From positions 1 through 64,000 of the forward strand of contig JADZEX010000082.1 in assembly GCA_020850355.1 (NCBI GenBank): 64,000 bases of DNA, given 5' to 3'. A model generated the notes under the pieces. It was not told the origin of the DNA, ran no database searches, and saw nothing but the letters and a program-made list of their open reading frames with translations. Within the stretch, counting starts at the first letter, position 1; every line of letters begins with the position of its first letter. Position numbers and translations under genes: made by a program. Positions 1 through 64,000 of this stretch are shown here, one piece after another. The stretch is from Fimbriimonadaceae bacterium (lineage in GTDB: Bacteria > Armatimonadota > UBA10988).

Positions 1-59
1 ACCGAGGGCGGCAGCAGCCAGGTTTGGTCCACGTCCCAGGGCAGGAAGGTCTTGCTCAT
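1..59 (-). CDS. IS transposase, N-terminal fragment (cut by window edge)
   Basis: The minus strand reads ATG at 59 and continues in frame to base 1 as MSKTFLPWDVDQTWLLPPSV. This is the characteristic opening of IS1182-like (DDE, DUF772-type) transposases. Only about 20 codons are in the window, so catalytic residues and integrity cannot be judged. The reading is away from the window, so the terminal inverted repeat of the element should lie to the right, somewhere between base 60 and about 330, but its partner end is outside and the boundary cannot be fixed. The call rests on recognition of the N-terminal peptide alone. Confidence 0.75.
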   Translation of the reverse strand, partial: MSKTFLPWDVDQTWLLPPS

Positions 60-327
60 GCCCTTATCGAATCACAGCCTGGCCCGGATGTCGATCCCCC
101 GGGAGGGATTCCCGCATGGGCTCCTAGGTCGACTGCTCTAGCCTACGGCGCTCTGCCCGCCATAATGGGGAACTCACCCGATGTCCAGCCGCCTGCGGTT
201 TCGGCACAATCCAAATCGACGGCGCAGGTTAACCGACGGGGCGGATCCGTGGGGGCCAGGCCGGACAACCAGCCGGGCGAGGGCTCGGCAGCACGAGTCA
301 GATTGGGGAATCGGCTTCGCTCGCTGG
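60..327. other. IS flank / non-coding stretch
   Basis: This stretch lies between the transposase start and the first chromosomal gene. It should contain the end of the insertion element and the junction with chromosomal DNA. I see no convincing coding sequence. An ATG at 181 opens a frame that joins the next gene, but the peptide from 181 to 327 is arginine-rich and looks non-coding. Confidence 0.4.
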
Positions 328-1206
328 TTGTCCTGGTCGCGGTTCCGCGGGCTACGGATAGTCTGTGTTGGTCTCCTACTCTCTACTCGAGCGGTCGCCA
401 CGGTGGCGACCGCTTCTTTTCATTCCCACGACGAGCCCCAGCGCTGGCGCGACGTCGCCGATCAGCTCTACAGCCCGGCCTTCCGCGACACCTTCGACTA
501 CCGCCGCGCGACCTGTCTGGTGGCCGTCGCCGACGCGGCGCCGCGGTTGCAGGGCGCGCTGCTGGCGGTTGGTCTGAAACCGAACTTCGTCTACCAGATC
601 AAGCTCGAAGCGCCCACCGACTCGCCCGCCTTCGACGCCGTCGCGGCCTGTGGGCGGTACTGGCAGGAGGAGTGGCTGGGCGCCCTCTGGGGCCAGGGGC
701 TCAACCTCAACCGCAAGGGCGACGGCCGGCGGCCGAGTCCGAACGACCTGCTCTGGCGCGAGCGCGTCACCGTCACCGCCGCCGGCAGCCCGACTGGCCG
801 GCGCTACCGCTTCCGGGCCTACTGGCTGCTCGGCTGGTTCGTCACCGATGCCCGCGGCGGGGCCTGGGCCAGCTTCGCCGACGGCGACAGCTACCATGCG
901 CTGTTCCGCGTCGACCAACGCCCACCACAGCCCGCCGACTGCCCGCCCCGCGGGGTGGTCTGTCGGGCCGACCCGGCCAGCTCGCCGGCCTACGACACCG
1001 CCCTGCCGCCGCGCGAGGTGCAGCTCTATGCCGAGTGGGAGCGCCTGCCGGCGGGTGGCCAGCGGTTGCCGGCCGGCGACTACCAGCTCGACCTGGTCGT
1101 CAGCGAGGACGGCCTGCACGGCAGCGGCGGCGAGTTCGGCGGCGGCTGGGCCACCGTGCTGCAACTGCCGCTGCGCGTCAGCATCGCGCCAACTCCGGCC
1201 GATTGA
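328..1206 (+). CDS. Predicted secreted protein of unknown function
   Basis: About 292 residues from a TTG at 328; the frame is open back to an ATG at 181, but that extension is Arg-rich and unlikely. The proposed start gives a plausible signal peptide (RFRGLRIVCVGLLLSTRA, then A-T-A before SFHSH). The mature part contains GLKPNFVYQIKLEAP and a later FVTDARGGAWASF stretch, resembling beta-sandwich secreted proteins of unknown role found in bacteria and archaea. No catalytic motif is visible. The start is uncertain because no good ribosome binding site is seen and a terminator-like hairpin (390-420) lies within the first 31 codons. The insertion element just upstream may have displaced the native promoter and leader. 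Confidence 0.6.
   Translation: MSWSRFRGLRIVCVGLLLSTRAVATVATASFHSHDEPQRWRDVADQLYSPAFRDTFDYRRATCLVAVADAAPRLQGALLAVGLKPNFVYQIKLEAPTDSPAFDAVAACGRYWQEEWLGALWGQGLNLNRKGDGRRPSPNDLLWRERVTVTAAGSPTGRRYRFRAYWLLGWFVTDARGGAWASFADGDSYHALFRVDQRPPQPADCPPRGVVCRADPASSPAYDTALPPREVQLYAEWERLPAGGQRLPAGDYQLDLVVSEDGLHGSGGEFGGGWATVLQLPLRVSIAPTPAD
390..420 (+). terminator. Strong rho-independent terminator-like hairpin
   Basis: A perfect 11-bp inverted repeat (AGCGGTCGCCA / TGGCGACCGCT) with a 3-nt loop is followed directly by TCTTTT. It has the textbook form of an intrinsic terminator reading rightward. It lies inside the frame of the first secreted-protein gene, close to its N-terminus, so it may instead stop read-through from the insertion element or act as an attenuator. 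Confidence 0.65.
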
Positions 1207-1246
1207 CCCGCCGCGGCGGCGTGGCATACTGAACTGGGAGCCGCCG

Positions 1247-2476
1247 TTGACCGCCGCACCACCTCGCCTCCGGCCTTTGCAGCCCACGCCGTCGCAACGC
1301 GACGGGGCTCCCAGCATCGTCTGGAGTGACCCGCTCGGCCTCGCCGAGGCGGTCGAGGTGCCGCACGCCGTGGCTGTGCTGATGACCCTCTTCGACGGCC
1401 AGCGGACGCTCCCGGCCGTGCTCGACGAGTGGCGCCAGATGGCCGGCGAGGAGCTCCCGCTGGAGTATCTCGCCGCGCTGGTGGCGCAGTGTGATCAGCA
1501 CCTGCTGCTCGACGGCGGTCGCTACACCGCCGCCCGCGACGAGGCCCTCGCCGCGTACCGCGCCGCCGGCGTCCGGCCAGCGCGGCATTGTCCCGGCGGC
1601 TACCCGGCCGAGCCCACCGCCTGCCGCGCCTTTCTCGACGACCTCCTGGCCCTGGCGCCGCCCCGGCCGGGGCAGCCGCTCGGCCTCGTCGCGCCGCACA
1701 TCGACTTCCACCGCGGCCGCCGCGGCTACGCCGCCGCCTACCAGGCGCTGCGCCACACCGCCGCCGACCTCTTCGTCGTCCTCGGCGTCGGCCACAGCTC
1801 CTGCTGCTGGCCCGACCCGCCGCCGCTCGCGACGCTCACGACCCTCGACTTCGCCACGCCGTTAGGCACCGTCCAGACCTCCGCCCCGGCCGTCGACCGG
1901 CTCCTGCAGCTCTACGCCGCCGTCGGTGGCGACGCTGCCGACCTGCTGCGCGACGAGCTGGTGCATCGCGAGGAGCACTCGCTCGAGTTTCAGATGCTGC
2001 TGCTGCAACACCTCTGCGGGCACCGTCCCTTCGCCGTGCTGCCGCTGCTGCTCGGCTCGCTGCATTCGTTCTACGACGACCCCGCCAACGTCGCCGGCCC
2101 ACGCGGCCTGGGACCGCTGCTCGGCGCGCTCGAGGCGCTGCTGGCGGAATGGCCGGGGCAGGTCGTGGTGATCGCCGGCGCCGACCTCTCGCACGTCGGC
2201 CCGCGCTTCGGCGGCGAGCCCGTGCAGCAGGCCGATCTGAGCTGGATCCAGGACGGTGACCACGCCGCCCTGAGCGACCTGGCGCAGCACGCCGGGCGCT
2301 TCTTCCGTCACTTCGCCGCCGACCAGAACGCCCGCAACGTTTGCAGCGTCGCCAACCTCTACGTCCTGCGCGCCCTGCTGCCCGAGGCGCGGTTCGCCCT
2401 GCTGGACCATGAGATCGCCTACGACCCGCAGCAGACCGTCAGCTTCGCCGCCGCCGCGCTGGAGTCTCTGGCGTGA
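1247..2476 (+). CDS. MEMO-family protein (AmmeMemoRadiSam system protein B)
   Basis: A 409-residue protein. TTG at 1247 is chosen because GGGAG sits 6 nt upstream; the frame further upstream is a shadow of the preceding gene. Residues about 1-110 form an N-terminal domain of the kind found before MEMO in several phyla. From about 140 the MEMO fold follows, with APHIDFHRGR, GVGHSS, HSLEFQMLLLQ and AGADLSHVG motifs that carry the conserved His/Asp/Glu positions of the family. MEMO proteins resemble class III extradiol dioxygenases. In bacteria they form the AmmeMemoRadiSam set with an AMMECR1 protein and a radical SAM enzyme; neither partner is in this window. The stop overlaps the start of the HD gene (GTGA), so the two are probably co-translated. 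The molecular function is not established. Confidence 0.85.
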   Translation: MTAAPPRLRPLQPTPSQRDGAPSIVWSDPLGLAEAVEVPHAVAVLMTLFDGQRTLPAVLDEWRQMAGEELPLEYLAALVAQCDQHLLLDGGRYTAARDEALAAYRAAGVRPARHCPGGYPAEPTACRAFLDDLLALAPPRPGQPLGLVAPHIDFHRGRRGYAAAYQALRHTAADLFVVLGVGHSSCCWPDPPPLATLTTLDFATPLGTVQTSAPAVDRLLQLYAAVGGDAADLLRDELVHREEHSLEFQMLLLQHLCGHRPFAVLPLLLGSLHSFYDDPANVAGPRGLGPLLGALEALLAEWPGQVVVIAGADLSHVGPRFGGEPVQQADLSWIQDGDHAALSDLAQHAGRFFRHFAADQNARNVCSVANLYVLRALLPEARFALLDHEIAYDPQQTVSFAAAALESLA

Positions 2477-3798
2477 GCAAGGTGATCCGCGACGCCCTGC
2501 ATGGCGACATCGAGTTCAGCCCCGCCGAACTGCGGCTGATCGACACCCTGCCGCTGCAGCGCCTGCGCGGCATCAAACAGCTCGGCACCAGTGCGCTGGT
2601 CTACCCTTCGGCCGTCCACACCCGCTTCGAGCACTCCCTGGGCACCTGCTGGGTCGCCAAGCGCCTGCTCGCCGAGCTCCGCCGCCGCGGCGTCGCGATC
2701 GAGTCCGAGGACGCCGTCGCGGTGCCCGCCGCCGCGCTGCTGCACGACATCACCCACATCCCCTTCGGCCACACCTTCGAGGACGAGCGCCGGGTCTTTG
2801 CGCGGCACGACGAGGATCCCGACCGCCTGGAGCGTTTCCTGGCCGCGCCGGACCTGGCCGCCGCCCTCCGCGCCACCGGCGCCGCCGAGCGCGTGCGCGC
2901 CTTGCTGACCCGCGACCCCGCCGCGCCGCGCCCCTATGCGCACGAGCTGATCAGCGGCACCGTCTGCGCCGACCTGCTCGACTACCTCCGCCGTGACGCC
3001 TTCCACACCGGCCTCGCGCAAGCCTACGACGACCGCCTCTTCCGCAGCTTCGACGTCGCCGCCGAGCACCTCACCGTCGACCTGCAAAAGGACGGCCTCT
3101 TCCGGCACGACGTGCTCAGCGAACTGATCCACCTGCTGCGGGTGCGCTACAACCTCACCGAGCGGGTCTACTACCACCACGCCAAGGCCGTCGCCGGGGC
3201 GATGATCTCCAAGGCCCTGGAACTGGCCCTGGCGGCCGGTCGAGTCGACCTGGCGGCGTTGATGCAGGTCGGCGACGAGGCCTTTCTGTGGTCGCTGGCC
3301 CAGGCCTGCGCCGATCTGCCCGATGTCGCCGACCTGCTCGACGACCTCGCCCGCCGCCGGCTCTACAAGCGGGTCTACCTGTTGACCGTGGCCGGTTACG
3401 GCCGACCGGGGGTCGACGCCGAGCAGCAGGCCGCGCTGGCCGCCACCTACCACTACGATGCCGCCGCCCGCCGTCAGGCCGAGGAGTCCCTCGCCGCCAA
3501 GCTGAAGCTGCCCGCCGGCGCGGTGATCCTCTACTGCCCCTCGCCTCGGATGCAGCTCAAGGAAGCGCACGTCCCGGTCCGTGTCGAACCCGGCCGGGTG
3601 GTCCCCCTGGCCACCCTCGGCAACCCCGAAGTCGCCAGCCTGGTCGCCAAACACCGCGCCCTCTGGGGCTTCTTTGTGGCCCTCCGCCGCGACCACGAAC
3701 ACCTCTTCGCCCGCGCCGGCCAACTCTGCGAAGAACGCTTCGGCCACGCCAACATGATCCGCCTCCAGGCCCGCGGGCAGTTGTCGTTCGAGTTCTGA
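2473..3798 (+). CDS. HD-domain phosphohydrolase (SAMHD1/dGTPase-like)
   Basis: A 441-residue protein starting with GTG at 2473, overlapping the MEMO stop by 4 nt. The N-terminus (IRDALHGDIEFSPAELRLID, then LQRLRGIKQLG) is the classic opening of the SAMHD1-like HD family. The metal-binding set is visible: HTRFEHSLG (His54), LLHDITH (His91-Asp92) and IPFGH. Such proteins hydrolyse deoxynucleoside triphosphates or other phosphoesters in the cytoplasm; the substrate here is not deducible. Its coupling to the MEMO gene suggests co-regulation rather than a known shared pathway. Confidence 0.88.
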   Translation: MSKVIRDALHGDIEFSPAELRLIDTLPLQRLRGIKQLGTSALVYPSAVHTRFEHSLGTCWVAKRLLAELRRRGVAIESEDAVAVPAAALLHDITHIPFGHTFEDERRVFARHDEDPDRLERFLAAPDLAAALRATGAAERVRALLTRDPAAPRPYAHELISGTVCADLLDYLRRDAFHTGLAQAYDDRLFRSFDVAAEHLTVDLQKDGLFRHDVLSELIHLLRVRYNLTERVYYHHAKAVAGAMISKALELALAAGRVDLAALMQVGDEAFLWSLAQACADLPDVADLLDDLARRRLYKRVYLLTVAGYGRPGVDAEQQAALAATYHYDAAARRQAEESLAAKLKLPAGAVILYCPSPRMQLKEAHVPVRVEPGRVVPLATLGNPEVASLVAKHRALWGFFVALRRDHEHLFARAGQLCEERFGHANMIRLQARGQLSFEF

Positions 3799-3978
3799 GC
3801 GCCCGGCGGCCGCCGCCCCACGGTGGCGGCCAGGACCCACCCACGCGACGCGGGCCGGCGTCCACTCGGTCGCGGCAATCCGTGCGGTTGCCGACGGACC
3901 ATGTGTCGTCCGCCGCCCCCGGTTGCCTTGCTGTCTCCCAACTCTCCCGCCCCAGGCGCCCTGGCAGCGGAGCTGCGG
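3799..3978. other. Convergent intergenic region
   Basis: There is no supported gene between the HD gene and the convergent flavoprotein. A GC-rich hairpin near 3808-3831 (GGCCGCCGCC / GGTGGCGGCC, one G-T pair) could help termination but has no T-run. Frames open through here lack coding character. Confidence 0.4.
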
Positions 3979-4635
3979 CTACAGGCCGAGTGCGACTCGG
4001 ATCTGCTGGCCGAGGGCCTTAGCCTCTGTCAGGCTGGCCGGATCGTCACCGAAAGTCTGCACGCCGACCGACTCCACGGTCGCGTCTGGCCCGTGGAGCA
4101 TCCGAACCCCGCTCATCTCGCACTGGTCGCCGTGCCCGCAGCGGATGCAGGGGACGTTGCCCAGCAGCACCATCGTGCCGACTGCGGTGATGCCCTCTTC
4201 CATCATCCAGAAGGCGATCTGCGCCCCGGCTGTTTCGGCCGCGGGCGGTAGTTGAGGTGCGCCGGGCTGGCAGGCGGTCGTAATCACGGCGGCCCCGACC
4301 TTGCCGCGATTCAGCCCGGTCTGGTGGCGCAGGCAGTACATCCGCTCCATGAAGGCCTTGCTGCGGGCGTCCAGGCTGCTGTACGGCGTGAAGGCCCCCA
4401 GCACGAAGGCGCTGGCCGCGCGGAACATCTCGGCGAGCTCGCGGCCGTCATCGGCCACCACGCAGGTGTTGGTCTCCAGACAGCCGAGGCACGCCCGGCA
4501 GGGCTCCAGGTTGTAGTCCGAGAGTTTGACGAACTTCGTCGGTAGACCCGTTGCGGTCAAGACGGTCTGCACCGCGCGATCCGTGTTGCTGCGCGGCACC
4601 GGGCTGCCACTGATTCCGAGCACCAGGTGTTCCAT
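3979..4635 (-). CDS. Iron-sulfur flavoprotein / NADPH-dependent FMN reductase family
   Basis: A 218-residue flavodoxin-fold protein. The ATG at 4635 is chosen over upstream options because GGAGGG precedes it at good distance and the fold begins at once (LVLGISGSPVPRSNTD, the FMN phosphate loop). After it comes EPCRACLGCLETNTC, a compact C-X2-C-X2-C-X5-C cluster typical of 4Fe-4S iron-sulfur flavoproteins. A second Cys set occurs at PCIRCGHGDQC. This implies electron transfer or detoxification of oxidants in the cytoplasm with FMN plus an iron-sulfur centre. It is transcribed divergently from a Crp/Fnr regulator 134 bp away, a natural candidate for its control. The physiological acceptor is unknown. 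Confidence 0.8.
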   Translation of the reverse strand: MEHLVLGISGSPVPRSNTDRAVQTVLTATGLPTKFVKLSDYNLEPCRACLGCLETNTCVVADDGRELAEMFRAASAFVLGAFTPYSSLDARSKAFMERMYCLRHQTGLNRGKVGAAVITTACQPGAPQLPPAAETAGAQIAFWMMEEGITAVGTMVLLGNVPCIRCGHGDQCEMSGVRMLHGPDATVESVGVQTFGDDPASLTEAKALGQQIRVALGL

Positions 4636-4769
4636 GCTGTCGCGCCCTCCGGGCCGGCTGCCCACTGCGCAGGCGCCACCCGGCCGGTAGTCTGGGTGAC
4701 AACCGGGCCTGCGGTCTGTCAAGCATTGTACAGTGCGGCCCGATCCGGGACGTGTGCGTCGGAGGATAG

Positions 4770-5507
4770 GTGAGCGGCATGACCCGACTGCCCTGCATGT
4801 TCGACTTCTGGTTGTTCGCGGAGCTGACCCAAGCCGAACGAAGCCTGCTCGAAGATCACGCCACTCGCCAGGTATGGACGCCGGGCGAGGTCGTCTTCGC
4901 CGAAGGCGATGAGGTCACGATGGTGCTGCTGGTCACTGCCGGGCGGCTGCGGCTCAGCCGGTTCTCGGCGCACGGGCGCGAACTCGTCCTGGGCTACCTG
5001 GATCCGCACGATCTGGTGGGGGAAGAAGCGCTGTTCCGGCCTGCCACGTACCCTTACACCGCCACCGCCTGCGAGCCGAGCCACACCTGCGCCTGTCGCA
5101 AGGCGGACATCGAGCAACTCGCCACGCGCGAACCGGCCCTGGGTGCCCGCCTCACGCGCCGCCTGGGCGAGCGGTTGGAGCAGGCTGTGCAGTTGACCGA
5201 CCTGGGCCTCTACGCTGTCCGCGAGCGCGTCCTGCGGGTGCTGGTGAGGCTCGCCCGCGAGCGCGGCTCCAGCGATGCCGCTGGCCGGCTGGTCGCTCCG
5301 CGGGTCACCCAGGAGGAACTCGCCAGCCTGGTCGGCGCCTCGCGCGTGATGGTCAGCAATGCCCTGCGTGACCTGCGCGAGGCAGGCGACGTCGAGCCGG
5401 CCGCGGGCCGTCGACTGCTCCTGACGGCGACGCCGCAGGCCGCCTTGCCGCCGAGGCGCTGCCGCTGCGACAACGACCCCGATCTCCTGCCCTGCCGTCC
5501 GAGCTGA
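4770..5507 (+). CDS. Crp/Fnr-family transcriptional regulator
   Basis: 245 residues. GTG at 4770 lies 4 nt after GGAGG; an ATG at 4779 is the alternative (13 nt after GGAGG). Residues about 10-125 form a cyclic-nucleotide-binding-type beta-roll (FAELTQAERSLLEDHATRQ, GEVVFAEGD, LVTAGRLRLSR), and the C-terminal part is a winged helix with TQEELASLVGASRVMVSNALRDL as recognition region. The protein has cysteines at the N-terminus (LPCMF), in the middle (CEPSHTCAC) and in a C-terminal tail (RCRCDNDPDLLPC), so a metal or redox sensor role is possible. That is inference. It probably regulates itself and the divergent iron-sulfur flavoprotein gene. Confidence 0.88.
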   Translation: MSGMTRLPCMFDFWLFAELTQAERSLLEDHATRQVWTPGEVVFAEGDEVTMVLLVTAGRLRLSRFSAHGRELVLGYLDPHDLVGEEALFRPATYPYTATACEPSHTCACRKADIEQLATREPALGARLTRRLGERLEQAVQLTDLGLYAVRERVLRVLVRLARERGSSDAAGRLVAPRVTQEELASLVGASRVMVSNALRDLREAGDVEPAAGRRLLLTATPQAALPPRRCRCDNDPDLLPCRPS

Positions 5508-5678
5508 CGGTCTGCCCGTCTGGGCCGGGCTGCTGGAGGCGCTCGATCGGGACGCGCCGGCGACCGCCTACGGGGTTGGCGGCACACCTGCTTGGTGACA
5601 GCACCGGCGCCTGGGCCTGGACAGCAGCGGAGTGGTTGGCCGCCCGTTTGTGGACACTCGACGTGCCACCCGCCGCCG

Positions 5679-7238
5679 CTACGGCGCGCGGTCCCCACGG
5701 TGAATCGTCGTGCGGTTCTCCCAGGTTGCCGTGTCGCTGTCGGCGTCGTAGGTGAGCACGCGTTCGGCGCTGCCGGGGGCGGGGGGGCGGTCGGGGTGGG
5801 GCAGCCAACGGCGGTGGGCCGCAATCAGGTCGGCGTAGCGGCTGTCGGCGATCAGGTTGGTCCACTGGTGCGGATCGCTGTGGCAGTCATAGAACTCAGC
5901 GCTGCCGTCGGCGTATTGGATGTAGCGGTAGCGCTCGCTGCGGATGCCGTGGTTGCCCTGGTTGTGGGTGGTGATGGCCGGCTGGCGACGCGGCGTGGAG
6001 GCCAGCCGGAGTTGCGGCAGCAGGCTGCGGCCCTCCTGGTCGGGGCGTGGCGGCAGGTCACAGAGCTCGAGCAGCGTCGGGAAGACGTCGAGCAGTTCGG
6101 CGGGCTGGCGACAGCGGCCACGCCGGCTGACACCTGGACCGGCGAAGATCAGTGGCACGCGGGTGCCTTCGTCCCAGAGGGTGTTCTTGCCACTGATCAG
6201 CTTCTCGCCGAGATGGAAGCCGTTGTCGCCGCAGACCACCACGATGGTGTCGTCGGCGCGGCCACTGGCCTGCAGACCGGCCAGCAGGCGACCGATCTGG
6301 GCGTCGACGAAGCTGGTGCAGGCGAGGTAGCTGCGGACCAGGTGACGCCACTGCCCACTCTCTTCGAGCCAGCGCAGGCGGGGCTCGGGGAGGTCCCAGT
6401 GGAGGTACCACGAGAAGTCGGGCGTGTCGCGGCGGTCGTCGCGGCGGACCGGCGGGAGCAGGCGGTCGTCGTCGGGGTAGAGGTCGAACCAACGCTGCGT
6501 GGCGTAGCAGGGGACGTGCGGCAGGTAGTACCCGACGGCCAGGAACTGCGGCTGGTCGGGCGGCGCGTCGAGGAGCTGGCGGATGGCCCAGTCGGTGATC
6601 TGGTAGTCGCCCTTGTCCTCGTCACGATGCGGGAAGCAACCCCAGTCCATCGCCGGGTGGTTGCCCATCGGCGTGGGTGGGATCAGCTTGCTGGGCGGCC
6701 TGGCGCCGAGGCCGCCGGGCGGGCCCCAGACGGCGAACTCCGGCGGGTCGCTGGCCTGCCGGGCCTGGCCGCCGTGGTAGACCTTGCCGGTGGCAGCGGT
6801 GCGGTAGCCTGCGGCGGCAAAGGCCTGCGGCAGCGTTACGCGCTGGCGCAGCTCCGGGACCGTGCGGAACCAGGGCGCCAGACCGTAGATGCCGCTGCTG
6901 CTGGGCCGCAGGCCAGTCATCAGGCTGGTCCGCGACGGATTGCAGAGCGGCGCCTGGCAGTGCGCGTTGGTGAAAGTGGTGCCCCGCCCCGCCAGTGCGT
7001 CGAGGTGCGGGGTCCGCGCGGAGGGGTGGACGCCGAGGTGACCGAGCCAGGAGTTCTGGTCGTCGATGGCGATCAGCAGCACGTCGGGCCGCCGCGCCGC
7101 CCGCATGCCCCGCGTCGCCACCGCCCCCGCCGCCAGCGCCCCCAGCCGCAGCACCTCGCGGCGAGAAAAGGGGTCAGGACCCTTTTTCGCTCCCGCGTGC
7201 GGTGCCGCCGAAAAAGGGTCCTGACCCCTTTCTGTCAT
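5679..7238 (-). CDS. Sulfatase, iduronate-2-sulfatase-like, Tat-exported
   Basis: 519 residues from ATG at 7238, which overlaps the stop of the upstream sulfatase gene (ATGA). A twin-arginine signal begins at residue 25 (SRREVLRLGALAAGAVA). The alkaline-phosphatase-fold sulfatase domain follows: DVLLIAIDDQ (metal Asp pair) and PLCNPSRTSLMTG, with Cys99 in C-X-P-S-R as the residue converted to formylglycine. GDNGFHLGEK and the C-terminal ERYRYIQYADG also match iduronate-2-sulfatase-like enzymes. It presumably removes sulfate from glycans outside the cytoplasmic membrane. Residues 3-25 are encoded by an inverted-repeat element (7165-7232), so the native N-terminus seems to have been altered just before the twin-arginine motif. 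No formylglycine-generating enzyme is in the window. Confidence 0.9.
   Translation of the reverse strand: MTERGQDPFSAAPHAGAKKGPDPFSRREVLRLGALAAGAVATRGMRAARRPDVLLIAIDDQNSWLGHLGVHPSARTPHLDALAGRGTTFTNAHCQAPLCNPSRTSLMTGLRPSSSGIYGLAPWFRTVPELRQRVTLPQAFAAAGYRTAATGKVYHGGQARQASDPPEFAVWGPPGGLGARPPSKLIPPTPMGNHPAMDWGCFPHRDEDKGDYQITDWAIRQLLDAPPDQPQFLAVGYYLPHVPCYATQRWFDLYPDDDRLLPPVRRDDRRDTPDFSWYLHWDLPEPRLRWLEESGQWRHLVRSYLACTSFVDAQIGRLLAGLQASGRADDTIVVVCGDNGFHLGEKLISGKNTLWDEGTRVPLIFAGPGVSRRGRCRQPAELLDVFPTLLELCDLPPRPDQEGRSLLPQLRLASTPRRQPAITTHNQGNHGIRSERYRYIQYADGSAEFYDCHSDPHQWTNLIADSRYADLIAAHRRWLPHPDRPPAPGSAERVLTYDADSDTATWENRTTIHRGDRAP
7165..7232. repeat. Inverted-repeat element inside the 5' end of a sulfatase gene
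   Basis: Two arms, 7165-7189 and 7209-7232, are inverted copies of GGGTCAGGACCCTTTTTCG plus a flanking GAAA(A)G that differs by one A. They are separated by 19 nt. Each arm itself contains the near-palindrome GGGTCaGGACCC. The element lies in frame between the ATG and the twin-arginine codons, adding about 23 residues including KKGPDPF and RGQDPF. It looks like a REP/MITE-type insertion. Confidence 0.8.
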
Positions 7239-9208
7239 CGCGTCACCGGGGTAGTGAAGTCCCAGGACTTGCGGCCGTTGGCGGCGGTGAAGCGGAGGGA
7301 GGCGATGGCGGTGGGGCCGGCGCCGGGCAGGTAGATCCGGATGGTGCCGGTCGGGCCTTCGACCGGTAGCTCGAGCGAGAGGTCCTGCCACGCCTGGCCG
7401 CCGGTGGTGCGGAACGTGACGACCTGTCCCTCCGCCGGGAAGGTGGCCTGGGCGGCGGTCTTCCACTGCACCTGGCCGTCGCCGGCGGGGCCGCGCAGGC
7501 GGATCGTCAAGGTCAGCCGACCGCTGAGTTTGACGTTGCCGACGCCGATGAAGGGCGTGGCGGCGGTCGGCGTGACCTGCAGCGCGCCGGCGGCGAGGGC
7601 GAAGGTGCAACCGCGAGCCACCAGGCCGGTCAGCGGATCGGCGGCCGCGGGGGCGGTGGTGGCGGCCTGGTAGGCCGGGTTCGGGCGGGGGTAGAGGGCG
7701 CCGGTGTCCTTGACGAACTGGTCGATCAGGGCATTCAGCGCCGCCACCCGGGCCGGCTCGCGGGCGGCCAGGTTGGTGGTCTCGCCGAGGTCGTCGCGGA
7801 GGTTGAACAGCTCGTGCAGCCCTTCGTACTCGGGCCGCGGTTCGAACCGGCGGATCAGCTTCCAGTCGCCCTGCCGGACGGCCACGCCGGGCACCAGGTG
7901 CGGGAACCAGGTGAAGTAGGCCTCGCGCGCCAGTGGACCGCTGCCCCGCAGGACGGGCGTCAGCGAGACGCCGTCGATCACCTGGTCGGCCGGGCGCGCG
8001 ACCCCGCAGAGGTCGAGCAGGGTCGGGTAGAGGTCGATCGGCCCGACCACCGCGGCGCTCTGGCTACCGGCGGCAATCTGCGCTGGCCAGCGGACCATCA
8101 GCGGCACGCGGATGCCACCCTCGTAGAGCCGCCCCTTGCCGTCGCGGAGCGGCGCGTTGTTGGTCGGCGGTTGATTGCCAGCCCACTTGCGCCAATCCTG
8201 CATCTGCGGCGTGGCGGCCTTGGGCGTGCCCTCGCCGACATCCTCCAGCGTGTTGCTGTGGGTGTTGCCGCCATTGTCGCCATAGAAGACGACGATGGTG
8301 TTGTCGCTCAACCCCAGCTCGTCGAGCTTGCCCAGAATCCGGCCGAGACTCTCGTCGACGCTCCGCAGCATCGCCGCCATGATGGGGTTGCCTTGCCGGC
8401 CGGTCGGGTCCTTGAGCTGCGCGAACCCGGCGGTGTAGGCCGGTTTGTGGCCCCACGGGCCGTGCACGCCGTAGTGCCACAGGTTCAGGAAGAACGGCCG
8501 GTCGTCGCGCCGGCTAAGGAACCGCAGCGCCTCGTCGGTGAGCCGGTCCGTGATGTACTCCCCGGCAGGCCCGTCGGTGATGCTGCCGACCCGCCGTTGG
8601 CCGGTCGGTTCGCCGTCCGGCACGACACCATAGGGCGAGAAGTAGCTGCCGGGCGGGCCGGGGTCGGGGTGGCAGTGGAAGGCGGTCTCGAAGCCCTGCT
8701 GCTCCGGCCAGTAGGGCCGCGTCAGCCCGAGGTGCCACTTGCCGAGGTGCGCGGTGCGGTAGCCCGCATCGCGGAGGGTCTCGGCCAGCGTGAGCTGCCG
8801 CGGCTCCAGGTAGTTGCGGCTCTCAGGCAGGATCAGCGGCCGGTTGGCCGGCGCGGTGGCGGCGAGCAGCGGCTGCTCGGGCGGCTGCGGCGGCTGGTGG
8901 CCGCTGGCGCTGGTGACGCCATGCCGGGCGCTGTACTGGCCACTCAGAATCGAAGCGCGGGTCGGCGAGCAGAGCGGGCAGGCGTAGGCGTCGGTGAAGC
9001 GCATCGCCTGGGTGGCGAGACGGTCCATCGCCGGGGTGCGGTAGTAGGTCGAGCCGTAGGCGCCACAGTCGCGCCAGCCCATATCGTCGACCAGGAAGAG
9101 CAGGATGTTCGGCCGCCCGGCGGCCCGCGCCGCCGACCGTGGCAGGCTCAGGGCCGCCGCCCCGGCCAGGGCGGTGGCACCCCGCAGAAAGGCCCGTCGG
9201 TTGCTCAT
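7235..9208 (-). CDS. Sulfatase (arylsulfatase family) with C-terminal beta-sandwich, Tat-exported
   Basis: 657 residues from ATG at 9208, with GGAGG 8 nt upstream. A twin-arginine signal (NRRAFLRGATALAGAAALSL) is followed by the sulfatase domain: NILLFLVDDMG supplies the metal-binding Asp pair and PLCSPTRASILSG carries Cys80, the formylglycine site. FYGDNGGNTH, LYEGGIRVPLMVRWP and a GDWKLI-type C-terminal strand are also present. The last about 130 residues form an extra beta-rich module that could bind carbohydrate. It follows a GH4 gene by 16 nt and overlaps the next sulfatase by 4 nt, indicating one transcript devoted to a sulfated glycan. Confidence 0.92.
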   Translation of the reverse strand: MSNRRAFLRGATALAGAAALSLPRSAARAAGRPNILLFLVDDMGWRDCGAYGSTYYRTPAMDRLATQAMRFTDAYACPLCSPTRASILSGQYSARHGVTSASGHQPPQPPEQPLLAATAPANRPLILPESRNYLEPRQLTLAETLRDAGYRTAHLGKWHLGLTRPYWPEQQGFETAFHCHPDPGPPGSYFSPYGVVPDGEPTGQRRVGSITDGPAGEYITDRLTDEALRFLSRRDDRPFFLNLWHYGVHGPWGHKPAYTAGFAQLKDPTGRQGNPIMAAMLRSVDESLGRILGKLDELGLSDNTIVVFYGDNGGNTHSNTLEDVGEGTPKAATPQMQDWRKWAGNQPPTNNAPLRDGKGRLYEGGIRVPLMVRWPAQIAAGSQSAAVVGPIDLYPTLLDLCGVARPADQVIDGVSLTPVLRGSGPLAREAYFTWFPHLVPGVAVRQGDWKLIRRFEPRPEYEGLHELFNLRDDLGETTNLAAREPARVAALNALIDQFVKDTGALYPRPNPAYQAATTAPAAADPLTGLVARGCTFALAAGALQVTPTAATPFIGVGNVKLSGRLTLTIRLRGPAGDGQVQWKTAAQATFPAEGQVVTFRTTGGQAWQDLSLELPVEGPTGTIRIYLPGAGPTAIASLRFTAANGRKSWDFTTPVTR

Positions 9209-9224
9209 CGGGCGACCTCCCCGG

Positions 9225-10520
9225 TCAGCGCAGCCACGCTGGCAAGATCGACGCCTGGGCTGCAAACAGAGCTTCCATCACCTCGCGAATCGTCGCCAGA
9301 GGCAACTGCGCGGCGGTACAGGGGTCGATCATCGCGGCGCGGATGGCGGCCTCGCGGTCCTGCTCCAGGACGGCCTTGACGACCAGCTCTTGCATCGCGA
9401 CGTTGGTGGCGCAGAGCGCCGCGCACTGCGGCGGCAGCGGGCCGGCGTAGCAGGGGCGAAGACCGGCGCGGTGGACCAGCGTCGGGACCTCGACGCAGCA
9501 GCCCGGCAGCAGATTCGGGATCAGTCCGTGGTTGGGCATGTTGCCCGCAATCACGATCGGCTGGTCGGTCAGCATGGCGTGGATGATCCGCGCTCCGTAC
9601 TCATTGGACCGCTTCAGCGGCGCGTCACCGGTGGCCATTTCGGCGACCTTGGCGGCCCGCTCCTGCATCCACTGCGTGCGCTTGCCCGGCTCGATGGCCC
9701 CGGTGTTGGGCAGGTCCAGGCGTTCGCGCTCGGCGTCGTGGCCGAGGTAGTAGGGCACGTACTCCGCCATGTGCCGGCTGGACTCGGTCACGAACAGCCC
9801 AAACTGCCGGAAGATGTCGAAGCGTACCTTATCTTTGGCATAGGTCTCGGGATCGTCGAGACAGGCCCGCAGTCGCGGGTAGAGGTCCTCACCCTGATGC
9901 TCCAACTGCGTGAACCAGGCCAGGTGATTGATGCCGGCGACCCGCCAGCGCAGCTCGGGCAACGGCAGACCCAGGTAGCCAGCCAACTGCGAGCTGGTGT
10001 GCTGCACACTGTGGCACAGTCCGACCGTCGCCAGCGGCGGCTGCGCCAGCGACAGGGCCCACTGGATCATGCACATCGGGTTGGTATAGTTCAGCAGTGG
10101 CGCGGTCGGGCAGAGCCGCATCATGTCGGCGGCGATGTCGAGGATCGGTGGGATGGTGCGCAGGCCCTTCATCACGCCACCGACGCCGACGGTATCCGCG
10201 ACGGTCTGCCGCAGGCCGCCGACTTCGAAGGGGATGGTCTTGTCGAGACCCTCCTCCTCGACCCCGACCCGGATCGACAGCACCACGTAATCGGCGCCGT
10301 CGAGCGCCGCCTCGCGCGCGGTGCCGGCGTGCAGCCGGGTCGGGAGCTGATGCACCTCAACCCAGTGCCGCGCGACCTGCTCGATCAGCGCGATGCGCTC
10401 GGCGTCCGGGTCGACCAGCCACAGCTCGCCGGCGGCCAGTTCCGGGAAGCTGAGCATGTCCTGCACCAGCCGCGGCCCGAACCCGAGGCTACCGGCTCCC
10501 AGGAAGGCAATCTTCGCCAC
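9225..10520 (-). CDS. Glycoside hydrolase family 4 (alpha-galactosidase/alpha-galacturonidase type)
   Basis: 431 residues starting at GTG 10520, with GGGAG 7-8 nt upstream. An N-terminal Rossmann motif (IAFLGAGSLGFGPRLVQD) binds NAD. LLNYTNPMCM, TVGLCHSVQHT and GINHLAWF are the family signature blocks that hold the metal ligands (Cys and His) and active site. GH4 enzymes act in the cytoplasm by NAD- and Mn-dependent oxidation, elimination and reduction. The non-phosphorylated branch (MelA/LplD-like) is favoured, but the exact sugar cannot be assigned. Placement with sulfatases suggests it trims a desulfated oligosaccharide after uptake. Confidence 0.9.
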   Translation of the reverse strand: MAKIAFLGAGSLGFGPRLVQDMLSFPELAAGELWLVDPDAERIALIEQVARHWVEVHQLPTRLHAGTAREAALDGADYVVLSIRVGVEEEGLDKTIPFEVGGLRQTVADTVGVGGVMKGLRTIPPILDIAADMMRLCPTAPLLNYTNPMCMIQWALSLAQPPLATVGLCHSVQHTSSQLAGYLGLPLPELRWRVAGINHLAWFTQLEHQGEDLYPRLRACLDDPETYAKDKVRFDIFRQFGLFVTESSRHMAEYVPYYLGHDAERERLDLPNTGAIEPGKRTQWMQERAAKVAEMATGDAPLKRSNEYGARIIHAMLTDQPIVIAGNMPNHGLIPNLLPGCCVEVPTLVHRAGLRPCYAGPLPPQCAALCATNVAMQELVVKAVLEQDREAAIRAAMIDPCTAAQLPLATIREVMEALFAAQASILPAWLR

Positions 10521-10649
10521 ACCACGACTCCCGCCGCCCGCGCGGCCGGCGGCGTTGTAGCACAGCCGACGGGCGGAGTCCAGCGGAGCGGCGCGGGTGG
10601 CGCCGGGTGTGCCTCGATGGCACGCTCCGGCCGCTTTCGCTGTCGCTCC

Positions 10650-12794
10650 TCAGTCGCCCGCCCAGCTCAGCATCGTCGCCTCGACCGGGTTCGAGGGCAG
10701 GGTCACTTCCTGGAGCGTGCCATAGCCCTCGCCAGTGCGCTCGTTGCGCAGGTCGGCGACGGGGCGGGCGAAGCGGATGGTCACCGGCTGGGCGGCCGCT
10801 TGCAGGCCGAGGGCCCAGTTGCCGGCCTCGGAGCTGCCGCCGACGGCGGCCTTCTGGACCAGCAGCAAGGTGGTCCGGTCGCCCTTCGTCCAGCGCACCA
10901 GCTCCGCGTTGCGGGGACGCTCGGGGCGGCCGGCGGCGGCCACGGTGACCGTCGGCTGGACCGCGCGGAGCACCTCGCCGACGAAGGGCCGGCGCTGGGC
11001 GGCCGTGGTCGGGCCTTCCTGACGGACCATCAGATAGCGTTGCGGCGAGAGATTGAGGTAGACCGCGCGCCCCTGTCCGACGGTGCGGGGCTGGCCGGCC
11101 GGCAGGCGGCGCTCGGCCACGGCGTAACCGTCGCGCAGGGTCACCGGGAGGGTCTCCAGCAGGGCCCGCATGGTCGGGGCGCTGTAGCCGGCGTCCTGGT
11201 CGGTCTCGACCCACAGCCGCGGCCCGAAGAAGTCGGCTGCAGCTTCACGGCCATCGTGCGTGACGCCAAACAGGTCGTCCAGCGCGCCGGCGCCGCGGGC
11301 GCGGCCGTGCTGGTCAAACAGCCCGCAGGCGAAGTCGGCGAGCACCGTCCCGCCGCGCTCGGCGAAGGCCCGGATCTGCGCTGCCTCGGCGTTACTCAGG
11401 GCGTAGCAGGCCGGCAGCACCAGCACGCGGTAGGCCGGCGGCACGCCGTGCAGCGCGACCTGGTCGTAGCTGAGGTAGTCGAACTGCAGGTCGCTGTCGG
11501 TCAGCAGGTCCTCCCAGGCGCGACGGACGAGGTGGCTGGTGCCGAGCTGGTGGTCGTTGCCGCGATTGACCCAGGTGCGGCCGTGGGCCTGGGCGTCGAG
11601 GCACCAGCTTACCTGGAGGGAGGGATGCGAGTAGTAGAGCGCGATGCCGTCGTGGCGGCGGGTGGCGCCAGCCAGCTTGGGACCCTGCACCGTGCCAAGC
11701 TCGCGCAGGGTAGGGGCGAACTCGCGCAGCCAGGGCCGCGGGGTGGGGCCGTCGAACCAGCCCTCGACCCAGCCGATCATGCCGCGGTTGCCCTGCGCGA
11801 AGTAGTACCAGGCCTGCCAGATGTCGTTGGCAACGCCGCGCTGGTCGCTATGGAAGTGCGTCGAGACCTGCGGCAGGCGCGGCGCCAGCGAGCGGATCAC
11901 GGCCTGCGCGCCGCCCAGGTTGTAGGCCTCGACGAACTGCACTTTGCGCAACAGCTTGGCGTAGTCGTAGCCGCCCCAGAGGTTCGGCGCCTGGCCGCCG
12001 ACGAAGCCGCACGGCGTGGCCGGGTCGACGCTGTTGCTGGTGGCGACCAGCTCGCCGAGAAACTGCGCCCAGAGGCCGTCCTGCCAGGTCAGCCGATCGA
12101 GCAGCGGGGAGAAGTCGAGTTGCCCCAGCGGACGGTCGTACTGGGCCGCCAGGAAGTCCGGCGTGACCCACTGCGGGGCCGGCGCGTCCGGGCCATAGAG
12201 GCGCTGCAGCCAGGCGGCGTAGCCGGCGTCGTCGGCGGTCAGGCGCCAGGCCAGCGGGCGGACGAAGATCCCGGAGCTGAGCTCGTCATCCAGCGCGTAG
12301 GCGACTCGCTGCGGACTGCCGCGGAGGGCGCCGACGCGTTGCCGCACCAGGCCTTGCAGCTTGGCCAGCAGCGCGGCGTCGAGCGGTTGCGGGCCGTCGC
12401 TGCCGTGGCGCAGCAGCCGCGCGTCGTGCTGGTCGGGGTTGAGCTGCTGGCGGTTGTTGGCGCCCCGCAGGTAGAGGTAGCCCTTGCCGGCGGTGTGGTC
12501 GTTGTAGAAGCGCAGGCCGTAGCGCTCCAGCCACTCCAGCGGCCCCTCGCCGTGGTCGGTGAAGCCGCCGTTGAAGCCATACTCCTGGCAGAACCGCCCG
12601 CCCGCCGCGGCGGTGCCGATGCTCCACTGGTAACGCCACGGCATGTACAGCCAGGTGTCCCACCGCCCGAGTTCGCGCTCCGCGGTGTTGGGCACCGCCT
12701 GCCACTCCGGCGCGCTGCGCAGGAACTCGACATACGGGTCGGCCGTGCCGACCGGGTCGGCGAGCAGCGACAGGCTGAGCAGCCAGGCAGTCAT
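10650..12794 (-). CDS. Secreted GH42-like glycosidase with GATase-type domain (putative)
   Basis: 714 residues from ATG at 12794, preceded by GGAG at 7 nt. It has a short signal peptide (TAWLLSLSLLADPVGTA). The large N-terminal part (about 30-420) is rich in aromatic residues and has the look of a TIM-barrel glycosidase (YALDDELSSGIF, WYYFAQGNRGMIGW, ALYYSHPSLQVSW). Residues about 430-560 resemble the beta-galactosidase trimerisation/GATase1-like domain (YRVLVLPACYALSNAEAAQI, RAFAERGGTVLADFACG). A C-terminal beta-sandwich ends the protein. Family membership is inferred from this order of domains, and the catalytic acids are not certain. It sits between the metallophosphoesterase (45 nt) and the GH4 gene (129 nt). 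Confidence 0.7.
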   Translation of the reverse strand: MTAWLLSLSLLADPVGTADPYVEFLRSAPEWQAVPNTAERELGRWDTWLYMPWRYQWSIGTAAAGGRFCQEYGFNGGFTDHGEGPLEWLERYGLRFYNDHTAGKGYLYLRGANNRQQLNPDQHDARLLRHGSDGPQPLDAALLAKLQGLVRQRVGALRGSPQRVAYALDDELSSGIFVRPLAWRLTADDAGYAAWLQRLYGPDAPAPQWVTPDFLAAQYDRPLGQLDFSPLLDRLTWQDGLWAQFLGELVATSNSVDPATPCGFVGGQAPNLWGGYDYAKLLRKVQFVEAYNLGGAQAVIRSLAPRLPQVSTHFHSDQRGVANDIWQAWYYFAQGNRGMIGWVEGWFDGPTPRPWLREFAPTLRELGTVQGPKLAGATRRHDGIALYYSHPSLQVSWCLDAQAHGRTWVNRGNDHQLGTSHLVRRAWEDLLTDSDLQFDYLSYDQVALHGVPPAYRVLVLPACYALSNAEAAQIRAFAERGGTVLADFACGLFDQHGRARGAGALDDLFGVTHDGREAAADFFGPRLWVETDQDAGYSAPTMRALLETLPVTLRDGYAVAERRLPAGQPRTVGQGRAVYLNLSPQRYLMVRQEGPTTAAQRRPFVGEVLRAVQPTVTVAAAGRPERPRNAELVRWTKGDRTTLLLVQKAAVGGSSEAGNWALGLQAAAQPVTIRFARPVADLRNERTGEGYGTLQEVTLPSNPVEATMLSWAGD

Positions 12795-12839
12795 CGGCAG
12801 TCTCCGCTGCCGCCAGCATGACGCCACCACCGCGCCAAA

Positions 12840-13886
12840 TCAGGGCCGCCAGGTCACTGGCAAGGTGAACTGGTGCTGCTCGCGGGCCGGGACGTAGGCC
12901 GTCGACTCCACCAGCAGCTCCCGGCTGGTGTCCCAAGTGATCACCTCCACCTGGTTGACGGCGGGCTGGAAGCGGTAGATCCGGAGCGGGCCGCTGGAGG
13001 TGTAGTCGCTCATCAGGGCATGGACCGGGTTGCCAGCGTCACCGGTCGTGGTCAACCGTGCGGCGGTGGTACGACTCTGGTCGCCAGAGAAGATCAACCG
13101 CAGATTGGGGTGCTTGCGGAAGCACTTCTGCCAGGCTTGAGCAGGCGTGTTGCCCCGCTCGCCGTGGGTCTTCGACCAAGTCATCCGACCCTTCGGCAAG
13201 GTGAAGTATTCCTCCGCCGCCACGGGCTTGGTGACGGGCCCAAGGTCCATGTGGGTGGTCACCAGCGCCAGCCGGTCGACGTGCTGGCGCAACACGCCGT
13301 CGGCCCAGGCCAGGACGTCGTCCGGCGCGTTGCACTCCAAGCTGACATGCACGAAGCGCAAGCCAGCGCCCTCAAACACCTGCCAGCTATTGGCATTGTT
13401 GCCAGAGTGCTGCGGCCGGGCCGGGTCGGCCGCGAAGCTGCCGCCGTACCAGGGGAACGCTCGGAAGCCGGCGGACCCGCAGAACTGCTGAAACAGAGCC
13501 GAGTCGCCGGCCCCGGTCATGTCGTGGTTGCCGGGGGTCAGGCTGTAGGGCACCTTGCCGTGCAGCAGATCCAGGCAGCGCCGGGCTTCCGTCCACTGGG
13601 CCTCGTTGTTGATGTCCACGATGTCGCCGACGTGGCTGACGAAGGCGATCTTCTGCCGCTCCAGGTTGGCGACGATCCAACGGCAGTGGTTCTCGAAGAT
13701 GCGGTTGGTGAGCGGGCCGAGGTCTTCTTTGCCGGCGGTCTTCCCAGCAGCGGTGCGGTAGGCCTGGGTGTCCGGTATCACCACCACGCTGCAGGTGCCG
13801 TCCGGGGCGGGGGCGAGTTCGGCCGCCCGACCGGCAGTCACCAGGCCCGCCAGCAGCAGCAGCCACCCCAACCACAGCTTGCGCAT
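12840..13886 (-). CDS. Secreted calcineurin-like metallophosphoesterase
   Basis: 348 residues with a clear signal peptide (RKLWLGWLLLLAGLVTAGRA, cleavage near AAE). Metallophosphoesterase motifs appear in order: VVVIPDTQ (Asp, Gln-type first motif), SHVGDIVD, LTPGNHDMTG, LALVTTHMD and LIFSGDQ. The PDTQ form places it with secreted phosphoesterases found beside polysaccharide-degradation genes. It probably cleaves a phosphoester outside the cytoplasm. It is the first gene of the minus-strand sulfatase/glycosidase run. No convincing promoter was found in front of it. Confidence 0.87.
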   Translation of the reverse strand: MRKLWLGWLLLLAGLVTAGRAAELAPAPDGTCSVVVIPDTQAYRTAAGKTAGKEDLGPLTNRIFENHCRWIVANLERQKIAFVSHVGDIVDINNEAQWTEARRCLDLLHGKVPYSLTPGNHDMTGAGDSALFQQFCGSAGFRAFPWYGGSFAADPARPQHSGNNANSWQVFEGAGLRFVHVSLECNAPDDVLAWADGVLRQHVDRLALVTTHMDLGPVTKPVAAEEYFTLPKGRMTWSKTHGERGNTPAQAWQKCFRKHPNLRLIFSGDQSRTTAARLTTTGDAGNPVHALMSDYTSSGPLRIYRFQPAVNQVEVITWDTSRELLVESTAYVPAREQHQFTLPVTWRP

Positions 13887-14001
13887 CGTGCCGCCTCTCG
13901 CGCCGTTGCCTGCTCACACGATGCCGTAGCGGCTGGTGATTGGCAAGGGCCCCTGGCAGGAACCGGGTGCCGGCCGGCCAAGCGCCGGGCCGGAGGTTGC
14001 G

Positions 14002-14529
14002 ATGACCATTGCGCAGCGCGACGACGTGGTCTTGCGGCACGGCACGACGGACGACCTGGAGGCGGTGCAGGCGATTGCGACCGCTTGTTGGATGCCGATC
14101 TTCGCGAGTTTCCGCCAGCTCGTCGGCGAGGCCATCTTCGCCGAGGTCTGGGGTGGTGACCCGCCGTCCTGGATCGAGCAGCGGCGGCAGCACTACGAGC
14201 GCTGGCTACGGGAGAAGCCGGAGTCGATCTGGGTCCTCGACCGGGCCGGCGAGCTGCTGGGCTTCGTGACGTTCAACATCGACCCCGCGAAAGGCCTGGG
14301 CACCCTCAACACCAATGGCGTGCGGCCCGACCTGCGCGGCCAGAGCTGGGGCACCTTCATGTACCGCGTCGTGCTGCAGCACTTCCGCGACCTGGGGCTG
14401 GTGACGGCAACCGTGCAGACCGGGCTGGACGACTCCCACGCCCCAGCCCGGCGGGCCTACGAGGCGGCCGGCTTCCGGGCCAACACGCCGATGGTGAACT
14501 ACTATCTGGATCTGCGGGAGTCACACTAG
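14002..14529 (+). CDS. GNAT-family N-acetyltransferase
   Basis: 175 residues from ATG at 14002, with GGAGG 5 nt upstream. A single GNAT domain spans the protein: VVLRHGTTDDLEAVQAIATA at the N-terminus, LGFVTFNIDP, then the acetyl-CoA loop region GVRPDLRGQSWGTFMYRVVL and the C-terminal HAPARRAYEAAGF. The substrate (amine, amino acid or protein N-terminus) cannot be predicted. It precedes the DUF262/ATPase trio by 90 nt on the same strand, but the gap makes co-function uncertain. Confidence 0.88.
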   Translation: MTIAQRDDVVLRHGTTDDLEAVQAIATACWMPIFASFRQLVGEAIFAEVWGGDPPSWIEQRRQHYERWLREKPESIWVLDRAGELLGFVTFNIDPAKGLGTLNTNGVRPDLRGQSWGTFMYRVVLQHFRDLGLVTATVQTGLDDSHAPARRAYEAAGFRANTPMVNYYLDLRESH

Positions 14530-14619
14530 GCGCCGGCAGGCCAGGAGTGACGCGGCGATCGCTGCGCGGTTGGCGGTGAGATTGCCGGTCCGGTTGGCCG
14601 GCAGGCGGAGTGACCCTGG

Positions 14620-15771
14620 ATGAGCGTGGTACTGGAGCCAGCACTGTCAGGCGGCGACATCGAGCTGGAACTCGGCTCTGGCGAAGTGGAGGCCGAGGAC
14701 CTTTCACCTGCCGAGATCACGGATCCGTTCGATCCTCGCCAGATTCGGATGACGGTCCGGCAACCGACGGTTCAGCTGCTGCTGACGCGGCTCCGCGAGG
14801 GAGAGGTGGAGCTCGATCCGGATTGGCAACGCCACGCCGGCATCTGGAAGGACCAGCAGCAGAGCCGCTTGGTTGAATCGCTGCTGATGAAGATCCCCAT
14901 TCCTGCGTTCTACTTCGACGAGCCCGAGTTCGATGGCCACTGGGTGGTGATTGACGGTCTCCAGCGACTGACCAGCTTGCAGCGCTTCATGCTCGAGACG
15001 CCCGGCCTCAGGCTGACCGGACTGGAGTTCCTGAAGGACCTGACAGGTCACTGCTACAGCGATCTCTCGCGGTCGCTCCAGCGGCGGCTGCTAGAGACCG
15101 AGCTGACGGTCGTCGTGATCGAAGCCGGCACTCCGTCCGCGGTGAAGTTCAATGTCTTTCGGCGTCTCAACACCGGCGGAATGCCGCTGACGCTCCAGGA
15201 GATCCGACACGCCCTCTACCCCGGACCGGTGGCGGCGCTGCTGCGGGGGCTGGCGGACAGCGGCGAGTTCGTCACGGCCACGGATGGTGCTGTTAAGCCG
15301 GCTCGGATGGCCGACCGAGAGTGCGTGCTGCGCTTCCTGGCGTTCTGCCTACATCCTTACGAGGATTACGATCGCGAGGAGCTGGGTGAGCTGCTCACTG
15401 AGTCGATGCGCCAACTGAACGCCATGTCAGACTTGGAGCGAGAGGAGTTGGGGCGCCGCTTCCGGCGTTCGATGCAGGCCGCGTCCCAGATCGTCGGTCG
15501 CCACGTCTTCCGCAAGTACTTCGGCCCCGACCAGCCACGCCACCCGGTCAACAAGGCGCTGTTCGAGTCGTGGGCAGTCGCCCTCGACCGTCGGACCGAC
15601 TCCGAGCTGCAGGCGCTTGCCGCGCACCAGGAGCAGGTCTTGGCGGGGTATGCGCAGCTCTGCTGCGACCAGGAGTTTGCGGCAGCGATCTCTGGTAGCA
15701 CCGGCGATGTGCGGAAGGTGAAGCTGCGCTTCGGGAAGATCGAGGCCATGCTCCAGGAGCTGGTGCCATGA
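14620..15771 (+). CDS. DUF262 (GmrSD N-terminal/ParB-like) protein, putative defence component
   Basis: 383 residues from ATG at 14620. The DUF262 core spans about residues 45-200. It includes ELDPDWQRHAGIW and VVIDGLQRLTSLQRF, with the D-G-x-Q-R nucleotide-processing motif, and FNVFRRLNTGGMPL. This fold is shared with the NTPase half of the GmrSD restriction enzyme and with ParB/Srx proteins, and many members act in phage defence. The rest is helical and of unknown role. Its stop overlaps the ATPase start (ATGA), followed by a third gene 2 nt further on, so the three products are almost certainly made together. I take this as subunit one of a Menshen-like system. The name is from memory and needs a profile search. 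Confidence 0.85.
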   Translation: MSVVLEPALSGGDIELELGSGEVEAEDLSPAEITDPFDPRQIRMTVRQPTVQLLLTRLREGEVELDPDWQRHAGIWKDQQQSRLVESLLMKIPIPAFYFDEPEFDGHWVVIDGLQRLTSLQRFMLETPGLRLTGLEFLKDLTGHCYSDLSRSLQRRLLETELTVVVIEAGTPSAVKFNVFRRLNTGGMPLTLQEIRHALYPGPVAALLRGLADSGEFVTATDGAVKPARMADRECVLRFLAFCLHPYEDYDREELGELLTESMRQLNAMSDLEREELGRRFRRSMQAASQIVGRHVFRKYFGPDQPRHPVNKALFESWAVALDRRTDSELQALAAHQEQVLAGYAQLCCDQEFAAAISGSTGDVRKVKLRFGKIEAMLQELVP

Positions 15772-16841
15772 TCCGGCGGCTGCAACTACAGCGGTTCAAG
15801 TGCTTTCTTGACCTTGACCTTGACTTCGCCCCCCTGACCCTTCTGGCAGGATGCAATAGCGCTGGCAAGAGCACCGTCCTGCAGTCCCTCGCCCTCCTGC
15901 GGCAAGCTGCCGAGCAGGATGGGACGCTCGCTTGCGGCCTGCCGCTGCAAGGCGACTATGTGGCACTGGGCGATGCCCGTGATGTGCTCTCGGACAGCGC
16001 TGACGAGGAGAGCATCCGGATCCGGCTCGACTGGGGCGAGCAACAGGCCGAGTGGCTGTTCGGGTACCGTCCAGGCTGGTCGGTCTTGACCGTCGAGAAC
16101 CCGGCGCCGCCGCCGCCGCTCCCTCCCTGCGGCGGAGACTTCCAGTACCTCTCGGCGGACCGACTTCGGCCGCAGGTCTGCCATCTGCTGGATGATCGGG
16201 CCATCCAACGGCGTTCTGTGGGCGCCTGTGGCGAGTATGCCGCGCACCTGCTGGGAGCCTTGGGCAGCGTGCATATTGACGGTTACCAACCGCATCCGGC
16301 CAGCAGGCAGCTCGACCTCAATGTCAACCAGGCCCTCGCCGAGCTATGTGACGGTGCTGAAGTTCAGGCCACAGTCGAACGCGACCGGGGGCTGGTGACG
16401 CTACGTTACATCCAGCGAGGGCCTGTTGGTGTGACCTACCGGCGTCCCCAGAATGTCGGTTTCGGCCTGACCGCCGTCCTGCCCGTGGTAGTCGCCGCGC
16501 TGACCACTCGGCCGGGCGGGTTGTTGGTCGTCGAGAACCCCGAAGCGCATCTCCACCCCGCGGCGCAGCGGCGGGTGACCGCGTTCCTGGCGCAGGTCGC
16601 TGCACATGGCGTGCAGGTGATCCTGGAGACTCATTCCGATCATGTGCTGAACGGTGTCCGCACGGCCCTGGTGCGCGGCGACCTGGCTGAGTCCCAGGTT
16701 GCCTGCCACTTCTTCTCGGCGCCGGGCACCGTCGCCTCGCCCCGACTCCTGGCTGACGGCAGCATTGCCGAACCGCCGGCTGGCTTCTTCGATGAGTGGG
16801 AGCTCGCCCTCGATGAGATCCTGTTTGGGGAGCACCGCTGA
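15768..16841 (+). CDS. DUF3696-type AAA ATPase, putative defence component
   Basis: 357 residues. It opens with LQRFKCFLDLDLDFAPLTLL, the usual start of RecF/SMC-like ATPases. Walker A is GCNSAGKST (about residues 28-36). Near the C-terminus GGLLVVENPEAHLHPAAQRR is the signature-adjacent Walker B in the ENPEAHLHP form typical of DUF3696 ATPases, and ILETHSDHVLNGVR carries the H-switch. The middle holds a variable insertion. Such ATPases serve as sensor or motor in defence modules and here would control the DUF262 partner. It overlaps the upstream gene by 4 nt and is followed after 2 nt by the third component. Confidence 0.9.
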   Translation: MIRRLQLQRFKCFLDLDLDFAPLTLLAGCNSAGKSTVLQSLALLRQAAEQDGTLACGLPLQGDYVALGDARDVLSDSADEESIRIRLDWGEQQAEWLFGYRPGWSVLTVENPAPPPPLPPCGGDFQYLSADRLRPQVCHLLDDRAIQRRSVGACGEYAAHLLGALGSVHIDGYQPHPASRQLDLNVNQALAELCDGAEVQATVERDRGLVTLRYIQRGPVGVTYRRPQNVGFGLTAVLPVVVAALTTRPGGLLVVENPEAHLHPAAQRRVTAFLAQVAAHGVQVILETHSDHVLNGVRTALVRGDLAESQVACHFFSAPGTVASPRLLADGSIAEPPAGFFDEWELALDEILFGEHR

Positions 16842-16843
16842 CG

Positions 16844-17773
16844 ATGGCCGGTGTGCTCAACGACCTTTCGTTCGTTGCGGCCGACACGCCCGCCGAGGTG
16901 CTTGGCCGCTTGCAGACCTTGCTGGCCGTGCAGGCGGCAGCGCGGCAACTCGACCCCGGCTGGCAGCTCCAGGCGACCCTCGCCCGGCACGGGCTGATGA
17001 ACCGCGAGTTGGCGCCCGACTACCCGCTGGCCAGGGCAATCAACGACATCCAGGCGCCGGTCAATGTGCGGCAGTTGCTCAAGGCCACATTCGCCAAGAT
17101 GGCGTTGCTGAGGGCCGACGATCTCGATGACGCCGGAGAGGAGTGGACCGTCGGCGACGAGTCGTGCCCAGCTCTGATGGCCGCTCACAAGCTCGACCGG
17201 TTGGCCATCAGCCTTGACAGCAGCGACCGCTGGCGAGTTGCCTCGGTTGAGCTGACGTGCCGCACCCTGACACCCGCAGGCGGCCTCACCGAGCTCCTGC
17301 GTCCCGTGCGGCATGCCTCGCAGCCTGGTCACATCAAGGAGCACGCCGCCTGGCTCGCGCCTGACCGTACCATTCGGTCCTGGCAACACCTGTGGGAGCA
17401 GTGGTCCGGGTGGTTCCCAGACTTGGAGATTGGCAGGGATGTGGTCGAGCACACCAGGAAGTTGCCAGCCAATGATGCAACGCTATTCCGAACCCTGCAG
17501 CGGCATCTTGCCGCGCTGCAGAAGTTCGCAGCGACCAGCCCAAGTGAAATCGCTGGGGCCGCCATCGACGTCGTGGCGAGCCCCGACTCCGAGGCCACCC
17601 TCAGGCAGTACCCTCCATCGCGCCAACACCCGTGCCATGATGGGGAGGTGGTGCTATTCTCCTGGCACACCAGGCTCGGCGATGGGCGCCGCATGTACTT
17701 CGCTCTGCACCGGGGCCGGGTCGTCATCGGGTACCTCGGGCCGCACCTCCCGACGGTACGCCACCCGGGTTGA
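16844..17773 (+). CDS. Unknown protein, third member of the DUF262/ATPase module
   Basis: 309 residues, with ATG 2 nt after the ATPase stop. No domain is recognised with confidence. The C-terminal about 60 residues (VVLFSWHTRLGDGRRMYFAL, VVIGYLGPHLPT) resemble a short terminal motif often seen in proteins of phage-defence loci, where a His/Arg-rich pocket could form an effector site; this is inference. The N-terminal two thirds look mostly helical. Strict coupling to the two upstream genes argues that it is a structural or effector subunit of the same system. Confidence 0.75.
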   Translation: MAGVLNDLSFVAADTPAEVLGRLQTLLAVQAAARQLDPGWQLQATLARHGLMNRELAPDYPLARAINDIQAPVNVRQLLKATFAKMALLRADDLDDAGEEWTVGDESCPALMAAHKLDRLAISLDSSDRWRVASVELTCRTLTPAGGLTELLRPVRHASQPGHIKEHAAWLAPDRTIRSWQHLWEQWSGWFPDLEIGRDVVEHTRKLPANDATLFRTLQRHLAALQKFAATSPSEIAGAAIDVVASPDSEATLRQYPPSRQHPCHDGEVVLFSWHTRLGDGRRMYFALHRGRVVIGYLGPHLPTVRHPG

Positions 17774-17807
17774 TCCCGACTCACTCAGGCACCTGACAAG
17801 AGCGTGG

Positions 17808-17836
17808 TTGCGTCGGCGAGACCGTTGCGGTACCCT
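17808..17836 (+). promoter_or_regulatory. Predicted sigma-70 promoter of the glycyl radical enzyme gene
   Basis: TTGCGT (17808-17813), a 17-bp spacer, then TACCCT (17831-17836), 33 bp before the start codon. The hexamers are moderate matches. Confidence 0.4.
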
Positions 17837-17868
17837 GCGCAGAAGCTGCCTGAGCGAGGATCTGAACC

Positions 17869-20073
17869 ATGTCGCTGACCGTTGCGCCGCCCGCTGAACG
17901 CGGCACGCTGACCCGTGGGCCGGAGGATCTCTCGCCGTGGAGCCGCGCTCTGCGGGACGACGTGGCGGCCCATGCCACCGCCTACGACGAACGCCTGCTG
18001 CTGGTGGCCGAGAGCTTCCGCGCAACCGCCGACGAGCCGCAGCGCGAGTTGCGGTGGGCGCATTCGGTGGAGACCGTGCTGCGCCGCTGTCCGGTGCGCG
18101 TGCGGGTTGGGGAGCGGCTGGTTGGGTGGCACCCGAACTGCCAGAGCGACGAGGCGACGCGGGCCAGCCTGCAGGAGGCGCGAGCCTATCTGCACTCGCA
18201 GCAGTACTGGTGTGCTGCCAGCGAAGGGCATCTGGCGCTCGACTACCCGGCGATCTTGCAGCGCGGGCTGGACGACTACCGGCGGGAGATCGAGCAGCGC
18301 GCGGGCGAGGCCGGTGACGAGGCGCAGCGGGTCTTCTTGGCCGCGGCGCGCCAGGCGCTGGTGGCCTTGCAGGGTTACATCGGACGCTACGCAGAGCTGA
18401 CGGCGACGCTGGCGGCCGAGGAGCTCGACCCAGACTGGCGGGCCGAGTTGCAGCAGATCGCCGCGATCTGCCGGCAGGTGGTGGGTGGACCGGCGCGGAC
18501 CTGGCGCGAAGCGCTGCAACTGGCCTGGTTCTGCCTGTTGGGGGTCTGCCTCGAGGAGTCCGAGATTCACCACTGCTTCGGGCTCGGCCGGCTCGACCAG
18601 TGGCTGCTGCCGTACGTCGTGGCCGACCGCACCGCGCGGCGGCTGGACGAGGCTGAGTTGGACGACCTGCTGGACCAGATGCAGATCAAGTGCAACGAGT
18701 TCAGCGGCCGGTCGATGAGCGCCGTGATCATGGGGGTCGCCGGCCGCCGGCCGGACGGCTCGTCGGGCTACAACGAGCTGTCCCACCGGCTGCTGTACAG
18801 CAGTTGCCGCGTGCGGATGTACTTCCCGGGGCTCGACATCTTCTGGCACCGCGACCTGCCGGCCGACTTCGTGCGGGATGCCTGCACGCTGCTGCGAAAC
18901 GGCAACGGGCAGCCGTCGTTCTTCAACGACGACCTGATCATCGCCGGCCTGCGGCGCTATGGGCTGCCCTACGAGCACGCGGTCGACCATTTGCCGTCGA
19001 CCTGTACCGAGACCAGCATCCAGGGTCGCAGCAACCCCTGGGTGGCGTGGCCTTACCTGAACCTGCCGCTGGCCCTGTTGGGGGCGCTCTACGGCGGCGT
19101 GCGACCCGATGACGGGCAGCCGGTTGGCCCGGCGACCACGCTGCCGCAGACCTACGACGAGCTGCTGGCGGCGTTTGACGTGCAGCTCAAGCACCAGGCC
19201 GACGAGGCGGTGCGGCGGGGCAATCGCGACCAGGCGGTGGCTGCCGAGGCGCGGCCGTTCCCGCTGCTGAGCTGCTTCATTCAAGGCTGTCTCCAGCAGG
19301 GCCGCAACATCAGCCACGGCGGTGCGACGTACACCTTCCTGCAGCCCGAGGCGGTCGGCGTCTCGAACTGCGTCGACAGCCTGGCGGCGATCCGGACGCT
19401 GGTGGTGGACCGGCAGCGCTACAGCCTGGACGACTTCCGGGCGGCGCTGACCGCCAACTGGGAGGGTCACGAGGCGTTGCGCCGGGCGGTCCAGCGGGAC
19501 TGCCCGAAGTACGGCAACGACGACGCCTGGGTCAACGACCTCTTCGCCTGGGTCGCCGGCCGCTGGTGTGACCACCTGGAAGGCCAGCGCAACCACTTCG
19601 GCGGGCCGGTCTTCCCCGGGTTCCTGGGCTGGACGGTCTGGATTCAGTTTGGCCAGCAGACCCCGGCCACACCCGACGGGCGGGCGGCGGGCGAGCCGCT
19701 GGCCAACAGCCTGGCGCCGGCCAGTGGGGTGAAGTTGCGGGGAGTGCCGTCGATGCTGCTATCGGCCAGCGGTCTCGACCATGCCCGCGGTCTGGGCGGG
19801 ATTACCTTCAACGTGCGCTTCAACGGCGCCAGTCTGGCGGAGCCGGGCGGCCCCGAGCGATTGGCGGCCATCGTCGGCACGGCGCTCGGCGAGCTGGGCC
19901 TGTACATGACCCAGATCGAGATCGCCTCGACCGCCACGCTGCGAGCGGCGCAAGAGCGGCCGGCCGACTACGCGGACCTCTACGTGCGGATCGGCGGCTA
20001 CCTGGTGCCCTTCACGCTGCTCGGACCGGCCGCCCAGAACGAAGTCATCGGCCGGGCGGAGCTGGCCCTGTGA
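17869..20073 (+). CDS. Glycyl radical enzyme (PFL-like, predicted eliminase/dehydratase)
   Basis: 734 residues. The PFL-like barrel runs through most of the chain. The thiyl-radical Cys is Cys379 in PSTCTETS, with Glu381 two residues on; a Glu here is the acid/base of the eliminase branch (glycerol/diol dehydratase, choline lyase, hydroxyproline dehydratase, isethionate lyase), whereas pyruvate formate-lyase has Cys-Cys. The C-terminal glycyl loop is YVRIGGYLVPF followed by AAQNEVIGRAEL, making Gly710 the radical site. The loop sequence C-T-E-T differs from the usual G-C-V-E, so the substrate is not one I can name. The activase gene overlaps the stop by 4 nt. Expression presumably occurs under anoxia because the radical is oxygen-labile. 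Confidence 0.9.
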   Translation: MSLTVAPPAERGTLTRGPEDLSPWSRALRDDVAAHATAYDERLLLVAESFRATADEPQRELRWAHSVETVLRRCPVRVRVGERLVGWHPNCQSDEATRASLQEARAYLHSQQYWCAASEGHLALDYPAILQRGLDDYRREIEQRAGEAGDEAQRVFLAAARQALVALQGYIGRYAELTATLAAEELDPDWRAELQQIAAICRQVVGGPARTWREALQLAWFCLLGVCLEESEIHHCFGLGRLDQWLLPYVVADRTARRLDEAELDDLLDQMQIKCNEFSGRSMSAVIMGVAGRRPDGSSGYNELSHRLLYSSCRVRMYFPGLDIFWHRDLPADFVRDACTLLRNGNGQPSFFNDDLIIAGLRRYGLPYEHAVDHLPSTCTETSIQGRSNPWVAWPYLNLPLALLGALYGGVRPDDGQPVGPATTLPQTYDELLAAFDVQLKHQADEAVRRGNRDQAVAAEARPFPLLSCFIQGCLQQGRNISHGGATYTFLQPEAVGVSNCVDSLAAIRTLVVDRQRYSLDDFRAALTANWEGHEALRRAVQRDCPKYGNDDAWVNDLFAWVAGRWCDHLEGQRNHFGGPVFPGFLGWTVWIQFGQQTPATPDGRAAGEPLANSLAPASGVKLRGVPSMLLSASGLDHARGLGGITFNVRFNGASLAEPGGPERLAAIVGTALGELGLYMTQIEIASTATLRAAQERPADYADLYVRIGGYLVPFTLLGPAAQNEVIGRAELAL

Positions 20074-20984
20074 GCACGCCGCGCAGCACCTTGCGGGCGG
20101 TCGTCGGGACGGTCTTCGCGGTCGACGAGACGGCCACGCACGACGGCCCGGGGCTGCGCATGACGGTCTACCTGAAGGGCTGTCCGCTGCGCTGCGTCTG
20201 GTGCCACAGCCCGGAGTCGCAGGCGCCCGAACCGGAGATCGTCTGGTACGCGACCCGCTGCCAGCGCTGCGGCGCCTGTGTCGAGGCCTGCCCCCAACAG
20301 ATCCGGTCGTTCAGCGGCGATGGCGCCGACCCGGCCGCCTGTGAGCTCTGCGAACGCTGCGTCGAGGCCTGCTCGTCGCAGGCGGTGGAGGTCAAGGGCC
20401 AGTTGCTGACGGCGGGCGAACTGGCCGACCGGGCGCTGCGCCTGAAGCCGTTCTACGTCCACGGTGGCGGCGTCACCCTGACCGGCGGCGAGCCGACCTT
20501 CCAGCCGGAGTTCTGCCTGGCGGCGCTGACGCTGCTGCACGAAGGTGGGCTGCACACGGCCCTGGAGACCACCGGGCTGTGTCGCCCCGCCGTGCTCGAC
20601 AGTCTGCGCCCCGTCTGCGACCTGTTCCTGTTTGACCTGAAGCACGCCGACGACGCGCTGCACCGGCGCGACACCGGCGTCTCCAACGAGCGCATCCTGG
20701 CCAATCTGGCGCACCTCACCGCCAGCGGCGCCGAGGTGCTGGTGCGGGTGCCGTGCATTCCGGGCCACAACGACGACCCGGCGACCATCAAGGCGATCGC
20801 CCGGACGGCGGCGGCTTGCGGCGTCCGGCAGATCAGCCTGTTGCCCTACAACCCGGCGACGCCGGGGAAGTACGCCTGGCTGAACCGCGACTATCCCCTC
20901 GGCCGCCGCGAACCGCAGAGCCGGGACCAGATGGAGCACCTGGAGGCGCTGGCCGCCGCGGCCGGGCTGCAGGTGGTGCGCTGA
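20070..20984 (+). CDS. Glycyl-radical enzyme activating enzyme (radical SAM)
   Basis: 304 residues from GTG at 20070, coupled to the upstream radical enzyme (GTGA). The radical SAM cluster motif is C-x3-C-x2-C at Cys38, Cys42 and Cys45 (YLKGCPLRCVWCHSPES). An inserted ferredoxin-like domain follows with two Cys clusters (CQRCGACVEACP and CELCERCVEAC), typical of the activases of dehydratase-type glycyl radical enzymes rather than the short PFL activase. GGVTLTGGEPTFQ is the SAM-binding GGE motif. It uses SAM and a 4Fe-4S cluster to abstract hydrogen from Gly710 of its partner. Confidence 0.93.
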   Translation: MSTPRSTLRAVVGTVFAVDETATHDGPGLRMTVYLKGCPLRCVWCHSPESQAPEPEIVWYATRCQRCGACVEACPQQIRSFSGDGADPAACELCERCVEACSSQAVEVKGQLLTAGELADRALRLKPFYVHGGGVTLTGGEPTFQPEFCLAALTLLHEGGLHTALETTGLCRPAVLDSLRPVCDLFLFDLKHADDALHRRDTGVSNERILANLAHLTASGAEVLVRVPCIPGHNDDPATIKAIARTAAACGVRQISLLPYNPATPGKYAWLNRDYPLGRREPQSRDQMEHLEALAAAAGLQVVR

Positions 20985-20988
20985 GGGG

Positions 20989-21762
20989 CTACTCCCAGAA
21001 CGGCGGCAGCTCGTCGGCGCCGCAGCGCTCCAGGCGGTCGCGCAGGCGCGCCGCGGCTTCGTAATCCTCGTGGGCGATGGCGTCAGCCAGTTGCCGCTGC
21101 AGGTGATCGGCTTCGGAGCGTGGCCGTTCCTGCTCGACCGCCCGGGCGCGCTCGGCGAGCGTCTCGACCTCGCGCGCGATCGGGAAGCGGTCGCCGTGCT
21201 GCGCCCCAAAGGCCCGGATGCTGGCGATGGCCACCTGCAACGCCCGCGCCGCGGCGTCGTGGTCGTAGTCGGCGACGTGCAGCTCGCAGCGCGCCAGGGC
21301 GTTCATCATCGTGATGTAGGGGCGGTACTGCTCCAGCTCCCAGCGGTCAGCCTCGGTCGAGGAGTGGCGCCAGCAGAGGTCGAGCACCGTCAGGTTGCGT
21401 GCCGTGTCGCGCTCGACGGTCTGGTAGCGCCCGAGGTGGAAGCAACTGAAGTAGCGCTGGTAGACCTGCGCCGCTTCGCTGCGGAGGTTTTCGCAGTCGG
21501 CTGGCGTCAACTGGAACCCCTCGATGGTGTGGTGCCGCCGCCGGTACTGCTCGCGCTGCGCCAGGTGGTACTCCAGCAGGCCGGCGAAACCGTGCGGCCG
21601 ACGCCCGTCGGGCCGACCCTCGAGGGCCAGTTGCAGCACGCCCAGGTCGAGGCGGATCTGCAGTTGCTCGGTGCCGTCGTCGCCCGTGATCACCCGCAGG
21701 CAGAGCCCCTCGGGTTGGTAGGGCCAGCGCTCGAGCAGGTCGCCAATCGTCCGTCGCGGCAC
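20989..21762 (-). CDS. UvrB/UvrC-motif protein of unknown function
   Basis: 257 residues. GTG at 21762 is supported by GGAGGAG 8 nt upstream; that SD overlaps the end of the previous gene. The N-terminal part contains QLQIRLDLGVLQLALEGRPD and a helical middle (GRYQTVERDTARNL, LEQYRPYITMMN). The last about 45 residues hold a UVR motif (LQRQLADAIAHEDYEAAARL), a two-helix interaction element also found in UvrB, UvrC and McsA. The overall family is one I associate with armatimonads, where its role is unassigned. It converges on the glycyl radical activase with only 4 nt between stops. Confidence 0.75.
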   Translation of the reverse strand: MPRRTIGDLLERWPYQPEGLCLRVITGDDGTEQLQIRLDLGVLQLALEGRPDGRRPHGFAGLLEYHLAQREQYRRRHHTIEGFQLTPADCENLRSEAAQVYQRYFSCFHLGRYQTVERDTARNLTVLDLCWRHSSTEADRWELEQYRPYITMMNALARCELHVADYDHDAAARALQVAIASIRAFGAQHGDRFPIAREVETLAERARAVEQERPRSEADHLQRQLADAIAHEDYEAAARLRDRLERCGADELPPFWE

Positions 21763-21764
21763 CG

Positions 21765-22559
21765 TTAGCGCTCCTCCGTGGCGTGGGTGACGGCCTCTTG
21801 CAGGCACCGCAGGTCGGCCTGCAGCCCGGCCCGTCGCTGCTCCGGGGTGAGTTCGCTGCTGCGCAGTTCGTAGCGGGCGAACTCCACTTCGATCCAACCG
21901 TCGAACCCGGCCGCGATCAACGCTTGGATGATGCGACGGTAGTCCAGTTCGCCGTGTTCCAGCGCCGAGGGCTGCCCGCCGAGGTGATTCTGGGCGTGGC
22001 AGTTGCCAATCCGCGGGCCGAACCGCCGCACTTCGTCGCAGGTGGCCGTCGTGTCCAGCCCGGCGGCGTACTGGAAGTTGAGAGTCACCCGCGGGTCGGT
22101 CAGCGCGTCCAGCAGGCGCTGCGTGCCGGCCGCCGACTCGGTCAGCGTGCGGCCGTGGCGTTCGACCGTCAACTCCAGGTCGCCGCAGACCGCCAGCAGC
22201 CGCCGGAAGTCGTGCAGGCAGGCGTCCCAGTCTTCGCGGCTCGCCTCGGAGTCGCTGAGGCCCCCGGCCCAGACCCGCATCCGCGGTGCGCCGTAGCCCC
22301 GCGCCGCCGCCAAGGTGCCGTCCAACTGCGCCGCGAAGTCCTCCGCGCCGGGGCGCAGGTAGCTGCCAAAGACCGCGGTCTCGAGGCCGGCCGCGCGCAC
22401 CACCGCGGCGGCGGCCGCCCCGGCCGCGGCGGTCAGGGCCGGCAGGTGCGGCGGCTGAGCCCACAGCTCCAAGCCGTCGAAGCCCAGCTCGGCGGCTTCG
22501 GCGCAGACTTCCGCCAGGTCGTCGTAACGCCGAGCGATGCTACACAGGCCGTACTTCAC
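21765..22559 (-). CDS. Sugar phosphate isomerase/epimerase-like TIM-barrel protein
   Basis: 264 residues from GTG at 22559, overlapping the serine acetyltransferase stop (GTGA). The sequence follows the xylose-isomerase-like barrel: YGLCSIARRYDDLAEVCAEA, LGFDGLELWAQPPHL, LTVERHGRTLT, VTLNFQYAAGLDT, RIGNCHAQNHLGG and GWIEVEFARYE. The Glu, Asp/Asn and His metal positions are visible, so a divalent-metal isomerase or epimerase is likely. Its sugar substrate is unknown. Confidence 0.83.
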   Translation of the reverse strand: MKYGLCSIARRYDDLAEVCAEAAELGFDGLELWAQPPHLPALTAAAGAAAAAVVRAAGLETAVFGSYLRPGAEDFAAQLDGTLAAARGYGAPRMRVWAGGLSDSEASREDWDACLHDFRRLLAVCGDLELTVERHGRTLTESAAGTQRLLDALTDPRVTLNFQYAAGLDTTATCDEVRRFGPRIGNCHAQNHLGGQPSALEHGELDYRRIIQALIAAGFDGWIEVEFARYELRSSELTPEQRRAGLQADLRCLQEAVTHATEER

Positions 22560-23521
22560 GACTGCTCCTCCGTCAGGCGCGACTGCACCTGCGTCACCGT
22601 GCGCACCTGACTGCCCGGCGGCACATCGCGCGTCAGGAACACATTGGCGCCGATTTCGCTGCCCCGTCCGATGGTGATCGGCCCCAGAATCGAGGCGTTC
22701 GAGTAGATCACCACGTCGTCCTCGACCGTCGGGTGGCGCTGAATCCGTTTCTGCGGGTGACCCTTGGCATCCAGCGGGAAGCTCTTCGCGCCGAGGGTGA
22801 CGCCCTGGTACAGCTTGACGTTGTCGCCGACCCGCGCCGTCTCACCGATCACCACGCCGGTCGCATGGTCGACGAAGAAGGCGCGTCCGATCTGCGCGCC
22901 GGGGTGGATATCGATCCCCAACGTGGCGTGGGTGTACTCGCTGATCACCCGCGGCACCAGCGGCACGTCCAGCTTGTACAGCTCGTGGGCGATGCGGTGC
23001 GCGGCGACGGCGTGCAGGCCGGGGTAGGTCAGCATCACCTCGGCGTAGCTCATCGCCGCCGGGTCGCCGAGGTAGGCGGCGGTGATGTCCTGCACCAGCG
23101 CAGCGCGCACCGCTGGCAGGGTCTCGAAGAAGTGATGCGTGATCGCCCAGCCCTCGGCGAGGCGATGCTCCACCGGGATCTCGTTGGCGGGCCGGCCGCT
23201 CTCGCGAGTCTCGTGCTGCACGAAGGCGGCCCGCCAGCGGTAGGTCAGGGCGCGCGAGATCTCGACCGCGAAGAGTCGAAAGGCCCGCGAGAGCCGCTCG
23301 GCGAGGAACAGGTGCAGCAGCTCGGGTTGAATCGCCTCGGGCGACATGCCGCCGGGCAGCAGCGCGGCCTTGAGCAGCTCAAACGCCTCAATCACCCGCC
23401 GGCGATGCGGCAGATCGGGCCCGACAGCATCGGGCCGGTCCTCGGCCACGGTGCTGTAGAGCGGCAGCAGATTGGCGATCACTGCCTCGGGCACCGGGTA
23501 GGCCTCGAAGAAGTCGGGCAT
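22556..23521 (-). CDS. cysE: Serine O-acetyltransferase
   Basis: 321 residues from ATG at 23521, with GGAGG 5 nt upstream. The helical N-terminal domain is followed by AYAEVMLTYPG-type sequence and AVAAHRIAHELY. The left-handed beta-helix follows: GIDIHPGAQIGRAFFVDHAT, GVVIGETARVGDNVKLYQGV, TLGAKSFP, and a C-terminal coil with GPITIGRGSEIGANVFLTRD. His in DHATG and the following residues form the acetyl-CoA site. It converts serine and acetyl-CoA to O-acetylserine for cysteine synthesis. The chain is of the long type common outside proteobacteria. A good promoter lies 30-55 bp upstream. The two genes after it are translationally coupled. Confidence 0.9.
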   Translation of the reverse strand: MPDFFEAYPVPEAVIANLLPLYSTVAEDRPDAVGPDLPHRRRVIEAFELLKAALLPGGMSPEAIQPELLHLFLAERLSRAFRLFAVEISRALTYRWRAAFVQHETRESGRPANEIPVEHRLAEGWAITHHFFETLPAVRAALVQDITAAYLGDPAAMSYAEVMLTYPGLHAVAAHRIAHELYKLDVPLVPRVISEYTHATLGIDIHPGAQIGRAFFVDHATGVVIGETARVGDNVKLYQGVTLGAKSFPLDAKGHPQKRIQRHPTVEDDVVIYSNASILGPITIGRGSEIGANVFLTRDVPPGSQVRTVTQVQSRLTEEQS

Positions 23522-23547
23522 CAGGGCCTCCGCACCTGCAACCCGGC

Positions 23548-23576
23548 AGTCTAGGTCGTCCAGCGGGGCCTGTCAA
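23548..23576 (-). promoter_or_regulatory. Predicted sigma-70 promoter of cysE
   Basis: On the minus strand TTGACA (23576-23571) is followed by a 17-bp spacer and TAGACT (23553-23548). The -35 is a perfect consensus, and the -10 matches the (C/T)AGACT form seen elsewhere in this window. It lies about 27 bp before the cysE start codon. Confidence 0.7.
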
Positions 23577-23654
23577 CGCCAGCATCCGCGGGCGCGCCGG
23601 CAGCAGCAGGAAGCTGGCCAGCGCCGCCGTACGATGCCCCGAGTGAGAAGTGGG

Positions 23655-23924
23655 ATGCGTCAGCTCCGGGCAGTCCTGTGGCTGCTGTTGACAGCCGGCG
23701 GTGGTGGCCGCGCCACGGCGGCCGACCCGTTGCCAGCCAGGCGGTCGCTGCCAGCGCCGGCCGATGTCGACCGCGACGGCCTGCCCGACGCCTGGGAGCG
23801 CCGTCACCGGCTCGATCCTGCCGACGCTGCCGACCGCAACGGCACCAACCTCAGCGCACTGGGTTACACCAACTTGGAGCTCTACCTCAGCGAGCTGGCT
23901 GGCGATCCGGTGCGCTGGCGTTGA
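23655..23924 (+). CDS. Small secreted protein, calcium-binding (dockerin/thrombospondin-3-like) remnant
   Basis: 89 residues. ATG at 23655 gives a signal peptide (RQLRAVLWLLLTAGGGG); an ATG at 23634 is also possible. The mature part is a single module: DVDRDGLPDAWERRH, LDPADAADRNG and GYTNLELYLSEL. This module usually ends secreted polysaccharide lyases and hydrolases, where the Asp-rich loop binds calcium. Here no catalytic domain precedes it, so the gene is either a deletion remnant or a free-standing domain. It converges on the large glycosidase gene with 13 nt between. Confidence 0.6.
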   Translation: MRQLRAVLWLLLTAGGGGRATAADPLPARRSLPAPADVDRDGLPDAWERRHRLDPADAADRNGTNLSALGYTNLELYLSELAGDPVRWR

Positions 23925-23937
23925 GCGGCCGGCGGGC

Positions 23938-26900
23938 TCAGGGCAGCAGCAGCAGGTCGTCGAAGGCGATCCAGGCGTAAGCCGGGCCGGGGTCGTCGTC
24001 CACCGCCACGAAGCAGACCTCGCGACCGTGCAGGTCGGCGACCTCCCAAGTGATCGTCTGGAAGCTGCCGGTGTGGTTCGGCGCGGCGGCCCGTCGCAGC
24101 TCGGCACCGCTGGCGGCGTCCAGCAGCGCGAAGTGGCAGCGGGTGCCGTGGCCGTCGGCCAGGAACTCGAGGCGTCGCCCGCGGATCTGGAACGGCGCCG
24201 AACGGATGGTGCCCGTCGCCGTCTCGCCGTGGGCCAGCGAGTCGGCGAACCAGCGCCCGGCGCCGCGCCGCTGCCAGCGGTCGCTGAGCGCCTCGCCAAC
24301 GCCCCAGGCGGTGCCCTGGCAACTCCAGCCCGCGAGGTCAGCCCGGTCGAAGACGGCGACCGGCTGCGGCAGGTGCTGCGCGAAGCGCGCGGCCCCGGCC
24401 GGTAGCGCCGCAGCGGCCGGCGGTGCGCCGAAGCTGGTCACCGCCACGACTCCCAGACACGGGTGCGCGCCGATGCTCTCGACCGTCATGCTCTCGACCG
24501 GCCGCCAGCCCTGCAGGTCGACCGCGATCACGTTCAGCACCGCCTGCGGGGCGGCATAGCGCGGGCTGCGGCACCAGTCGGTGTCGGCGGTGGCGAAGTC
24601 CCCGATCACCGCCCGCGGTCCCCACCAGTCGAGGTCACCGGGGAAGTGCAGCAGCCGGCTGTGGAAGGTCCCATCGCCGCAACGCACGGTGACCCGCGCC
24701 ACTGGGGCGTAGACGTTGATGTTGTCGAGCAGCGGCAGCAGCAGCAGGTAGACCTGCCAGGCGCGGCCACTGAGCGGAACCCGCAACGTGTGCTGGTCGA
24801 GGTGACGACTGACCACGGCCAGCCGCTCACCCGGCCCGGCGAAGCGCAGACCGGGCACGGTCGGCGGCTCGAGTGGCGTGCTGTCGAGGCCCGCCAGCGG
24901 CGGCTGCAAGCCCCACCAGGGCGGGTGACCGAGGCAGCTCCACCAGCGCCAGCCTTTCCAGTCGGCTGCAGCCTGCAACCGGTCGGCCGGCAGCTCGACC
25001 GGCTGGCAGCGCGCCAGGGCCAGGGCCCGCAGGTCGCTCTCGGCGGTGAACAGCGGCGCCAGGTCGGTGGTCGCGCCGTCGGGCCAGCGGTAGGCGCCCG
25101 GGCCCAGGTGGGCCAGGTCGGCGTCCGTGAGCTGGCGCTCGCCGAGCCGCCAGCCGGCGGGCGTCGCCGTCAACGGCGCCGCCGCGGTTGCTGCGGACCG
25201 GCTGCGCAGCTCGACCGGCTGCCACGGCGAGTTGGTGAGGTGCGGGTCGCAGGGCCGGAAGGCCCAACGTCGCCCGGCCGCCCGTCGCCCGGCCGCCCCG
25301 TAGGGCGCCAGCGGATCCGGTGCCGGAGTCGCCGTGACAACTGGCGCCGCGGCGGGCACCGTCAGCGGCTGCCAGGTCAGCTCCAGCTTTGCGGCGCGGA
25401 GCGGCCCGGGGCTGTCCCAGAGCACCCGACTGGCGTTGACCGCGCCGCTCAGTCGGCACGATACCGGCCGCCCATCGACCCGCAGGCTGGCGCTGCGGGC
25501 GGGCGGGATGAACATCCGCAGGGCCAGCCGTTGGGCCTGGCGACAGCGGCACTGCAAGGTCCGCCCGGTCGGCTGTTGGGTGACGCGGAGGGTCACTTCG
25601 GGCGTCACCAGCCGGGCGCCGGGCCAGGCCGGCGGGAGGCAAGGCGCCAGGGTCAACACACCGGCGGGCCGGTCGAGCCGCAATCCGAAGAGGCCTTCGA
25701 TGGTCCCCGAGACGAAGACCCCGGCCGGCGGCGAGAAGTAGGCGGGCAGGTTCTCGGCGACCTCGGGCCAGCTCCCGCGGTTGGCCTCGTTGGTGACCCA
25801 GCGGGCGATCCACTGCAGCGGCCGCACCGCGCGTTGGCCGTCGCCGACCGCCGCCCAGCCGAGGGTGGCCCAGGGCTGCTGCTGCGCCCCATCCTGGCTG
25901 CCGACGGTGGCGCGCACATGGCGCGGGAAGTTGTTCGAGCAGAAGATCTGCCCCTCGGGCCCGGTCAGCGTGTCGGCGACGTGGAGCATCGACTGGTAGG
26001 CCTCGCGGCCGTCGAGCACGCCGCAGATCACCGGCCAGATGGCGCTATGGTACTGCCCGTCGAGGTGCGGCACCCCGAGTTGGTCGCGGTAGAAGATGAA
26101 GCGGCCCAGGTCGCGGTCAAACAGCTCGCGCCGCAGCGTCGCCAAGTTCGTCTGGCGCTGCGCCAGCAACTGCGCGGCCTCGGCGGGCCGGCCCAGGGCG
26201 CGGGCGAACTCCGCCCGCACGCGCAGCATCTCCAAGCCGGCCACACTCGGCGAGGTGCCGTCGTGGGGCGTCGAGATGTAGTCCTCCTGGTTGCCGATCT
26301 GCTGTCCAAACCCGAGCAGCCCGTTGCCGTCCGGGTCGTGCGCCGCAAAGGTCTGCGCCACGACGCGCCGCAGGGGCTCGTCGAGGGTCTGCAAGAAGCC
26401 CCGGTCGGCGGTCTGGCGCCAGTGGTGGTCGACCGACCAGACGAAGAACTGATTCCAACCTCCGAAATCGACCCGGGCGCGGCCGGAGGGGTCCAGGTCG
26501 GGCACCTGGCCAGACGGCTGCAAGCGGGCGGCGTGGGTCTCCAGGCACTCGCGGGAGCGGTCTTGCTGGCCCAGCCAGTCGGCCGCCAGGGTGTGCTGCA
26601 TCGTCCAGAAGGTACCCCAGTGGCGCAGACTCTCGATCCAACCGAAGGGCCGCAGCCAGGTGTACTCCAGGTTGATCAGCGCGGCGCGGTAGGCTTCGTC
26701 CAGCACCGCGTCCGGGGTTTCGATGTGGCTGGCCTGCGGCAGGGCCGCAAAGCGCTGGCGGCAGGCCCGCGCCTGTAGCGAGCCATCGGCCGCCGCCAGC
26801 TCGGCGGCGCGCGCCGGATTGCTGGCGAAGGCCGCCACAACGTAGGTTGAGGTCACCGCCGCGGTGCGCGCTTCGACCCACGGTCCGGCCGCGGTCCAGG

Positions 26901-27492
26901 CCGCCGGGCCGGTCGCCGCCACCGCCGGCAAGACAGGGATCACAAACTGCGCCTGCCGGCCCGCGACGTTGACCTTGGTCGTGGCTGCCTCGGCCGGCAG
27001 CAGGTCGGGCTGGTGGATGTAGTCGGTCCGGATCACCTTCTCGGTACGCCAGGCGTGGATTCGAGTCCGGCCGGGCGCACCGTACCGCAGCAGCAGCCGC
27101 GCCGCCGGGCGGCAGGTGACCTCAAAGACGGCGGCGCCCTCCCACCGCTGGGTGTCGCGGCCCACGGTGGTCGGCAACGCGATGAGCCGTACAGCCACCC
27201 CACCGACCGTGCCGCTGACCTCGACCCCCGCCCCGTCCGGGCTGTTGCGCACCGCCCGATCCGGCGCCGCCGCGAGCCACTGTGGTTGGCCGTCGGCCCC
27301 GATCACCGCGACCCGCAGCTTGCCCAGCGCCAGGTGGTCGAGCCAGTCGGTGTGGTCGTAGGTGAACCAGCCGACCTCGCCGCCTCCCTCAAACGCCGAG
27401 ACCAGCGTCTCCTGCGTCGCTGCGATCCGCTCGTAGGGCACCGCCGCCCCCAGCCGTCCGACGACCACCGCCAGCAGCACGGACCAGCGCAT
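23938..27492 (-). CDS. Large secreted six-hairpin glycosidase-like protein with lectin-like C-terminus
   Basis: 1184 residues from ATG at 27492 (GGAG 6-7 nt upstream); the frame extends further upstream without coding character. It has a signal peptide (RWSVLLAVVVGRLGAA). Residues about 30-230 form an N-terminal beta domain. About 260-640 form an alpha/alpha toroid of the GH15/GH63/trehalase kind: ALINLEYTWLRPFGW, GWNQFFVWSVDHHWR, DYISTPHDGTSPSV and DGQYHSAIWPVICG, where acidic residues could be catalytic. A second region (about 770-1050) and a C-terminal module (about 1060-1184, ATGTIRSAPFQIRGRRLEFL, WIAFDDLLLLP) resemble lectin-like domains of GH32-type enzymes. Its substrate is unknown. 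It is probably an extracellular polysaccharide-active enzyme. Confidence 0.75.
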   Translation of the reverse strand: MRWSVLLAVVVGRLGAAVPYERIAATQETLVSAFEGGGEVGWFTYDHTDWLDHLALGKLRVAVIGADGQPQWLAAAPDRAVRNSPDGAGVEVSGTVGGVAVRLIALPTTVGRDTQRWEGAAVFEVTCRPAARLLLRYGAPGRTRIHAWRTEKVIRTDYIHQPDLLPAEAATTKVNVAGRQAQFVIPVLPAVAATGPAAWTAAGPWVEARTAAVTSTYVVAAFASNPARAAELAAADGSLQARACRQRFAALPQASHIETPDAVLDEAYRAALINLEYTWLRPFGWIESLRHWGTFWTMQHTLAADWLGQQDRSRECLETHAARLQPSGQVPDLDPSGRARVDFGGWNQFFVWSVDHHWRQTADRGFLQTLDEPLRRVVAQTFAAHDPDGNGLLGFGQQIGNQEDYISTPHDGTSPSVAGLEMLRVRAEFARALGRPAEAAQLLAQRQTNLATLRRELFDRDLGRFIFYRDQLGVPHLDGQYHSAIWPVICGVLDGREAYQSMLHVADTLTGPEGQIFCSNNFPRHVRATVGSQDGAQQQPWATLGWAAVGDGQRAVRPLQWIARWVTNEANRGSWPEVAENLPAYFSPPAGVFVSGTIEGLFGLRLDRPAGVLTLAPCLPPAWPGARLVTPEVTLRVTQQPTGRTLQCRCRQAQRLALRMFIPPARSASLRVDGRPVSCRLSGAVNASRVLWDSPGPLRAAKLELTWQPLTVPAAAPVVTATPAPDPLAPYGAAGRRAAGRRWAFRPCDPHLTNSPWQPVELRSRSAATAAAPLTATPAGWRLGERQLTDADLAHLGPGAYRWPDGATTDLAPLFTAESDLRALALARCQPVELPADRLQAAADWKGWRWWSCLGHPPWWGLQPPLAGLDSTPLEPPTVPGLRFAGPGERLAVVSRHLDQHTLRVPLSGRAWQVYLLLLPLLDNINVYAPVARVTVRCGDGTFHSRLLHFPGDLDWWGPRAVIGDFATADTDWCRSPRYAAPQAVLNVIAVDLQGWRPVESMTVESIGAHPCLGVVAVTSFGAPPAAAALPAGAARFAQHLPQPVAVFDRADLAGWSCQGTAWGVGEALSDRWQRRGAGRWFADSLAHGETATGTIRSAPFQIRGRRLEFLADGHGTRCHFALLDAASGAELRRAAAPNHTGSFQTITWEVADLHGREVCFVAVDDDPGPAYAWIAFDDLLLLP

Positions 27493-27534
27493 CGGCCTCT
27501 CCGGTCGGGTCGACTTCGCCGGCCGCCGGCGCCT

Positions 27535-27578
27535 CCTGCTCAGCACTGCTTGACCCGCCCCCTCGGATCCGGCAGACT
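27535..27578 (+). repeat. 44-bp exact repeat, copy 1, containing a promoter
   Basis: Identical over 44 bp to 28352-28395. It contains TTGACC (27550-27555), a 17-bp spacer and CAGACT (27573-27578). It lies 31 bp before the BrnT start codon and in the same orientation. Confidence 0.8.
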
Positions 27579-27609
27579 TGCGACGGCGAGATGGGGGTGC
27601 GCGAGTCAC

Positions 27610-27897
27610 ATGGCGTGGCGTTTCGAGTGGGATCTGGCCAAAGCGAACGCGAACCTGGAGAAGCATGGCATCGCCTTCGACAAGGCCGTGACGGTCTTCG
27701 CCGATCCGCTGGCTCTGATCTCCTACGATGCGGCGCACTCCGTGTCGGAGGAACGCTGGCTGCTAGTGGGCTGGTCGGCCAAGCGGCGCCCACTGACCGT
27801 GTGGTACACTGAGTCTGGCGAGACGATCCGCTTGATCGGGTGCCGCCGTGCCACGCGGCGCGAGGTGGACGAGTATGCCAGGCAACCCGGCTTCTGA
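27610..27897 (+). CDS. brnT: BrnT-family toxin (type II toxin-antitoxin ribonuclease)
   Basis: 95 residues from ATG at 27610. The sequence follows the family closely: FEWDLAKANANLEKHGIAF, VFADPLALISYDAAHS, EERWLLVGWSAKRRPLTVWY and ETIRLIGCRRATRREVDEYA. BrnT is a RelE-fold ribonuclease that halts translation when free, and its basic and aromatic active-site positions are present. The downstream gene begins inside its last codons, as expected for an antitoxin, but that gene is not an ordinary BrnA. A promoter repeat precedes the module. In BrnT/BrnA systems the complex represses its own promoter, so the repeat could also hold the operator. Confidence 0.88.
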   Translation: MAWRFEWDLAKANANLEKHGIAFDKAVTVFADPLALISYDAAHSVSEERWLLVGWSAKRRPLTVWYTESGETIRLIGCRRATRREVDEYARQPGF

Positions 27898-28348
27898 TCC
27901 CCCGATGCCGTCCGAGCACGACTTCTCGAACGCTTCGGGCAACAAGTTCGCAGCCGACCTGCGCGCGGGTGTGGCGGCGCAGGTCGACGTTCGGGGCGGC
28001 CCGTCCCGGCAGGTGCTCTGGCCGCCGCGAGCCGAGGCCGGCCCGAACAGCCTGACCGGCATTGTCGATGATCGCCTGCACTACATCTACAACCCGGACG
28101 GCGACGTGCTGGCCGTCAGACTGCTGGCGTCGCTGGGTCAACCGGTCACCTCGCGGCCGGACCGGCGAGGCTTCGAGACGCTGATCTCCGACGAGACCGG
28201 GAGCGTCGTAGGGCTGGTGGTCAGCGGCTATCTCCGTCGTCACGACTTCCTGGAGCCGCTGTTGCCGGCGCACCCGGACGCGACGAGTTTGCGAGACTGG
28301 CTGGAGAGCAGTCTGGCCCCGTTGCGGGCCCTGTTGCCGGCCGCCTGA
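27875..28348 (+). CDS. Putative atypical antitoxin of BrnT
   Basis: 157 residues if ATG 27875 is used (GAGG 9 nt upstream; overlaps the toxin by 23 nt), or 147 from ATG 27905. The N-terminus (PSEHDFSNASGNKFAADL) matches short antitoxin-like proteins often found beside BrnT, but there is no recognisable CopG/ribbon-helix-helix segment. The central part (LHYIYNPDGDVLAVRLL, DETGSVVGLVVSGYLRR) resembles the DUF2283 fold, which also occurs next to toxins. The arrangement reads as a fusion of an antitoxin peptide with a DUF2283-like module. Function is inferred from position. Confidence 0.65.
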   Translation: MPGNPASDPPMPSEHDFSNASGNKFAADLRAGVAAQVDVRGGPSRQVLWPPRAEAGPNSLTGIVDDRLHYIYNPDGDVLAVRLLASLGQPVTSRPDRRGFETLISDETGSVVGLVVSGYLRRHDFLEPLLPAHPDATSLRDWLESSLAPLRALLPAA

Positions 28349-28351
28349 CGC

Positions 28352-28395
28352 CCTGCTCAGCACTGCTTGACCCGCCCCCTCGGATCCGGCAGACT
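28352..28395 (+). repeat. 44-bp exact repeat, copy 2, containing a promoter
   Basis: An exact copy of 27535-27578. It carries TTGACC (28367-28372), a 17-bp spacer and CAGACT (28390-28395). It begins 3 bp after the antitoxin stop and ends 16 bp before the sialidase start codon, in the same orientation as both genes. Confidence 0.8.
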
Positions 28396-28411
28396 GCCGG
28401 CGGAGTCGTCG

Positions 28412-29584
28412 ATGGAGACACCGCCCGCCGTGCTGCAGGTCACCCGGGAACTGCTTGAGCGGGGCCTTGAGACGCCGCTGCTGGACACCTCGCCGCTGCC
28501 GCAGTATGGCTACGGCCAGCTCGACTACGGCATGACGATTGGCCTCGAACGCACGCCGGGCGGCCGGCTGTGGGCCTGTTGGGTGGGCGGCGGCGACAGC
28601 GAGAAGGGCTTCTTTGTGCTGGCCCGCAGCGACGACGATGGCGAGCGCTGGTCGGACCCGCAACTGGTGATTGACCCCCATGCCGTCGACCTGCCGTGCG
28701 CCCGGCGCAGCCTGGTGGGGACGCTTTGGACCGACCCGCGGGGCCGGCTGTGGTTGTTCTTCGACCAGGCCCTGACCTACTTCGACGGCCGCGCCGGCGA
28801 CTGGTACACCCGCTGCGACAACCCCGACGCGGCGACGCCGACCTGGTCGCCGCCGCAGCGGATCTGGCACGGCTGCACGCTCAACAAGCCGACGGTGCTG
28901 GCCACTGACGAGTGGCTGCTGCCCATCTCGCTGTGGACCCGCGACCGGATCACGGCGCCCTTTCGGGACCTCTTCCACGACCTCGACCCGCTCCGGCAGG
29001 CCAACGTCTTCGTCTCGCGCGACGAGGGCGCCAGTTGGCAGCGCCGGGGTGGGGTCTGCTTCCCGCGCTCCCACTTCGACGAGCACATGATCATCGAGCG
29101 CCGCGACGGTTCGCTCTGGATGCTCGCCCGCACGGCCGACAGCCTCTGGGAGTCGACCTCGCCGGATGCCGGAGCGACTTGGAGTCCGCCGAGGCGGTCG
29201 GTGATTGCGCATGTCAGTGCCCGGTTCCACCTCCGGCGGCTGCGGTCGGGCCGCCTGCTGCTGGTGAAGCACGGCCGGCGAGTGGACGAGCTGACCGCCG
29301 GCCGGAGTCACCTGACGGCCTTCCTGTCCGACGACGACGGCCAGACCTGGCACGGCGGGCTGTCGCTCGACGAGCGCAACGGCGTCAGTTACCCCGATGC
29401 TACCCAGGCGCCGGACGGCACGCTGTACGTCTCCTACGACCGCAACCGCGCCACCGACGGCGAAATCCTCCTGGCGCGGGTGACCGAGGCAGACATCGCG
29501 GCGGGCAAGCTGTCGACGCCCCGGTCGCGGCTGGGAATCCTGATCAGTCGGCCGCTCAAAGGCCGCGGGGAGCCGCCACGATGA
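28412..29584 (+). CDS. BNR-repeat sialidase-like protein
   Basis: 390 residues from ATG at 28412, with GGAG 6-7 nt upstream. Four Asp-box motifs of the form S-x-D-x-G-x-x-W mark a six-bladed propeller: SDDDGERW, SRDEGASW, SPDAGATW and SDDDGQTW. Arg and Tyr residues in the C-terminal blades (VSYDRNRATDGEI) could be part of an active site. The family hydrolyses or binds sialic acid or related glycans. No signal peptide is seen, so it may be cytoplasmic. It has its own copy of the 44-bp promoter repeat and overlaps a HicB-like gene by 4 nt. Confidence 0.85.
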   Translation: METPPAVLQVTRELLERGLETPLLDTSPLPQYGYGQLDYGMTIGLERTPGGRLWACWVGGGDSEKGFFVLARSDDDGERWSDPQLVIDPHAVDLPCARRSLVGTLWTDPRGRLWLFFDQALTYFDGRAGDWYTRCDNPDAATPTWSPPQRIWHGCTLNKPTVLATDEWLLPISLWTRDRITAPFRDLFHDLDPLRQANVFVSRDEGASWQRRGGVCFPRSHFDEHMIIERRDGSLWMLARTADSLWESTSPDAGATWSPPRRSVIAHVSARFHLRRLRSGRLLLVKHGRRVDELTAGRSHLTAFLSDDDGQTWHGGLSLDERNGVSYPDATQAPDGTLYVSYDRNRATDGEILLARVTEADIAAGKLSTPRSRLGILISRPLKGRGEPPR

Positions 29585-29805
29585 GACCCGCCGACTGCTA
29601 CGCGAAGCTGGTGGTGTGGTCCGACGCAGACCAGTGCTACGTCGCCACTTGCCCGGACCTGCTCTACGGCGGCTGCCATGGCGACGACCAGCAGGCGGTC
29701 TATGCGGAGTTGTGCCAGGCGGTCGACGAGGTACTGGCCATCTACCGCGCCGAGAACCGCGAGTTGCCACCGCCGCGGCGGGGGGCCGATCTGCTGTCGG
29801 CGTAG
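29581..29805 (+). CDS. HicB-like antitoxin-family protein, orphan
   Basis: 74 residues from ATG at 29581, overlapping the sialidase stop (ATGA). The sequence has the HicB partial-RNase-H fold pattern: YAKLVVWSDADQCYVATCPD, then a glycine-containing turn and AVYAELCQAVDEVLAIYRAE. HicB normally neutralises the HicA mRNA interferase and may bind DNA through a C-terminal domain, which is absent here. No HicA gene is adjacent, so it may be an orphan or serve another role. Confidence 0.78.
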   Translation: MRPADCYAKLVVWSDADQCYVATCPDLLYGGCHGDDQQAVYAELCQAVDEVLAIYRAENRELPPPRRGADLLSA

Positions 29806-29845
29806 TCCCGGCGCGCGGCTCCTGCGCTGCTGACCCCGACGAGCT

Positions 29846-30703
29846 ATGATGACGTCGGAGTTCAGTTTGCCTGCTACCACCGATGCTGTCTTCGCCGCCG
29901 CCGCGGCCGGCGATCGGCCTGCGCTGATCGCTCTGCTCGAGGCCGACGCCGGCCTGCTCTGTGCCCGCCGCGTGGGCGCCGACGGCCCGCGCGGCAGCAG
30001 CCGCAAGACCTTGCTGCAGGTCGCCGCGGAGGCCGGGCACTTGGAGCTGGTGCAGGCCTTGGTCGACCGCGGTGCCGAGCTCACCGAGCGGGCCGAATGG
30101 GGCTATCCGGCGGTGATGCACGCCGCTTGGGCCAAGCAGCAGGCGGTGGTCGATTGGTTCCTGGGCGCTGGCGCGGCTCACGATCACGGCCAGGGCGATC
30201 CGTTCTACGGGCTGGGGGTGGACCTCAACAACGCGGGCCGCATGGGCTGGACTGCGATCGTCCGGCGGCATGTGGAGCGCGATCCCCTGGCGGTGCATCG
30301 GCGCGGCCTGATCGGCGATTCACCGCTGCATTGGCCGGCGCACGACAACCACACCGACATCGTCACGTTGCTGCTGGACGCTGGCGCGGTGATTGAGGCC
30401 GACGAGGTCGGGCTGTATGGCGGCAAGCCCTTGCACTGGGCGGCTGAGCATGCCCCGGCCACCACACGGCTGCTGCTGGAGCGTGGGGCCGACCCCAACA
30501 GCCGCAACGAGATGCCGGGCGAGATGCTGGGGATCACGCCGCTGATCATGTGCGCTCGCCAGCGCAACGACTGCGCCGAGTGCGCCGAGTTGCTGCTGGC
30601 CGCCGGGGCCGACCCGGCCGCCCGCGGGGCGGACGGGCGGACCGCGCTGGACTGCGCCACCGCCGCCGGGCTGCCGCGCCTGACCGCGTTGCTCAGTCGG
30701 TAG
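29846..30703 (+). CDS. Ankyrin-repeat protein
   Basis: 285 residues from ATG at 29846; the Shine-Dalgarno is weak. At least five ankyrin-type units are visible: LLQVAAEAGHLELVQALVDR, PAVMHAAWAKQQAVVDWFLG, PLHWPAHDNHTDIVTLLLDA, PLHWAAEHAPATTRLLLERG and ADPAARGADGRTALDCA. No other domain or signal peptide is present. It probably mediates protein-protein contacts in the cytoplasm. Its 3' end overlaps the convergent gene by 11 bp. Confidence 0.85.
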   Translation: MMTSEFSLPATTDAVFAAAAAGDRPALIALLEADAGLLCARRVGADGPRGSSRKTLLQVAAEAGHLELVQALVDRGAELTERAEWGYPAVMHAAWAKQQAVVDWFLGAGAAHDHGQGDPFYGLGVDLNNAGRMGWTAIVRRHVERDPLAVHRRGLIGDSPLHWPAHDNHTDIVTLLLDAGAVIEADEVGLYGGKPLHWAAEHAPATTRLLLERGADPNSRNEMPGEMLGITPLIMCARQRNDCAECAELLLAAGADPAARGADGRTALDCATAAGLPRLTALLSR

Positions 30704-32552
30704 GCGAGACCGTCAGCCGCAGCTCCAGGCGGCCGCGCCGCCCGGCCGGCACCGCGCCGCTGAGCGGATAGCCGGCCAGCAGGTACTCCGGCGAGCCGTA
30801 CTGCCGGTGGTCCACCAGGCTCAGCGGCAGGCTGCAATCGACGGTCACCGTGGCGGCCGGACCGGCGACCCGCAGTTGCCGGCTGGCCGGCAGCAGCGGC
30901 GCGGTACCCAGGTCGGCCGGCAGCGTGATGCTCTGTCCTTCGGCCGTCGCGCGGCAGCCGCGGTAGAGGCTCACCGGGAAGGCGACCCAGTGGCGCCAGA
31001 GGCGGATCTGCAGGTCGGTGGCCGCCTCGTAGTCGAACCGCAGCGTCAGCTTGTCGTCCGGGCCCACCGTGACCGTCTCGGTCAACGTCACGCGCGCCGT
31101 GTCCTGCGCCAGGCTGGCCTGAAAGACCAGCTCGACGGCGCCGTCGGGCTGTGAGCGGACCGCCGGTGCGGCGGTCGCGGTGGCGGTGAAGGCCTTGAAG
31201 GGTGGGGCGGCCAGCAGCGGCCAGCCGCCGGTCAGCAGGCTCTGTCCGCGCCATTGCAGCGCCTTCAGCTCGCCGGTCGCGGCGAACCAGAGGTCCAGCC
31301 CGCCGGGCGTTTGGACGACCTGCTGCCCATCCACCGCGGCGGCGCGCACGGCCGCTGGGCGCTCGCGAGTCAGGCGCAGCGGCTGGTCGTCGCCGGCTGT
31401 CGGCGGGTCGTCGGTCGTCAGCAAGATCCGACCGTCCAGCAGTGGCAGCGTGAAGCGCGTGCCAACCCGGCCGCTGCTGACCTCGCGGTAGCGCCGCGGC
31501 AGCTCGACGGCGGTGTCGTAGCGGCTGCCGTTGACCAACACCAGGCCGCCGTCGAACTCGCGCTGCCAGAGCCCGTCGGCGCGCTTGGTGGCGGCGCCCC
31601 GGGGATAGCCCAGGGGGGCGTCGTACTCGGGGTACCACCACCACCGGCCGCGCCCGATGTTGGCGGCATCGTACCCGAAGTAGCCATCGCCCAGCAGCGT
31701 GGTGGTGAGGCCAAAGCGCAGCGTCCGCTGGTCTTGCTGGCGGGCCTGCTCAACGTAGGCGACCTTCTGGTCATGGCTCAGGGTCTGAAACCCCCAGACG
31801 TCGGCGTCGAGGCCCTGCGGGCAGCAGACCAGCATCGTGGTCACCGGTCGCCGGCTCTCGCGGCACCAGCGCAGGTAGCGGCCGAGGAACTCCTCGAAGT
31901 CAACCTTGCCGGTGATCACCCGGTTGATCTCGTCCTCGGCCAGGCAGCCGTTGAGATCGCCGAAGCCCCGGCTCGGGAGGTTCCAGTCGTTGACCATCAC
32001 CACGGCCTGGCCGTTGCGCAGTTGCGCGGTGCGGGGGACCAGCCAGGGGTCGGGGCCCCAGCAGTCGTAGAACACGCCATCGAAGAAGCCGCGGCCGAGG
32101 ATCTGCTCGCGCACCTGGTCGAGGTTGTACTGCAGCACGTCGGGCCGCCTGGTGTTGATGCGGTCCATGCCCGGCCAGCCACTCCAGCGCTGGCCGTCGC
32201 GGAGGTCCCACCAGGCCGCCGGCAACTGCGGGTCGTAGGGTCCCTCGACGACGTCGACGTAGGGCAGGAACAGGGCGTGCGGGTTGACCTCCAGGATCCG
32301 CCGCGCGTTGGCCTCGTAGTTGGCCAGGTGGCGGGCCCACCGGGCGTGGGTCCAGTCGTAGTGCAGGTCGTAGCCGCCGCCGATGAAGAGGTCCACCTTG
32401 GACCAGTACTCGCGCCCCTGCTCCCAAGTCCGCCAGCCCAGCCCAGCGCCGTAGCAGTTGCCGATCCGCGGGTAGGGCGGGTTGACCGCCCCCAGATCGC
32501 GCGCGGTACAGGCGGTCAGCAGCGTCGCGCCGACGAACAGGCCGAGCTTCAT
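30693..32552 (-). CDS. Putative lipoprotein glycoside hydrolase (GHL15-like)
   Basis: 619 residues from ATG at 32552. The N-terminus (MKLGLFVGATLLTAC) has a lipobox-like LTAC, so it may be membrane-anchored. Residues about 30-340 look like a TIM barrel of the hypothetical glycoside hydrolase type: SKVDLFIGGGYDLHYDW, RRILEVNPHALFLPYVDVV, GFFDGVFYDCWGPDPW and VVMVNDWN. In this type an Asp in the FDGVFYDCWG strand is the likely acid. The C-terminal about 200 residues form beta-sandwich modules. The substrate is unknown. Confidence 0.72.
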   Translation of the reverse strand: MKLGLFVGATLLTACTARDLGAVNPPYPRIGNCYGAGLGWRTWEQGREYWSKVDLFIGGGYDLHYDWTHARWARHLANYEANARRILEVNPHALFLPYVDVVEGPYDPQLPAAWWDLRDGQRWSGWPGMDRINTRRPDVLQYNLDQVREQILGRGFFDGVFYDCWGPDPWLVPRTAQLRNGQAVVMVNDWNLPSRGFGDLNGCLAEDEINRVITGKVDFEEFLGRYLRWCRESRRPVTTMLVCCPQGLDADVWGFQTLSHDQKVAYVEQARQQDQRTLRFGLTTTLLGDGYFGYDAANIGRGRWWWYPEYDAPLGYPRGAATKRADGLWQREFDGGLVLVNGSRYDTAVELPRRYREVSSGRVGTRFTLPLLDGRILLTTDDPPTAGDDQPLRLTRERPAAVRAAAVDGQQVVQTPGGLDLWFAATGELKALQWRGQSLLTGGWPLLAAPPFKAFTATATAAPAVRSQPDGAVELVFQASLAQDTARVTLTETVTVGPDDKLTLRFDYEAATDLQIRLWRHWVAFPVSLYRGCRATAEGQSITLPADLGTAPLLPASRQLRVAGPAATVTVDCSLPLSLVDHRQYGSPEYLLAGYPLSGAVPAGRRGRLELRLTVSPTD

Positions 32553-32650
32553 GGCAGGCTCCGCTCGTCCGCTTCCCCGCTGGCGGCAGGCTCCCTGCCC
32601 GCGCCGAAAGACCCACGGCCGGCAGGCGTTCCAGGGCGCAGGAGATCATC

Positions 32651-33142
32651 GTGTATGCGGAAGCGCAGGCCGAGTTCGACTTCGTCCGACGGCTGCTGGA
32701 GATGGTCACGGTGCTGCATGACCGCGGCTACCAGGGGCTGCGGGCCTTCCCCTACTTGGGCGGCGCGGGCTTCCTGCGGCTGCAGCTCCAGGCGCCCGGC
32801 CGCCGCGAGGACCTCTACTACTCCTGCGCCGCCGGGTACGAGGCCTACGACCTGGTCGCCACGCCGGATCACACCGTCGGGCAACTGGCCACCGCCCTGG
32901 AGGCAGTCCAGGCGCGCTTCTTGGCTGCCTGTCGGCTGGCCGACCCGGCCTACGCCGCCTGGCACGCCGCGGCGTTGGAGGTCGCCGGGCCGCAGGGGAT
33001 CTACCTGATGCTCGACGGCAACCGGATGCCCGAACCAGCCGGCCCCTTCTACTGGCGGCCGGCAGACGACTGCCAGTGGGACGGTCGCTTGGAGTACTTG
33101 CCGCCGCAGCCGCCCCGCCCGCGCCGGCGGGCTCAGTCGTAG
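32651..33142 (+). CDS. Conserved hypothetical protein
   Basis: 163 residues starting at GTG 32651, with AGGAG 6 nt upstream. No domain is recognised. It contains a helical first half (AQAEFDFVRRLLEMVTVLHD), a beta-rich middle (GFLRLQLQAPGRREDLYYSC) and a Pro/Arg-rich tail. It lies divergent to the lipoprotein glycosidase gene, and its end overlaps the convergent propeller gene by 10 bp. No transmembrane or signal segment is seen. Confidence 0.6.
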   Translation: MYAEAQAEFDFVRRLLEMVTVLHDRGYQGLRAFPYLGGAGFLRLQLQAPGRREDLYYSCAAGYEAYDLVATPDHTVGQLATALEAVQARFLAACRLADPAYAAWHAAALEVAGPQGIYLMLDGNRMPEPAGPFYWRPADDCQWDGRLEYLPPQPPRPRRRAQS

Positions 33143-35523
33143 ACCAGTTGCGCCGTGGCGCGGACGTCCTGGTCGGCGCGGCAGCGCAGCCAGTAGGCGC
33201 TGAACCAGGCCGGCAGCGTGTGGCGCCAGGTCTGGCCCGGGCGCACCAGCGGGGCACGGTAGACCTGCCACAGTCCGGTGCCGCTGAGGTCCACCTCGAG
33301 GGCCATCCGGACGGCCTGCCGCCCATCGTGGCGGAGCGCCACACGGCGGCGGTCGAAGCCGGTCAACAGGTAGGGATCGGACGGCTCGCCGGCCCGGACT
33401 GGCGTGTCGAGCCACGGTCCGCCGACGCCGCGGGGCTTGCCCAGCCGCCACAACTCATCGGCGACGCCGACCCACAGGCCGGCCCGGCCGTCTGGTGTCG
33501 GCACCACCCGTGAGTGCCGGACGCCCGGCCGCAGTCCCGTCAGGACCAGCATCCCACGGTAGCTGCAGTAGTCGTGGACCAGCCGGTCGCTGCCGGCGAT
33601 CGGGCGCACTTTGGCGAAGCCGCCCGCGTTGCGGGCCGGGAGTTCGTAGAACAGGCCGCCCGCGCTGAACAGGTCGCGCTCGGTGCAGACTTCGCGGCAG
33701 ACTCGCAGCGGTACGGCCGGCTGCAGTGGCTGGCCACTGACTCGCGGCAACCGCCAGCGCGCGCCGTCGTCATCGACAAACAGCAGCGACGCGCCGTCGT
33801 GCTGCACCACGCCGACCGGGATGGCGACCTGCTCCTGCAACCACTGCTGCGCCGTCGGATCAGCCAGCGGGCGCAGTTGCAGGTCGGCGGTCAGCTCGTA
33901 GTTGCCGGTCGTCGTGACGCCCTCGCCGGCGGGCTGTTGCGAGACGTACTGCAGCGTCCGCAGGTTCTCGCCGCGCGCCCGCACGAGGCCGCCGACCCAC
34001 GGCTCCGTCGGCCTGGCCAACGGCTCGAAGAGCGGGTCCAGGGCCGCGCTGCGGCGGTCCTGGGCGGACAGCATGAACTGCGCCGTGAGCCCCTGGGCGG
34101 CGGTCTCGCAGCGCAGCCGGGCCCAGGTCGCGCGGGGCGTCGGCAGCGCGCGGTAGCCCCCCGGCGGCAGCGTCAGGTGGTGCCAGCGCTGCCAGCGACC
34201 GTCGCCGCTGGCGTCGACTTCCAAGGCCAGCTCCACCGGCTGGCTGCCGCGGTGGGTCAGGTGCAGGCAGCCGCGGTCGAAGCCGTGCAACAAGAACGGA
34301 TCGCTGACCGCCCCACGGGCGACATCGTCCTGCAGCCAGACTGCGCCGCGGCCGAGCGGTGGGCCGAGTTGGTCGAGACGCGCCGGATCGACGAACCAGA
34401 GATTCGAGTGGCTTTGCCCCGGCCCGGCGATCCGACCCTTCGCCGCACGGGTGTTCAGGAACTCGTTCTTGGCGGTGTCGTCGCAGCCCAGCACGACGCG
34501 GTCGCCCCAGCGGCAGAAGTCGCCGACCACCTTGAGGTACGTCGACCGCGGCGCCAGCCCACCGGTGTGGCCAGCCCGGAAGCCCGCCGGCAAGCGCCAG
34601 AACTGACCGTGCATTGTCAGCAGCAGGTCGCGCTCGCCGATCTCGCGGATCCGCGGCCACTCGGTGTTCCAGCCATGTGCGCCGTCGTAGCAGTGGCTCG
34701 CCTTCGGCAACCGGAAGCGGTGCCAGCGGCCACCGTCCAGCAACATCAGCAGCAGCGAGCGGTGGTCCCAGCCGATACTCCAGAGCGGGTCGTCGGCGGA
34801 GTCGTTGCCGCGCAGGCCACCTGGGCCGCTGACCTCGGTGAACTGGTTGCGCAGAATGGTCTGCCAGGTGCGTCCATCGAAACTCGCCAGACAGCCGGAC
34901 GGCGTCTCGGGCCGCGTCAGGGCCGCCGGGCCAACCTCGCCGTTGTTGGCATAGATCACCCGGCCCTGGGCCGTGAACAGCCCTTTGCCATGGTACCCGG
35001 GCAGCAGCGCCCCGGCCTTCTGGGAGGTGAAGTTGCCGTCGGTGAACAGCCGCTTGACCGCCAGCGTGCGCACGTCCACCTCGTACAGCCCTTCCTCCAT
35101 GGTGCCGTAGTAGACCAGCTCGGCCGGCCGCTGGAGATGCCGCGCGGTGCCGGTCAGGCGCCCGGGCATCGCCGCCGGCGGGATCACCCGCACCGCGCGC
35201 TGCGCGTCGATGGCGTAACGGCCGAGCAGCAGTTGTTGCGTCTCGCGGTGCACCAGCCGGTTGGCGTGGGTGCCACCGACGGACTCCGGCCGCACGGTCT
35301 GCTGCAACGCCGCATCGACCTCGTACAGCTTGTCGCTGGAGCCGAGCGGCGAGTGCGGTCCATAGGTGATCACCCACAGCCGACCGGCCCAGGGCACCAC
35401 CGCGCCGGTGCCGCACTCGCCTTCTTGGTTGTACATCGCCAGGCTGGGATAGACGCCACCCACCTCGGGCGGCAGCGCCGCCAGAGGGCTGCACAGGGTC
35501 AGCACCAGGGTCAGCCTCCACAT
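33133..35523 (-). CDS. Large secreted beta-propeller-like protein with internal duplication
   Basis: 796 residues from ATG at 35523 (GGGAG 9 nt upstream), with a signal peptide (WRLTLVLTLCSPLAALPP). The chain is beta-rich with many short G-x-W and Y-x-V-D strands (LWVITYGPHSPLGSSDKLYE, ELVYYGTMEEGLYEVDVR), which suggests a propeller. A segment of about 70 residues occurs twice, starting SDPFLLHGFDRGCLHL near residue 410 and SDPYLLTGFDRRRVAL near residue 725. Both copies have LALEVD/MALEVD and a Trp-Leu/Arg-rich end. No catalytic motif is visible. The role may be carbohydrate binding or surface structure. Confidence 0.7.
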   Translation of the reverse strand: MWRLTLVLTLCSPLAALPPEVGGVYPSLAMYNQEGECGTGAVVPWAGRLWVITYGPHSPLGSSDKLYEVDAALQQTVRPESVGGTHANRLVHRETQQLLLGRYAIDAQRAVRVIPPAAMPGRLTGTARHLQRPAELVYYGTMEEGLYEVDVRTLAVKRLFTDGNFTSQKAGALLPGYHGKGLFTAQGRVIYANNGEVGPAALTRPETPSGCLASFDGRTWQTILRNQFTEVSGPGGLRGNDSADDPLWSIGWDHRSLLLMLLDGGRWHRFRLPKASHCYDGAHGWNTEWPRIREIGERDLLLTMHGQFWRLPAGFRAGHTGGLAPRSTYLKVVGDFCRWGDRVVLGCDDTAKNEFLNTRAAKGRIAGPGQSHSNLWFVDPARLDQLGPPLGRGAVWLQDDVARGAVSDPFLLHGFDRGCLHLTHRGSQPVELALEVDASGDGRWQRWHHLTLPPGGYRALPTPRATWARLRCETAAQGLTAQFMLSAQDRRSAALDPLFEPLARPTEPWVGGLVRARGENLRTLQYVSQQPAGEGVTTTGNYELTADLQLRPLADPTAQQWLQEQVAIPVGVVQHDGASLLFVDDDGARWRLPRVSGQPLQPAVPLRVCREVCTERDLFSAGGLFYELPARNAGGFAKVRPIAGSDRLVHDYCSYRGMLVLTGLRPGVRHSRVVPTPDGRAGLWVGVADELWRLGKPRGVGGPWLDTPVRAGEPSDPYLLTGFDRRRVALRHDGRQAVRMALEVDLSGTGLWQVYRAPLVRPGQTWRHTLPAWFSAYWLRCRADQDVRATAQLVYD

Positions 35524-35539
35524 CGTTGCCAGCTCCCGC

Positions 35540-35578
35540 ATGACAAGGCTGTCATGGCCTGCGGGGGTGGTTTGTCAT
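35540..35578. promoter_or_regulatory. Possible operator repeats (ATGACA/TGTCAT)
   Basis: In the divergent region, ATGACA-aggc-TGTCAT (35540-35555) is a perfect inverted repeat, and a further TGTCAT occurs at 35573-35578. It could be a regulator site for the propeller gene and the Gly-rich protein gene. No promoter hexamers with good spacing were found. Confidence 0.3.
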
Positions 35579-35638
35579 CGGCGTCGGGTACACCTTCGAC
35601 AAGCCGCAACGGCGGTAGACGAGAGAAGGAGTCAGACG

Positions 35639-35956
35639 ATGTCGACGCACCGCAGCAAGCTCTGGATTGCCTTCACGGCGGTCCTGCTGATGGCCGCCGT
35701 GGCCCTGGCCCAAGGCCCGGGCGGACGAGGCGGCGGACGAGGGTTCGGCGGCGGCGGTGAGCAGGGCGGCCCCGGCGGCCCCGGCGGTCCCGGTGGTCCG
35801 GGCATGATGCCGCCAGCGGCGATCACCGCCACGGCCGACGCGCTGTTTGTGGTGCAGGGTCCGCTGATCTACCGGCTCGACCCGACCACGCTGAAGGTGC
35901 AGGCCCAGGCTGAACTGCCGCGGCCCGAGCGTCCGGCCACCGCGCCGGCGCAGTAG
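35639..35956 (+). CDS. Small secreted Gly-rich protein
   Basis: 105 residues from ATG at 35639 (AAGGAG 7 nt upstream). It has a signal peptide (SKLWIAFTAVLLMAAVALAQ), then a low-complexity segment of GGRGGGRG and repeated GGPGGPGGPGG, then a folded-looking tail (ADALFVVQGPLIYRLDPTTL) resembling one propeller or PQQ-like strand set. Small proteins of this kind occur in planctomycete/armatimonad genomes without known function. A strong terminator follows directly. Confidence 0.7.
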   Translation: MSTHRSKLWIAFTAVLLMAAVALAQGPGGRGGGRGFGGGGEQGGPGGPGGPGGPGMMPPAAITATADALFVVQGPLIYRLDPTTLKVQAQAELPRPERPATAPAQ

Positions 35957-35965
35957 GCACACCCC

Positions 35966-36001
35966 GGGCGCCGGAGCCGGCAGCCTCCGGCGCCCAGTTT
36001 T
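35966..36001 (+). terminator. Rho-independent terminator
   Basis: A 10-bp perfect stem (GGGCGCCGGA 35966-35975 with TCCGGCGCCC 35986-35995) and a 10-nt loop are followed by AGTTTT. It lies 10 nt after the stop of the Gly-rich protein gene. Confidence 0.75.
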
Positions 36002-36045
36002 CCACAACCCGACGGGTTGCTCCTCCCAGCCGCCCGGCCGCTCCG

Positions 36046-36073
36046 CCGCGGCCCGTCGCCAGACGGGCCGCGG
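36046..36073. terminator. Perfect hairpin between convergent genes
   Basis: A 12-bp perfect stem (CCGCGGCCCGTC with GACGGGCCGCGG) and a 4-nt loop lie between the Gly-rich protein gene and the convergent membrane protein gene. There is no T-run on either side, so termination by this hairpin alone is uncertain. Confidence 0.4.
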
Positions 36074-36087
36074 TGTGGTCTCCGACC

Positions 36088-36486
36088 TCACGCCGGCGCC
36101 CGCTCCGGAGCGGGCGGGTTGCTGCGTCGACGGCGCCGGACCGGGGCCAGCTCGGTCACCACCGCCCCGTGCAGCTCGTCGCAGCGGTGCTGCTGCTGCG
36201 CCAGGCCAGCCCGCACCGCGCCGAGCTCACCGGTCAGCCCGCCCAGCCGATCTTCCTGCGCCTGCAGCCGCGCCGCCAGCGCGTCGAGCCGGTCGACGAC
36301 CCGCGCCAGCGAAGGCGACCCATTGCCATCACCATGCACGATGCGCGCCGTCAGCTCCTGCGTCAGCCGGTCGACCCGATCACTCTCCCGCCGCTGCTGC
36401 CGCACGAACAGCACCAGCATCACTCCCGCCGCCACCGTCGGCAGGCCCAACTCGCCCACCGCCCGCACCCACTGCAAGTCCTCCAC
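36088..36486 (-). CDS. Small membrane-anchored coiled-coil protein (prophage-like)
   Basis: 132 residues. GTG at 36486 is chosen because GGGAGG lies 5 nt upstream; the frame stays open beyond the promoter region. A single transmembrane helix near residues 13-28 (LPTVAAGVMLVLFVRQQRR) is followed by a coiled coil (ESDRVDRLTQELTARIVHG, VVDRLDALAARLQAQEDRL) and an Arg/Pro-rich tail. Small TM-plus-coil proteins of this layout resemble holin/XhlA-like phage proteins. It is transcribed divergently from a LexA/CI-like repressor over a shared operator, so it is probably repressed until that repressor is inactivated. The specific role is unknown. Confidence 0.65.
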   Translation of the reverse strand: MEDLQWVRAVGELGLPTVAAGVMLVLFVRQQRRESDRVDRLTQELTARIVHGDGNGSPSLARVVDRLDALAARLQAQEDRLGGLTGELGAVRAGLAQQQHRCDELHGAVVTELAPVRRRRRSNPPAPERAPA

Positions 36487-36507
36487 AAGGCCCTCCCGCG
36501 CCCAGCA

Positions 36508-36527
36508 CTTGTCTGGGTGTTGACAAG
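36508..36527. promoter_or_regulatory. Second operator-like inverted repeat
   Basis: CTTGTC-8 nt-GACAAG overlaps the rightward -35 and lies downstream of the leftward -10. It carries the same CACTTGTC half-site as the 21-bp palindrome 30 bp away, so the same repressor may bind both. Confidence 0.5.
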
Positions 36528-36548
36528 CATAGGGCAGGGCGATACACT
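36520..36548 (+). promoter_or_regulatory. Rightward promoter of the S24 repressor gene
   Basis: TTGACA (36520-36525), a 17-bp spacer and TACACT (36543-36548). The -35 is a perfect consensus. The -10 lies inside the 21-bp palindrome, so repressor binding there should block its own transcription. Confidence 0.75.
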
Positions 36549-36554
36549 TGTCAA
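36526..36554 (-). promoter_or_regulatory. Leftward promoter of the membrane protein gene
   Basis: On the minus strand TTGACA (36554-36549), a 17-bp spacer and TATGCT (36531-36526). Its -35 lies inside the same 21-bp palindrome that covers the rightward -10, so the two promoters are back to back and overlapping. Confidence 0.65.
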
Positions 36555-36561
36555 GTGTATC
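36541..36561. promoter_or_regulatory. Perfect 21-bp palindromic operator
   Basis: GATACACTTG, a central T, and its exact reverse complement CAAGTGTATC. It covers the -10 of the rightward and the -35 of the leftward promoter. It is the obvious binding site for the XRE/S24 repressor encoded 78 bp to the right. Confidence 0.75.
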
Positions 36562-36638
36562 CAGCATCGCGTCGGTTGGATAAGAGGCGCGGTTGGGCGG
36601 CTCGGTACCGGTGGGGGCGATGCGGTGAGGAGTGGCCG

Positions 36639-37262
36639 ATGGCACGGCGGTCGATTGGCGGGGTGCTGCGCGAGTTGCGGGCGCGGCAGGGGTTGACGCA
36701 GTTGCAGTTGGCGGAGCGCCTCGGGACGCGGCAGGCGGTGGTCTCGGCGCGTGAGAACGGCAGCAGTGGCGTGCCGGTCGAGCAGTTGGAGGGCTACGTG
36801 CGCGACGCCGACGCGGCCTTGCTGCTGACGCCGCGCGGGTGGGAGGTCTGGGAGTCGCCGACGCTGGCGCTACCGAGCTACGGGGCGGTGCCCTGCGGGC
36901 AGCCGCTGGCCGTGGCTGAGGAGGCCGACGAGATCGACTTCGGGGACCTCACCGACGGGTTGTGGGACGGGGCGCGCTGCTTTCTGATCCGGGCCGATGG
37001 CGATTCGATGGAGCCGCTGATCCGGTCGGGCGACTGGCTGATTGTCGACCGGCGCCGGACCTGGGCGGAGTTTGACGTGGTCGTTGCGACGGTCGGGGAG
37101 TTCACCACGGTGAAGCAGGTGCAGGCGCATCCGGAGCGGTGGGGCGAGTGGGTCCTGGCGCCGCTCAACGAGCGCCACTCGCTGATCGATGCGGGCGACG
37201 AGACGGTGGCGATTCACGGGGTGGTGGTGGGCCAGCTGCGTTGCCGGCGGGTCGGGCGCTGA
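36639..37262 (+). CDS. XRE-family repressor with LexA/CI-type S24 peptidase domain
   Basis: 207 residues from ATG at 36639 (GAGGAG 6 nt upstream). Residues 7-55 form an XRE helix-turn-helix (LRELRARQGLTQLQLAERLG, VVSARENG). The C-terminal half is a self-cleaving S24 domain: YGAVPCGQPLAVAEE holds a Cys86-Gly87 scissile site in place of the usual Ala-Gly, GDSMEPLI supplies nucleophile Ser123, and TTVKQV supplies general base Lys159. Such repressors are cleaved upon RecA filament formation, giving DNA-damage induction of the genes they control. The operator overlaps its own promoter and that of the divergent membrane protein gene. A small unknown gene follows 13 nt downstream. Confidence 0.9.
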   Translation: MARRSIGGVLRELRARQGLTQLQLAERLGTRQAVVSARENGSSGVPVEQLEGYVRDADAALLLTPRGWEVWESPTLALPSYGAVPCGQPLAVAEEADEIDFGDLTDGLWDGARCFLIRADGDSMEPLIRSGDWLIVDRRRTWAEFDVVVATVGEFTTVKQVQAHPERWGEWVLAPLNERHSLIDAGDETVAIHGVVVGQLRCRRVGR

Positions 37263-37275
37263 GCGGGAGGGTGAC

Positions 37276-37605
37276 ATGCAGGAGCAGTTCGAGGTGCTGA
37301 CCGCGGTGGGTGCCGAGTTGTCGCCCCGGATTCTGGTGCGGGGGCGGGTCTGGCCGGCTCGTGGCGGCGACCGCCGAAGCCAGCGTCAGCCTTGCCGGGT
37401 GGTTTCGACTCACCGCCTGGCGGTCCCGCGCGGCGCCCGCGATGTGCGGCCCGGGCGCTGCCTGCGCGGCGCCGACGGCGCGGTGTACACGGTGCTGGCG
37501 CCCTCCTGGCGACGTGGCGCGCCGGACGAGAGCCGCTGGGAGTTGCAGCGCGTGCGCTGTCCGGCCGACGACATCACCGCGCGGCTGCTGGCCCGCCTCG
37601 GCTGA
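37276..37605 (+). CDS. Hypothetical small protein downstream of the S24 repressor
   Basis: 109 residues from ATG at 37276, with GGGAGG about 5 nt upstream. It is Arg-rich and mostly beta in character (EQFEVLTAVGAELSPRILVR, DGAVYTVLAPSWRRG, RWELQRVRCPADD). No domain is recognised. Its spacing of 13 nt from the repressor gene shows it shares that transcript, and it may be part of a prophage-like remnant. Confidence 0.6.
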   Translation: MQEQFEVLTAVGAELSPRILVRGRVWPARGGDRRSQRQPCRVVSTHRLAVPRGARDVRPGRCLRGADGAVYTVLAPSWRRGAPDESRWELQRVRCPADDITARLLARLG

Positions 37606-37612
37606 GATGCCG

Positions 37613-37642
37613 CCAGCGGGGCCGCGGCGGCGGCCCCGCTGG
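37613..37642. terminator. Strong hairpin between convergent genes
   Basis: A 13-bp perfect stem (CCAGCGGGGCCGC with GCGGCCCCGCTGG) and a 4-nt loop lie 8 nt after the stop of the hypothetical gene and 22 nt from the pseudopilin stop. It is followed by GTTGCC, so the U-tract is poor. It may serve both strands. Confidence 0.45.
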
Positions 37643-37663
37643 GTTGCCCTGCCCGCGGCGACG

Positions 37664-38320
37664 CTACGGCGTGATGGCCGCCGGCATCGCCCCGACGATC
37701 GCCGAGAAGTGCAGCCACTTGGTGTGGCCGTCGGCGTAGGTCAGGTTGCTGCCCTCATTGTGCCGCGTGTTGGTGGCGGTCTGGTTAGTCGGCGGGCTGA
37801 CGCACGGGTCGGTCCAGCCGTTGCGACCGGCGAAAGCGTACCACTGCCCGGTGCAGCCCTGGCCGACCCAGTGCAAGCTGTCGCCCATCGCGATCACGCT
37901 GGCCGGGGCCTGAATGCTGGCCATCGCCCGCGTCGACAGGTTGCCGTTGTAGCCGTAGTTGTTGATCATCTGGCTATTGAAGTCGGCCGCCGACTGCGAC
38001 GTCAGGCCCGACGGGCAGTTCATGATCTGCCAGTTGGCGCAGTACGGGTAGATGTAGTGCCGCCACCAGTTGCGGTTGCCGGGGGGTGAACCGCCGAGCG
38101 GCACGCCGGCAAACTGGTAGCCCTGGTGCATGTACATCTCGTCGTAGTCCTGCACGTATTGCATCAGCGCGGTGCCGAGCTGCTTGCAGTTGGAGGCACA
38201 GGACGACTGGCGGGCCTTCTCCCGCGCCTTGGCGAAGACTGGGAACAGAATGGCTGCCAAGATCGCGATGATCGCGATCACGACCAGAAGCTCGATCAGC
38301 GTGAAACCCCGTCGGCGCAT
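37664..38320 (-). CDS. Type II secretion/type IV pseudopilin, DUF1559 family (H-X9-DG)
   Basis: 218 residues from ATG at 38320. The N-terminus [20 protein letters not shown] is a class III prepilin signal cleaved after Gly by PilD and methylated on Phe. It is followed by the helix ending [36 protein letters not shown] and a globular domain. [14 protein letters not shown] near the C-terminus is the H-X9-DG motif. Proteins of this type are abundant in Planctomycetes and Armatimonadota, where they form surface or secretion pseudopili. A promoter lies upstream. Confidence 0.93.
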
Positions 38321-38361
38321 CGTTGGACTCCCAGGACGGTCTCCGGACCGCCCGAACCGCC

Positions 38362-38390
38362 GTTGTAGTCCATCGCCAGCCCGACGTCAA
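38362..38390 (-). promoter_or_regulatory. Predicted promoter of the pseudopilin gene
   Basis: On the minus strand TTGACG (38390-38385), a 17-bp spacer and TACAAC (38367-38362), about 40 bp before the start codon. Confidence 0.6.
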
Positions 38391-38396
38391 CCCGAC

Positions 38397-39170
38397 CTAC
38401 GGCTGCAACAGGGCCATCAGGTTGGTGCCGCCGACGGCGGCTGCCAGGGCGCGGTCGGGCAGCAGATCGAGCTTCAGCAGCGCGCTGTGCGGGCCTTTGA
38501 GCGGCAGCCCGCTACCGCAGACCAGCTTGTCGCCGCCGAGACTGGCGGCGAGCTGATCGATGCTGCCGTAGAGCACGGTCTCGAGGCGACTGACATCGAG
38601 TCCAAACCGCCGCTCGCGCCAGCGCGGGTCGGTCACGAAGGGACTCGCCTGGTAGCCGATCCCCTCGAGCACCAGAAAGCGCAGCGTCGGGAACGGCTGC
38701 AGGCCGGCGGCCAGGGCGGCCAGCTCCAGGTCCTCGGGGTCGTCCAGCCAGTGGCGCTGCCGGCGGTCTTCGTGGCGGCAGACGAAGCAGGCCAGCAGCC
38801 CGGCCTCGGCCACCGCGCCGAGCGCCCGGCGACCGGGCGCAGCGGTCAGCTCGTAACGGTGGTAGTTCGGGAACAGCCGCACGCCGACACAGCCCGCCGC
38901 CTGGCAGGCCGCCAGGTCGCGCTCGAAGCCGGCGTAGCCGGGATCCAGCACGGCCAGCGGCAGCAGGCGCTCGCGGTGCGGCGCCAGCTCGGCCAGCAGC
39001 TCGTCGTTGCCGGCCTGCGGGTCGCGGTAGCAGACCGCGCTGAGCGAGCCGACCAGCCCGCGGGCGATGCCGCAGGAGTCGTAGCGCGCCAGCAACTGCG
39101 CCGCGGTCCGGACCGGGTGGGACCGAAACGGCCAGTGGCCGAGCGAGGCGTGCGCGTCGAAGAACTCCAT
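38397..39170 (-). CDS. Amidohydrolase-fold protein with degenerate metal site
   Basis: 257 residues from ATG at 39170, overlapping the preceding amidohydrolase stop (TGATG). The barrel pattern is present (FFDAHASLGHWPFRS, LPLAVLDPGYAGFERDL, CVGVRLFPNYHRYEL, VLYGSIDQLAASLGG). The first-strand His-x-His motif is replaced by H-A-S, and several other metal ligands are not evident. I recall similar proteins in armatimonads and planctomycetes with the same loss. It may be a non-metal hydrolase or a partner of the intact paralogue encoded just before it. Confidence 0.78.
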   Translation of the reverse strand: MEFFDAHASLGHWPFRSHPVRTAAQLLARYDSCGIARGLVGSLSAVCYRDPQAGNDELLAELAPHRERLLPLAVLDPGYAGFERDLAACQAAGCVGVRLFPNYHRYELTAAPGRRALGAVAEAGLLACFVCRHEDRRQRHWLDDPEDLELAALAAGLQPFPTLRFLVLEGIGYQASPFVTDPRWRERRFGLDVSRLETVLYGSIDQLAASLGGDKLVCGSGLPLKGPHSALLKLDLLPDRALAAAVGGTNLMALLQP

Positions 39171-39946
39171 CAGCGCCTCCGATCCAGAATGCCCTGCATG
39201 TTGTCCCAGCAGATCGCCTGCGTCTGTGCCGGCGTGAGCTGCGCGTCGAGCAGCTTGCCGACGCCGCCCTCCATGGTCATGTCGGTCGCAAAGAGCAACC
39301 GTTCGACACCGACTGCCGCCACGCAGCGGTCGATCAGCCCGTCGTCGACCACGCTGCCGCTGGTGTCGAGGTAGACCCCCGGCGCCCCGCGCAGCTCGCG
39401 CAGCGACCACTCCCAATCGCCGCCGCCGCCGATGTGACCCTCGATGAAGACCGCCTCGGGGTACCGCCGCGAGGCCCGCGCCAGGTTGCCGGCGTCGCTG
39501 ATCCGGGGTTGCTGCCAGTGCAGCTTGTTGCACCAGGGCCTCCCGGCGTGCCACAGCATCGGCACGCGATGCTGGATCGCCAGCTCGTAGAAGGGGTACA
39601 GCACCGGCTCGTCGGCGAGGTACTGGTGGTAGAACTTGAAGCCGATGAAGCCGCGGTCGAGACAACGCCGCGCCTCGTCGAGCGCCTCACGGTGCCAGCC
39701 GGGGTCGAGGTAGGCGTAGCCCAGCAGTCGGTCCGGCCAGCGCTGCAGCGCCCAATCCAGGGCGTCGTTGCAGGCCCGCATCTCCTCCGGCGTGGCGTTG
39801 CGATTCTCGGCCAGCGGAATCGAGCAGCAGAGCTTCACGATGCCCAGCCGGTCCGCGGCGCGGAGGGCGTCCTCGGTGGTGAAGCCGTACCGCCGGCCCT
39901 CGCCGGGGACGTGCATGTGAGCGTCGATCTTCGGGATACCAAGCAT
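39170..39946 (-). CDS. Metal-dependent amidohydrolase (amidohydrolase 2 family)
   Basis: 258 residues from ATG at 39946; the frame upstream is non-coding and overlaps the next gene. The metal site is intact: PKIDAHMHVPG (H-x-H), VPMLWHAGRPW, AVFIEGHIGGGG and LLFATDMTMEGG (Asp). Members hydrolyse or decarboxylate small aromatic or sugar-acid substrates in the cytoplasm. The substrate is unknown. It is coupled to the degenerate paralogue downstream. Confidence 0.85.
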   Translation of the reverse strand: MLGIPKIDAHMHVPGEGRRYGFTTEDALRAADRLGIVKLCCSIPLAENRNATPEEMRACNDALDWALQRWPDRLLGYAYLDPGWHREALDEARRCLDRGFIGFKFYHQYLADEPVLYPFYELAIQHRVPMLWHAGRPWCNKLHWQQPRISDAGNLARASRRYPEAVFIEGHIGGGGDWEWSLRELRGAPGVYLDTSGSVVDDGLIDRCVAAVGVERLLFATDMTMEGGVGKLLDAQLTPAQTQAICWDNMQGILDRRR

Positions 39947-39969
39947 CGGCGACCTGCCTGCGGCGCAGT

Positions 39970-40272
39970 TCAGGCTGGCACGATGCACTCCTCCAGGGCC
40001 TGCCGGAGTTGGGCCAGACGGTGGGGCAGGTTGCCCCCCAGCACCTGCCCGGCGCCGCTGCAGAAGGCCTCGCACCAGGCCCGCCGGAAGGCCCGGTCGG
40101 TGTACGGGTCGAGGCCCAGCCGCACGGTGTCGCCGGCGGGCAGGCTGGCCAGCGTGCGCTCGGCGGCGGCGCGCAACAGCAGCCGCAGGCTGGCGGCGCC
40201 GCAGAGGTCACCCAGCTCGTGGTGGGCAACCTGTTCCAGCGGCTGCAGCAGCGCAGCGAGGCGGTGGTTCAC
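39970..40272 (-). CDS. Hypothetical protein coupled to the histidine-kinase-like gene
   Basis: 100 residues from GTG at 40272, overlapping the kinase-like gene stop (GTGA). It appears largely helical (NHRLAALLQPLEQVAHHELG, RLLLRAAAERTLASL, HRLAQLRQALEEC). There is no recognised domain. A role linked to the upstream signalling protein is likely from the coupling but otherwise unknown. Confidence 0.6.
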   Translation of the reverse strand: MNHRLAALLQPLEQVAHHELGDLCGAASLRLLLRAAAERTLASLPAGDTVRLGLDPYTDRAFRRAWCEAFCSGAGQVLGGNLPHRLAQLRQALEECIVPA

Positions 40273-41774
40273 GGCGCCGGCGCCTCCCGCCGCGGGAAGG
40301 TCAGCCGGAAAGTGGTCCCGCTGCCGAGGCGGCTGGCGACCTCGATCATCCCGCCGTGGGCGGTCACCGCGCTGCGGATCACGGCGCCGCCGAGGCCCGT
40401 GCCGCGCGGCTTGCCGTGCGTGAAGAAGGGCTCAAAGACCTGTGCCGCCACCTCCGGCGGCATCCCGCAGCCGGTGTCGCTGACTTCGATCACCGCCACC
40501 GCCGCCGAGAGCTGCAGCGAGAGCCGCAGCAGCCCGCCTGAGGGCATCGCCTCGCAGGCGTTCTTGACCAGGTTTTGCAGCGCCCGCAGGATCCGCCGCG
40601 GGTCGAGGTCGAGTTCCAGATCGTCCGGCGCTTCGACCCGTACGCGGACACCAAGGCGGTTCAGCTCGGGCAGTTGGAAGCGCACCGCGTCGTCGAGCAG
40701 CCCACGCAGGCTGCAGGCTCGGCGGTCGAGCCGGAAGTCGCCCGACAAAAAGTCGGCCAGCTCGCCGCACATCAACAGCAGGCGCTCGGCATTCTCGACG
40801 ATCATGTCGCGGTAGTCGGGTTCGTCAACCTCCAGCTCGCGCGCCGCCGCCTCGATGCGAGCCACCGGCACCCGCACGCGCTCGCAGATCGCCCCGGCCA
40901 GGCGGCCGACCAGTGCCAGCTTCTCGTCGCGCAGGCCCTGCTCGAACAGCCGCATGTGGGCCAGCGCCAGCGCGCCCTGTTGGGCCAGCAGCTCCAGTTG
41001 CTCGGTGGTGACGTCGCTCAGCGGCTCGGACGTTTCGACCACCAGCAGGCCTTCGGGGGTGTCACCGACCTGCAGCCGCAAGACGGCGGCCGCGGCGAGC
41101 GGGTCGGGCGGGGTCTGCAGCGGCTGGTCGGCCAGCTCCAGGCAGAGCGCTGGCCAGGCCGTCAGGCGACTCGGGAACGGGCGGCGCCAGCGCCGGGCGG
41201 AGAGGTCGGCCAGCAACACGCCGGCCGGGCCGCCCTGGGCAGCCGTGGCCGCCAGCACCGCCAGCTCGTCGGCCAGCTCCAGCCGGGTCCGCGGGCGAGT
41301 CAGCTCCTGGGAGATGCGCCAGGCGTCGAGCACGGCCTGCAGCCGGCTGTTCTCACCGGCCACCTGCCGCTGCCGCAGCGCCCGCTGCACGGCGTCCGAC
41401 AGCCGGTCGAGCGGGAACGGCTTCAGCAAGATCGCTGCGAAACCGCTCTGCATGGCGGTCTGCACCAGCCGCAGGTTGCCGAACCCGGTGACCATCACGC
41501 CGACCAGTTGAGGGTTCAGCCGGCGGAGCTCCTCGAACAGGCGCAGGCCGTTGAGGTCGGGCATGCGGTAGTCGGTGACCACCACGTCGATGTCGCTGAC
41601 GTCCAGCGCCAGGGCCTCGTAAGGGTGCTTCACGCCCACGGTGTCGTAGCCGGCGTGGCGCAGGATCTCGGTCTCGACGGCGACGATGGCCTGTTCGTCG
41701 TCGACCACCAGCACCCGGTCCGGCCCGACGGCCGGATGCTGCGGGGGAGATGCGAGCTCCGCGGCCAGCGCCAC
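40269..41774 (-). CDS. Receiver + GAF-like + histidine-kinase-like protein lacking the phosphoacceptor His
   Basis: 501 residues from GTG at 41774 (GGAG 6 nt upstream). Residues 18-135 are a receiver domain (VLVVDDEQ, phosphoacceptor Asp68 in VVTDYRMPD, Lys in ILLKPF). About 150-275 look like a GAF sensor. About 280-350 replace the dimerisation/phosphoacceptor helix: where H-E-x-x-N-P is expected, the sequence is LAGAICERVRVPVARIEA, so the His is replaced by Glu. The ATPase domain is intact: NLVKNACEAM (N box), DTGCGMPPE (G1), FFTHGKPRGTGLGG (F/G2). It may bind ATP without autophosphorylating, or act as a phosphatase or scaffold. A small gene is coupled downstream. Confidence 0.85.
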   Translation of the reverse strand: MALAAELASPPQHPAVGPDRVLVVDDEQAIVAVETEILRHAGYDTVGVKHPYEALALDVSDIDVVVTDYRMPDLNGLRLFEELRRLNPQLVGVMVTGFGNLRLVQTAMQSGFAAILLKPFPLDRLSDAVQRALRQRQVAGENSRLQAVLDAWRISQELTRPRTRLELADELAVLAATAAQGGPAGVLLADLSARRWRRPFPSRLTAWPALCLELADQPLQTPPDPLAAAAVLRLQVGDTPEGLLVVETSEPLSDVTTEQLELLAQQGALALAHMRLFEQGLRDEKLALVGRLAGAICERVRVPVARIEAAARELEVDEPDYRDMIVENAERLLLMCGELADFLSGDFRLDRRACSLRGLLDDAVRFQLPELNRLGVRVRVEAPDDLELDLDPRRILRALQNLVKNACEAMPSGGLLRLSLQLSAAVAVIEVSDTGCGMPPEVAAQVFEPFFTHGKPRGTGLGGAVIRSAVTAHGGMIEVASRLGSGTTFRLTFPRREAPAP

Positions 41775-41794
41775 CAGCGACTCCGACGGCCTCC

Positions 41795-42595
41795 TCAGAC
41801 CGGCGGCGGGGGCACCGGCGAGGGCTCGTTGGTGGGGTTATCGGCCGGGGCAGTGGTTTCTGAACGCACCGCCGGTGGCGCCACGGTGAACTTGATCACG
41901 ACATCCGCCTCGAGGACGCCACCGGTCTCGGCGCGGAGCCCTTTGGCGACCACCACGGTGTAGGCCGCGCCGGCCTGCAGCGGTTGCGCCGGCACGAACT
42001 CCAGCCGCCCGGTCGCCGCGTCGCAGGCCAGCCGGCCAGCCACCGCCTGCCCATCGGCGCGGGTCACCCGCAACGGCGTGAGCCGCTCCAAGCAGTCGGG
42101 GTCCAGGCTCTTGCTCAGCTCCACCACCACCGCGGCCTCTGGCGCTGCCGTGGTGCAGGCGTCCGCTGGCGTGGCCGACTTCACGCCGAGGCCAATCACG
42201 ATCACCAGGCGGTCCTTGTCGAGCAGCCCAAACCGCTGGTTGGCCTCCCGCAGCAGCGTCGCGTCGGCCGCCGTGAGGACCAGCGAGCCGCCCACCGGGT
42301 CGTCGGCATAGACCGCCTCCGGCCGCACCACCAGCGGCCGCTCACCGACCCGCGCACGGTCGGCGCGAGCGCTGGTCAGGCCGGCCTTGTAGCCACAGAA
42401 GCCGGCGCGGTAGTCCTTGTTGGCGAGCAGCGCCGCCGACGGGTAGACGCTGGTCTCGTCAGGATCCAGCAGCCGCGGGAAGCGGCAGCGCTGCGGATCG
42501 AGGTGGCAGGCGTCGACGATCACCCCGGTCGGCACCTCCGCGGCCCAGCCAGCCGCTGCGGCCATCCAACACAGGATCAGCATACCGGGACGCAT
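41795..42595 (-). CDS. Secreted protein with C-terminal SbsA-type Ig-like domain
   Basis: 266 residues from ATG at 42595 (GGAG 6 nt upstream). It has a signal peptide (RPGMLILCWMAAAAGWAAEV). The first part is Cys-containing (VDACHLDPQRCRFPRL, AGFCGYKAG). Residues about 130-240 resemble a bacterial Ig-like SbsA domain (EFVPAQPLQAGAAYTVVV, GVLEADVVIKFTV). The end is Pro-rich. It probably sits at the cell surface. It precedes the kinase-like gene by 20 nt on the same strand, so it might be a sensory input, but this is only a guess. Confidence 0.65.
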   Translation of the reverse strand: MRPGMLILCWMAAAAGWAAEVPTGVIVDACHLDPQRCRFPRLLDPDETSVYPSAALLANKDYRAGFCGYKAGLTSARADRARVGERPLVVRPEAVYADDPVGGSLVLTAADATLLREANQRFGLLDKDRLVIVIGLGVKSATPADACTTAAPEAAVVVELSKSLDPDCLERLTPLRVTRADGQAVAGRLACDAATGRLEFVPAQPLQAGAAYTVVVAKGLRAETGGVLEADVVIKFTVAPPAVRSETTAPADNPTNEPSPVPPPPV

Positions 42596-42702
42596 CGTCT
42601 TCTCCGCCACGATCGCCAAACGCCAGGGCAACCTCGTCGGTTGTACCTCGATTCGTAAGCAGCGTGCCACCATTCTGTTGCGACACGATGACAGCGGGCC
42701 GC

Positions 42703-44962
<2,260 letters not shown>

Positions 44963-45012
44963 CGGCGCACTCCTTGAGTTGTTGTTCGCCCGCAGGCACC
45001 CAATAGGAAGAC

Positions 45013-45033
45013 ACATCGCCGAGGCGATGTCAA
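45013..45033 (-). promoter_or_regulatory. TTGACA -35 plus 18-bp palindrome upstream of the Flp pilin gene
   Basis: On the minus strand TTGACA (45033-45028) adjoins a perfect palindrome ACATCGCCGAGGCGATGT (45013-45030). No clear -10 follows at 17 bp (CTTCCT), so the promoter call is weak. The palindrome is a good operator candidate. Confidence 0.45.
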
Positions 45034-45077
45034 GGACTGCGGATTGAATGTTGCGACGCTGCTGGGGCCCTCCCAAC

Positions 45078-45245
45078 TCAGGCGGAGCCGTGCCGCCGGG
45101 AGTCGCTGGCCAGCGCCTGGGCCAGCCGTTCCTGGCGCCCCAGGACCGTCGCCACGGTGATCGCCAGCATCGCCAGCAACGAGACCACCAGACCGTATTC
45201 GAGCGCGGTCTGACCGCCTTCATCGCACCACAGCCGTCGCCACAT
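45078..45245 (-). CDS. Second Flp-type pilin-like protein
   Basis: 55 residues from ATG at 45245, with GGAG 7 nt upstream. WRRLWCDEGGQTALEYGLVV has the same Gly-Gln-Thr-x-x-Glu-Tyr cleavage region as the neighbouring pilin, followed by a hydrophobic helix (SLLAMLAITVATVLG) and a basic tail (SDSRRHGSA). It is the same length as the downstream pilin and lies 115 nt before it in the same direction, so the two are probably paralogues from a duplication. Confidence 0.82.
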   Translation of the reverse strand: MWRRLWCDEGGQTALEYGLVVSLLAMLAITVATVLGRQERLAQALASDSRRHGSA

Positions 45246-45343
45246 CTGGCCTCTCCAGCCCCGACCGACGGAACCGCAGGGGATTCGACGCTCCGGCGGT
45301 CCGTCCGTTTCTGGCGACTGCTACCAGCAGCGGGCGCCAAACG

Positions 45344-45373
45344 TTGACAGAACCGCCCCGCGGCGGCTATCAT
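45344..45373 (+). promoter_or_regulatory. Strong sigma-70 promoter
   Basis: TTGACA (45344-45349), an 18-bp spacer and TATCAT (45368-45373). It is 34 bp before the GTG of the basic protein gene, the best-matching promoter in the window. Confidence 0.8.
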
Positions 45374-45406
45374 GAGCGGCCTGAAAGCAGTAAGGGAGCA
45401 CCGTTC

Positions 45407-45640
45407 GTGGCGCTGGATCTAGCGAAACTACAAGAGTTCGACCCGACACGGCTGCGCGAACTGGACCGCCGGGTGGACGACGACGTCAACGGCGAGGTCC
45501 TCGGGCGCAAGCGTGCGATCGAAGAGTCGCGCGCCAAGAAGCGCAAGAAGGCCGCCAAGAAGTCGCGCGGCAAGGGGCCCGACAGCGGCACCGGCACCAG
45601 CAGTGGGAGCGGCGGCGGCGGCGGCGGCCGCGGTCGCTAG
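45407..45640 (+). CDS. Small highly basic protein with Gly-rich tail
   Basis: 77 residues starting at GTG 45407, with AAGGGAG 8 nt upstream; the frame is open further upstream but that part is the promoter itself. The N-terminal half is an acidic/hydrophobic helix (ALDLAKLQEFDPTRLRELDR). The middle is Lys/Arg-rich (SRAKKRKKAAKKSRGKG), and the tail is Ser/Gly (TSSGSGGGGGG). Such a tail could bind nucleic acid. With its own strong promoter and terminator it is a stand-alone, probably well-expressed gene. No family is recognised. Confidence 0.75.
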   Translation: MALDLAKLQEFDPTRLRELDRRVDDDVNGEVLGRKRAIEESRAKKRKKAAKKSRGKGPDSGTGTSSGSGGGGGGRGR

Positions 45641-45666
45641 GCCTGCCCACCGACAGTTTGCGGCGA

Positions 45667-45700
45667 GCCGACCACCCGCTGGTGGTCGGCTTGTTGCTGT
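45667..45700 (+). terminator. Rho-independent terminator
   Basis: A 10-bp perfect stem (GCCGACCACC 45667-45676 with GGTGGTCGGC 45681-45690) and a 4-nt loop are followed by TTGTTGCTGT, 26 nt after the stop of the basic protein gene. Confidence 0.7.
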
Positions 45701-45708
45701 CTCCGCGG

Positions 45709-46899
45709 TCAGCCAGTCTGCTGGAGCGCCCGCTCGGCGACGCGGACCAGCGTCTCGATGCCGATCCCGAGTGCGTCTTCGTCAAGATCGAAGCGCGGGT
45801 GGTGGTGCGGCCGGCCGGTGCCCTTGGCCTCGTTCTGGATGCCGACCGTGAAGTAGCAGCCGGGGACCCGCTGCAGGAAGTAGGCGAAGTCCTCGCCGCC
45901 CATCACTGGCTCGACCGGCACCACCTGCTCCGGGCCGACCGCCTCGGCAGCGGCCGCTCGCACCAGCTCGGTCATCGCGCGGTCGTTGACCGTCACCGGA
46001 TAGCCGGGGATCACGGTCAGCTCGCCGGTCGCGCCGAACGCCGCCGGGATGTCGCGCACCAACTGCTCCAAGCGCCCGCGAATCGTGTCGCGGACGGCGT
46101 CGCTGTAGTAGCGCGCCGTGCCGACCAGTTCGGCGTAGGGGGGGATCACGTTGAACGTGTCCCCGGCGTGGAACTGCGTGATGCTGACCACCGCCGGCTC
46201 CCGCGGGGGCAGGTTGCGGCTGACGATGCTCTGAATCCCGGTCACCAACTGCGCCGCGGCGAGGATCGGGTCGACGCACTGCGCTGGCATCGCGGCGTGG
46301 CCGCCGGAGCCGGTGACGCGGATCCGGATCATGTCCGTGCCGGCCATGAAGGGGCCAGCGCAGACTCCGACCGTGCCGGTTGGCTGCGGCGCCCAGAGGT
46401 GCAGGCCAAAGGCATAGTCGACCGGCGGGTCGTCGAGCACGCCCTCAGCGATCATCGGCTCGGCCCCACCGATGGTCTCTTCGGCGGGCTGGAAGACCAG
46501 CTTCACGCGACCGGGCAGCTCCGGCATGCGCAACTGCAGCACGCGCGCCGCACCGAGCAGAATGGCGGTGTGACCGTCGTGGCCGCAGGCGTGCATCCGG
46601 CCGGGGATGGTCGACCGGTACGGCACGTCGTTCTCTTCGGTCACCGGCAGCGCGTCCATGTCGGCCCGCAGCAGGACGGTCGGGCCATCGCCCGCGCCAC
46701 CCTTGAGCAGCGCCGTGACACCGGTCTTGGCGATTCCGGTGCGCGGCTTGAGGCCCAGCTCGCGGAGCTTCGCGGCCACCACCGCGGCGGTGCGCAGCTC
46801 CTCAAAGGCGACCTCCGGGTGCTGGTGCAGATCGCGCCGGATAGCGATGGCCTCGGGCAGCACGGCGGCCACGGCGGGGCTTAGCTTCGATTCACTCAA
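45709..46899 (-). CDS. M20-family amidohydrolase (N-acyl amino acid / hippurate hydrolase type)
   Basis: 396 residues from TTG at 46899 (GGAG 7 nt upstream), overlapping the endonuclease IV gene by 8 nt. The M20D pattern is clear: AIRRDLHQHPEVAFEE, LLRADMDALPVTE, GRMHACGHDGHTAILLGAA, VFQPAEE and a C-terminal PVMGGEDFAYFL. The Cys, His and Glu residues bind two metal ions. It hydrolyses N-acyl amino acids or related amides in the cytoplasm. The precise substrate is unknown. Confidence 0.93.
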   Translation of the reverse strand: MSESKLSPAVAAVLPEAIAIRRDLHQHPEVAFEELRTAAVVAAKLRELGLKPRTGIAKTGVTALLKGGAGDGPTVLLRADMDALPVTEENDVPYRSTIPGRMHACGHDGHTAILLGAARVLQLRMPELPGRVKLVFQPAEETIGGAEPMIAEGVLDDPPVDYAFGLHLWAPQPTGTVGVCAGPFMAGTDMIRIRVTGSGGHAAMPAQCVDPILAAAQLVTGIQSIVSRNLPPREPAVVSITQFHAGDTFNVIPPYAELVGTARYYSDAVRDTIRGRLEQLVRDIPAAFGATGELTVIPGYPVTVNDRAMTELVRAAAAEAVGPEQVVPVEPVMGGEDFAYFLQRVPGCYFTVGIQNEAKGTGRPHHHPRFDLDEDALGIGIETLVRVAERALQQTG

Positions 46900-47758
46900 C
46901 GACCGTCTCCTCGCCGCGCCGGGCTCTCCAGCGCAGGCGCCGCAGGTGCTTCAGGTTGTCGCCATGCAGGTCCAGGTCCGGGGTTTCGACCAGCAGCGGC
47001 ACGGCCTCCAGGCGCGGGTCGGCCAGCAACCTCGCGAAGGCCGCGTCGCCGAGCTCGCCTTGGCCAATCTGCTCGTGCCGGTCGACCCGACTGCCGAGCT
47101 TCCCTTTCGAGTCGTTGAGGTGGATCACCTTCACCGCCGGCAGTCCGACCTCGGCGGCGAGCAGGTCGATCAGCCGACCGTAGGCCGTCGCGTCGCGCAG
47201 GTCGTAGCCTGCCGCGAAGAGGTGGCAGGTGTCCAGGCAGACCGCCACCCGGCCGTCCAGGTCAAGGCGTCGCAGCAGCCAGCCAAGCTGCTCGATCTGC
47301 CAGCCCAGGCTGGTGCCCTGACCGGCGGTGGTTTCCAGCAGCGTGGTCACTGGCCAGTCGCGAGTCTCGTAGATCCGCCGCAGGGCCGCCGCGAAGGTCT
47401 CCAGCCCGGCCGCCTCACCCGCCCCGACATGGGCGCCGGGGTGGGTCACCAGGTAAGGGATTTCGAGCGCCGTGGCTCGCTCCAGTTCGGCAGTGAAGGC
47501 CGCGCTGGACTTCTCACGGAGCTCCGCATCGCTGGCCGCCAGGTTGATCAGGTAGCTGTCGTGCGCCACCACCAGTTCCACCGCGGACTCCGCCCAGGCC
47601 GCGAACCAGAGCTCCTGGTCGGCCGCGGTGACCGGATTGGCCTTCCACTGGCGCGGCGAGCTGGTGAAGATCTGGATCACGCCGCAGCCGATCGACTGGC
47701 CGCTCTCGAAGGCGCGGTGCCGCCCGCCGGCAGTGGCGCGGTGTGCTCCTAGCAGCAT
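46892..47758 (-). CDS. nfo: Endonuclease IV (AP endonuclease)
   Basis: 288 residues from ATG at 47758, overlapping the DUF362 stop (TGATG). The AP-endonuclease TIM barrel is complete: VIQIFTSSPRQWKA, LVVAHDSYLINLA, LVTHPGAHVGAGE, LLETTAGQGTSLG, AVCLDTCHLFAAGYDLR, VIHLNDSKGKLGSRVDRHE and a C-terminal LLVETP. The three-zinc ligands are visible. It cuts abasic sites in base-excision repair. It is coupled to a peptidase and a DUF362 gene with no obvious common role. Confidence 0.95.
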   Translation of the reverse strand: MLLGAHRATAGGRHRAFESGQSIGCGVIQIFTSSPRQWKANPVTAADQELWFAAWAESAVELVVAHDSYLINLAASDAELREKSSAAFTAELERATALEIPYLVTHPGAHVGAGEAAGLETFAAALRRIYETRDWPVTTLLETTAGQGTSLGWQIEQLGWLLRRLDLDGRVAVCLDTCHLFAAGYDLRDATAYGRLIDLLAAEVGLPAVKVIHLNDSKGKLGSRVDRHEQIGQGELGDAAFARLLADPRLEAVPLLVETPDLDLHGDNLKHLRRLRWRARRGEETVVE

Positions 47759-48720
47759 CAGCCGACCTCCGCCATCCGGCGGTCGCGCCGCATCAGCGAC
47801 CAGTTGCGGACCAGGCCGCGGAGCAGCCGGTAAGGGCTGAAGAACACCCCCAGCAGGGTCGGATACCGTAGATCGTTGACGCGTAGCGCGTCGAGCGGAT
47901 CACCGGCCAGCGCGATGCGGGCCAGGTCGGTCTCGCCGATCCCCAGGTCGCGCGCCGCGTCGAGCAGCAGGCGGTGACTCGGCGGCACGGCGATCAGGTC
48001 GGCCAGCACGGTGTCCAGTTCGACCGCGCCGCGGCTGGCCGCCAGCACGCCGACCTGCTTCGGCGTCCCCATCCGCGGGCCGGCGCCCTCCATCGCCACC
48101 ACCGCGTCGCAGAGGTGCAGCGTCACCGGCAGGCTGTCGGCGTAGGCCACCAGATACCGCGCGAAGACGCTGTCGTGGCGCGACCGGGCGAAGTGGTGCC
48201 AGGCCTTCTCGCGTCGCGCCAGGCAGCCGTAGAGGTTCTTCTGCGCCGCCGTGAAGCCAAGCTGGGCGTGGGCCTTCAGCTTCGGCACGTTGATCACCAG
48301 GTCGGCCTCCAGCACCTCGGGGGCGACGTGGAAGTGGCGCGCCACGCGCGGGTGGCGGCTGGGCAGGTGGGCGTGCTGGTGGAAGTAGGCGAAGCGCAGG
48401 CCGTAGCGGTCGCAGACCGCCTGCACGCCGGTGTGCTGCGACACCGCGTGCGGTCCGCCCCAGGCCGGGGCATCGCCAATCAGCGGCCGCGCACCCAGGT
48501 CAAGCAGCCGCCGCACCAGGCCGTCGAGCACGGCGGGATGCGTCGTAGCGGCCCGCTCGGGCGGCTCGTCGCTGATCAGATTCGGCTTCAGCAGCACGCT
48601 CTGCCCGGCCTGCACCAGGCTGCCGAGCGGACCGCTCGCGGACAGCACAGCGTCCAGTGCCGGTTCGAGGTGTTCCGGGGCGTAACTCGGGCAGGCCTGC
48701 AGGGCCACCACGGCGGGCAT
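47758..48720 (-). CDS. DUF362 protein
   Basis: 320 residues. ATG at 48720 has GGAG 8 nt upstream; the longer frame is rejected. The DUF362 core is plain: SVLLKPNLISDEPPERAATT, LIGDAPAWGGPHAVSQHTGV, ADLVINVPKLKAHAQLGFTA and AVVAMEGAGPRMGTPKQVG. There are no ferredoxin Cys clusters, which some relatives have. The family function is unknown; it may act on aromatic or isoprenoid substrates. Confidence 0.88.
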   Translation of the reverse strand: MPAVVALQACPSYAPEHLEPALDAVLSASGPLGSLVQAGQSVLLKPNLISDEPPERAATTHPAVLDGLVRRLLDLGARPLIGDAPAWGGPHAVSQHTGVQAVCDRYGLRFAYFHQHAHLPSRHPRVARHFHVAPEVLEADLVINVPKLKAHAQLGFTAAQKNLYGCLARREKAWHHFARSRHDSVFARYLVAYADSLPVTLHLCDAVVAMEGAGPRMGTPKQVGVLAASRGAVELDTVLADLIAVPPSHRLLLDAARDLGIGETDLARIALAGDPLDALRVNDLRYPTLLGVFFSPYRLLRGLVRNWSLMRRDRRMAEVG

Positions 48721-48773
48721 CGGCGCCTCTCCGCAGCCATTGTCAGGCGCCGGCCCGCCGCCGTCAGGAAGCC

Positions 48774-50114
48774 TCACCGTCGCGCGAACAGCCCGGCGCT
48801 GCCGACCACCGCCGTGTCGACGTGGCGGGCCTCGTCACCGTACTCGGCCAACAGCCGGTCGGCGTGCTCGGCGGCCTTGCGGAACGCCAGCGCATACTCC
48901 GCCACTTCGGCCGGCCGGTCCCACTTGAACCACGGGATGCCGTAGCAGCGCGTCGGCAGCGCTTCGCTGACCGGCAGGCTGCCCAGCGGCTGCCGCAAGT
49001 CGCGGTCGGCGGTGGCGATGGCGGTCGGCTGCCCGTCGCCGTAGATGTCGGCCTCATGGAACAGCGGGAAGCTGTGCAGCAGGCGATTCGCGCCGGGGTA
49101 GGTCGGCGCCCCTTCGGCGCGCACCGCTTCACAGAACTTGGCGACACTCAGCCCGCCCAGCTCCTCGGGCGCGTAGAGCCCGTGGGCCGCGTACCAGCCG
49201 CCCATCGTGCCACCGGAGTCGGCCGCGGGCCGGTGGGCATGGACGCCGGGGACGCCGTCGAGGAGGTCCCAGAAGCGGTTCATCGCCGCCTGGATGCGCT
49301 CCATGCGCTCCGCGTAGTGGCGCAGTTGGACCCGCCCGACCGCCGCCGAAAGCTGGTGCATCCGGTACTTGTAGCCGCCCCAGGGCAGCCCGGCGAAGTG
49401 CGCCAGCTCCGGGTCGGTCAGGCTGGTGGTCCGCTCGTAGAGCCCCCAGGCCTGGCAGCGCTCGGCGATCCCCAGGTCACGCGTCAGGATCATCCCGGCC
49501 TCGCCGATGGCGAAGGACTTGCCGGACATGCAGGACATCGCCGAGACATCGCCGAGGGTGCCGACCAGCCGGCTCTGGTAGAGCCCGCCGTGGGCGTGCG
49601 AGACGTCCTCGATGACCTTCACCCCGTGCTTTCGGGCGATGGCCATGATGGGGTCCATGTCGGCCGGGTAGCCGCAGTAGTGAACCACCACAATGGCCTT
49701 CGTGCGCGGCGTGATGCGGTGCTCCAGGTCGCGCGGATCGAGGCACAGGCTGTGCGGCTCAACCTCCGCAAAGACCACCGCCGCGCCCAGGCTGTAGGCC
49801 GGCAGGACCGAGGCCCAGTAGGTCAGCGATGGGCCGATCACCTCGTCGCCGCGCCGCACGCCGCAGGCCCACATCGCCGATTGCAGCGCGGCGGTGCCGC
49901 TGCTGACGCCGACGCAGTAGGGCATCTGGTGCCAGGCACCGAACTCCTTTTCGAACTCGGCGGTGACGTCGGTGCCCGACATGGCGCCGCGGCGGAGCAC
50001 TTCGAGCACCGCCGCCTCGTCCTCCGCCGTGATGATTGGCCAGGTGAACAGATCGCCGGCCGGCAAGGTCACGGCCTTCGGACCACCCAGCAGGGCCAGG
50101 GTCGCAGCAGCCAT
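48774..50114 (-). CDS. DegT/DnrJ/EryC1/StrS-family PLP aminotransferase
   Basis: 446 residues from ATG at 50114 (GGGAG 6 nt upstream). Motifs: GVSSGTAALQSAMWACGVRR (PLP phosphate loop), VVVHYCGYPADMD, VIEDVSHAHGG (the Asp that contacts the PLP nitrogen) and SGKSFAIGEAG with the Schiff-base Lys at about residue 205. The family aminates keto-sugars or inosose for surface glycans or natural products. It lies 16 nt after the Hsp70-like gene on the same strand. The substrate is unknown. Confidence 0.92.
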   Translation of the reverse strand: MAAATLALLGGPKAVTLPAGDLFTWPIITAEDEAAVLEVLRRGAMSGTDVTAEFEKEFGAWHQMPYCVGVSSGTAALQSAMWACGVRRGDEVIGPSLTYWASVLPAYSLGAAVVFAEVEPHSLCLDPRDLEHRITPRTKAIVVVHYCGYPADMDPIMAIARKHGVKVIEDVSHAHGGLYQSRLVGTLGDVSAMSCMSGKSFAIGEAGMILTRDLGIAERCQAWGLYERTTSLTDPELAHFAGLPWGGYKYRMHQLSAAVGRVQLRHYAERMERIQAAMNRFWDLLDGVPGVHAHRPAADSGGTMGGWYAAHGLYAPEELGGLSVAKFCEAVRAEGAPTYPGANRLLHSFPLFHEADIYGDGQPTAIATADRDLRQPLGSLPVSEALPTRCYGIPWFKWDRPAEVAEYALAFRKAAEHADRLLAEYGDEARHVDTAVVGSAGLFARR

Positions 50115-50130
50115 TGTCTTCTCCCTACTC

Positions 50131-51786
50131 CTAGCGCAGTTTGACCACCGGCTGATCGTCCATGATGGTCGTGCCGGTCAGCAGGTCTCGCACCGTGGCG
50201 GTCAGGTAGCGGTCACCGTTGACGCCAAACCCGATCCGCAGCCGCGCTTCACGGCGGTTCGGCGGATGCGGCGGACGCAGGGCGCCGAGCACCGGGTCGC
50301 CCTCGTTGAGGCAGACGATCACCGGGGTGTTGTCGCTGCGGTCGAGCACCCGCAAGCGCCCCTGGTCGTCGAACCCGATCTCCTTCTGCGCCCCGCCGGC
50401 CCGGCCGAGTTCGTAGATCTTCAGCTCGAACTCGCTGGCTGGCTCGCCCCGCGGGCAGGTCGGCGTGAAGCTGTCTTCCCAGACCGGTCCGTCGGTCGGG
50501 TAACTCGTCCCGCGCGGGATGATCACCGGATACTCCTGCCGCTTCGTCTCGCGATCGAAGGTCAGCAGGGCGTAGTCGTGGCGGATGAAGTCCTGCACGC
50601 GATGCCCGCCGGCGTAGACGCAGGCGCCGTACGCCACGGCCTCGAAGGGCAGCCAGTCGCGCAGGCGGGAGCGCCCGAACTCGCGCTCCAGCAGCGTGTG
50701 GACCTCGGGCAACAGCGACGAACCGCCGACCATCAGCACTTCGTCGATGTCGTCCTTGTGGATGCCCTTGGTGGCGCCCTGGGCGAAGAGCCGCTCGAAG
50801 ACGCCCGTGATGTCGCGGTACAGCCCGCTGTCGGTGAGGATCTCGACCAGCCCGGCGCGGCTCAGCGTGGGCCGCTCGCGGCCACGCATGTTGAGTTCGA
50901 CCATCATCCGGTCGTTGAGCATCAAGGTCGCCTCTTCCTGGGCGTAAAGCTGCTCCTTGACGCGCTGCGATTCGTCCAGCAGGGCCTGGTACCACTCAGT
51001 GCCGCGCCACAGCGCGGGATCGAAGCCACACTGCCGCGCGAAGTGCTCCAACAGCCAGACATCGACGTTGTTGCCGCCCAGCCAAAGGCCTTCCTTGGCG
51101 ACCACCTCGGCCGGCGTGCCCAGCTTGCCGGGGCCGGTGGTCCGCACGATCGCCGCGTGCAGGGTGCCGCCGCCGAAGTCGAACACCAGCAGGGTCATCT
51201 CGCGCTCGGTGTTCAGCCCATACCCCAGCGCGGCGGCGACCGGTTCGTCGAGCGTCTGGAACCGCCGGACGCCCAACCGCGCGGCCAGCGACTGCAGCTC
51301 CGCGCGGTAGGTCTCGAAGGCGTCAACCGGCACGGTCATCGTGAGGTCGCGGATCCGCTCGCCGGTCTCCTGCTGCACGGCGTGCAGGATCTCACGGCAG
51401 AAGATGCGGGTCACCGTGCGGGCGCTGAAGGCCTGCCCGTCGACCCGCGCCATGACCCGCGTGCTCTCCTTGGCCAGCAGCGGCTTGAAGCTCTCGACAT
51501 AGTTCGACGAGCGGCCGTCGTAGTTCATCTCGAGGGCCACCGAGCCGACGTAGCCCTGCCGGCCGAGCAGCCAGCGCCGCTCCACCCAGGGCCAGCGCCC
51601 AACCTGATCGCGCCAGCCGCGACCGTGGTAGAGGAAGACGCACGACGGCACGACCGGCGTCTCGGTCAGCAGCATCGCCCGGGAGAGGCCGGTGAGGTCG
51701 ACCATCACCGGCTCCGCGCGTTCGACATCCCAGTAGGCCACCGCGCTGTTGGTGGTGCCCAAATCCATCGACCATTGCCGCGCCAT
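50131..51786 (-). CDS. Hsp70-family ATPase-like protein
   Basis: 551 residues. The N-terminal ATPase is intact: WSMDLGTTNSAVAYWD (phosphate 1), DLTMTVPVDAFETYRAEL, LLVFDFGGGTLHAAIV (phosphate 2) and EVLMVGGSSLLPEVHTLLER (adenosine). The C-terminal about 130 residues are shorter than the DnaK substrate domain and differ in sequence, so it is a divergent Hsp70 relative rather than DnaK. No DnaJ or GrpE is nearby. It is followed by the DegT gene after 16 nt and preceded by a diguanylate cyclase gene. Confidence 0.9.
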   Translation of the reverse strand: MARQWSMDLGTTNSAVAYWDVERAEPVMVDLTGLSRAMLLTETPVVPSCVFLYHGRGWRDQVGRWPWVERRWLLGRQGYVGSVALEMNYDGRSSNYVESFKPLLAKESTRVMARVDGQAFSARTVTRIFCREILHAVQQETGERIRDLTMTVPVDAFETYRAELQSLAARLGVRRFQTLDEPVAAALGYGLNTEREMTLLVFDFGGGTLHAAIVRTTGPGKLGTPAEVVAKEGLWLGGNNVDVWLLEHFARQCGFDPALWRGTEWYQALLDESQRVKEQLYAQEEATLMLNDRMMVELNMRGRERPTLSRAGLVEILTDSGLYRDITGVFERLFAQGATKGIHKDDIDEVLMVGGSSLLPEVHTLLEREFGRSRLRDWLPFEAVAYGACVYAGGHRVQDFIRHDYALLTFDRETKRQEYPVIIPRGTSYPTDGPVWEDSFTPTCPRGEPASEFELKIYELGRAGGAQKEIGFDDQGRLRVLDRSDNTPVIVCLNEGDPVLGALRPPHPPNRREARLRIGFGVNGDRYLTATVRDLLTGTTIMDDQPVVKLR

Positions 51787-51811
51787 GCCTGCTCGCTACC
51801 TCTCGCCCCGC

Positions 51812-52996
51812 CTATCCGAGAACCTGATTGCGGCCCGCTCGTTTCGCCTGATAGAGCGCCTGATCCGCGTGGTCGAAGAGCGCCAACGGCGTCTTGGCGT
51901 CGTCCGGGAAGGCCGCCACGCCGGCGCTGACGGTCAGCAGTCCACCCGGCTGGGTGTCTTCGAACAAGAAGCTGTGGGCCTCGATCTGCTGCCGCAACCG
52001 TTCGACCAGCGCCATCGCCTGCTCCTTGGACGTCTCCGGTAGCAGCACCACGAACTCCTCGCCGCCGTAGCGGGCCACGGTGTCGGTGCTGCGGACCCCG
52101 AAGCGTAGCACGTCGGCCACCTCGCGCAGCACCTGGTCGCCGTTGAGGTGACCGTGGCGGTCGTTGTACTGCTTGAACCAGTCGACATCCAGGAGCGCCG
52201 CGGCGAGCGGCCGGTCGTAGCGCCGCGCGCGCTCAAACTCGTGGCGGTAGCGCTCGTCGAAGAAGCCGCGGTTGAAGGTCTGGGTCAGCGAATCCAAGAT
52301 CGAGGCCGTGCGCAGCTCGCGGGCCCGGCGGGTCGAGAAGGTGGCAATCACGCCGCCACTGCCGAGCAGCACCAGCCGGGTGAGTTGCCAGACCAGGTCG
52401 AACCGCCCGTGGTTCAGCATCTGCTGGTAGACCGTCGGATTGGCCACGTTCAGCAGGTCCCCGACCCGGTAGCTGTAGGCCACCACCAGGCTGTACTGAC
52501 CGACCGCCAGGAACGTCGCATAGACCGTCACCCGAGGGTTGTAGCGCAGCCCGGCCAGCGCCAGACAGAGCAGGTAGACGGGCACGGCCATCGGGTTGTT
52601 GACGGCGAACATCGGCTCACCGGCGGTCGCCAGTCCGGCCAGCGCGCCGCTGATCAAAGTGATGTCCACCCCGACGCTGATGTAGGTCAGCCAGGTCGTG
52701 TAGGAGTGCTGGGTGGTCACCACAAACAGCACCGCGCTGTAGAGCACCCCGCCGAAGACGCAGCCCAGGGCGACCCAGTCCTGCTCCGAGATGCCATTCT
52801 CCTGGAAGGCGATGTGGACCACCAGTTGGACTGCGGCGACCAGGCAGAAGACCATCCGCCAGAGCGCGATGGAGCGCTCGTTGGCAGTCGATTCTTCGAA
52901 CAGCAGTTGACGCTGCGGGTCGGGCAGCACGTGCGGCGGCGGCCCCGTCGGGGCAGGCGGTCCGGCGGTCGTCGCGGGTGGTGGCTGGCCAGCCAT
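51812..52996 (-). CDS. Membrane-bound diguanylate cyclase (GGDEF)
   Basis: 394 residues from ATG at 52996 (GGGAG 10 nt upstream); an ATG at 53053 would overlap sufU by 29 nt. Residues about 50-225 contain six hydrophobic segments (WRMVFCLVAAVQLVVHIAF, VFGGVLYSAVLFVVT, VPVYLLCLALAGL, VWQLTRLVLLGSGG). The C-terminal GGDEF domain has RYGGEEFVVLLPET as active site, DVDWFKQYNDRHGH, and an RxxD inhibitory site (RSTD) five residues before the GGEEF. It makes cyclic di-GMP in response to an unknown membrane signal. Confidence 0.93.
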   Translation of the reverse strand: MAGQPPPATTAGPPAPTGPPPHVLPDPQRQLLFEESTANERSIALWRMVFCLVAAVQLVVHIAFQENGISEQDWVALGCVFGGVLYSAVLFVVTTQHSYTTWLTYISVGVDITLISGALAGLATAGEPMFAVNNPMAVPVYLLCLALAGLRYNPRVTVYATFLAVGQYSLVVAYSYRVGDLLNVANPTVYQQMLNHGRFDLVWQLTRLVLLGSGGVIATFSTRRARELRTASILDSLTQTFNRGFFDERYRHEFERARRYDRPLAAALLDVDWFKQYNDRHGHLNGDQVLREVADVLRFGVRSTDTVARYGGEEFVVLLPETSKEQAMALVERLRQQIEAHSFLFEDTQPGGLLTVSAGVAAFPDDAKTPLALFDHADQALYQAKRAGRNQVLG

Positions 52997-53024
52997 CAGG
53001 AGGCGTCTCCCGGACGGATCCGCG

Positions 53025-53480
53025 TCAGCCGCAGGGCTGGTCGGACGGGTCATCACCGACCGACCCATCGTCGAGCTGCAGCAACAGCGCCAGTGTCTCC
53101 CAGCCCAGCGTGGCGCACGGCACCCGGGCCGGGAACTTCGACACGCCGTGCAGCGCGACCATGTCGCCCAACAGCTCCTCGTTCGGCTCCTCTCCGTAGA
53201 GCATCCGCCGGAAAGCCTGATAGACCGCCTTGACCTCGTCGACCGTCTGGCCGGTGACCGCCTCGGTCATCATCGACAACGAGGCCTGCGAAATGGAACA
53301 GCCCTCGCCGAGGAACTTCGCCTCGCTGATCCGCTGGCCGTCCAGCCGCAGGCTGAGCAGCACCTTGTCACCGCAACTGGGGTGCGAGTTGCGCGCTTGC
53401 AGGCCATCTTCGACCAGGCCGACATTCGACGGGTTGCGGTAATGCTCCAGGATGATCGCCTGGTACAGGTCAGCGAACAT
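53025..53480 (-). CDS. sufU: SufU iron-sulfur cluster assembly protein
   Basis: 151 residues from ATG at 53480, overlapping the sufS 3' end by 11 nt. The sequence has the family order: DLYQAIILEHYRNPSNVGL, SHPSCGDKV, LGEGCSISQASLSMM and RVPCATLGWETL, with the three conserved Cys residues and Asp. SufU activates SufS by accepting persulfide sulfur. The tail is slightly extended with a final Cys-Gly. Confidence 0.95.
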   Translation of the reverse strand: MFADLYQAIILEHYRNPSNVGLVEDGLQARNSHPSCGDKVLLSLRLDGQRISEAKFLGEGCSISQASLSMMTEAVTGQTVDEVKAVYQAFRRMLYGEEPNEELLGDMVALHGVSKFPARVPCATLGWETLALLLQLDDGSVGDDPSDQPCG

Positions 53481-54708
53481 GGCCGAACACCTTCTGCACA
53501 GTGGTCACCGCGGCCACCAGCCGGTCGACGTCACTCGCGCGATTCGTCAGGTAGAAGCTGGCCCGCGCCGTCGCCGGGATGCCCAGCCGCGCGTGCAACG
53601 GCTGCGCGCAATGGTGACCGGCGCGCACCGCGACTCCTTCACCGTCCAGAATCGTCGCGACGTCGTGCGGATGCACGCCTTCCACGGTGAACGCCACCGG
53701 ACCCACTCTTCCTTGCTTCGGCCCCATCACCTTCACTCCCGGCAGCTCCTCCAGCGCCAGCACCGCCGCTTCGGTGAGCGCCTGCGTATGCTCCCGGATG
53801 GTTGCCAGGCCGAGCTCGTCGAGGTAGTCGCACGCCGCCCGCAAGCCAATCGCCTCGGCGATCGGCGGGGTGCCTGCCTCGAACTTGTAAGGTACCTGAT
53901 TCCAGGTCGATTCCTCCCAGTCGACATGCACGATCATGTCGCCGCCGCCTTCCAGCGGCTCCATCGCCTCGAGCCGCTCGAGTTTGCCGTAGAGCACGCC
54001 GAGGCCGGTCGGGCCGCACATCTTGTGGCTGCTGAAGCAGACGAAGTCGGCGCCGAGAGCCTGCACATCGACTGGCAGGTGGCCGACGCTCTGGGCGGCG
54101 TCGACCAGGCACACGGCGCCTACGCGATGGGCCTGGGCGACCACCGCCTCGACCGGATTGAGGCCGCCCAGCACATTCGAGATGTGCGCCACCGCGACCA
54201 CCTTGACGTCGTCGCGGATCACCCGCGCCAACTCCGTCAGGTCCCAGTGGCCCTCCGCGGTGAGCGGCAGGTAGCGCAGCTTGGCGCCGGTCTGGCGGCA
54301 GACGATCTGCCAGGAGACCAGGTTGGCGTGGTGCTCCAACTCGCTGAGCACGACGACATCGCCCGGTCCCAGCCGCGGTCGGGCCCAGGCCTGGGCGACC
54401 AGGTTGATGGCACTGGTGCAGCCGCGGGTGAAGACAATCTGCTCGCGCCGCGGGGCGTGCAAAAACCTCGCGATGCGGTCGCGGGAACCCTCGAAGAGGT
54501 CGGTCGCCTCGGCTGAGAGCTGGTGCAGTCCGCGGTGGACGTTGGCGCGGTGCTGCTCGTAGAAGTCGACCAGCGCCGCCACCACCGGCCGCGGCGTCAG
54601 CGACGAGGCCGCGCTGTCGAGGTAGACCAGCGGCCGGCCGTGGACCTGGCGTTGGAGGATCGGGAAGTCGGCGACGATTCGTTCGTACAGCTCACTCAAA
54701 GCGCTCAT
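53470..54708 (-). CDS. sufS: Cysteine desulfurase SufS
   Basis: 412 residues; ATG at 54708 has a weak GTGGG site, and the frame further upstream is rejected. Motifs: LVYLDSAASSLTPRPV, ANVHRGLHQLSAEAT, SELEHHANLVSWQ, CLVDAAQSVGHLPVDV, CFSSHKMCGPTGLG (PLP Lys) and VAVRAGHHCAQPLHARLG, which holds the catalytic Cys. It releases sulfur from cysteine for iron-sulfur cluster assembly. sufBCD are not in this window. sufU overlaps downstream, the usual pair in Firmicutes and related lineages. Confidence 0.95.
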   Translation of the reverse strand: MSALSELYERIVADFPILQRQVHGRPLVYLDSAASSLTPRPVVAALVDFYEQHRANVHRGLHQLSAEATDLFEGSRDRIARFLHAPRREQIVFTRGCTSAINLVAQAWARPRLGPGDVVVLSELEHHANLVSWQIVCRQTGAKLRYLPLTAEGHWDLTELARVIRDDVKVVAVAHISNVLGGLNPVEAVVAQAHRVGAVCLVDAAQSVGHLPVDVQALGADFVCFSSHKMCGPTGLGVLYGKLERLEAMEPLEGGGDMIVHVDWEESTWNQVPYKFEAGTPPIAEAIGLRAACDYLDELGLATIREHTQALTEAAVLALEELPGVKVMGPKQGRVGPVAFTVEGVHPHDVATILDGEGVAVRAGHHCAQPLHARLGIPATARASFYLTNRASDVDRLVAAVTTVQKVFGHVR

Positions 54709-54786
54709 CCCACAGCGCCGCGGGTCGGCGGGCCGCTGTCGGGTGCAGTATGACGCGAGCCCGGTTGGCCGCAGCCGCCGGCACGC

Positions 54787-54815
54787 TTGACGACGGGGGG
54801 CCACCGGGGCAGACT
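54787..54815 (+). promoter_or_regulatory. Predicted promoter of the liv operon
   Basis: TTGACG (54787-54792), a 17-bp spacer and CAGACT (54810-54815). It ends 32 bp before the first liv gene and matches the promoter form of the 44-bp repeat. Confidence 0.65.
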
Positions 54816-54847
54816 ATGCGCCGTCCGGAACCCGACCGGGGAGAGCC

Positions 54848-56116
54848 ATGAACCGCCTGCGCCTGCCGCTGCTGACACTCCTGGTGAGCCTGCCTGTGCT
54901 TCTAACCGGCTGTCCGGCGCCGCCGCCGCCAGCCGACTCGGGCGCTGCCCCGACCCCGGGGGCGCCCGCCAGCGCCAGCACGTCCGCCGCCCCTGGCGAC
55001 GCCGCGGCCAGCGGCAACTCCGCCGGCAGCACCACCACCTGGGGGCCGGCCGACGGGCTGAGCCTGGGCGGCTACATGAGCCTCACCGACTCCCTCAGCA
55101 GCTTCGGCCAGAGCTCCAACAAGGGCATGGGCCTGGCCATCGAGGAGATCAACGCCAAGGGCGGCGTCAATGGGCAGCAGCTCACGCTGCACATGGAGGA
55201 CAGCGCGTCGAAGCAGGAAGAGGCCAAGAACGCGGTGCGGCGGCTGCTGGACAAGCACCAGGCCAAGGTCGTGATCGGCGAAGTCGCCAGCAGCCTGTCG
55301 CTGGCCGTGGCGCCGGACTGCCAGGCCGCCAAGGTGCCGATGGTCTCGCCCAGTTCGACCAACCCGACCCTCACTGCCAAGGGCGACTTCATCTTCCGGA
55401 CCTGCTTCACCGACGACCAGCAGGGCGCCTACGTGGCCAAGTTCGCCTTGACCAAGGGCTGGAAGGCCGGCGTCATCCTGCGCGACATCAACAGCGACTA
55501 CTCCAAGGGGCAGTCGGCGGTGATCACCAAGCGCTTCACCGCGGGTGGCGGCAAGATCGTCAGCGACGAAGGGTACACCCAGAAGCAGCCCGACTTCAGC
55601 TCCGTGCTGACCAAGGTCAAGGCCAAGAACCCCGACGTGATCTTCGTGCCGGGCTACTACAACGAGGCCGGGCTGATCATCAAGCAGGCCCGCGAACTTG
55701 GGATCAAGGCCGCCATCGTGGGGGCCGACGGCTGGGACAGCCCGGTCCTCAAGGAACTCGCCGGCGACCTGCTGAACGACAACTGCTACTTCGTCAACCA
55801 TTACTCCAAGACCGAGGACCGGCCGCGCGTCAAAGAGTTCGTGGCGGCTTACAAGGCCAAGTTCAACGAAGAGCCCGATGCGCTGGCGGCCTGCGCCTAC
55901 GACTCGATCTACGTCGTTGCCGAGGCCATCAAGGCCGCCGGGTCGACGGAGCCACAGGCGATTCGGGACGCCCTGGCGAAGGTCCAGAACTACGACGGCG
56001 TGACCGGCCAGATCACCATCGACGCGCAGCGCAATGCCAGCAAGCCGTGTGTCGTGCTGGCTTTCAAGGACGGGCAAGAGGTGATCGAGACGACCCTGCA
56101 ACCGTCGGACGTCTAG
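54848..56116 (+). CDS. livJ: Branched-chain amino acid-type ABC transporter substrate-binding lipoprotein
   Basis: 422 residues from ATG at 54848, with GGGGAGAG just upstream. A signal ending LLTGC (LLTLLVSLPVLLTGCPAP) makes it a lipoprotein, followed by a Pro/Ala linker. The type I binding fold follows: LGGYMSLTDSLSSFGQSSNK, KVVIGEVASSLSLAVAP, KVPMVSPSSTNPTLT, FRTCFTDDQQGAYVAKFA, PDVIFVPGYYNEAGLI and AAIVGADGWDSP. The ligand may be an amino acid or a related carboxylate; the family cannot settle this. Confidence 0.92.
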   Translation: MNRLRLPLLTLLVSLPVLLTGCPAPPPPADSGAAPTPGAPASASTSAAPGDAAASGNSAGSTTTWGPADGLSLGGYMSLTDSLSSFGQSSNKGMGLAIEEINAKGGVNGQQLTLHMEDSASKQEEAKNAVRRLLDKHQAKVVIGEVASSLSLAVAPDCQAAKVPMVSPSSTNPTLTAKGDFIFRTCFTDDQQGAYVAKFALTKGWKAGVILRDINSDYSKGQSAVITKRFTAGGGKIVSDEGYTQKQPDFSSVLTKVKAKNPDVIFVPGYYNEAGLIIKQARELGIKAAIVGADGWDSPVLKELAGDLLNDNCYFVNHYSKTEDRPRVKEFVAAYKAKFNEEPDALAACAYDSIYVVAEAIKAAGSTEPQAIRDALAKVQNYDGVTGQITIDAQRNASKPCVVLAFKDGQEVIETTLQPSDV

Positions 56117-56141
56117 TCGCCGCGGGCAGGGAGACGGCGTG

Positions 56142-57428
56142 ATGCAGGTCTTGCCCACCGGGCTGACAGGGCTCGTGCTACTGGGCCTGGTGGGCTGCCT
56201 GAGTCCGCAACGCAGCACCCGCGGGCGGCTGCTGGCGGCGGCCGGCGCGGTGGGCGCGTTCGTGGTGCTGGTGCTGCTACGCCGGCTGGCGGGCGCCGAG
56301 CCGCAAGAGGCGCAGCAGTTGCTCAACGGGCTCTTCCTGGGCAGCATCTTCGCGCTGATCGCGCTCGGCTACACGATGGTCTACGGCGTGCTGAAGCTGA
56401 TCAACTTCGCGCACGGCGAGGTCTTCATGGTCGGCGCCTACGTCGCCTTCTTGGTGGTCACGGTCTACCGCCAGACGCCGGCGTTGGCGGTGCTGATGGC
56501 CTTGCTGGTGGCGATGCTGGTCTGCGCCGGGCTGGGCGTGGCCATCGAACGGTGCGCCTATCGACCGCTGCGCCAGGCGCCGCGGCTGGCAGCGCTGATC
56601 ACCGCCATCGGGGTCTCACTGCTGCTGCAGAACCTCGCGCTGCTGCTGCTCGGGGCCACCCCCAAGACGATCCCGAGCGTGCTCTCGACCCGCCCGCTGG
56701 AGGTCATCGAGTGGCACTCCGGGCTGCTCGTCAGCCGCCTCAACCTGGTCTCGCTGGGAGCCGCCACGGCGTTGATGGTGGCGCTGCAGCTGTTCGTCTC
56801 GCGGACGCGGCCCGGTCGGGCGATGCGGGCGGTCAGTGAGGACCGTGAAGCGGCGCAGTTGATGGGCATCGATGTCGACCAGGTGATCGTGCTGACCTTC
56901 GTGATCGGCTCGGCCCTGGCCGGCGCCGGCGGCGTGCTGTGGGGCTTGCGGTACGCCTCGGTGGCGCCCGATGTGGGTGTGCTGCCGGGCCTCAAAGCCT
57001 TCGTCGCGGCGGTGCTGGGGGGCATCGGCAGCATTCCGGGGGCGGCCGTCGGCGGACTGCTGATCGGACTGACCGACGTCTTGGTTTCGGCCGTCTCGCT
57101 GTCGCCGCAGATGCTCTGTCAGGTGCTCCTGACGACGGTCATGCTGGTGGCCTTCTGGCGCCTCTCGCAGGCCCGCCTGGCGGCGCTGCCGCACACCCGG
57201 CAGGGCCGCCTGCTGCGGGTCGTCGGGGCGCTCACCGTGGCCGCCAGTTGCTGGGTGGTCGGCGGGCTGGCCGCCCTCGGCCTGACACCCTACCTGGCGA
57301 CCGAGCCGACCGTGGAGTCCCTCAGCGGCTCGACCTTCAGCGACGCGGTCGTCTTCTTCTTGCTGATCGTGATCCTGATCGTCAAGCCGACCGGGCTGAT
57401 GGGCACCTACGCGCCGGAGAAGGTCTGA
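56142..57428 (+). CDS. livH: ABC transporter permease LivH
   Basis: 428 residues from ATG at 56142 (a GTG at 56139 is possible; GGGAG upstream). The LivH core begins near residue 57 (LLNGLFLGSIFALIALGYTM, LINFAHGEVFMVGAYVAF) and continues through AIERCAYRPLRQAPRLAALI, MRAVSEDREAAQLMGIDVDQ and GLKAFVAAVLGGIGSIPGAA. An extra N-terminal hydrophobic segment and a C-terminal TM pair (about 355-420) make it longer than typical. It pairs with LivM, whose start overlaps its stop. Confidence 0.92.
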   Translation: MQVLPTGLTGLVLLGLVGCLSPQRSTRGRLLAAAGAVGAFVVLVLLRRLAGAEPQEAQQLLNGLFLGSIFALIALGYTMVYGVLKLINFAHGEVFMVGAYVAFLVVTVYRQTPALAVLMALLVAMLVCAGLGVAIERCAYRPLRQAPRLAALITAIGVSLLLQNLALLLLGATPKTIPSVLSTRPLEVIEWHSGLLVSRLNLVSLGAATALMVALQLFVSRTRPGRAMRAVSEDREAAQLMGIDVDQVIVLTFVIGSALAGAGGVLWGLRYASVAPDVGVLPGLKAFVAAVLGGIGSIPGAAVGGLLIGLTDVLVSAVSLSPQMLCQVLLTTVMLVAFWRLSQARLAALPHTRQGRLLRVVGALTVAASCWVVGGLAALGLTPYLATEPTVESLSGSTFSDAVVFFLLIVILIVKPTGLMGTYAPEKV

Positions 57429-59077
57429 TGGCCGACCGCCCGCTCTCCCACGGTGACGCGCGCGGCTCGGTCTGGTCTTGGACCCTGGCCGGCGTGGTGC
57501 TGATCCTGGCGCTGGCGCCGCTGGTGGGCAACCAGAAGTTGATCAGCGCCTACGTCGCCGGGGTGATCATCCTGGCGGGCATCAACGCCACCCTGGCGGT
57601 CAGCCTCAACATCATCAACGGCCTGACCGGGCAGTTCTCGATCGGCCACGCCGGTTTCATGGCCGTCGGGGCCTATGTCGCTGCCGCCGTCACCTGCTTT
57701 GGCGGCACCGCGCTCGAACGGCTCGCGGCGCACGGGGCCATCGACCCGACGCAGCCGGCGTTGGGGCTGATGGTGCAATCCATGCAGGGCCTGCCGCTGT
57801 CCACGCGGCTGCTGATTGCGGTCTGGTTCGCCGGCGCGGTGATCCTGGCGGGGCTGGTCTCGGCGGCGGCTGGAATGCTGGTCGGGTTCCCGACCTTGCG
57901 CCTGCGGGGCGACTACCTGGCCATCGCCACGTTGGGCTTCAGCGAGATGACCCGCGTCGCGCTGGTCAACCTGGAGACGATGGGCGGCGCCTCGGGCTTC
58001 AACGGCACGGCGCCGTTTGGGTTCATTCCGAGCTACGCCAACTTCACGGCAGTCTACCTGGTGGCACTGGCCTGCATCGTGCTGGTCACCGCGCTGAAGC
58101 GCAGCACCGAGGGGCGCGCCCTGCTGGCGGTGCGCGAGGACGAGGTGGCGGCCGAGGCGGTGGGCGTCGACACGACGCGTTACAAGGTGCTGGCGTTTGC
58201 CCTGAGCGCCTTCTTCGCGGGGGCAGCGGGAGCGTTGCTGGCGCACGACCAGGGCAATATCGTGCCCCAGATGTTCAACTTCCAGCGCAGCATCGAAGTG
58301 ATCGCCATGGTCGTGCTGGGCGGCAGTGGGAGCACCACCGGCTGCGTGCTGGCGGCGCTGGGCTTGACGGTGCTGCGCGAGGGGCTGCGCGACCTGGCGG
58401 CCTACCGGCTGATCCTGTACGCCGAGATCCTGCTGGTGATGATGCTGGTGCGCCGGCAAGGTCTGCTCGGCAGCCGTGAGATCACCGCACACGACTGGCA
58501 CGCCTGGGGCCAGTTCCTGCGCCAGCACGGGCTGCGGGGCGTCTGGCGCAGCCTGGGCGAGTGGCTGCGCGGGAGTCTCCGGCGGGTCTGGCAGAGTCTG
58601 GTCCGGGCCGACCAGTCGCGGTTCACGCACCTCCTGGCCGGCGGGCTCTGGCTGTTGCCGTGGCTCGACCTGCTGGCGGTGCGGCTGCTGCCACCAGCGA
58701 CCCAGCCCTACCCGCGAACCTGGCTCGCCGAGCTGATCGCCGCGCTCAGCAGTGTGCTGCATCAAGGTCTGGCGCAGAACCTCTACCTGCGTGGGATCGC
58801 CGCCGACCTGCAGCTTCCGTTGGCGCCCAACCTCGGCCTCTCAGCGGCGCTGCTGCTGCTCTGGTTGCCCTGGTGGACCGTCGCCTACGGGGTCGCGGCG
58901 GGCCACCGCCGGGCCGGCTGGTGGGCCGCCGGAGCGGCGGCCCTGTTCTGCTGGCACGGGGTCGGCTCACTGCTGGTCGGGCACCGCCACCCGCGGACGC
59001 TGGTCGAGGCCGCGCTGGCGGTGGTGGTCCTGCTGGCCACCCTCGGCTGGTTGGGGCGACTGCGGAGGCGCGGCTGA
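57428..59077 (+). CDS. livM: ABC transporter permease LivM with long C-terminal extension
   Basis: 549 residues from ATG at 57428 (TGATG overlap). The normal LivM core fills about residues 15-350: [75 protein letters not shown] and [17 protein letters not shown]. The last about 200 residues are not part of the family: an amphipathic Trp/Arg-rich stretch ([20 protein letters not shown]) and about four further hydrophobic helices ([48 protein letters not shown]). The extension role is unknown. Confidence 0.9.
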
Positions 59078-59838
59078 TGGCACTCTTGGAGATCAGCGGC
59101 GTCACCCAGCAGTTCGGCGGCCTGCGGGCCCTGAGCGAGGTCAATCTGGAGGTTGAGCCGGGCCAGATCGTCGGCCTGATTGGCCCCAACGGCGCGGGCA
59201 AGACCACGCTCTTCAACCTGATTACCGGCGTCTACGAGCCGACTGACGGGCGGATCCTGTTTCGTGGGCACCGCATCGACGGCCATCGCACCGCGCAGTT
59301 GGCGGCGCTGGGCATCGCGCGGACCTTTCAGAACATCCGCCTCTTCCGCAGCCTCAGCGTGCTCGACAACGTGCGCATCGCCGGCCACATCCACGCCGGC
59401 TACGGCCTGCTCGCGGCGGCGCTGCAACTGGGGCGCTGGCGGGCCGGTGAGGAGGCCATCCGCGTTCGAGCGATGGCCTTGCTGGAGCGCTTCGGCCTGG
59501 CCGAGCAGCGCGAAGAGCTGGCCACCAGCCTGCCCTACGGTGACCAGCGGCGGCTGGAGCTGGCCCGGGCGTTGATGTGCCAACCGACCCTGCTGCTGCT
59601 CGACGAGCCCGCGGCGGGGATGAATCCCACCGAGAAGCAGGCCCTCAACCAACAGATCCTGCAGGTCCGCCAGGACTTCGACCTGACCATCCTGGTGATC
59701 GAGCACGACATGAAGGTGGTGATGGGCATCTGCGAGCGGATCCTGGTGCTCGACCACGGCGAACCGATCGCGCTCGGTTCGCCGGAGCAGGTCCGCAGCG
59801 ACCCGACCGTGATCCGCGCCTACCTCGGCGATGCCTGA
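59077..59838 (+). CDS. livG: ABC transporter ATPase LivG
   Basis: 253 residues from ATG at 59077, overlapping livM by one base in TGATG. Walker [11 protein letters not shown]-loop region RTFQNIRLF, a signature-like [15 protein letters not shown] (the usual S-G-G-Q is Y-G-D-Q, as in LivG proteins), Walker [14 protein letters not shown] and switch [10 protein letters not shown] are all visible. It powers transport with LivHM. No livF gene follows: a repeat array begins 66 bp after the stop. Confidence 0.95.
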
Positions 59839-59903
59839 CTCGCGAGAGTGGCATGGCGGACTTGGGCCGCGACTGACGGCGGGGACCGGTCTACAGGCAG
59901 GTC

Positions 59904-60270
59904 TCACGCAGAGGCGCAGAGGCGCAGAGTCAAGATAGTACAATCGTGCTTGGCGTTCGGTGGGTGGTTGCTGGGGACATGATTCACGCAGAGGCGCAGA
60001 GGCATTATGGTAGGATTGTGCTTCGTGTGTGGTGGATGGTTGCTGGGGACACGATTCACGCAGAGGCGCAGAGGCATTATGGTAGGATTGTGCGTCGTGT
60101 GTGGTGGGTGGTTGCTGGGGACACGATTCACGCAGAGGCGCGGAGACGCAGAGTCAAGACAGTCTAAGTGTGCTTCGTGTGTGGTGGGTGGTTGCTGGGA
60201 GCATGCTCTGCGCCGATCTCACAATGGTACTGATATGACACTCTCTGCGCCTCTGCGCCTCTGCGTGAGA
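59904..60270. repeat. Tandem repeat array with GCAGAGGCGCAGAG core
   Basis: Four direct units of about 72-80 bp begin at 59904, 59984, 60056 and 60128, each opening with TCACGCAGAGGCGC. Units two and three are near-identical (72 bp each), with GGCATTATGGTAGGATTG and GTGGTGGGTGGTTGCTGGGG segments. Units one and four carry GCAGAGTCAAGA instead. An inverted copy of the core (CTCTGCGCCTCTGCGTGAGA, ending 60270) closes the array. This core is a widespread repeat in diverse bacterial genomes. The whole stretch 59839-60322 has no supported gene. Confidence 0.85.
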
Positions 60271-60322
60271 CTCTCTCCAATCCACCCAGCGCACTGTCTG
60301 CGTGAAACCGCCTCCGGTCTGC

Positions 60323-62992
60323 TCAGCGTGCGGCCGGCAGTTCCAGGGTTGTCGTGAACTGCTGGCCGGCGGCGCCCTTGACGTGGGCGATGACTGCGGT
60401 GGGGGTTGTCACGACGGCCACTGCGTCGGCCGCGGCGGCGGCTTGGGCGCTGCTGAGGCGCGTGCGCAGCAGGGCGGCCTGGACCGTCAGGACCTCGCCC
60501 GCCGCGCGTTGGCCGAGCGCCTCGGGCGGATCGATCGAGACGATCGCGGCCCCGATGCTCTTTGGACCGCCGATCCGCGTCTTCAGGTCGCGCACGCGCA
60601 GGTTGCGCGGGGCCGGCAGCAGCAGCGCCAGGTCGTCGTCGACACTGAGCCACCGGCTGCGCAGCGAGGTCACCGCGTCACTGCCGCCCGGGCCCAGCAG
60701 CAACAGCTCGCGACAGGTTGCGTCGGCACTGCGGAGCAGGCGCCGGCCACCGTTGAAGAGGTCGTTGGCGATCACCCAGCGCAACGGGTCCAGGGCCCGG
60801 ACCTCGACCTGCCGCTCGGCCCGCCAGGCGCTCAGCACCAGCAGCGACCGGCCGTCGGGCAGGGCCGTGGCCTTGACAAACTGGCGCACCGCGACGGGCA
60901 GCGCCGGGCTGATCGTGTCGGGCGACCAGTCGGTGTCCTGGACGATCGAGTGGAAGACCCGGCCGCCACGCTGCACAAACGCCAGCAGCTCGTGGTAGCG
61001 GCCGATCAGCCCCTTGGCGGTGCGGTCAACGAAGACCACGTCGCAGTCGCGCAGGTCGTAGCCGTTGCGGTTGCGGATCTCAGTGAACGGCACTTTGGCC
61101 GCCAGCAGCGCCTGCTTGACCCACGCCTCGCCGGCGAGGTAGCCGCAACGGCTGTCCCTGGCGCGGGTGTAGGCCAGGATGTTGCCCCACAGTTTGGTCG
61201 CTGTCGGGTCGCCCTCGATTGACCGCTCCTCGACATTGGTCATCGACAGCAGCAGGCTGCCCTGGCCGATCTTGGCTTCGAGCAGCGACGGTCCGCCGCG
61301 CCGGTTGGTGGCCAGCACGGTCCAGCCCGCGCCGGCGGCCGTCAGGCTGTCCAGGTCGCTCAGCCCCGTCAGCGCCGGCACGGCGTGCGGGGTGGTGAAG
61401 ATCGGATGCGTCGGCACGGTGATCCGGTCGCACGGCACATTGTCGTCGACCACCGCCAGCCGGTAGGGTGACGGCCCGCTGGCGACCAGGCCATGGGCGA
61501 CGGTGCCGCTGCTCTCGAAGCCGCCCGCGATGGCGCGCTCCGAGCTGCTCTCGACGGTCGTCCGGGCCCGCGCGCCGGCCAGGGTGATCTCACCGCAGAG
61601 GCTCTTATCCCACTCCAGCATGTGCTCGCCGCGGTCCGAGCAGATCAGCCCCGTGATCGGCCCGGCGTGCGAGTTCCAGCACCAACTGGCGAAGCGCTGC
61701 GGATCGCGGCGGGTGACCAGCTTGCTCTCCGGGCTGACGAAGGTCCCCTCGTTGCGCCGCGCCAGATCGTCCGGGTCACTCGGAGCGATGGCCGGCTGAA
61801 GCTCGTGCAGCAGCGCCGCGATGGTCAGGTTGGCGGCGCAGTCGGTCTCCCATTCCGACGGCCAGCGGGTCATCTGCAGATTGGTGAACCGGCCGCTGAA
61901 GAACGAGCCGTCGTTGTGATGCAACTGCTCCTGCTCGAACGCCGCCACGCGGCGCTGTTCGATCAGCCGCGCGTCGCGGTCGCCGTAGACCTGCTGCATG
62001 TGGACCAGGGCCGGCAGCACGAAGTACATACCATAGGCATAGCGCGGCCAGTCTTTGCCGCCGACATAGGCGAACCGGTTATCCCATAGCCAGAACTGCT
62101 TGGTGCGCTCCCAGACAGGCCGCAGATTGTGGTAGATGGTTGGCAGCGGCTGGCGGCCGTGCTTGCGGAATGCGTAGTAGTCCCAGGCGAAGCTGTGCTG
62201 CGGGCAGACCATGTAGCAGATATGGAACCAGCCGTGGTTTTCGATGGTGAAGTCGTCGTGGATGCAGGCCCCGCCGACCCACTCACTGAGCGGCTGGCCG
62301 GCGACTGGTTGGCTGCTCTGGGCGTCGGCCGCGGTCGATAGGGTGTTGAGGCAGAGCGTGTGGAAGGCCTGCCGCCAGCCGTCGGCGTGGGGGTGTTGCG
62401 GATAGCGGTTCAGCGCCCAGGCCAGCACTTCGCTGTCCCAGGCGTTCTCCTCGGACTTCGTGTCGCCGTACTCGCCGACCCGCGGCGGCAGGCCGCGGTG
62501 GCGGTCTGCTTCGTGGACCACCATCGCCTCGACCCGGCGCAGGTCGTCGGCGGTCAGGTCGGCTGCCAGCAGGTCTACCGCCGGCATCATCCGGCTGACC
62601 CACCAGGCCGACTGCCAGTGGTTGCCCCAGGGCTTCTCGTCGGTACACTTCAGGTCGCCGGTGACGTGGGTCCGCAGACGGTGTCGGATCGCCTGCAGCG
62701 CGTGCTGCCGCACCGTGGCCAGCGGAACGCCCGAGACGCGCGGGTCGTACTTCGGGCGGGTCGCCAGCCAGGCGTAGACCAAGGTGAAGTTGGCGAGCGT
62801 GCGCTGCCCGTTCTCGTCGCTGCGGCCGTCTCCAAACCAGCCGAGCGTGGGATCGGTGTGGTCGTGCCAGCCCCGTTCGGCGTACCGCGGAAAGCGCTGC
62901 AGGATCCGCAGGTAGTCGGCCTGCGTCGGATAGTCGGGGCCAATCGTCGGCGCGCCACAGAGCGACCAGAGTAAGGGCAGGAAGGCAACCAC
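60323..62992 (-). CDS. Large secreted alpha-toroid-like protein of unknown function
   Basis: 889 residues. GTG at 62992 has GGAG 6 nt upstream and gives a signal-like N-terminus (VAFLPLLWSLCGAPTIG); the frame stays open through the neighbouring gene but is non-coding there. Residues about 40-470 are Trp- and His-rich helices (HWQSAWWVSRMMPAVDLL, ENAWDSEVLAWALNRYP, CIHDDFTIENHGWFHICYM) typical of polysaccharide-lyase or GH88-like toroids. The remainder is beta-rich with a Rossmann-like part (GYDLRDCDVVFVDRTAKG, LLAFVQRGGRVFHSIVQD). A role in polysaccharide processing is likely. Catalytic residues are not assigned. Confidence 0.72.
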   Translation of the reverse strand: MVAFLPLLWSLCGAPTIGPDYPTQADYLRILQRFPRYAERGWHDHTDPTLGWFGDGRSDENGQRTLANFTLVYAWLATRPKYDPRVSGVPLATVRQHALQAIRHRLRTHVTGDLKCTDEKPWGNHWQSAWWVSRMMPAVDLLAADLTADDLRRVEAMVVHEADRHRGLPPRVGEYGDTKSEENAWDSEVLAWALNRYPQHPHADGWRQAFHTLCLNTLSTAADAQSSQPVAGQPLSEWVGGACIHDDFTIENHGWFHICYMVCPQHSFAWDYYAFRKHGRQPLPTIYHNLRPVWERTKQFWLWDNRFAYVGGKDWPRYAYGMYFVLPALVHMQQVYGDRDARLIEQRRVAAFEQEQLHHNDGSFFSGRFTNLQMTRWPSEWETDCAANLTIAALLHELQPAIAPSDPDDLARRNEGTFVSPESKLVTRRDPQRFASWCWNSHAGPITGLICSDRGEHMLEWDKSLCGEITLAGARARTTVESSSERAIAGGFESSGTVAHGLVASGPSPYRLAVVDDNVPCDRITVPTHPIFTTPHAVPALTGLSDLDSLTAAGAGWTVLATNRRGGPSLLEAKIGQGSLLLSMTNVEERSIEGDPTATKLWGNILAYTRARDSRCGYLAGEAWVKQALLAAKVPFTEIRNRNGYDLRDCDVVFVDRTAKGLIGRYHELLAFVQRGGRVFHSIVQDTDWSPDTISPALPVAVRQFVKATALPDGRSLLVLSAWRAERQVEVRALDPLRWVIANDLFNGGRRLLRSADATCRELLLLGPGGSDAVTSLRSRWLSVDDDLALLLPAPRNLRVRDLKTRIGGPKSIGAAIVSIDPPEALGQRAAGEVLTVQAALLRTRLSSAQAAAAADAVAVVTTPTAVIAHVKGAAGQQFTTTLELPAAR

Positions 62993-63042
62993 GCCGGTCT
63001 CCGCCGACGGGTTTCGGAATCGGCGGGCGGCCTCCTGCGCGA

Positions 63043-64000
63043 CTACGGCCGATAGCAGATCTTGATGGCCTCCTGGCGGCGCAGCAGTGCGACGCCCTCG
63101 GCGTAGCGGCTCAAGGGCAACTCGACACTGACCAACGGTCGCAGGTCCAGCGAGCCGTCGAGGATCCGCGCCAGGGCGTACTCCGCTGCTTCCTTGCGGT
63201 GGCCACTGTAGCCGTGGAGCGTCAGCCCGGCGTGGTGCTGCGCGTAGGTGTAGTCGTGGCGCTGCACCGCGAACAGGGCGACGTGGCGGTTGGTGCGGTC
63301 GAGCAGCCAGGACACGGCGGCGGGGTAGCCGCAGCAGTCGACGGCGACATCGATGCCGCTGGTGGCGCTGCGCCGGCCGCCGAGCACGGCGTCGGTGGCG
63401 GCGTCGGTCGGGTCGTAGGCCGCGTCTACCACGCCCGCTGCCAGCGCCGCGGCGCGGCGGCCGGCGTGGGGCTCGATCCCGACCACCCGCGTCGCCCCCT
63501 CGGCCCGCAGCAACTGCGCCGCGATCCAGCCCGCCGGCCCCAGCCCGTTGACCGCAGCCCGTTGCCCCGGCACGGCCTGGCAGGGCGCCAGGTCGAGCAG
63601 ACAGACGCTGACGCACATCGCCAGCTCCAGCGAGGCGACGCGCAACGGGTCGGTGCCTGCGGGCACGGCCAGCAGGTTGTCGGCCTCGCAGATCACGTAG
63701 TCGGCGTAGCAACCTTCGCGCTGATGCCCCTGATCGCGCCAGGCGGCGACCAGTTGGCCGACCTCGAAGCTGCTGACGCCAGCTCCGAGAGCGTCGACGC
63801 GGCCGGCCATCTCATGCCCCGGCTGGCCAGGGGTATAAGGATAGTCCAGCCTGGCCCCCACGAACATCGGCTCGCCGGCGTCCAGGTGGAGGTCCCACTG
63901 CGGGCAGGTGTTGCAGCAGATCACCGCCACCCGCACCTGCCCCGGGCCTGGTTCGGGCAGCGGTCGGTCCACCAGTTCGGCCCGCCCTGGGGCCAGGATC
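63043..64000 (-). CDS. Zinc-type alcohol dehydrogenase family protein (5' end beyond window)
   Basis: At least 318 residues; the frame continues past the right edge (ILAPGRAELVDRPLPEPGPG). MDR features: PGQPGHEMAGRVDALGAGVS with GHE zinc-binding pattern, GQRAAVNGLGPAGWIAAQLL as nucleotide-binding loop, VVGIEPHAGRRAAAL, GIDVAVDCCGYP and LVSVELPLSRYAEGVALLRR. It resembles threonine or polyol dehydrogenases. It precedes the toroid gene by 50 nt and may share its transcript. Confidence 0.85.
   Translation of the reverse strand, partial: ILAPGRAELVDRPLPEPGPGQVRVAVICCNTCPQWDLHLDAGEPMFVGARLDYPYTPGQPGHEMAGRVDALGAGVSSFEVGQLVAAWRDQGHQREGCYADYVICEADNLLAVPAGTDPLRVASLELAMCVSVCLLDLAPCQAVPGQRAAVNGLGPAGWIAAQLLRAEGATRVVGIEPHAGRRAAALAAGVVDAAYDPTDAATDAVLGGRRSATSGIDVAVDCCGYPAAVSWLLDRTNRHVALFAVQRHDYTYAQHHAGLTLHGYSGHRKEAAEYALARILDGSLDLRPLVSVELPLSRYAEGVALLRRQEAIKICYRP

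Follow-up and report, generated by a model that had tools for sequence, protein, structure and literature searches.

A complete Menshen operon whose third protein, NsnC, is predicted to carry a RelE/YoeB-like effector domain

Mutation or deletion of its DUF262 gene abolishes the resistance conferred by the anti-phage system Menshen, according to the passage of a review dealing with it (PMC10952713). That passage also places an OLD/Toprim nuclease in Menshen, and the effector would therefore move to another subunit. For ptuXYZ, the relevant part of another paper (Gerdes 2025, PMC11980606) gives a structure-based account of the same PIN-like plus YoeB-like two-domain anatomy that is predicted below for NsnC, and the word Menshen is absent from that description. 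No paper from 2025 on bearing both names, Menshen and ptuXYZ, was found in the literature searched. By its title, a 2025 study by Li et al. (NAR gkaf357) deals with Menshen domain polymorphism, and it may already report the RelE-like domain.

We analyzed a window of 64,000 nucleotides from a Fimbriimonadaceae bacterium, in which three adjacent genes lie on one strand in the order A-B-C, as Menshen requires (Table 1). The best PADLOC matches were NsnA for the first gene (PDLC03877, E 5.5e-127, 422 bits, residues 23-381), NsnB for the second (PDLC03878, E 2.6e-94, residues 1-352) and NsnC for the third (PDLC03879, E 3.9e-48, residues 3-303 of 309). Family membership and gene order show a complete operon (nsnA-nsnB-nsnC) of the Menshen anti-phage system, one more carrier of an already known defence system. 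Given the Pfam matches (GmrSD_N, AAA_21 and DUF3696) and the PADLOC scores for NsnA, NsnB and NsnC, the three-gene observation is not due to chance. The initial annotation had suggested a Menshen composition and a check with PADLOC profiles; this search indeed returned significant matches on all three proteins, with each gene in its expected place in an order that recurs elsewhere. The gene borders that it gave (an ATGA overlap of nsnA and nsnB, then a 2-nt gap before nsnC) were confirmed from the ORF coordinates, and the motifs DGLQR, GCNSAGKST, ENPEAHLHP, ETHSD and GYLGPHLPT were each found in the protein named. Its further proposal, a new Menshen subtype should the third protein be divergent, was rejected, because the match of gene 3 to NsnC runs nearly end to end.

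Table 1. Coordinates of the features discussed in the text (window positions).
Feature	Position	Strand	Remarks
dGTPase model match	2473-3798		PADLOC 1.6e-07
TIR effector match	4770-5507		PADLOC 6.5e-06
nsnA	14620..15771	+	383 aa; DUF262 (GmrSD_N, ParB/Srx-type fold); C-terminal half all-helical
DGLQR nucleotide-pocket motif	14953..14967	+	NsnA residues 112-116
nsnB	15768..16841	+	357 aa; ABC/OLD-like ATPase; DUF3696 at C-terminal
Walker A GCNSAGKST of NsnB	15849..15875	+	G28, N30, G33, K34 in 89/89
Walker B region ENPEAHLHP of NsnB	16533..16559	+	E256 in 86/89, N257 in 86/89
ETHSD (switch His) motif of NsnB	16626..16640	+	read in protein sequence
nsnC	16844..17773	+	309 aa; predicted effector
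PIN-like (VapC) part of NsnC	16844..17326	+	residues 1-161; weak VIA-align matches
RelE/YoeB-like (BECR) domain of NsnC, predicted	17411..17773	+	residues 190-309; Foldseek, VIA-align, profile alignment
D248-S249-E250 acidic stretch of NsnC	17585..17593	+	position 248: E in 66/84, D in window
R283 of NsnC	17690..17692	+	on R of YoeB EHRLVY (hhalign); R in 77/84 NsnC
H301 in GYLGPHLPT of NsnC	17744..17746	+	on H of YoeB RYHY; H 47, K 25 of 84
PDC-M72A and Ankyrin matches	29846-30703		PADLOC 2.2e-18 and 4.8e-09

The order nsnA-nsnB-nsnC recurs in many phyla. Among the best 80 loci found with NsnA in genome contigs, NsnB (>250 bits) adjoined in 73, and a third same-strand ORF followed NsnB in 70. 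The NsnA query matched 115 plasmid records, and all three genes were present in 13 of the 14 plasmid regions opened, which came from many genera; annotated transposase or recombinase genes lay in the opened stretch of 4 of these 13 operons. With NsnC as query, no match to plasmids was obtained at 1e-5. On viral contigs there were three NsnA-like loci, all of them weak (E from 9e-7 to 8e-6). Within the phylum, 33 of 291 genomes had NsnA matches at 1e-20; when 18 of the 40 NsnA-like places besides that of the window were opened, NsnB adjoined in only 2; at least one of the 18 places (L053) was cut by a contig end. NsnA alone was ruled out as a Menshen marker on this count.

GC3 is 0.82, 0.77 and 0.82 in nsnA, nsnB and nsnC. 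The nine picked genes closest to them, five on the upstream side from 7235 and four on the downstream side to 23521, have 0.89-0.94, though the 43 other picked ORFs of the window together span 0.79-0.94. GC content in 1-kb windows was 64-68% in the operon and 68-74% around it. A comparison with empty sites via the downstream glycyl-radical gene was unsuitable, since its matches, present in 13 of 31 genomes, had identities of 33-36% when they came from the same family and order, and of no more than 58% otherwise. A PADLOC scan of 20 of the 43 other picked ORFs gave three ORFs with a match at 1e-5 (Table 1), with no convincing or complete second system among these neighbouring genes, and a local defence island was rejected. 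The initial annotation had held that homologues outside defence islands would speak against its assignment; here 3 of the 20 neighbours scanned had matches and none was a convincing second system, which does not outweigh the family match to Menshen. It is highly improbable that the operon is a stress or housekeeping toxin module in this host and not defence. The flanking acetyltransferase and glycyl-radical enzyme and the scan of the 20 neighbours would fit such a role, whereas the best matches are to models of Menshen, whose gene knock-out abolished phage resistance in the account cited above (PMC10952713); the complete operons on plasmids from many different genera (transposase or recombinase genes accompany 4 of the 13) and a GC3 below that of the neighbours also argue against it.

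At the sequence level, NsnA and NsnB are shown to carry conserved nucleotide-binding motifs. The sole Pfam family in NsnA at E<=1 is PF03235 (GmrSD_N, E 1.1e-20), and its DGLQR motif is nearly invariant (D in 88, G in 89, Q in 88 and R in 89 of 89 sequences). The predicted structure (pLDDT 89.7) has a helical C-terminal half and was nearest to BrxU (E 8.6e-04), with weaker matches to ParB/Noc. No DUF1524/HNH nuclease was matched in NsnA by Pfam at E<=1. With PF03235 alone and a helical C-terminal half, this protein was rejected as a type IV restriction enzyme of the GmrSD kind, which would pair DUF262 with a DUF1524 HNH nuclease. NsnB matched AAA_21 (E 2.2e-20), AAA_15 and DUF3696 (PF12476, E 7.2e-07, above the family cut-off). 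Toprim was absent from its 10 Pfam matches at E<=1, and an OLD/Gabija-type nuclease, in which the ATPase is fused to Toprim, was likewise rejected by sequence. These results bear on the possibility that Menshen is a type IV-like DNA restriction system, in which NsnA would recognize and perhaps nick modified phage DNA, NsnB would drive the process with ATP and NsnC would be accessory. We consider it unlikely. The proximity in fold of NsnA to the GmrSD-family type IV enzyme BrxU, the term putative nuclease used for PtuX in the ptuXYZ description (PMC11980606) and the OLD nuclease suggested for Menshen in the review passage (PMC10952713) are in its favour, but NsnA has a helical C-terminal half in place of a DUF1524/HNH match, the 357-aa NsnB matched no Toprim family at E<=1, 70 of the 80 best genome loci have a third ORF behind NsnB, and NsnC has a predicted toxin-like domain.

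The model of NsnC (pLDDT 94.0, pTM 0.80) was compared with known structures. RelE/ParE-superfamily toxins made up 36 of the first 37 rows of VIA-align (Z 8.0-4.9) with nearly the whole toxin chain covered, led by 9lew (Z 8.0, 86 of 90 residues) and YoeB 2a6r (Z 7.6, 83 of 83 residues); VIA-align took in only the top 1000 of Foldseek, the tool's own note warns that Z 7-8 can be background, and the absence of other folds from these rows is no evidence against them. Cami1 matched residues 192-309 (8phb, Z 4.4; 8phj, Z 4.2), one entry being bound to the 70S ribosome. In Foldseek, 9 of the 50 rows listed had a probability >=0.7, all of them RelE/ParE-superfamily toxins; no PDB match reached E<=0.001, and the first row by E was an oxidoreductase of low probability. 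Run against the sequences of the PDB, the NsnC profile gave a single irrelevant row (E 0.24). The N-terminal part weakly resembled VapC (5ecd, Z 4.8; 3zvk, Z 4.5) and AF1683 (Z 4.6), at values close to those of the unrelated Chp1-Tas3 (Z 4.3) and LpxB (Z 4.0), and its acidic positions 7, 74, 92 and 100 are moderately conserved (n=84). A PIN-like domain is reported for PtuZ in the section of PMC11980606 on this system, on which the label 'inactive' for the PIN part also rests. Taken as supportive and not strictly significant, these comparisons suggest that NsnC combines a putative PIN-like N-terminal part with a RelE/YoeB-like (BECR) C-terminal fold. With regard to a small antitoxin, nsnC is adjoined, among ORFs of at least 60 aa, by nsnB and a glycyl-radical enzyme gene. 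The C-terminal module also ends otherwise unlike proteins of 440-588 aa in the phylum.

Profile alignment (hhalign) of the C-terminal part with 10 YoeB sequences covered 79 columns over YoeB 1-80 and scored 19.3, whereas 100 shuffles of the columns did not exceed 10.2, at a low hhalign probability of 8.4% (1.5% over 25 columns for whole NsnC). We take E, R and H to be the active-site set of YoeB, with R and H presumably catalytic. R283 and H301 align with the R and H of this set, and 72 of the 84 sequences have H or K at position 301. The E of YoeB GKPE falls on the variable position 250 (E in 22, D in 13 of 84), two columns past the conserved acidic position 248. The R-to-H spacing is 18 in both the window NsnC and YoeB, and 20 in 50 of the 84 NsnC. 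NsnC might also have the BECR fold without being an RNA-cutting enzyme, and either bind a target, as with ParE and gyrase, or serve as a structural subunit. We regard this as rather improbable given the conserved R283 (77/84) and H/K301 (72/84), which align with the presumably catalytic R and H of YoeB; it would nevertheless be consistent with the same fold in ParE2 (Z 6.3) and PrpT (Z 6.4), with the acidic residue of YoeB that has no clean counterpart in NsnC, and with the sequences that are non-acidic at 248 (16/84) or neither H nor K at 301 (12/84, gaps included in both).

We favour, with a probability of roughly 0.57, a reading in which NsnA and NsnB restrain NsnC and infection releases it to cut RNA, with a predicted anatomy and a putative activity and trigger. 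NsnA, a DUF262 protein with a ParB/Srx fold that lacks the HNH (DUF1524) nuclease of GmrSD/BrxU, would sense an infection-linked signal, either DNA or a nucleotide, and NsnB, an ABC/OLD-like ATPase without detected Toprim, would act as ATP-driven switch and scaffold. Together they would keep NsnC inactive, in place of an antitoxin, until infection frees it; the C-terminal BECR domain of NsnC would then cleave RNA, probably ribosome-bound mRNA in the manner of RelE and YoeB, so that phage production or cell growth would stop. The third Menshen protein, so far unexplained, gains a testable identity as a RelE/YoeB-like effector; if this is true, point mutations in NsnC would directly probe how Menshen stops phage. 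More tentatively, Menshen and ptuXYZ could be a single phage-triggered toxin system that lacks a classical antitoxin, with NsnA-NsnB as sensor and restraint and NsnC as a BECR killer, whose C-terminal module would be an interchangeable part common to several undescribed operons.

Compared by the domain order published in the ptuXYZ part of PMC11980606, ptuXYZ and Menshen appear to be the same system by anatomy, and the two literatures appear to treat one system. Both have a DUF262 protein, a PtuA-like ATPase and a predicted PIN-like plus YoeB-like BECR protein in the same order, but in that description PtuX, which corresponds to NsnA, is termed a putative nuclease, whereas the anatomy seen here shows none. 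GmrSD, BrxU and SspE, which are type IV-like enzymes, share with NsnA the DUF262 domain with D-G-x-Q-R; the window differs in having no detected DUF1524 HNH nuclease and in its separate ATPase and BECR-like subunits. PARIS, Gabija and Septu have ATPases of the same broad class, but AriA, GajA and PtuA rank below NsnB in PADLOC and score far lower on the ATPase of the window, and their partner genes, described in part in PMC12839542 and PMC10952713, are unlike those found here. RelE/YoeB toxins and Cami1 resemble NsnC in the predicted C-terminal fold and in the positions of R and H, whereas NsnC is a 309-aa two-domain protein encoded beside a DUF262 protein and an ATPase, and its acidic residue has no clean match in the RelE/YoeB toxins. 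Menshen itself is matched in all three proteins, in their order and in near end-to-end profile matches; the locus differs in that the closest NsnA found, from Desulfohalobiaceae, is just 48% identical to that of the window, and in the D in place of E at NsnC position 248, which is shared by 1 of the other 83 sequences.

We found the three genes of the window adjoining on one strand, with an ATGA overlap at the first junction and a 2-nt gap at the second, as described in the initial annotation, and every motif quoted there was recovered in the encoded proteins. The best PADLOC-DB families were NsnA (5.5e-127), NsnB (2.6e-94) and NsnC (3.9e-48), in this order and with matches spanning almost the full lengths, which bore out the proposed Menshen identity and subunit mapping. 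A new Menshen subtype, suggested in case the third protein was divergent, was rejected, since this protein is too close to NsnC. Pfam search detected no domains in NsnC. Judged from its sequence, the operon is a complete, ordinary representative of the Menshen defence system. Directly downstream (17869-20984) lie genes for a glycyl-radical enzyme (PFL-like) and then a radical-SAM protein, probably its activase. No convincing second defence system was detected by PADLOC among 20 neighbouring genes scanned; an ankyrin-like protein (29846-30703) matched the candidate defence model PDC-M72A (2.2e-18), perhaps via its repeats.

Genes of the Menshen operon in the window, and proteins from other genomes of the phylum matched by the NsnC profile (locus-internal coordinates)
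Feature	Location	Strand	Description
nsnA	14620-15771	+	383 aa; best PADLOC family NsnA, Pfam GmrSD_N (DUF262)
nsnB	15768-16841	+	357 aa; best PADLOC family NsnB, Pfam AAA_21/AAA_15 and DUF3696
nsnC	16844-17773	+	309 aa; best PADLOC family NsnC
L201 (G135)	4636-5958		NsnC-profile-matched protein
L204 (G043)	543-1877		NsnC-profile-matched protein
L202 (G157)	5632-7374		NsnC-profile-matched protein
L203 (G141)	2494-4260		NsnC-profile-matched protein

In NsnA, the DUF262 pocket residues D112, G113, Q115 and R116 were each conserved in 88-89 of 89 sequences. The NsnA model (pLDDT 89.7) combined a mixed N-terminal part with an all-helical C-terminal half, and its best PDB match was BrxU (E 8.6e-04), followed by weaker matches to ParB/Noc CTPases and SspE. 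Since Pfam search revealed no HNH domain, cleavage by NsnA is not indicated. In NsnB, the Walker A motif and the histidine of ETHSD were conserved (89-sequence alignment). ABC ATPases usually carry an acidic pair at Walker B; this region reads E-N in 86/89 NsnB sequences, which hints at a switch that works by binding ATP or by hydrolysing it slowly. Pfam listed no Toprim family for NsnB at E<=1, whereas a review (PMC10952713) assigns an OLD/Toprim domain to Menshen.

Across 84 NsnC sequences, an N-terminal N-E-x-S motif and the last 60 residues hold many of the best-conserved positions. AlphaFold2 produced a confident model from 65 sequences (pLDDT 94.0, pTM 0.80). Foldseek matched nothing in the PDB at E<=0.001, and an oxidoreductase with a probability of 0.09 ranked first by E; the rows with a probability of at least 0.7 (9 among 50 shown) were all YoeB, RelK, YafQ or related toxins. 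After re-alignment of Foldseek's top 1000 chains with VIA-align, RelE/ParE-superfamily toxins occupied 36 of the first 37 rows, with Z values (8.0 to 4.9) that alone may be background, and covered residues ~190-309; the remaining entry was an insecticidal toxin. VapC and a related protein gave a weaker, PIN-like match, near unrelated rows, over residues 1-161 (Z 4.5-4.8), followed by the CRISPR effector Cami1 over residues 192-309 (Z 4.4). We thus read the C-terminus as RelE/YoeB-like because one superfamily fills the list and the whole toxin is covered, not because of Z alone.

YoeB uses E, R and H as catalytic residues. Profile alignment with 10 YoeB proteins from the phylum covered 79 columns (YoeB 1-80) and scored 19.3, versus 10.2 for the best of 100 column shuffles, at an hhalign probability of only 8.4%; with full-length NsnC, just 25 columns aligned (1.5%). 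R283 (77/84) and H301 (H in 47 and K in 25 of 84) were aligned to the YoeB R and H, spaced by 18 residues in the window protein, as in YoeB, and by 20 in 50/84 relatives. The YoeB E falls on E250, a variable column two columns past position 248, where an acidic residue is conserved (E in 66/84, D in the window); either of the two may be its counterpart. A typical YoeB toxin gene (L171, G000:C80:52914-53153; PF06769, 5.6e-32) was observed in the window's own genome.

The NsnC profile also matched a C-terminal module in four proteins of 440-588 aa (L201-L204; E 6.5e-05 to 5.3e-04), in which no Pfam domain exceeded the cut-off. H..., [YH][FW] and G.HL are conserved in this module, but the arginine of position 283 was seen by eye in 1/4 only; at L201 there is an overlap between the gene and the end of another ORF, whose terminus resembles, by eye, sigma-70 region 4. 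A 118-aa ORF in G246 (L015) matched both the NsnC profile (E 4.0e-4) and, below the cut-off, Pfam ParE-like_toxin (E 0.034), which faintly ties NsnC to the RelE/ParE superfamily at the sequence level.

On the most parsimonious interpretation, NsnA would act as sensor, NsnB as ATP-dependent switch and NsnC as RNA-cutting effector; we infer the trigger, the restraint and the RNA target. The formerly unexplained third gene would thereby acquire a likely role.

Among 291 phylum genomes, 10 had NsnC-profile matches at 1e-3, near whole-profile in the window's genome and G114; in G110, the third gene is intact (309 aa) and matched only in its C-terminal part. NsnA-like proteins (1e-20) occurred in 33/291. 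When 18 of 40 listed places (the window's excluded) were opened, NsnB adjoined the NsnA-like gene only in G110 and G114; the other 16 (L051-L066) encode DUF262 proteins of 329-505 aa, indicating that NsnA profiles alone over-call Menshen. In a wider scan with the NsnA alignment against one genome per species, describing the best 80 loci only, NsnB (>250 bits) adjoined NsnA in 73, the remaining 7 including contig ends and fragments, and a third same-strand ORF, mostly of 270-330 aa, followed NsnB in 70. NsnA also matched 115 plasmid records; 13 of 14 opened regions had the three-gene order, and a Rhodococcus region had the DUF262 gene only. In the NsnA tree (n=88), long paths separate the window's protein from its nearest rows, which belong to Thermodesulfobacteriota, Cyanobacteriota, Pseudomonadota and Chloroflexota, and GC3 was lower in all three genes than in the nine nearest picked genes; both fit horizontal transfer without proving it.

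Domain polymorphism in Menshen was reportedly treated by Li et al. in 2025, who may already equate it with ptuXYZ. According to Gerdes 2025 (PMC11980606), ptuXYZ encodes a DUF262 protein and a PtuA-like ATPase, and its third product, PtuZ, has an N-terminal degenerate PIN-like domain and a C-terminal YoeB-like domain. The word Menshen is absent from PMC11980606, and among the papers searched, none from 2025 on has both names. Our NsnC model and fold search, completed before that article was consulted, gave the same anatomy as for the third ptuXYZ protein. Since the domain order matches, we conclude, from this order and not from sequences, that the two names denote a single system.

Follow-up and report, generated by a model that had tools for sequence, protein, structure and literature searches.

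Is a repressor gene that is transcribed divergently from a gene for a putative membrane protein, with both promoters overlapping, the control element of a lysogeny decision or that of a stress response? The former had been proposed in a preliminary description of the locus studied here, in which a divergent arrangement, a repressor of the self-cleaving type and a shared operator were recognised. These three elements are supported by the sequence, and the lysogeny type of the switch is not. With moderate confidence, we interpret the locus as a three-gene stress-response module around an orphan LexA-like repressor (XRE + S24), which would be released by DNA damage. It would add one more case, an unusually tidy one, to a well-known class of stress switches. 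The main rival interpretation is that of a prophage remnant.

Organisation of the locus

The locus (36046-37642) is a compact unit in a chromosomal contig with 70% GC, which belongs to a 6.67-Mb draft genome. It is bounded by two perfect GC-rich hairpins, between which the leftward gene, the divergent control region, the rightward repressor gene and a gene for a 109-aa protein are arranged in this order (Table 1). A consensus intrinsic terminator was not found for the end of the leftward gene, where the first hairpin is located. The third-position GC of 0.87-0.92 and the codon-position GC fit real genes for all three genes of the module, and no Rfam match to a structured RNA was obtained.

Table 1. 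Features of the divergent locus and their coordinates
Feature	Position	Strand	Evidence or remark
Hairpin, perfect 12-bp arms, without T-run	36046..36073	.	3' of the leftward gene; possible terminator
Leftward gene, 132 aa, TM helix 11-29, coiled coil, basic tail	36088..36486	-	Sequence analysis
Weak candidate second operator, CACTTGTC-N8-GACAAG	36506..36527	.	Right arm overlaps rightward -35
Rightward promoter TTGACA-17-TACACT (repressor operon)	36520..36548	+	10/12 consensus matches
Leftward promoter TTGACA-17-TATGCT (membrane/coiled-coil gene)	36526..36554	-	10/12 consensus matches
Perfect 21-bp palindrome, GATACACTTG-T-CAAGTGTATC	36541..36561	.	Probable main operator
Repressor, 207 aa, XRE helix-turn-helix + S24, Cys86-Gly87/Ser123/Lys159	36639..37262	+	Profiles, alignment, model
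Second gene of the repressor operon, 109 aa, weakly phage head-tail connector-like	37276..37605	+	Profile, fold
Hairpin, perfect 13-bp arms	37613..37642	.	Between convergent genes; possible bidirectional terminator

The neighbours with a family match include glycosyl-hydrolase-like, ankyrin-repeat and prepilin-type proteins, amidohydrolases and a histidine kinase with a receiver domain. A 683-aa gene product (42703-44754) looks like the DNA ligase LigA, and its gene is conserved in relatives. Membership of the locus in a defence system was considered and rejected because the matches were only weak ones at the level of the helix-turn-helix or at chance level. Two side observations concern the surrounding window, i.e. 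the whole 64-kb stretch of DNA that was analysed. ARAGORN predicted a tRNA-Pro(CGG) at 31599-31679 (+), which is antisense within a long coding gene (30693-32552, -) and probably a false positive. Moreover, a small protein without Pfam match is encoded at 35639-35956 (+), whose N-terminus resembles a signal sequence and which contains a long stretch rich in Gly and Pro (GGPGGPGGPGGPG).

The repressor is of the self-cleaving type and distinct from LexA

The rightward gene product combines an N-terminal DNA-binding domain (HTH_3, 33.5 bits vs a cut-off of 23; helices at residues 6-61 in the structure model) with a Peptidase_S24 domain that scores over the cut-off (PF00717, 64.6 vs 23.3 bits). 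As already stated in the preliminary description, Cys86-Gly87, Ser123 and Lys159 mark a self-cleaving type of protein: in alignments they correspond to the residues for cleavage and catalysis in UmuD and LexA, and Ser123 and Lys159 are invariant in an alignment of 20 proteins. The structure model has a mean pLDDT of 80, with values of at least 90 across most of the catalytic domain, and it matches lambda CI, UmuD and full-length LexA in complex with RecA. Among protein families, PHROG 4 (phage repressors) gives the best overall match. Among solved structures, residues 10-66 match the HigA2 antitoxin, and the helix-turn-helix region also matches the Y4mF/HipB antitoxin subfamily below the cut-off of this model. 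Sequence comparison with solved structures places the S24 domain nearest to UmuD, and both proteins have the same Cys-Gly cleavage site. However, UmuD lacks a helix-turn-helix and partners UmuC, and no polymerase gene was recognised beside the module. The repressor can probably undergo self-cleavage in the manner of the SOS repressor LexA. For an intact S24 repressor, damage would be the trigger expected a priori, and with its catalytic residues intact it is reasonable to suppose that the repressor is damage-inducible.

The genome encodes only two S24 proteins, the repressor and LexA. We rejected the possibility that the repressor is LexA proper because it reaches 43.5 bits with TIGR00498 (cut-off 110.95) and a separate true LexA with a winged helix is present (G000:C81). 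A GAACATGAGTTT box is located about 60 bp upstream of the lexA start and belongs to the GAACN4GTTY type, which is known from Gram-positive bacteria. No GAACN4GTTY box occurs in the 64-kb window. Given a separate LexA with a box of this kind upstream of its gene, and none in the window, the module is probably not under LexA control.

It is unlikely, in our view, that the repressor works independently of RecA, in which case it would undergo basal autocleavage and be relieved by reduced synthesis or by another signal. A precedent is IrvR from Streptococcus mutans, a chromosomal LexA-like repressor that has the same overall design and adjoins its target; it autocleaves without RecA and responds to stresses other than damage (PMC7101444). 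Moreover, PrlP, which also consists of XRE and S24 domains, has been linked to acid, oxidative, osmotic and heat stress (PMC12273997). However, the catalytic domain of the repressor is closest to UmuD and LexA, which are both stimulated by RecA, and RecA independence was called exceptional by its discoverers.

The control region appears to contain one convincing operator

Both promoters have 17-bp spacers and run in opposite directions through one 35-bp stretch, in which the -35 of each promoter abuts the -10 of the other. Such sites are not expected by chance (0.0 in dinucleotide-preserving shuffles of a 1.9-kb region), and only four sites with at least 10 of 12 matches exist in the whole 64 kb, two of them being these promoters. 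Thus, the two overlapping divergent consensus-like promoters of the preliminary description are confirmed. The 35-bp stretch forms an imperfect inverted repeat with the exact outer arms TTGACAAG and CTTGTCAA, a symmetry that largely arises because each arm carries a -35. Because the promoters share these 35 bp, they cannot both be used by RNA polymerase at once. Their near-consensus strength makes most sense if the promoters are normally repressed.

The palindrome had been described to cover the rightward -10 and the leftward -35. Indeed, its 10-bp arms are 100% complementary, arms of this length occur in 0.1% of the shuffles of the intergenic region, and it spans the rightward -10 and start region as well as the leftward -35. 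Since parts of both promoters are covered, one bound dimer would block both. A search for the palindrome elsewhere in the genome, which had been suggested previously, revealed that its 13-bp core is unique at zero or one mismatch. At two mismatches, 62 places were detected vs 106 for a reversed control pattern, and there is hence no surplus. Such a uniqueness would be expected for a dedicated local repressor, and the palindrome is the probable main operator. A 16-base form of the palindrome is present in 13 viral contigs, which is about the number estimated for chance, and the DNA fetched around these 13 copies contained no relatives of the repressor. Relatives of the repressor are likewise missing from the vicinity of three further places in two genomes of the phylum.

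A second inverted repeat with the same half-site had also been reported. It exists, and no other CACTTGTC-N8-GACAAG arrangement occurs in the genome. However, as an operator it is weak because half of the repeat is the -35 hexamer, and only the left CACTTGTC copy thus counts as independent evidence; a palindrome 8-mer turns up in 0.4% of shuffled flanks. Furthermore, the symmetry of the repeat ends at its six-base arms. Judged from the sequence, the control region appears to contain one convincing operator rather than two.

The leftward gene product and the lysogeny question

The leftward gene most likely starts with the GTG codon at position 36486, which lies within a longer open reading frame (36088-36645) and is preceded by GGAGG at a distance of 5 nt. 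The deduced protein consists of a single hydrophobic segment (residues 11-29), arginines, a heptad-rich coiled coil and a basic proline-rich tail, in agreement with the transmembrane-plus-coiled-coil product described earlier. Profile searches uncovered neither a family above the cut-off nor a helix-turn-helix match or DNA-binding domain, and no convincing relatives were found. When the positive-inside rule is applied, a cytoplasmic location of the coiled coil is probable, and this speaks against an Rz-type spanin.

In a lysogeny switch, a counter-repressor or an antirepressor is required, and several graded operators are usual. For a true bistable switch of this type, two operators and a leftward product that opposes the repressor have to be assumed. 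The genome-unique second inverted repeat with its CACTTGTC copy by the rightward -35 would fit such a scheme, and the leftward protein may be an antirepressor acting without DNA binding. However, the leftward protein lacks a helix-turn-helix match and is therefore not a Cro; it rather looks membrane-anchored. Moreover, the right arm of the second repeat is common to the -35, and the repeat is not symmetrical beyond six bases. With no Cro-type counter-repressor and one convincing operator, the lysogeny-type switch of the preliminary description is not supported, and we consider a bistable switch highly improbable.

A proposed LexA-like circuit and its relation to known systems

The simplest circuit is LexA-like, with one operator, negative autoregulation and derepression of both arms upon cleavage. 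The promoters, the palindrome, the residues and the gene order are all seen in the sequence; we infer binding and cleavage of the repressor, RecA as the trigger and an effector role of the membrane protein. In this circuit, a repressor dimer bound to the 21-bp palindrome would block both overlapping promoters. By this means, the operon for the repressor and the 109-aa protein would be held at a low, self-adjusting level, and the divergent transmembrane/coiled-coil gene would be kept off by the same dimer. After DNA damage, the S24 domain would cut between Cys86 and Gly87, most likely stimulated by the RecA filament. Loss of repression would then allow both near-consensus promoters to fire and to compete for the polymerase, and newly made repressor would bring about recovery. 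The logic would be that of LexA or of an autoregulated switch with one operator, and not that of a CI/Cro lysogeny decision.

The repressor shares with LexA the S24 fold with catalytic Ser and Lys residues, the cleavage before Gly and, as proposed here, negative autoregulation via an operator in its own promoter. However, LexA has a winged helix in place of the XRE-type helix-turn-helix, and the operators differ. Phage repressors of the CI/C2 type (PHROG 4) have the same XRE and S24 architecture as well as divergent overlapping promoters with a palindromic operator. In contrast to these systems, Cro, integrase and lytic genes were not recognised among the genes scanned alongside the module, only one good operator is present and the full-length identities are about 30% or less.

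Among chromosomal systems, the IrvR/IrvA pair also involves a LexA-like repressor of phage-like ancestry beside its target in the absence of an intact prophage (PMC7101444). However, IrvA is Cro-like, whereas the neighbour is a membrane/coiled-coil protein here. The nearest damage-controlled chromosomal analogue is AlpR/AlpA from Pseudomonas aeruginosa, in which the self-cleaving AlpR is inactivated by damage and controls a gene of its own small cluster (PMC7969949). The type of repressor and the small cluster are common features, but AlpA is an antiterminator acting on a lysis cassette, and neither such a regulator nor such a cassette is present here.

The 109-aa protein and the origin of the module

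The gene for the 109-aa protein starts 13 nt past the repressor gene and has its own ribosome-binding site. It lies inside the stretch covered by the preliminary description, which ends at 37605, though it had been left undescribed. The protein has no Pfam match, and a head-tail adaptor is the top hit in PHROG (E=0.22). When its low-confidence model (pLDDT 50) was compared with the PDB using Foldseek, a mycobacteriophage connector ranked first (E=0.029, probability 0.96), and many head-tail joining proteins from a viral structure library match the same model. Furthermore, the protein and nine stopper proteins of phages can be aligned collinearly, with 31% identity over 52 columns and the motif VR-R..TH..DVR-G..LR..G..VLA. 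However, the resemblance is not significant, as 43 out of 1000 shuffled sequences scored at least as high in hhalign, and the lines of evidence are not independent because they all start from one sequence. The gene was thus rejected as a proven phage gene, its score being equalled by shuffles in 4% of cases, and the chances that the protein is derived from a connector are about even. The earlier statement that there are no other phage genes is therefore not secure: none of the ten neighbouring genes scanned was recognised as a phage gene, but this gene is weakly connector-like.

An orthologous module was not detected in 290 other genomes of the phylum, and none was found in the parts of the genome, viral, phage and plasmid collections that the searches covered, with the repressor alone as the query for genome contigs and plasmids. 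The inspected matches to the repressor in the phylum were mostly LexA-type proteins that align over the S24 domain only. As no orthologous module was found, the operator is without a phylogenetic footprint.

It is possible, if doubtful, that the module is what is left of a prophage, namely an immunity repressor with its control region, a connector-type protein and a phage membrane protein, the rest having been deleted. Such a remnant may still switch transcription, without a selected host function. PHROG 4 as the best family of the repressor, the phage connectors as the best profile and fold matches of the 109-aa protein, and the absence of the module from the same-family genomes and the rest of the phylum searched are consistent with this origin. 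However, the resemblance to connectors falls short of significance, and none of the scanned neighbours was recognised as a phage gene. The operator, the promoters and the reading frames are all intact, and the module agrees with the host genes in GC content and codon-position GC. The confidences given here are not exclusive, as both a remnant and a RecA-independent mode can overlap with the repressor circuit. In a more far-reaching interpretation, which we regard as quite unlikely, the module would be a domesticated chromosomal damage switch, i.e. a second regulon independent of LexA with one operator, a membrane-anchored coiled-coil output and a co-opted connector-like protein co-expressed with the repressor. 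If the stress-response interpretation is true, the bacterium would have a damage-response circuit apart from LexA with one operator and two mutually exclusive promoters. Such a circuit would offer a compact system for studying how repressors of the phage type turn into host regulators and what comes under their control. The module would be of modest interest if it is merely a prophage remnant.

The module was not found in three genomes of the same family, one of which is more than 90% complete. In these genomes, the outer neighbours are conserved and the gene order is broken on both sides, and insertion at an empty site could therefore not be shown. One gene of the region (33133-35541, -) encodes an 802-aa protein without Pfam match, which has counterparts with about 57% identity in two same-family genomes and a more distant relative in a third; it looks like a lineage-specific family.
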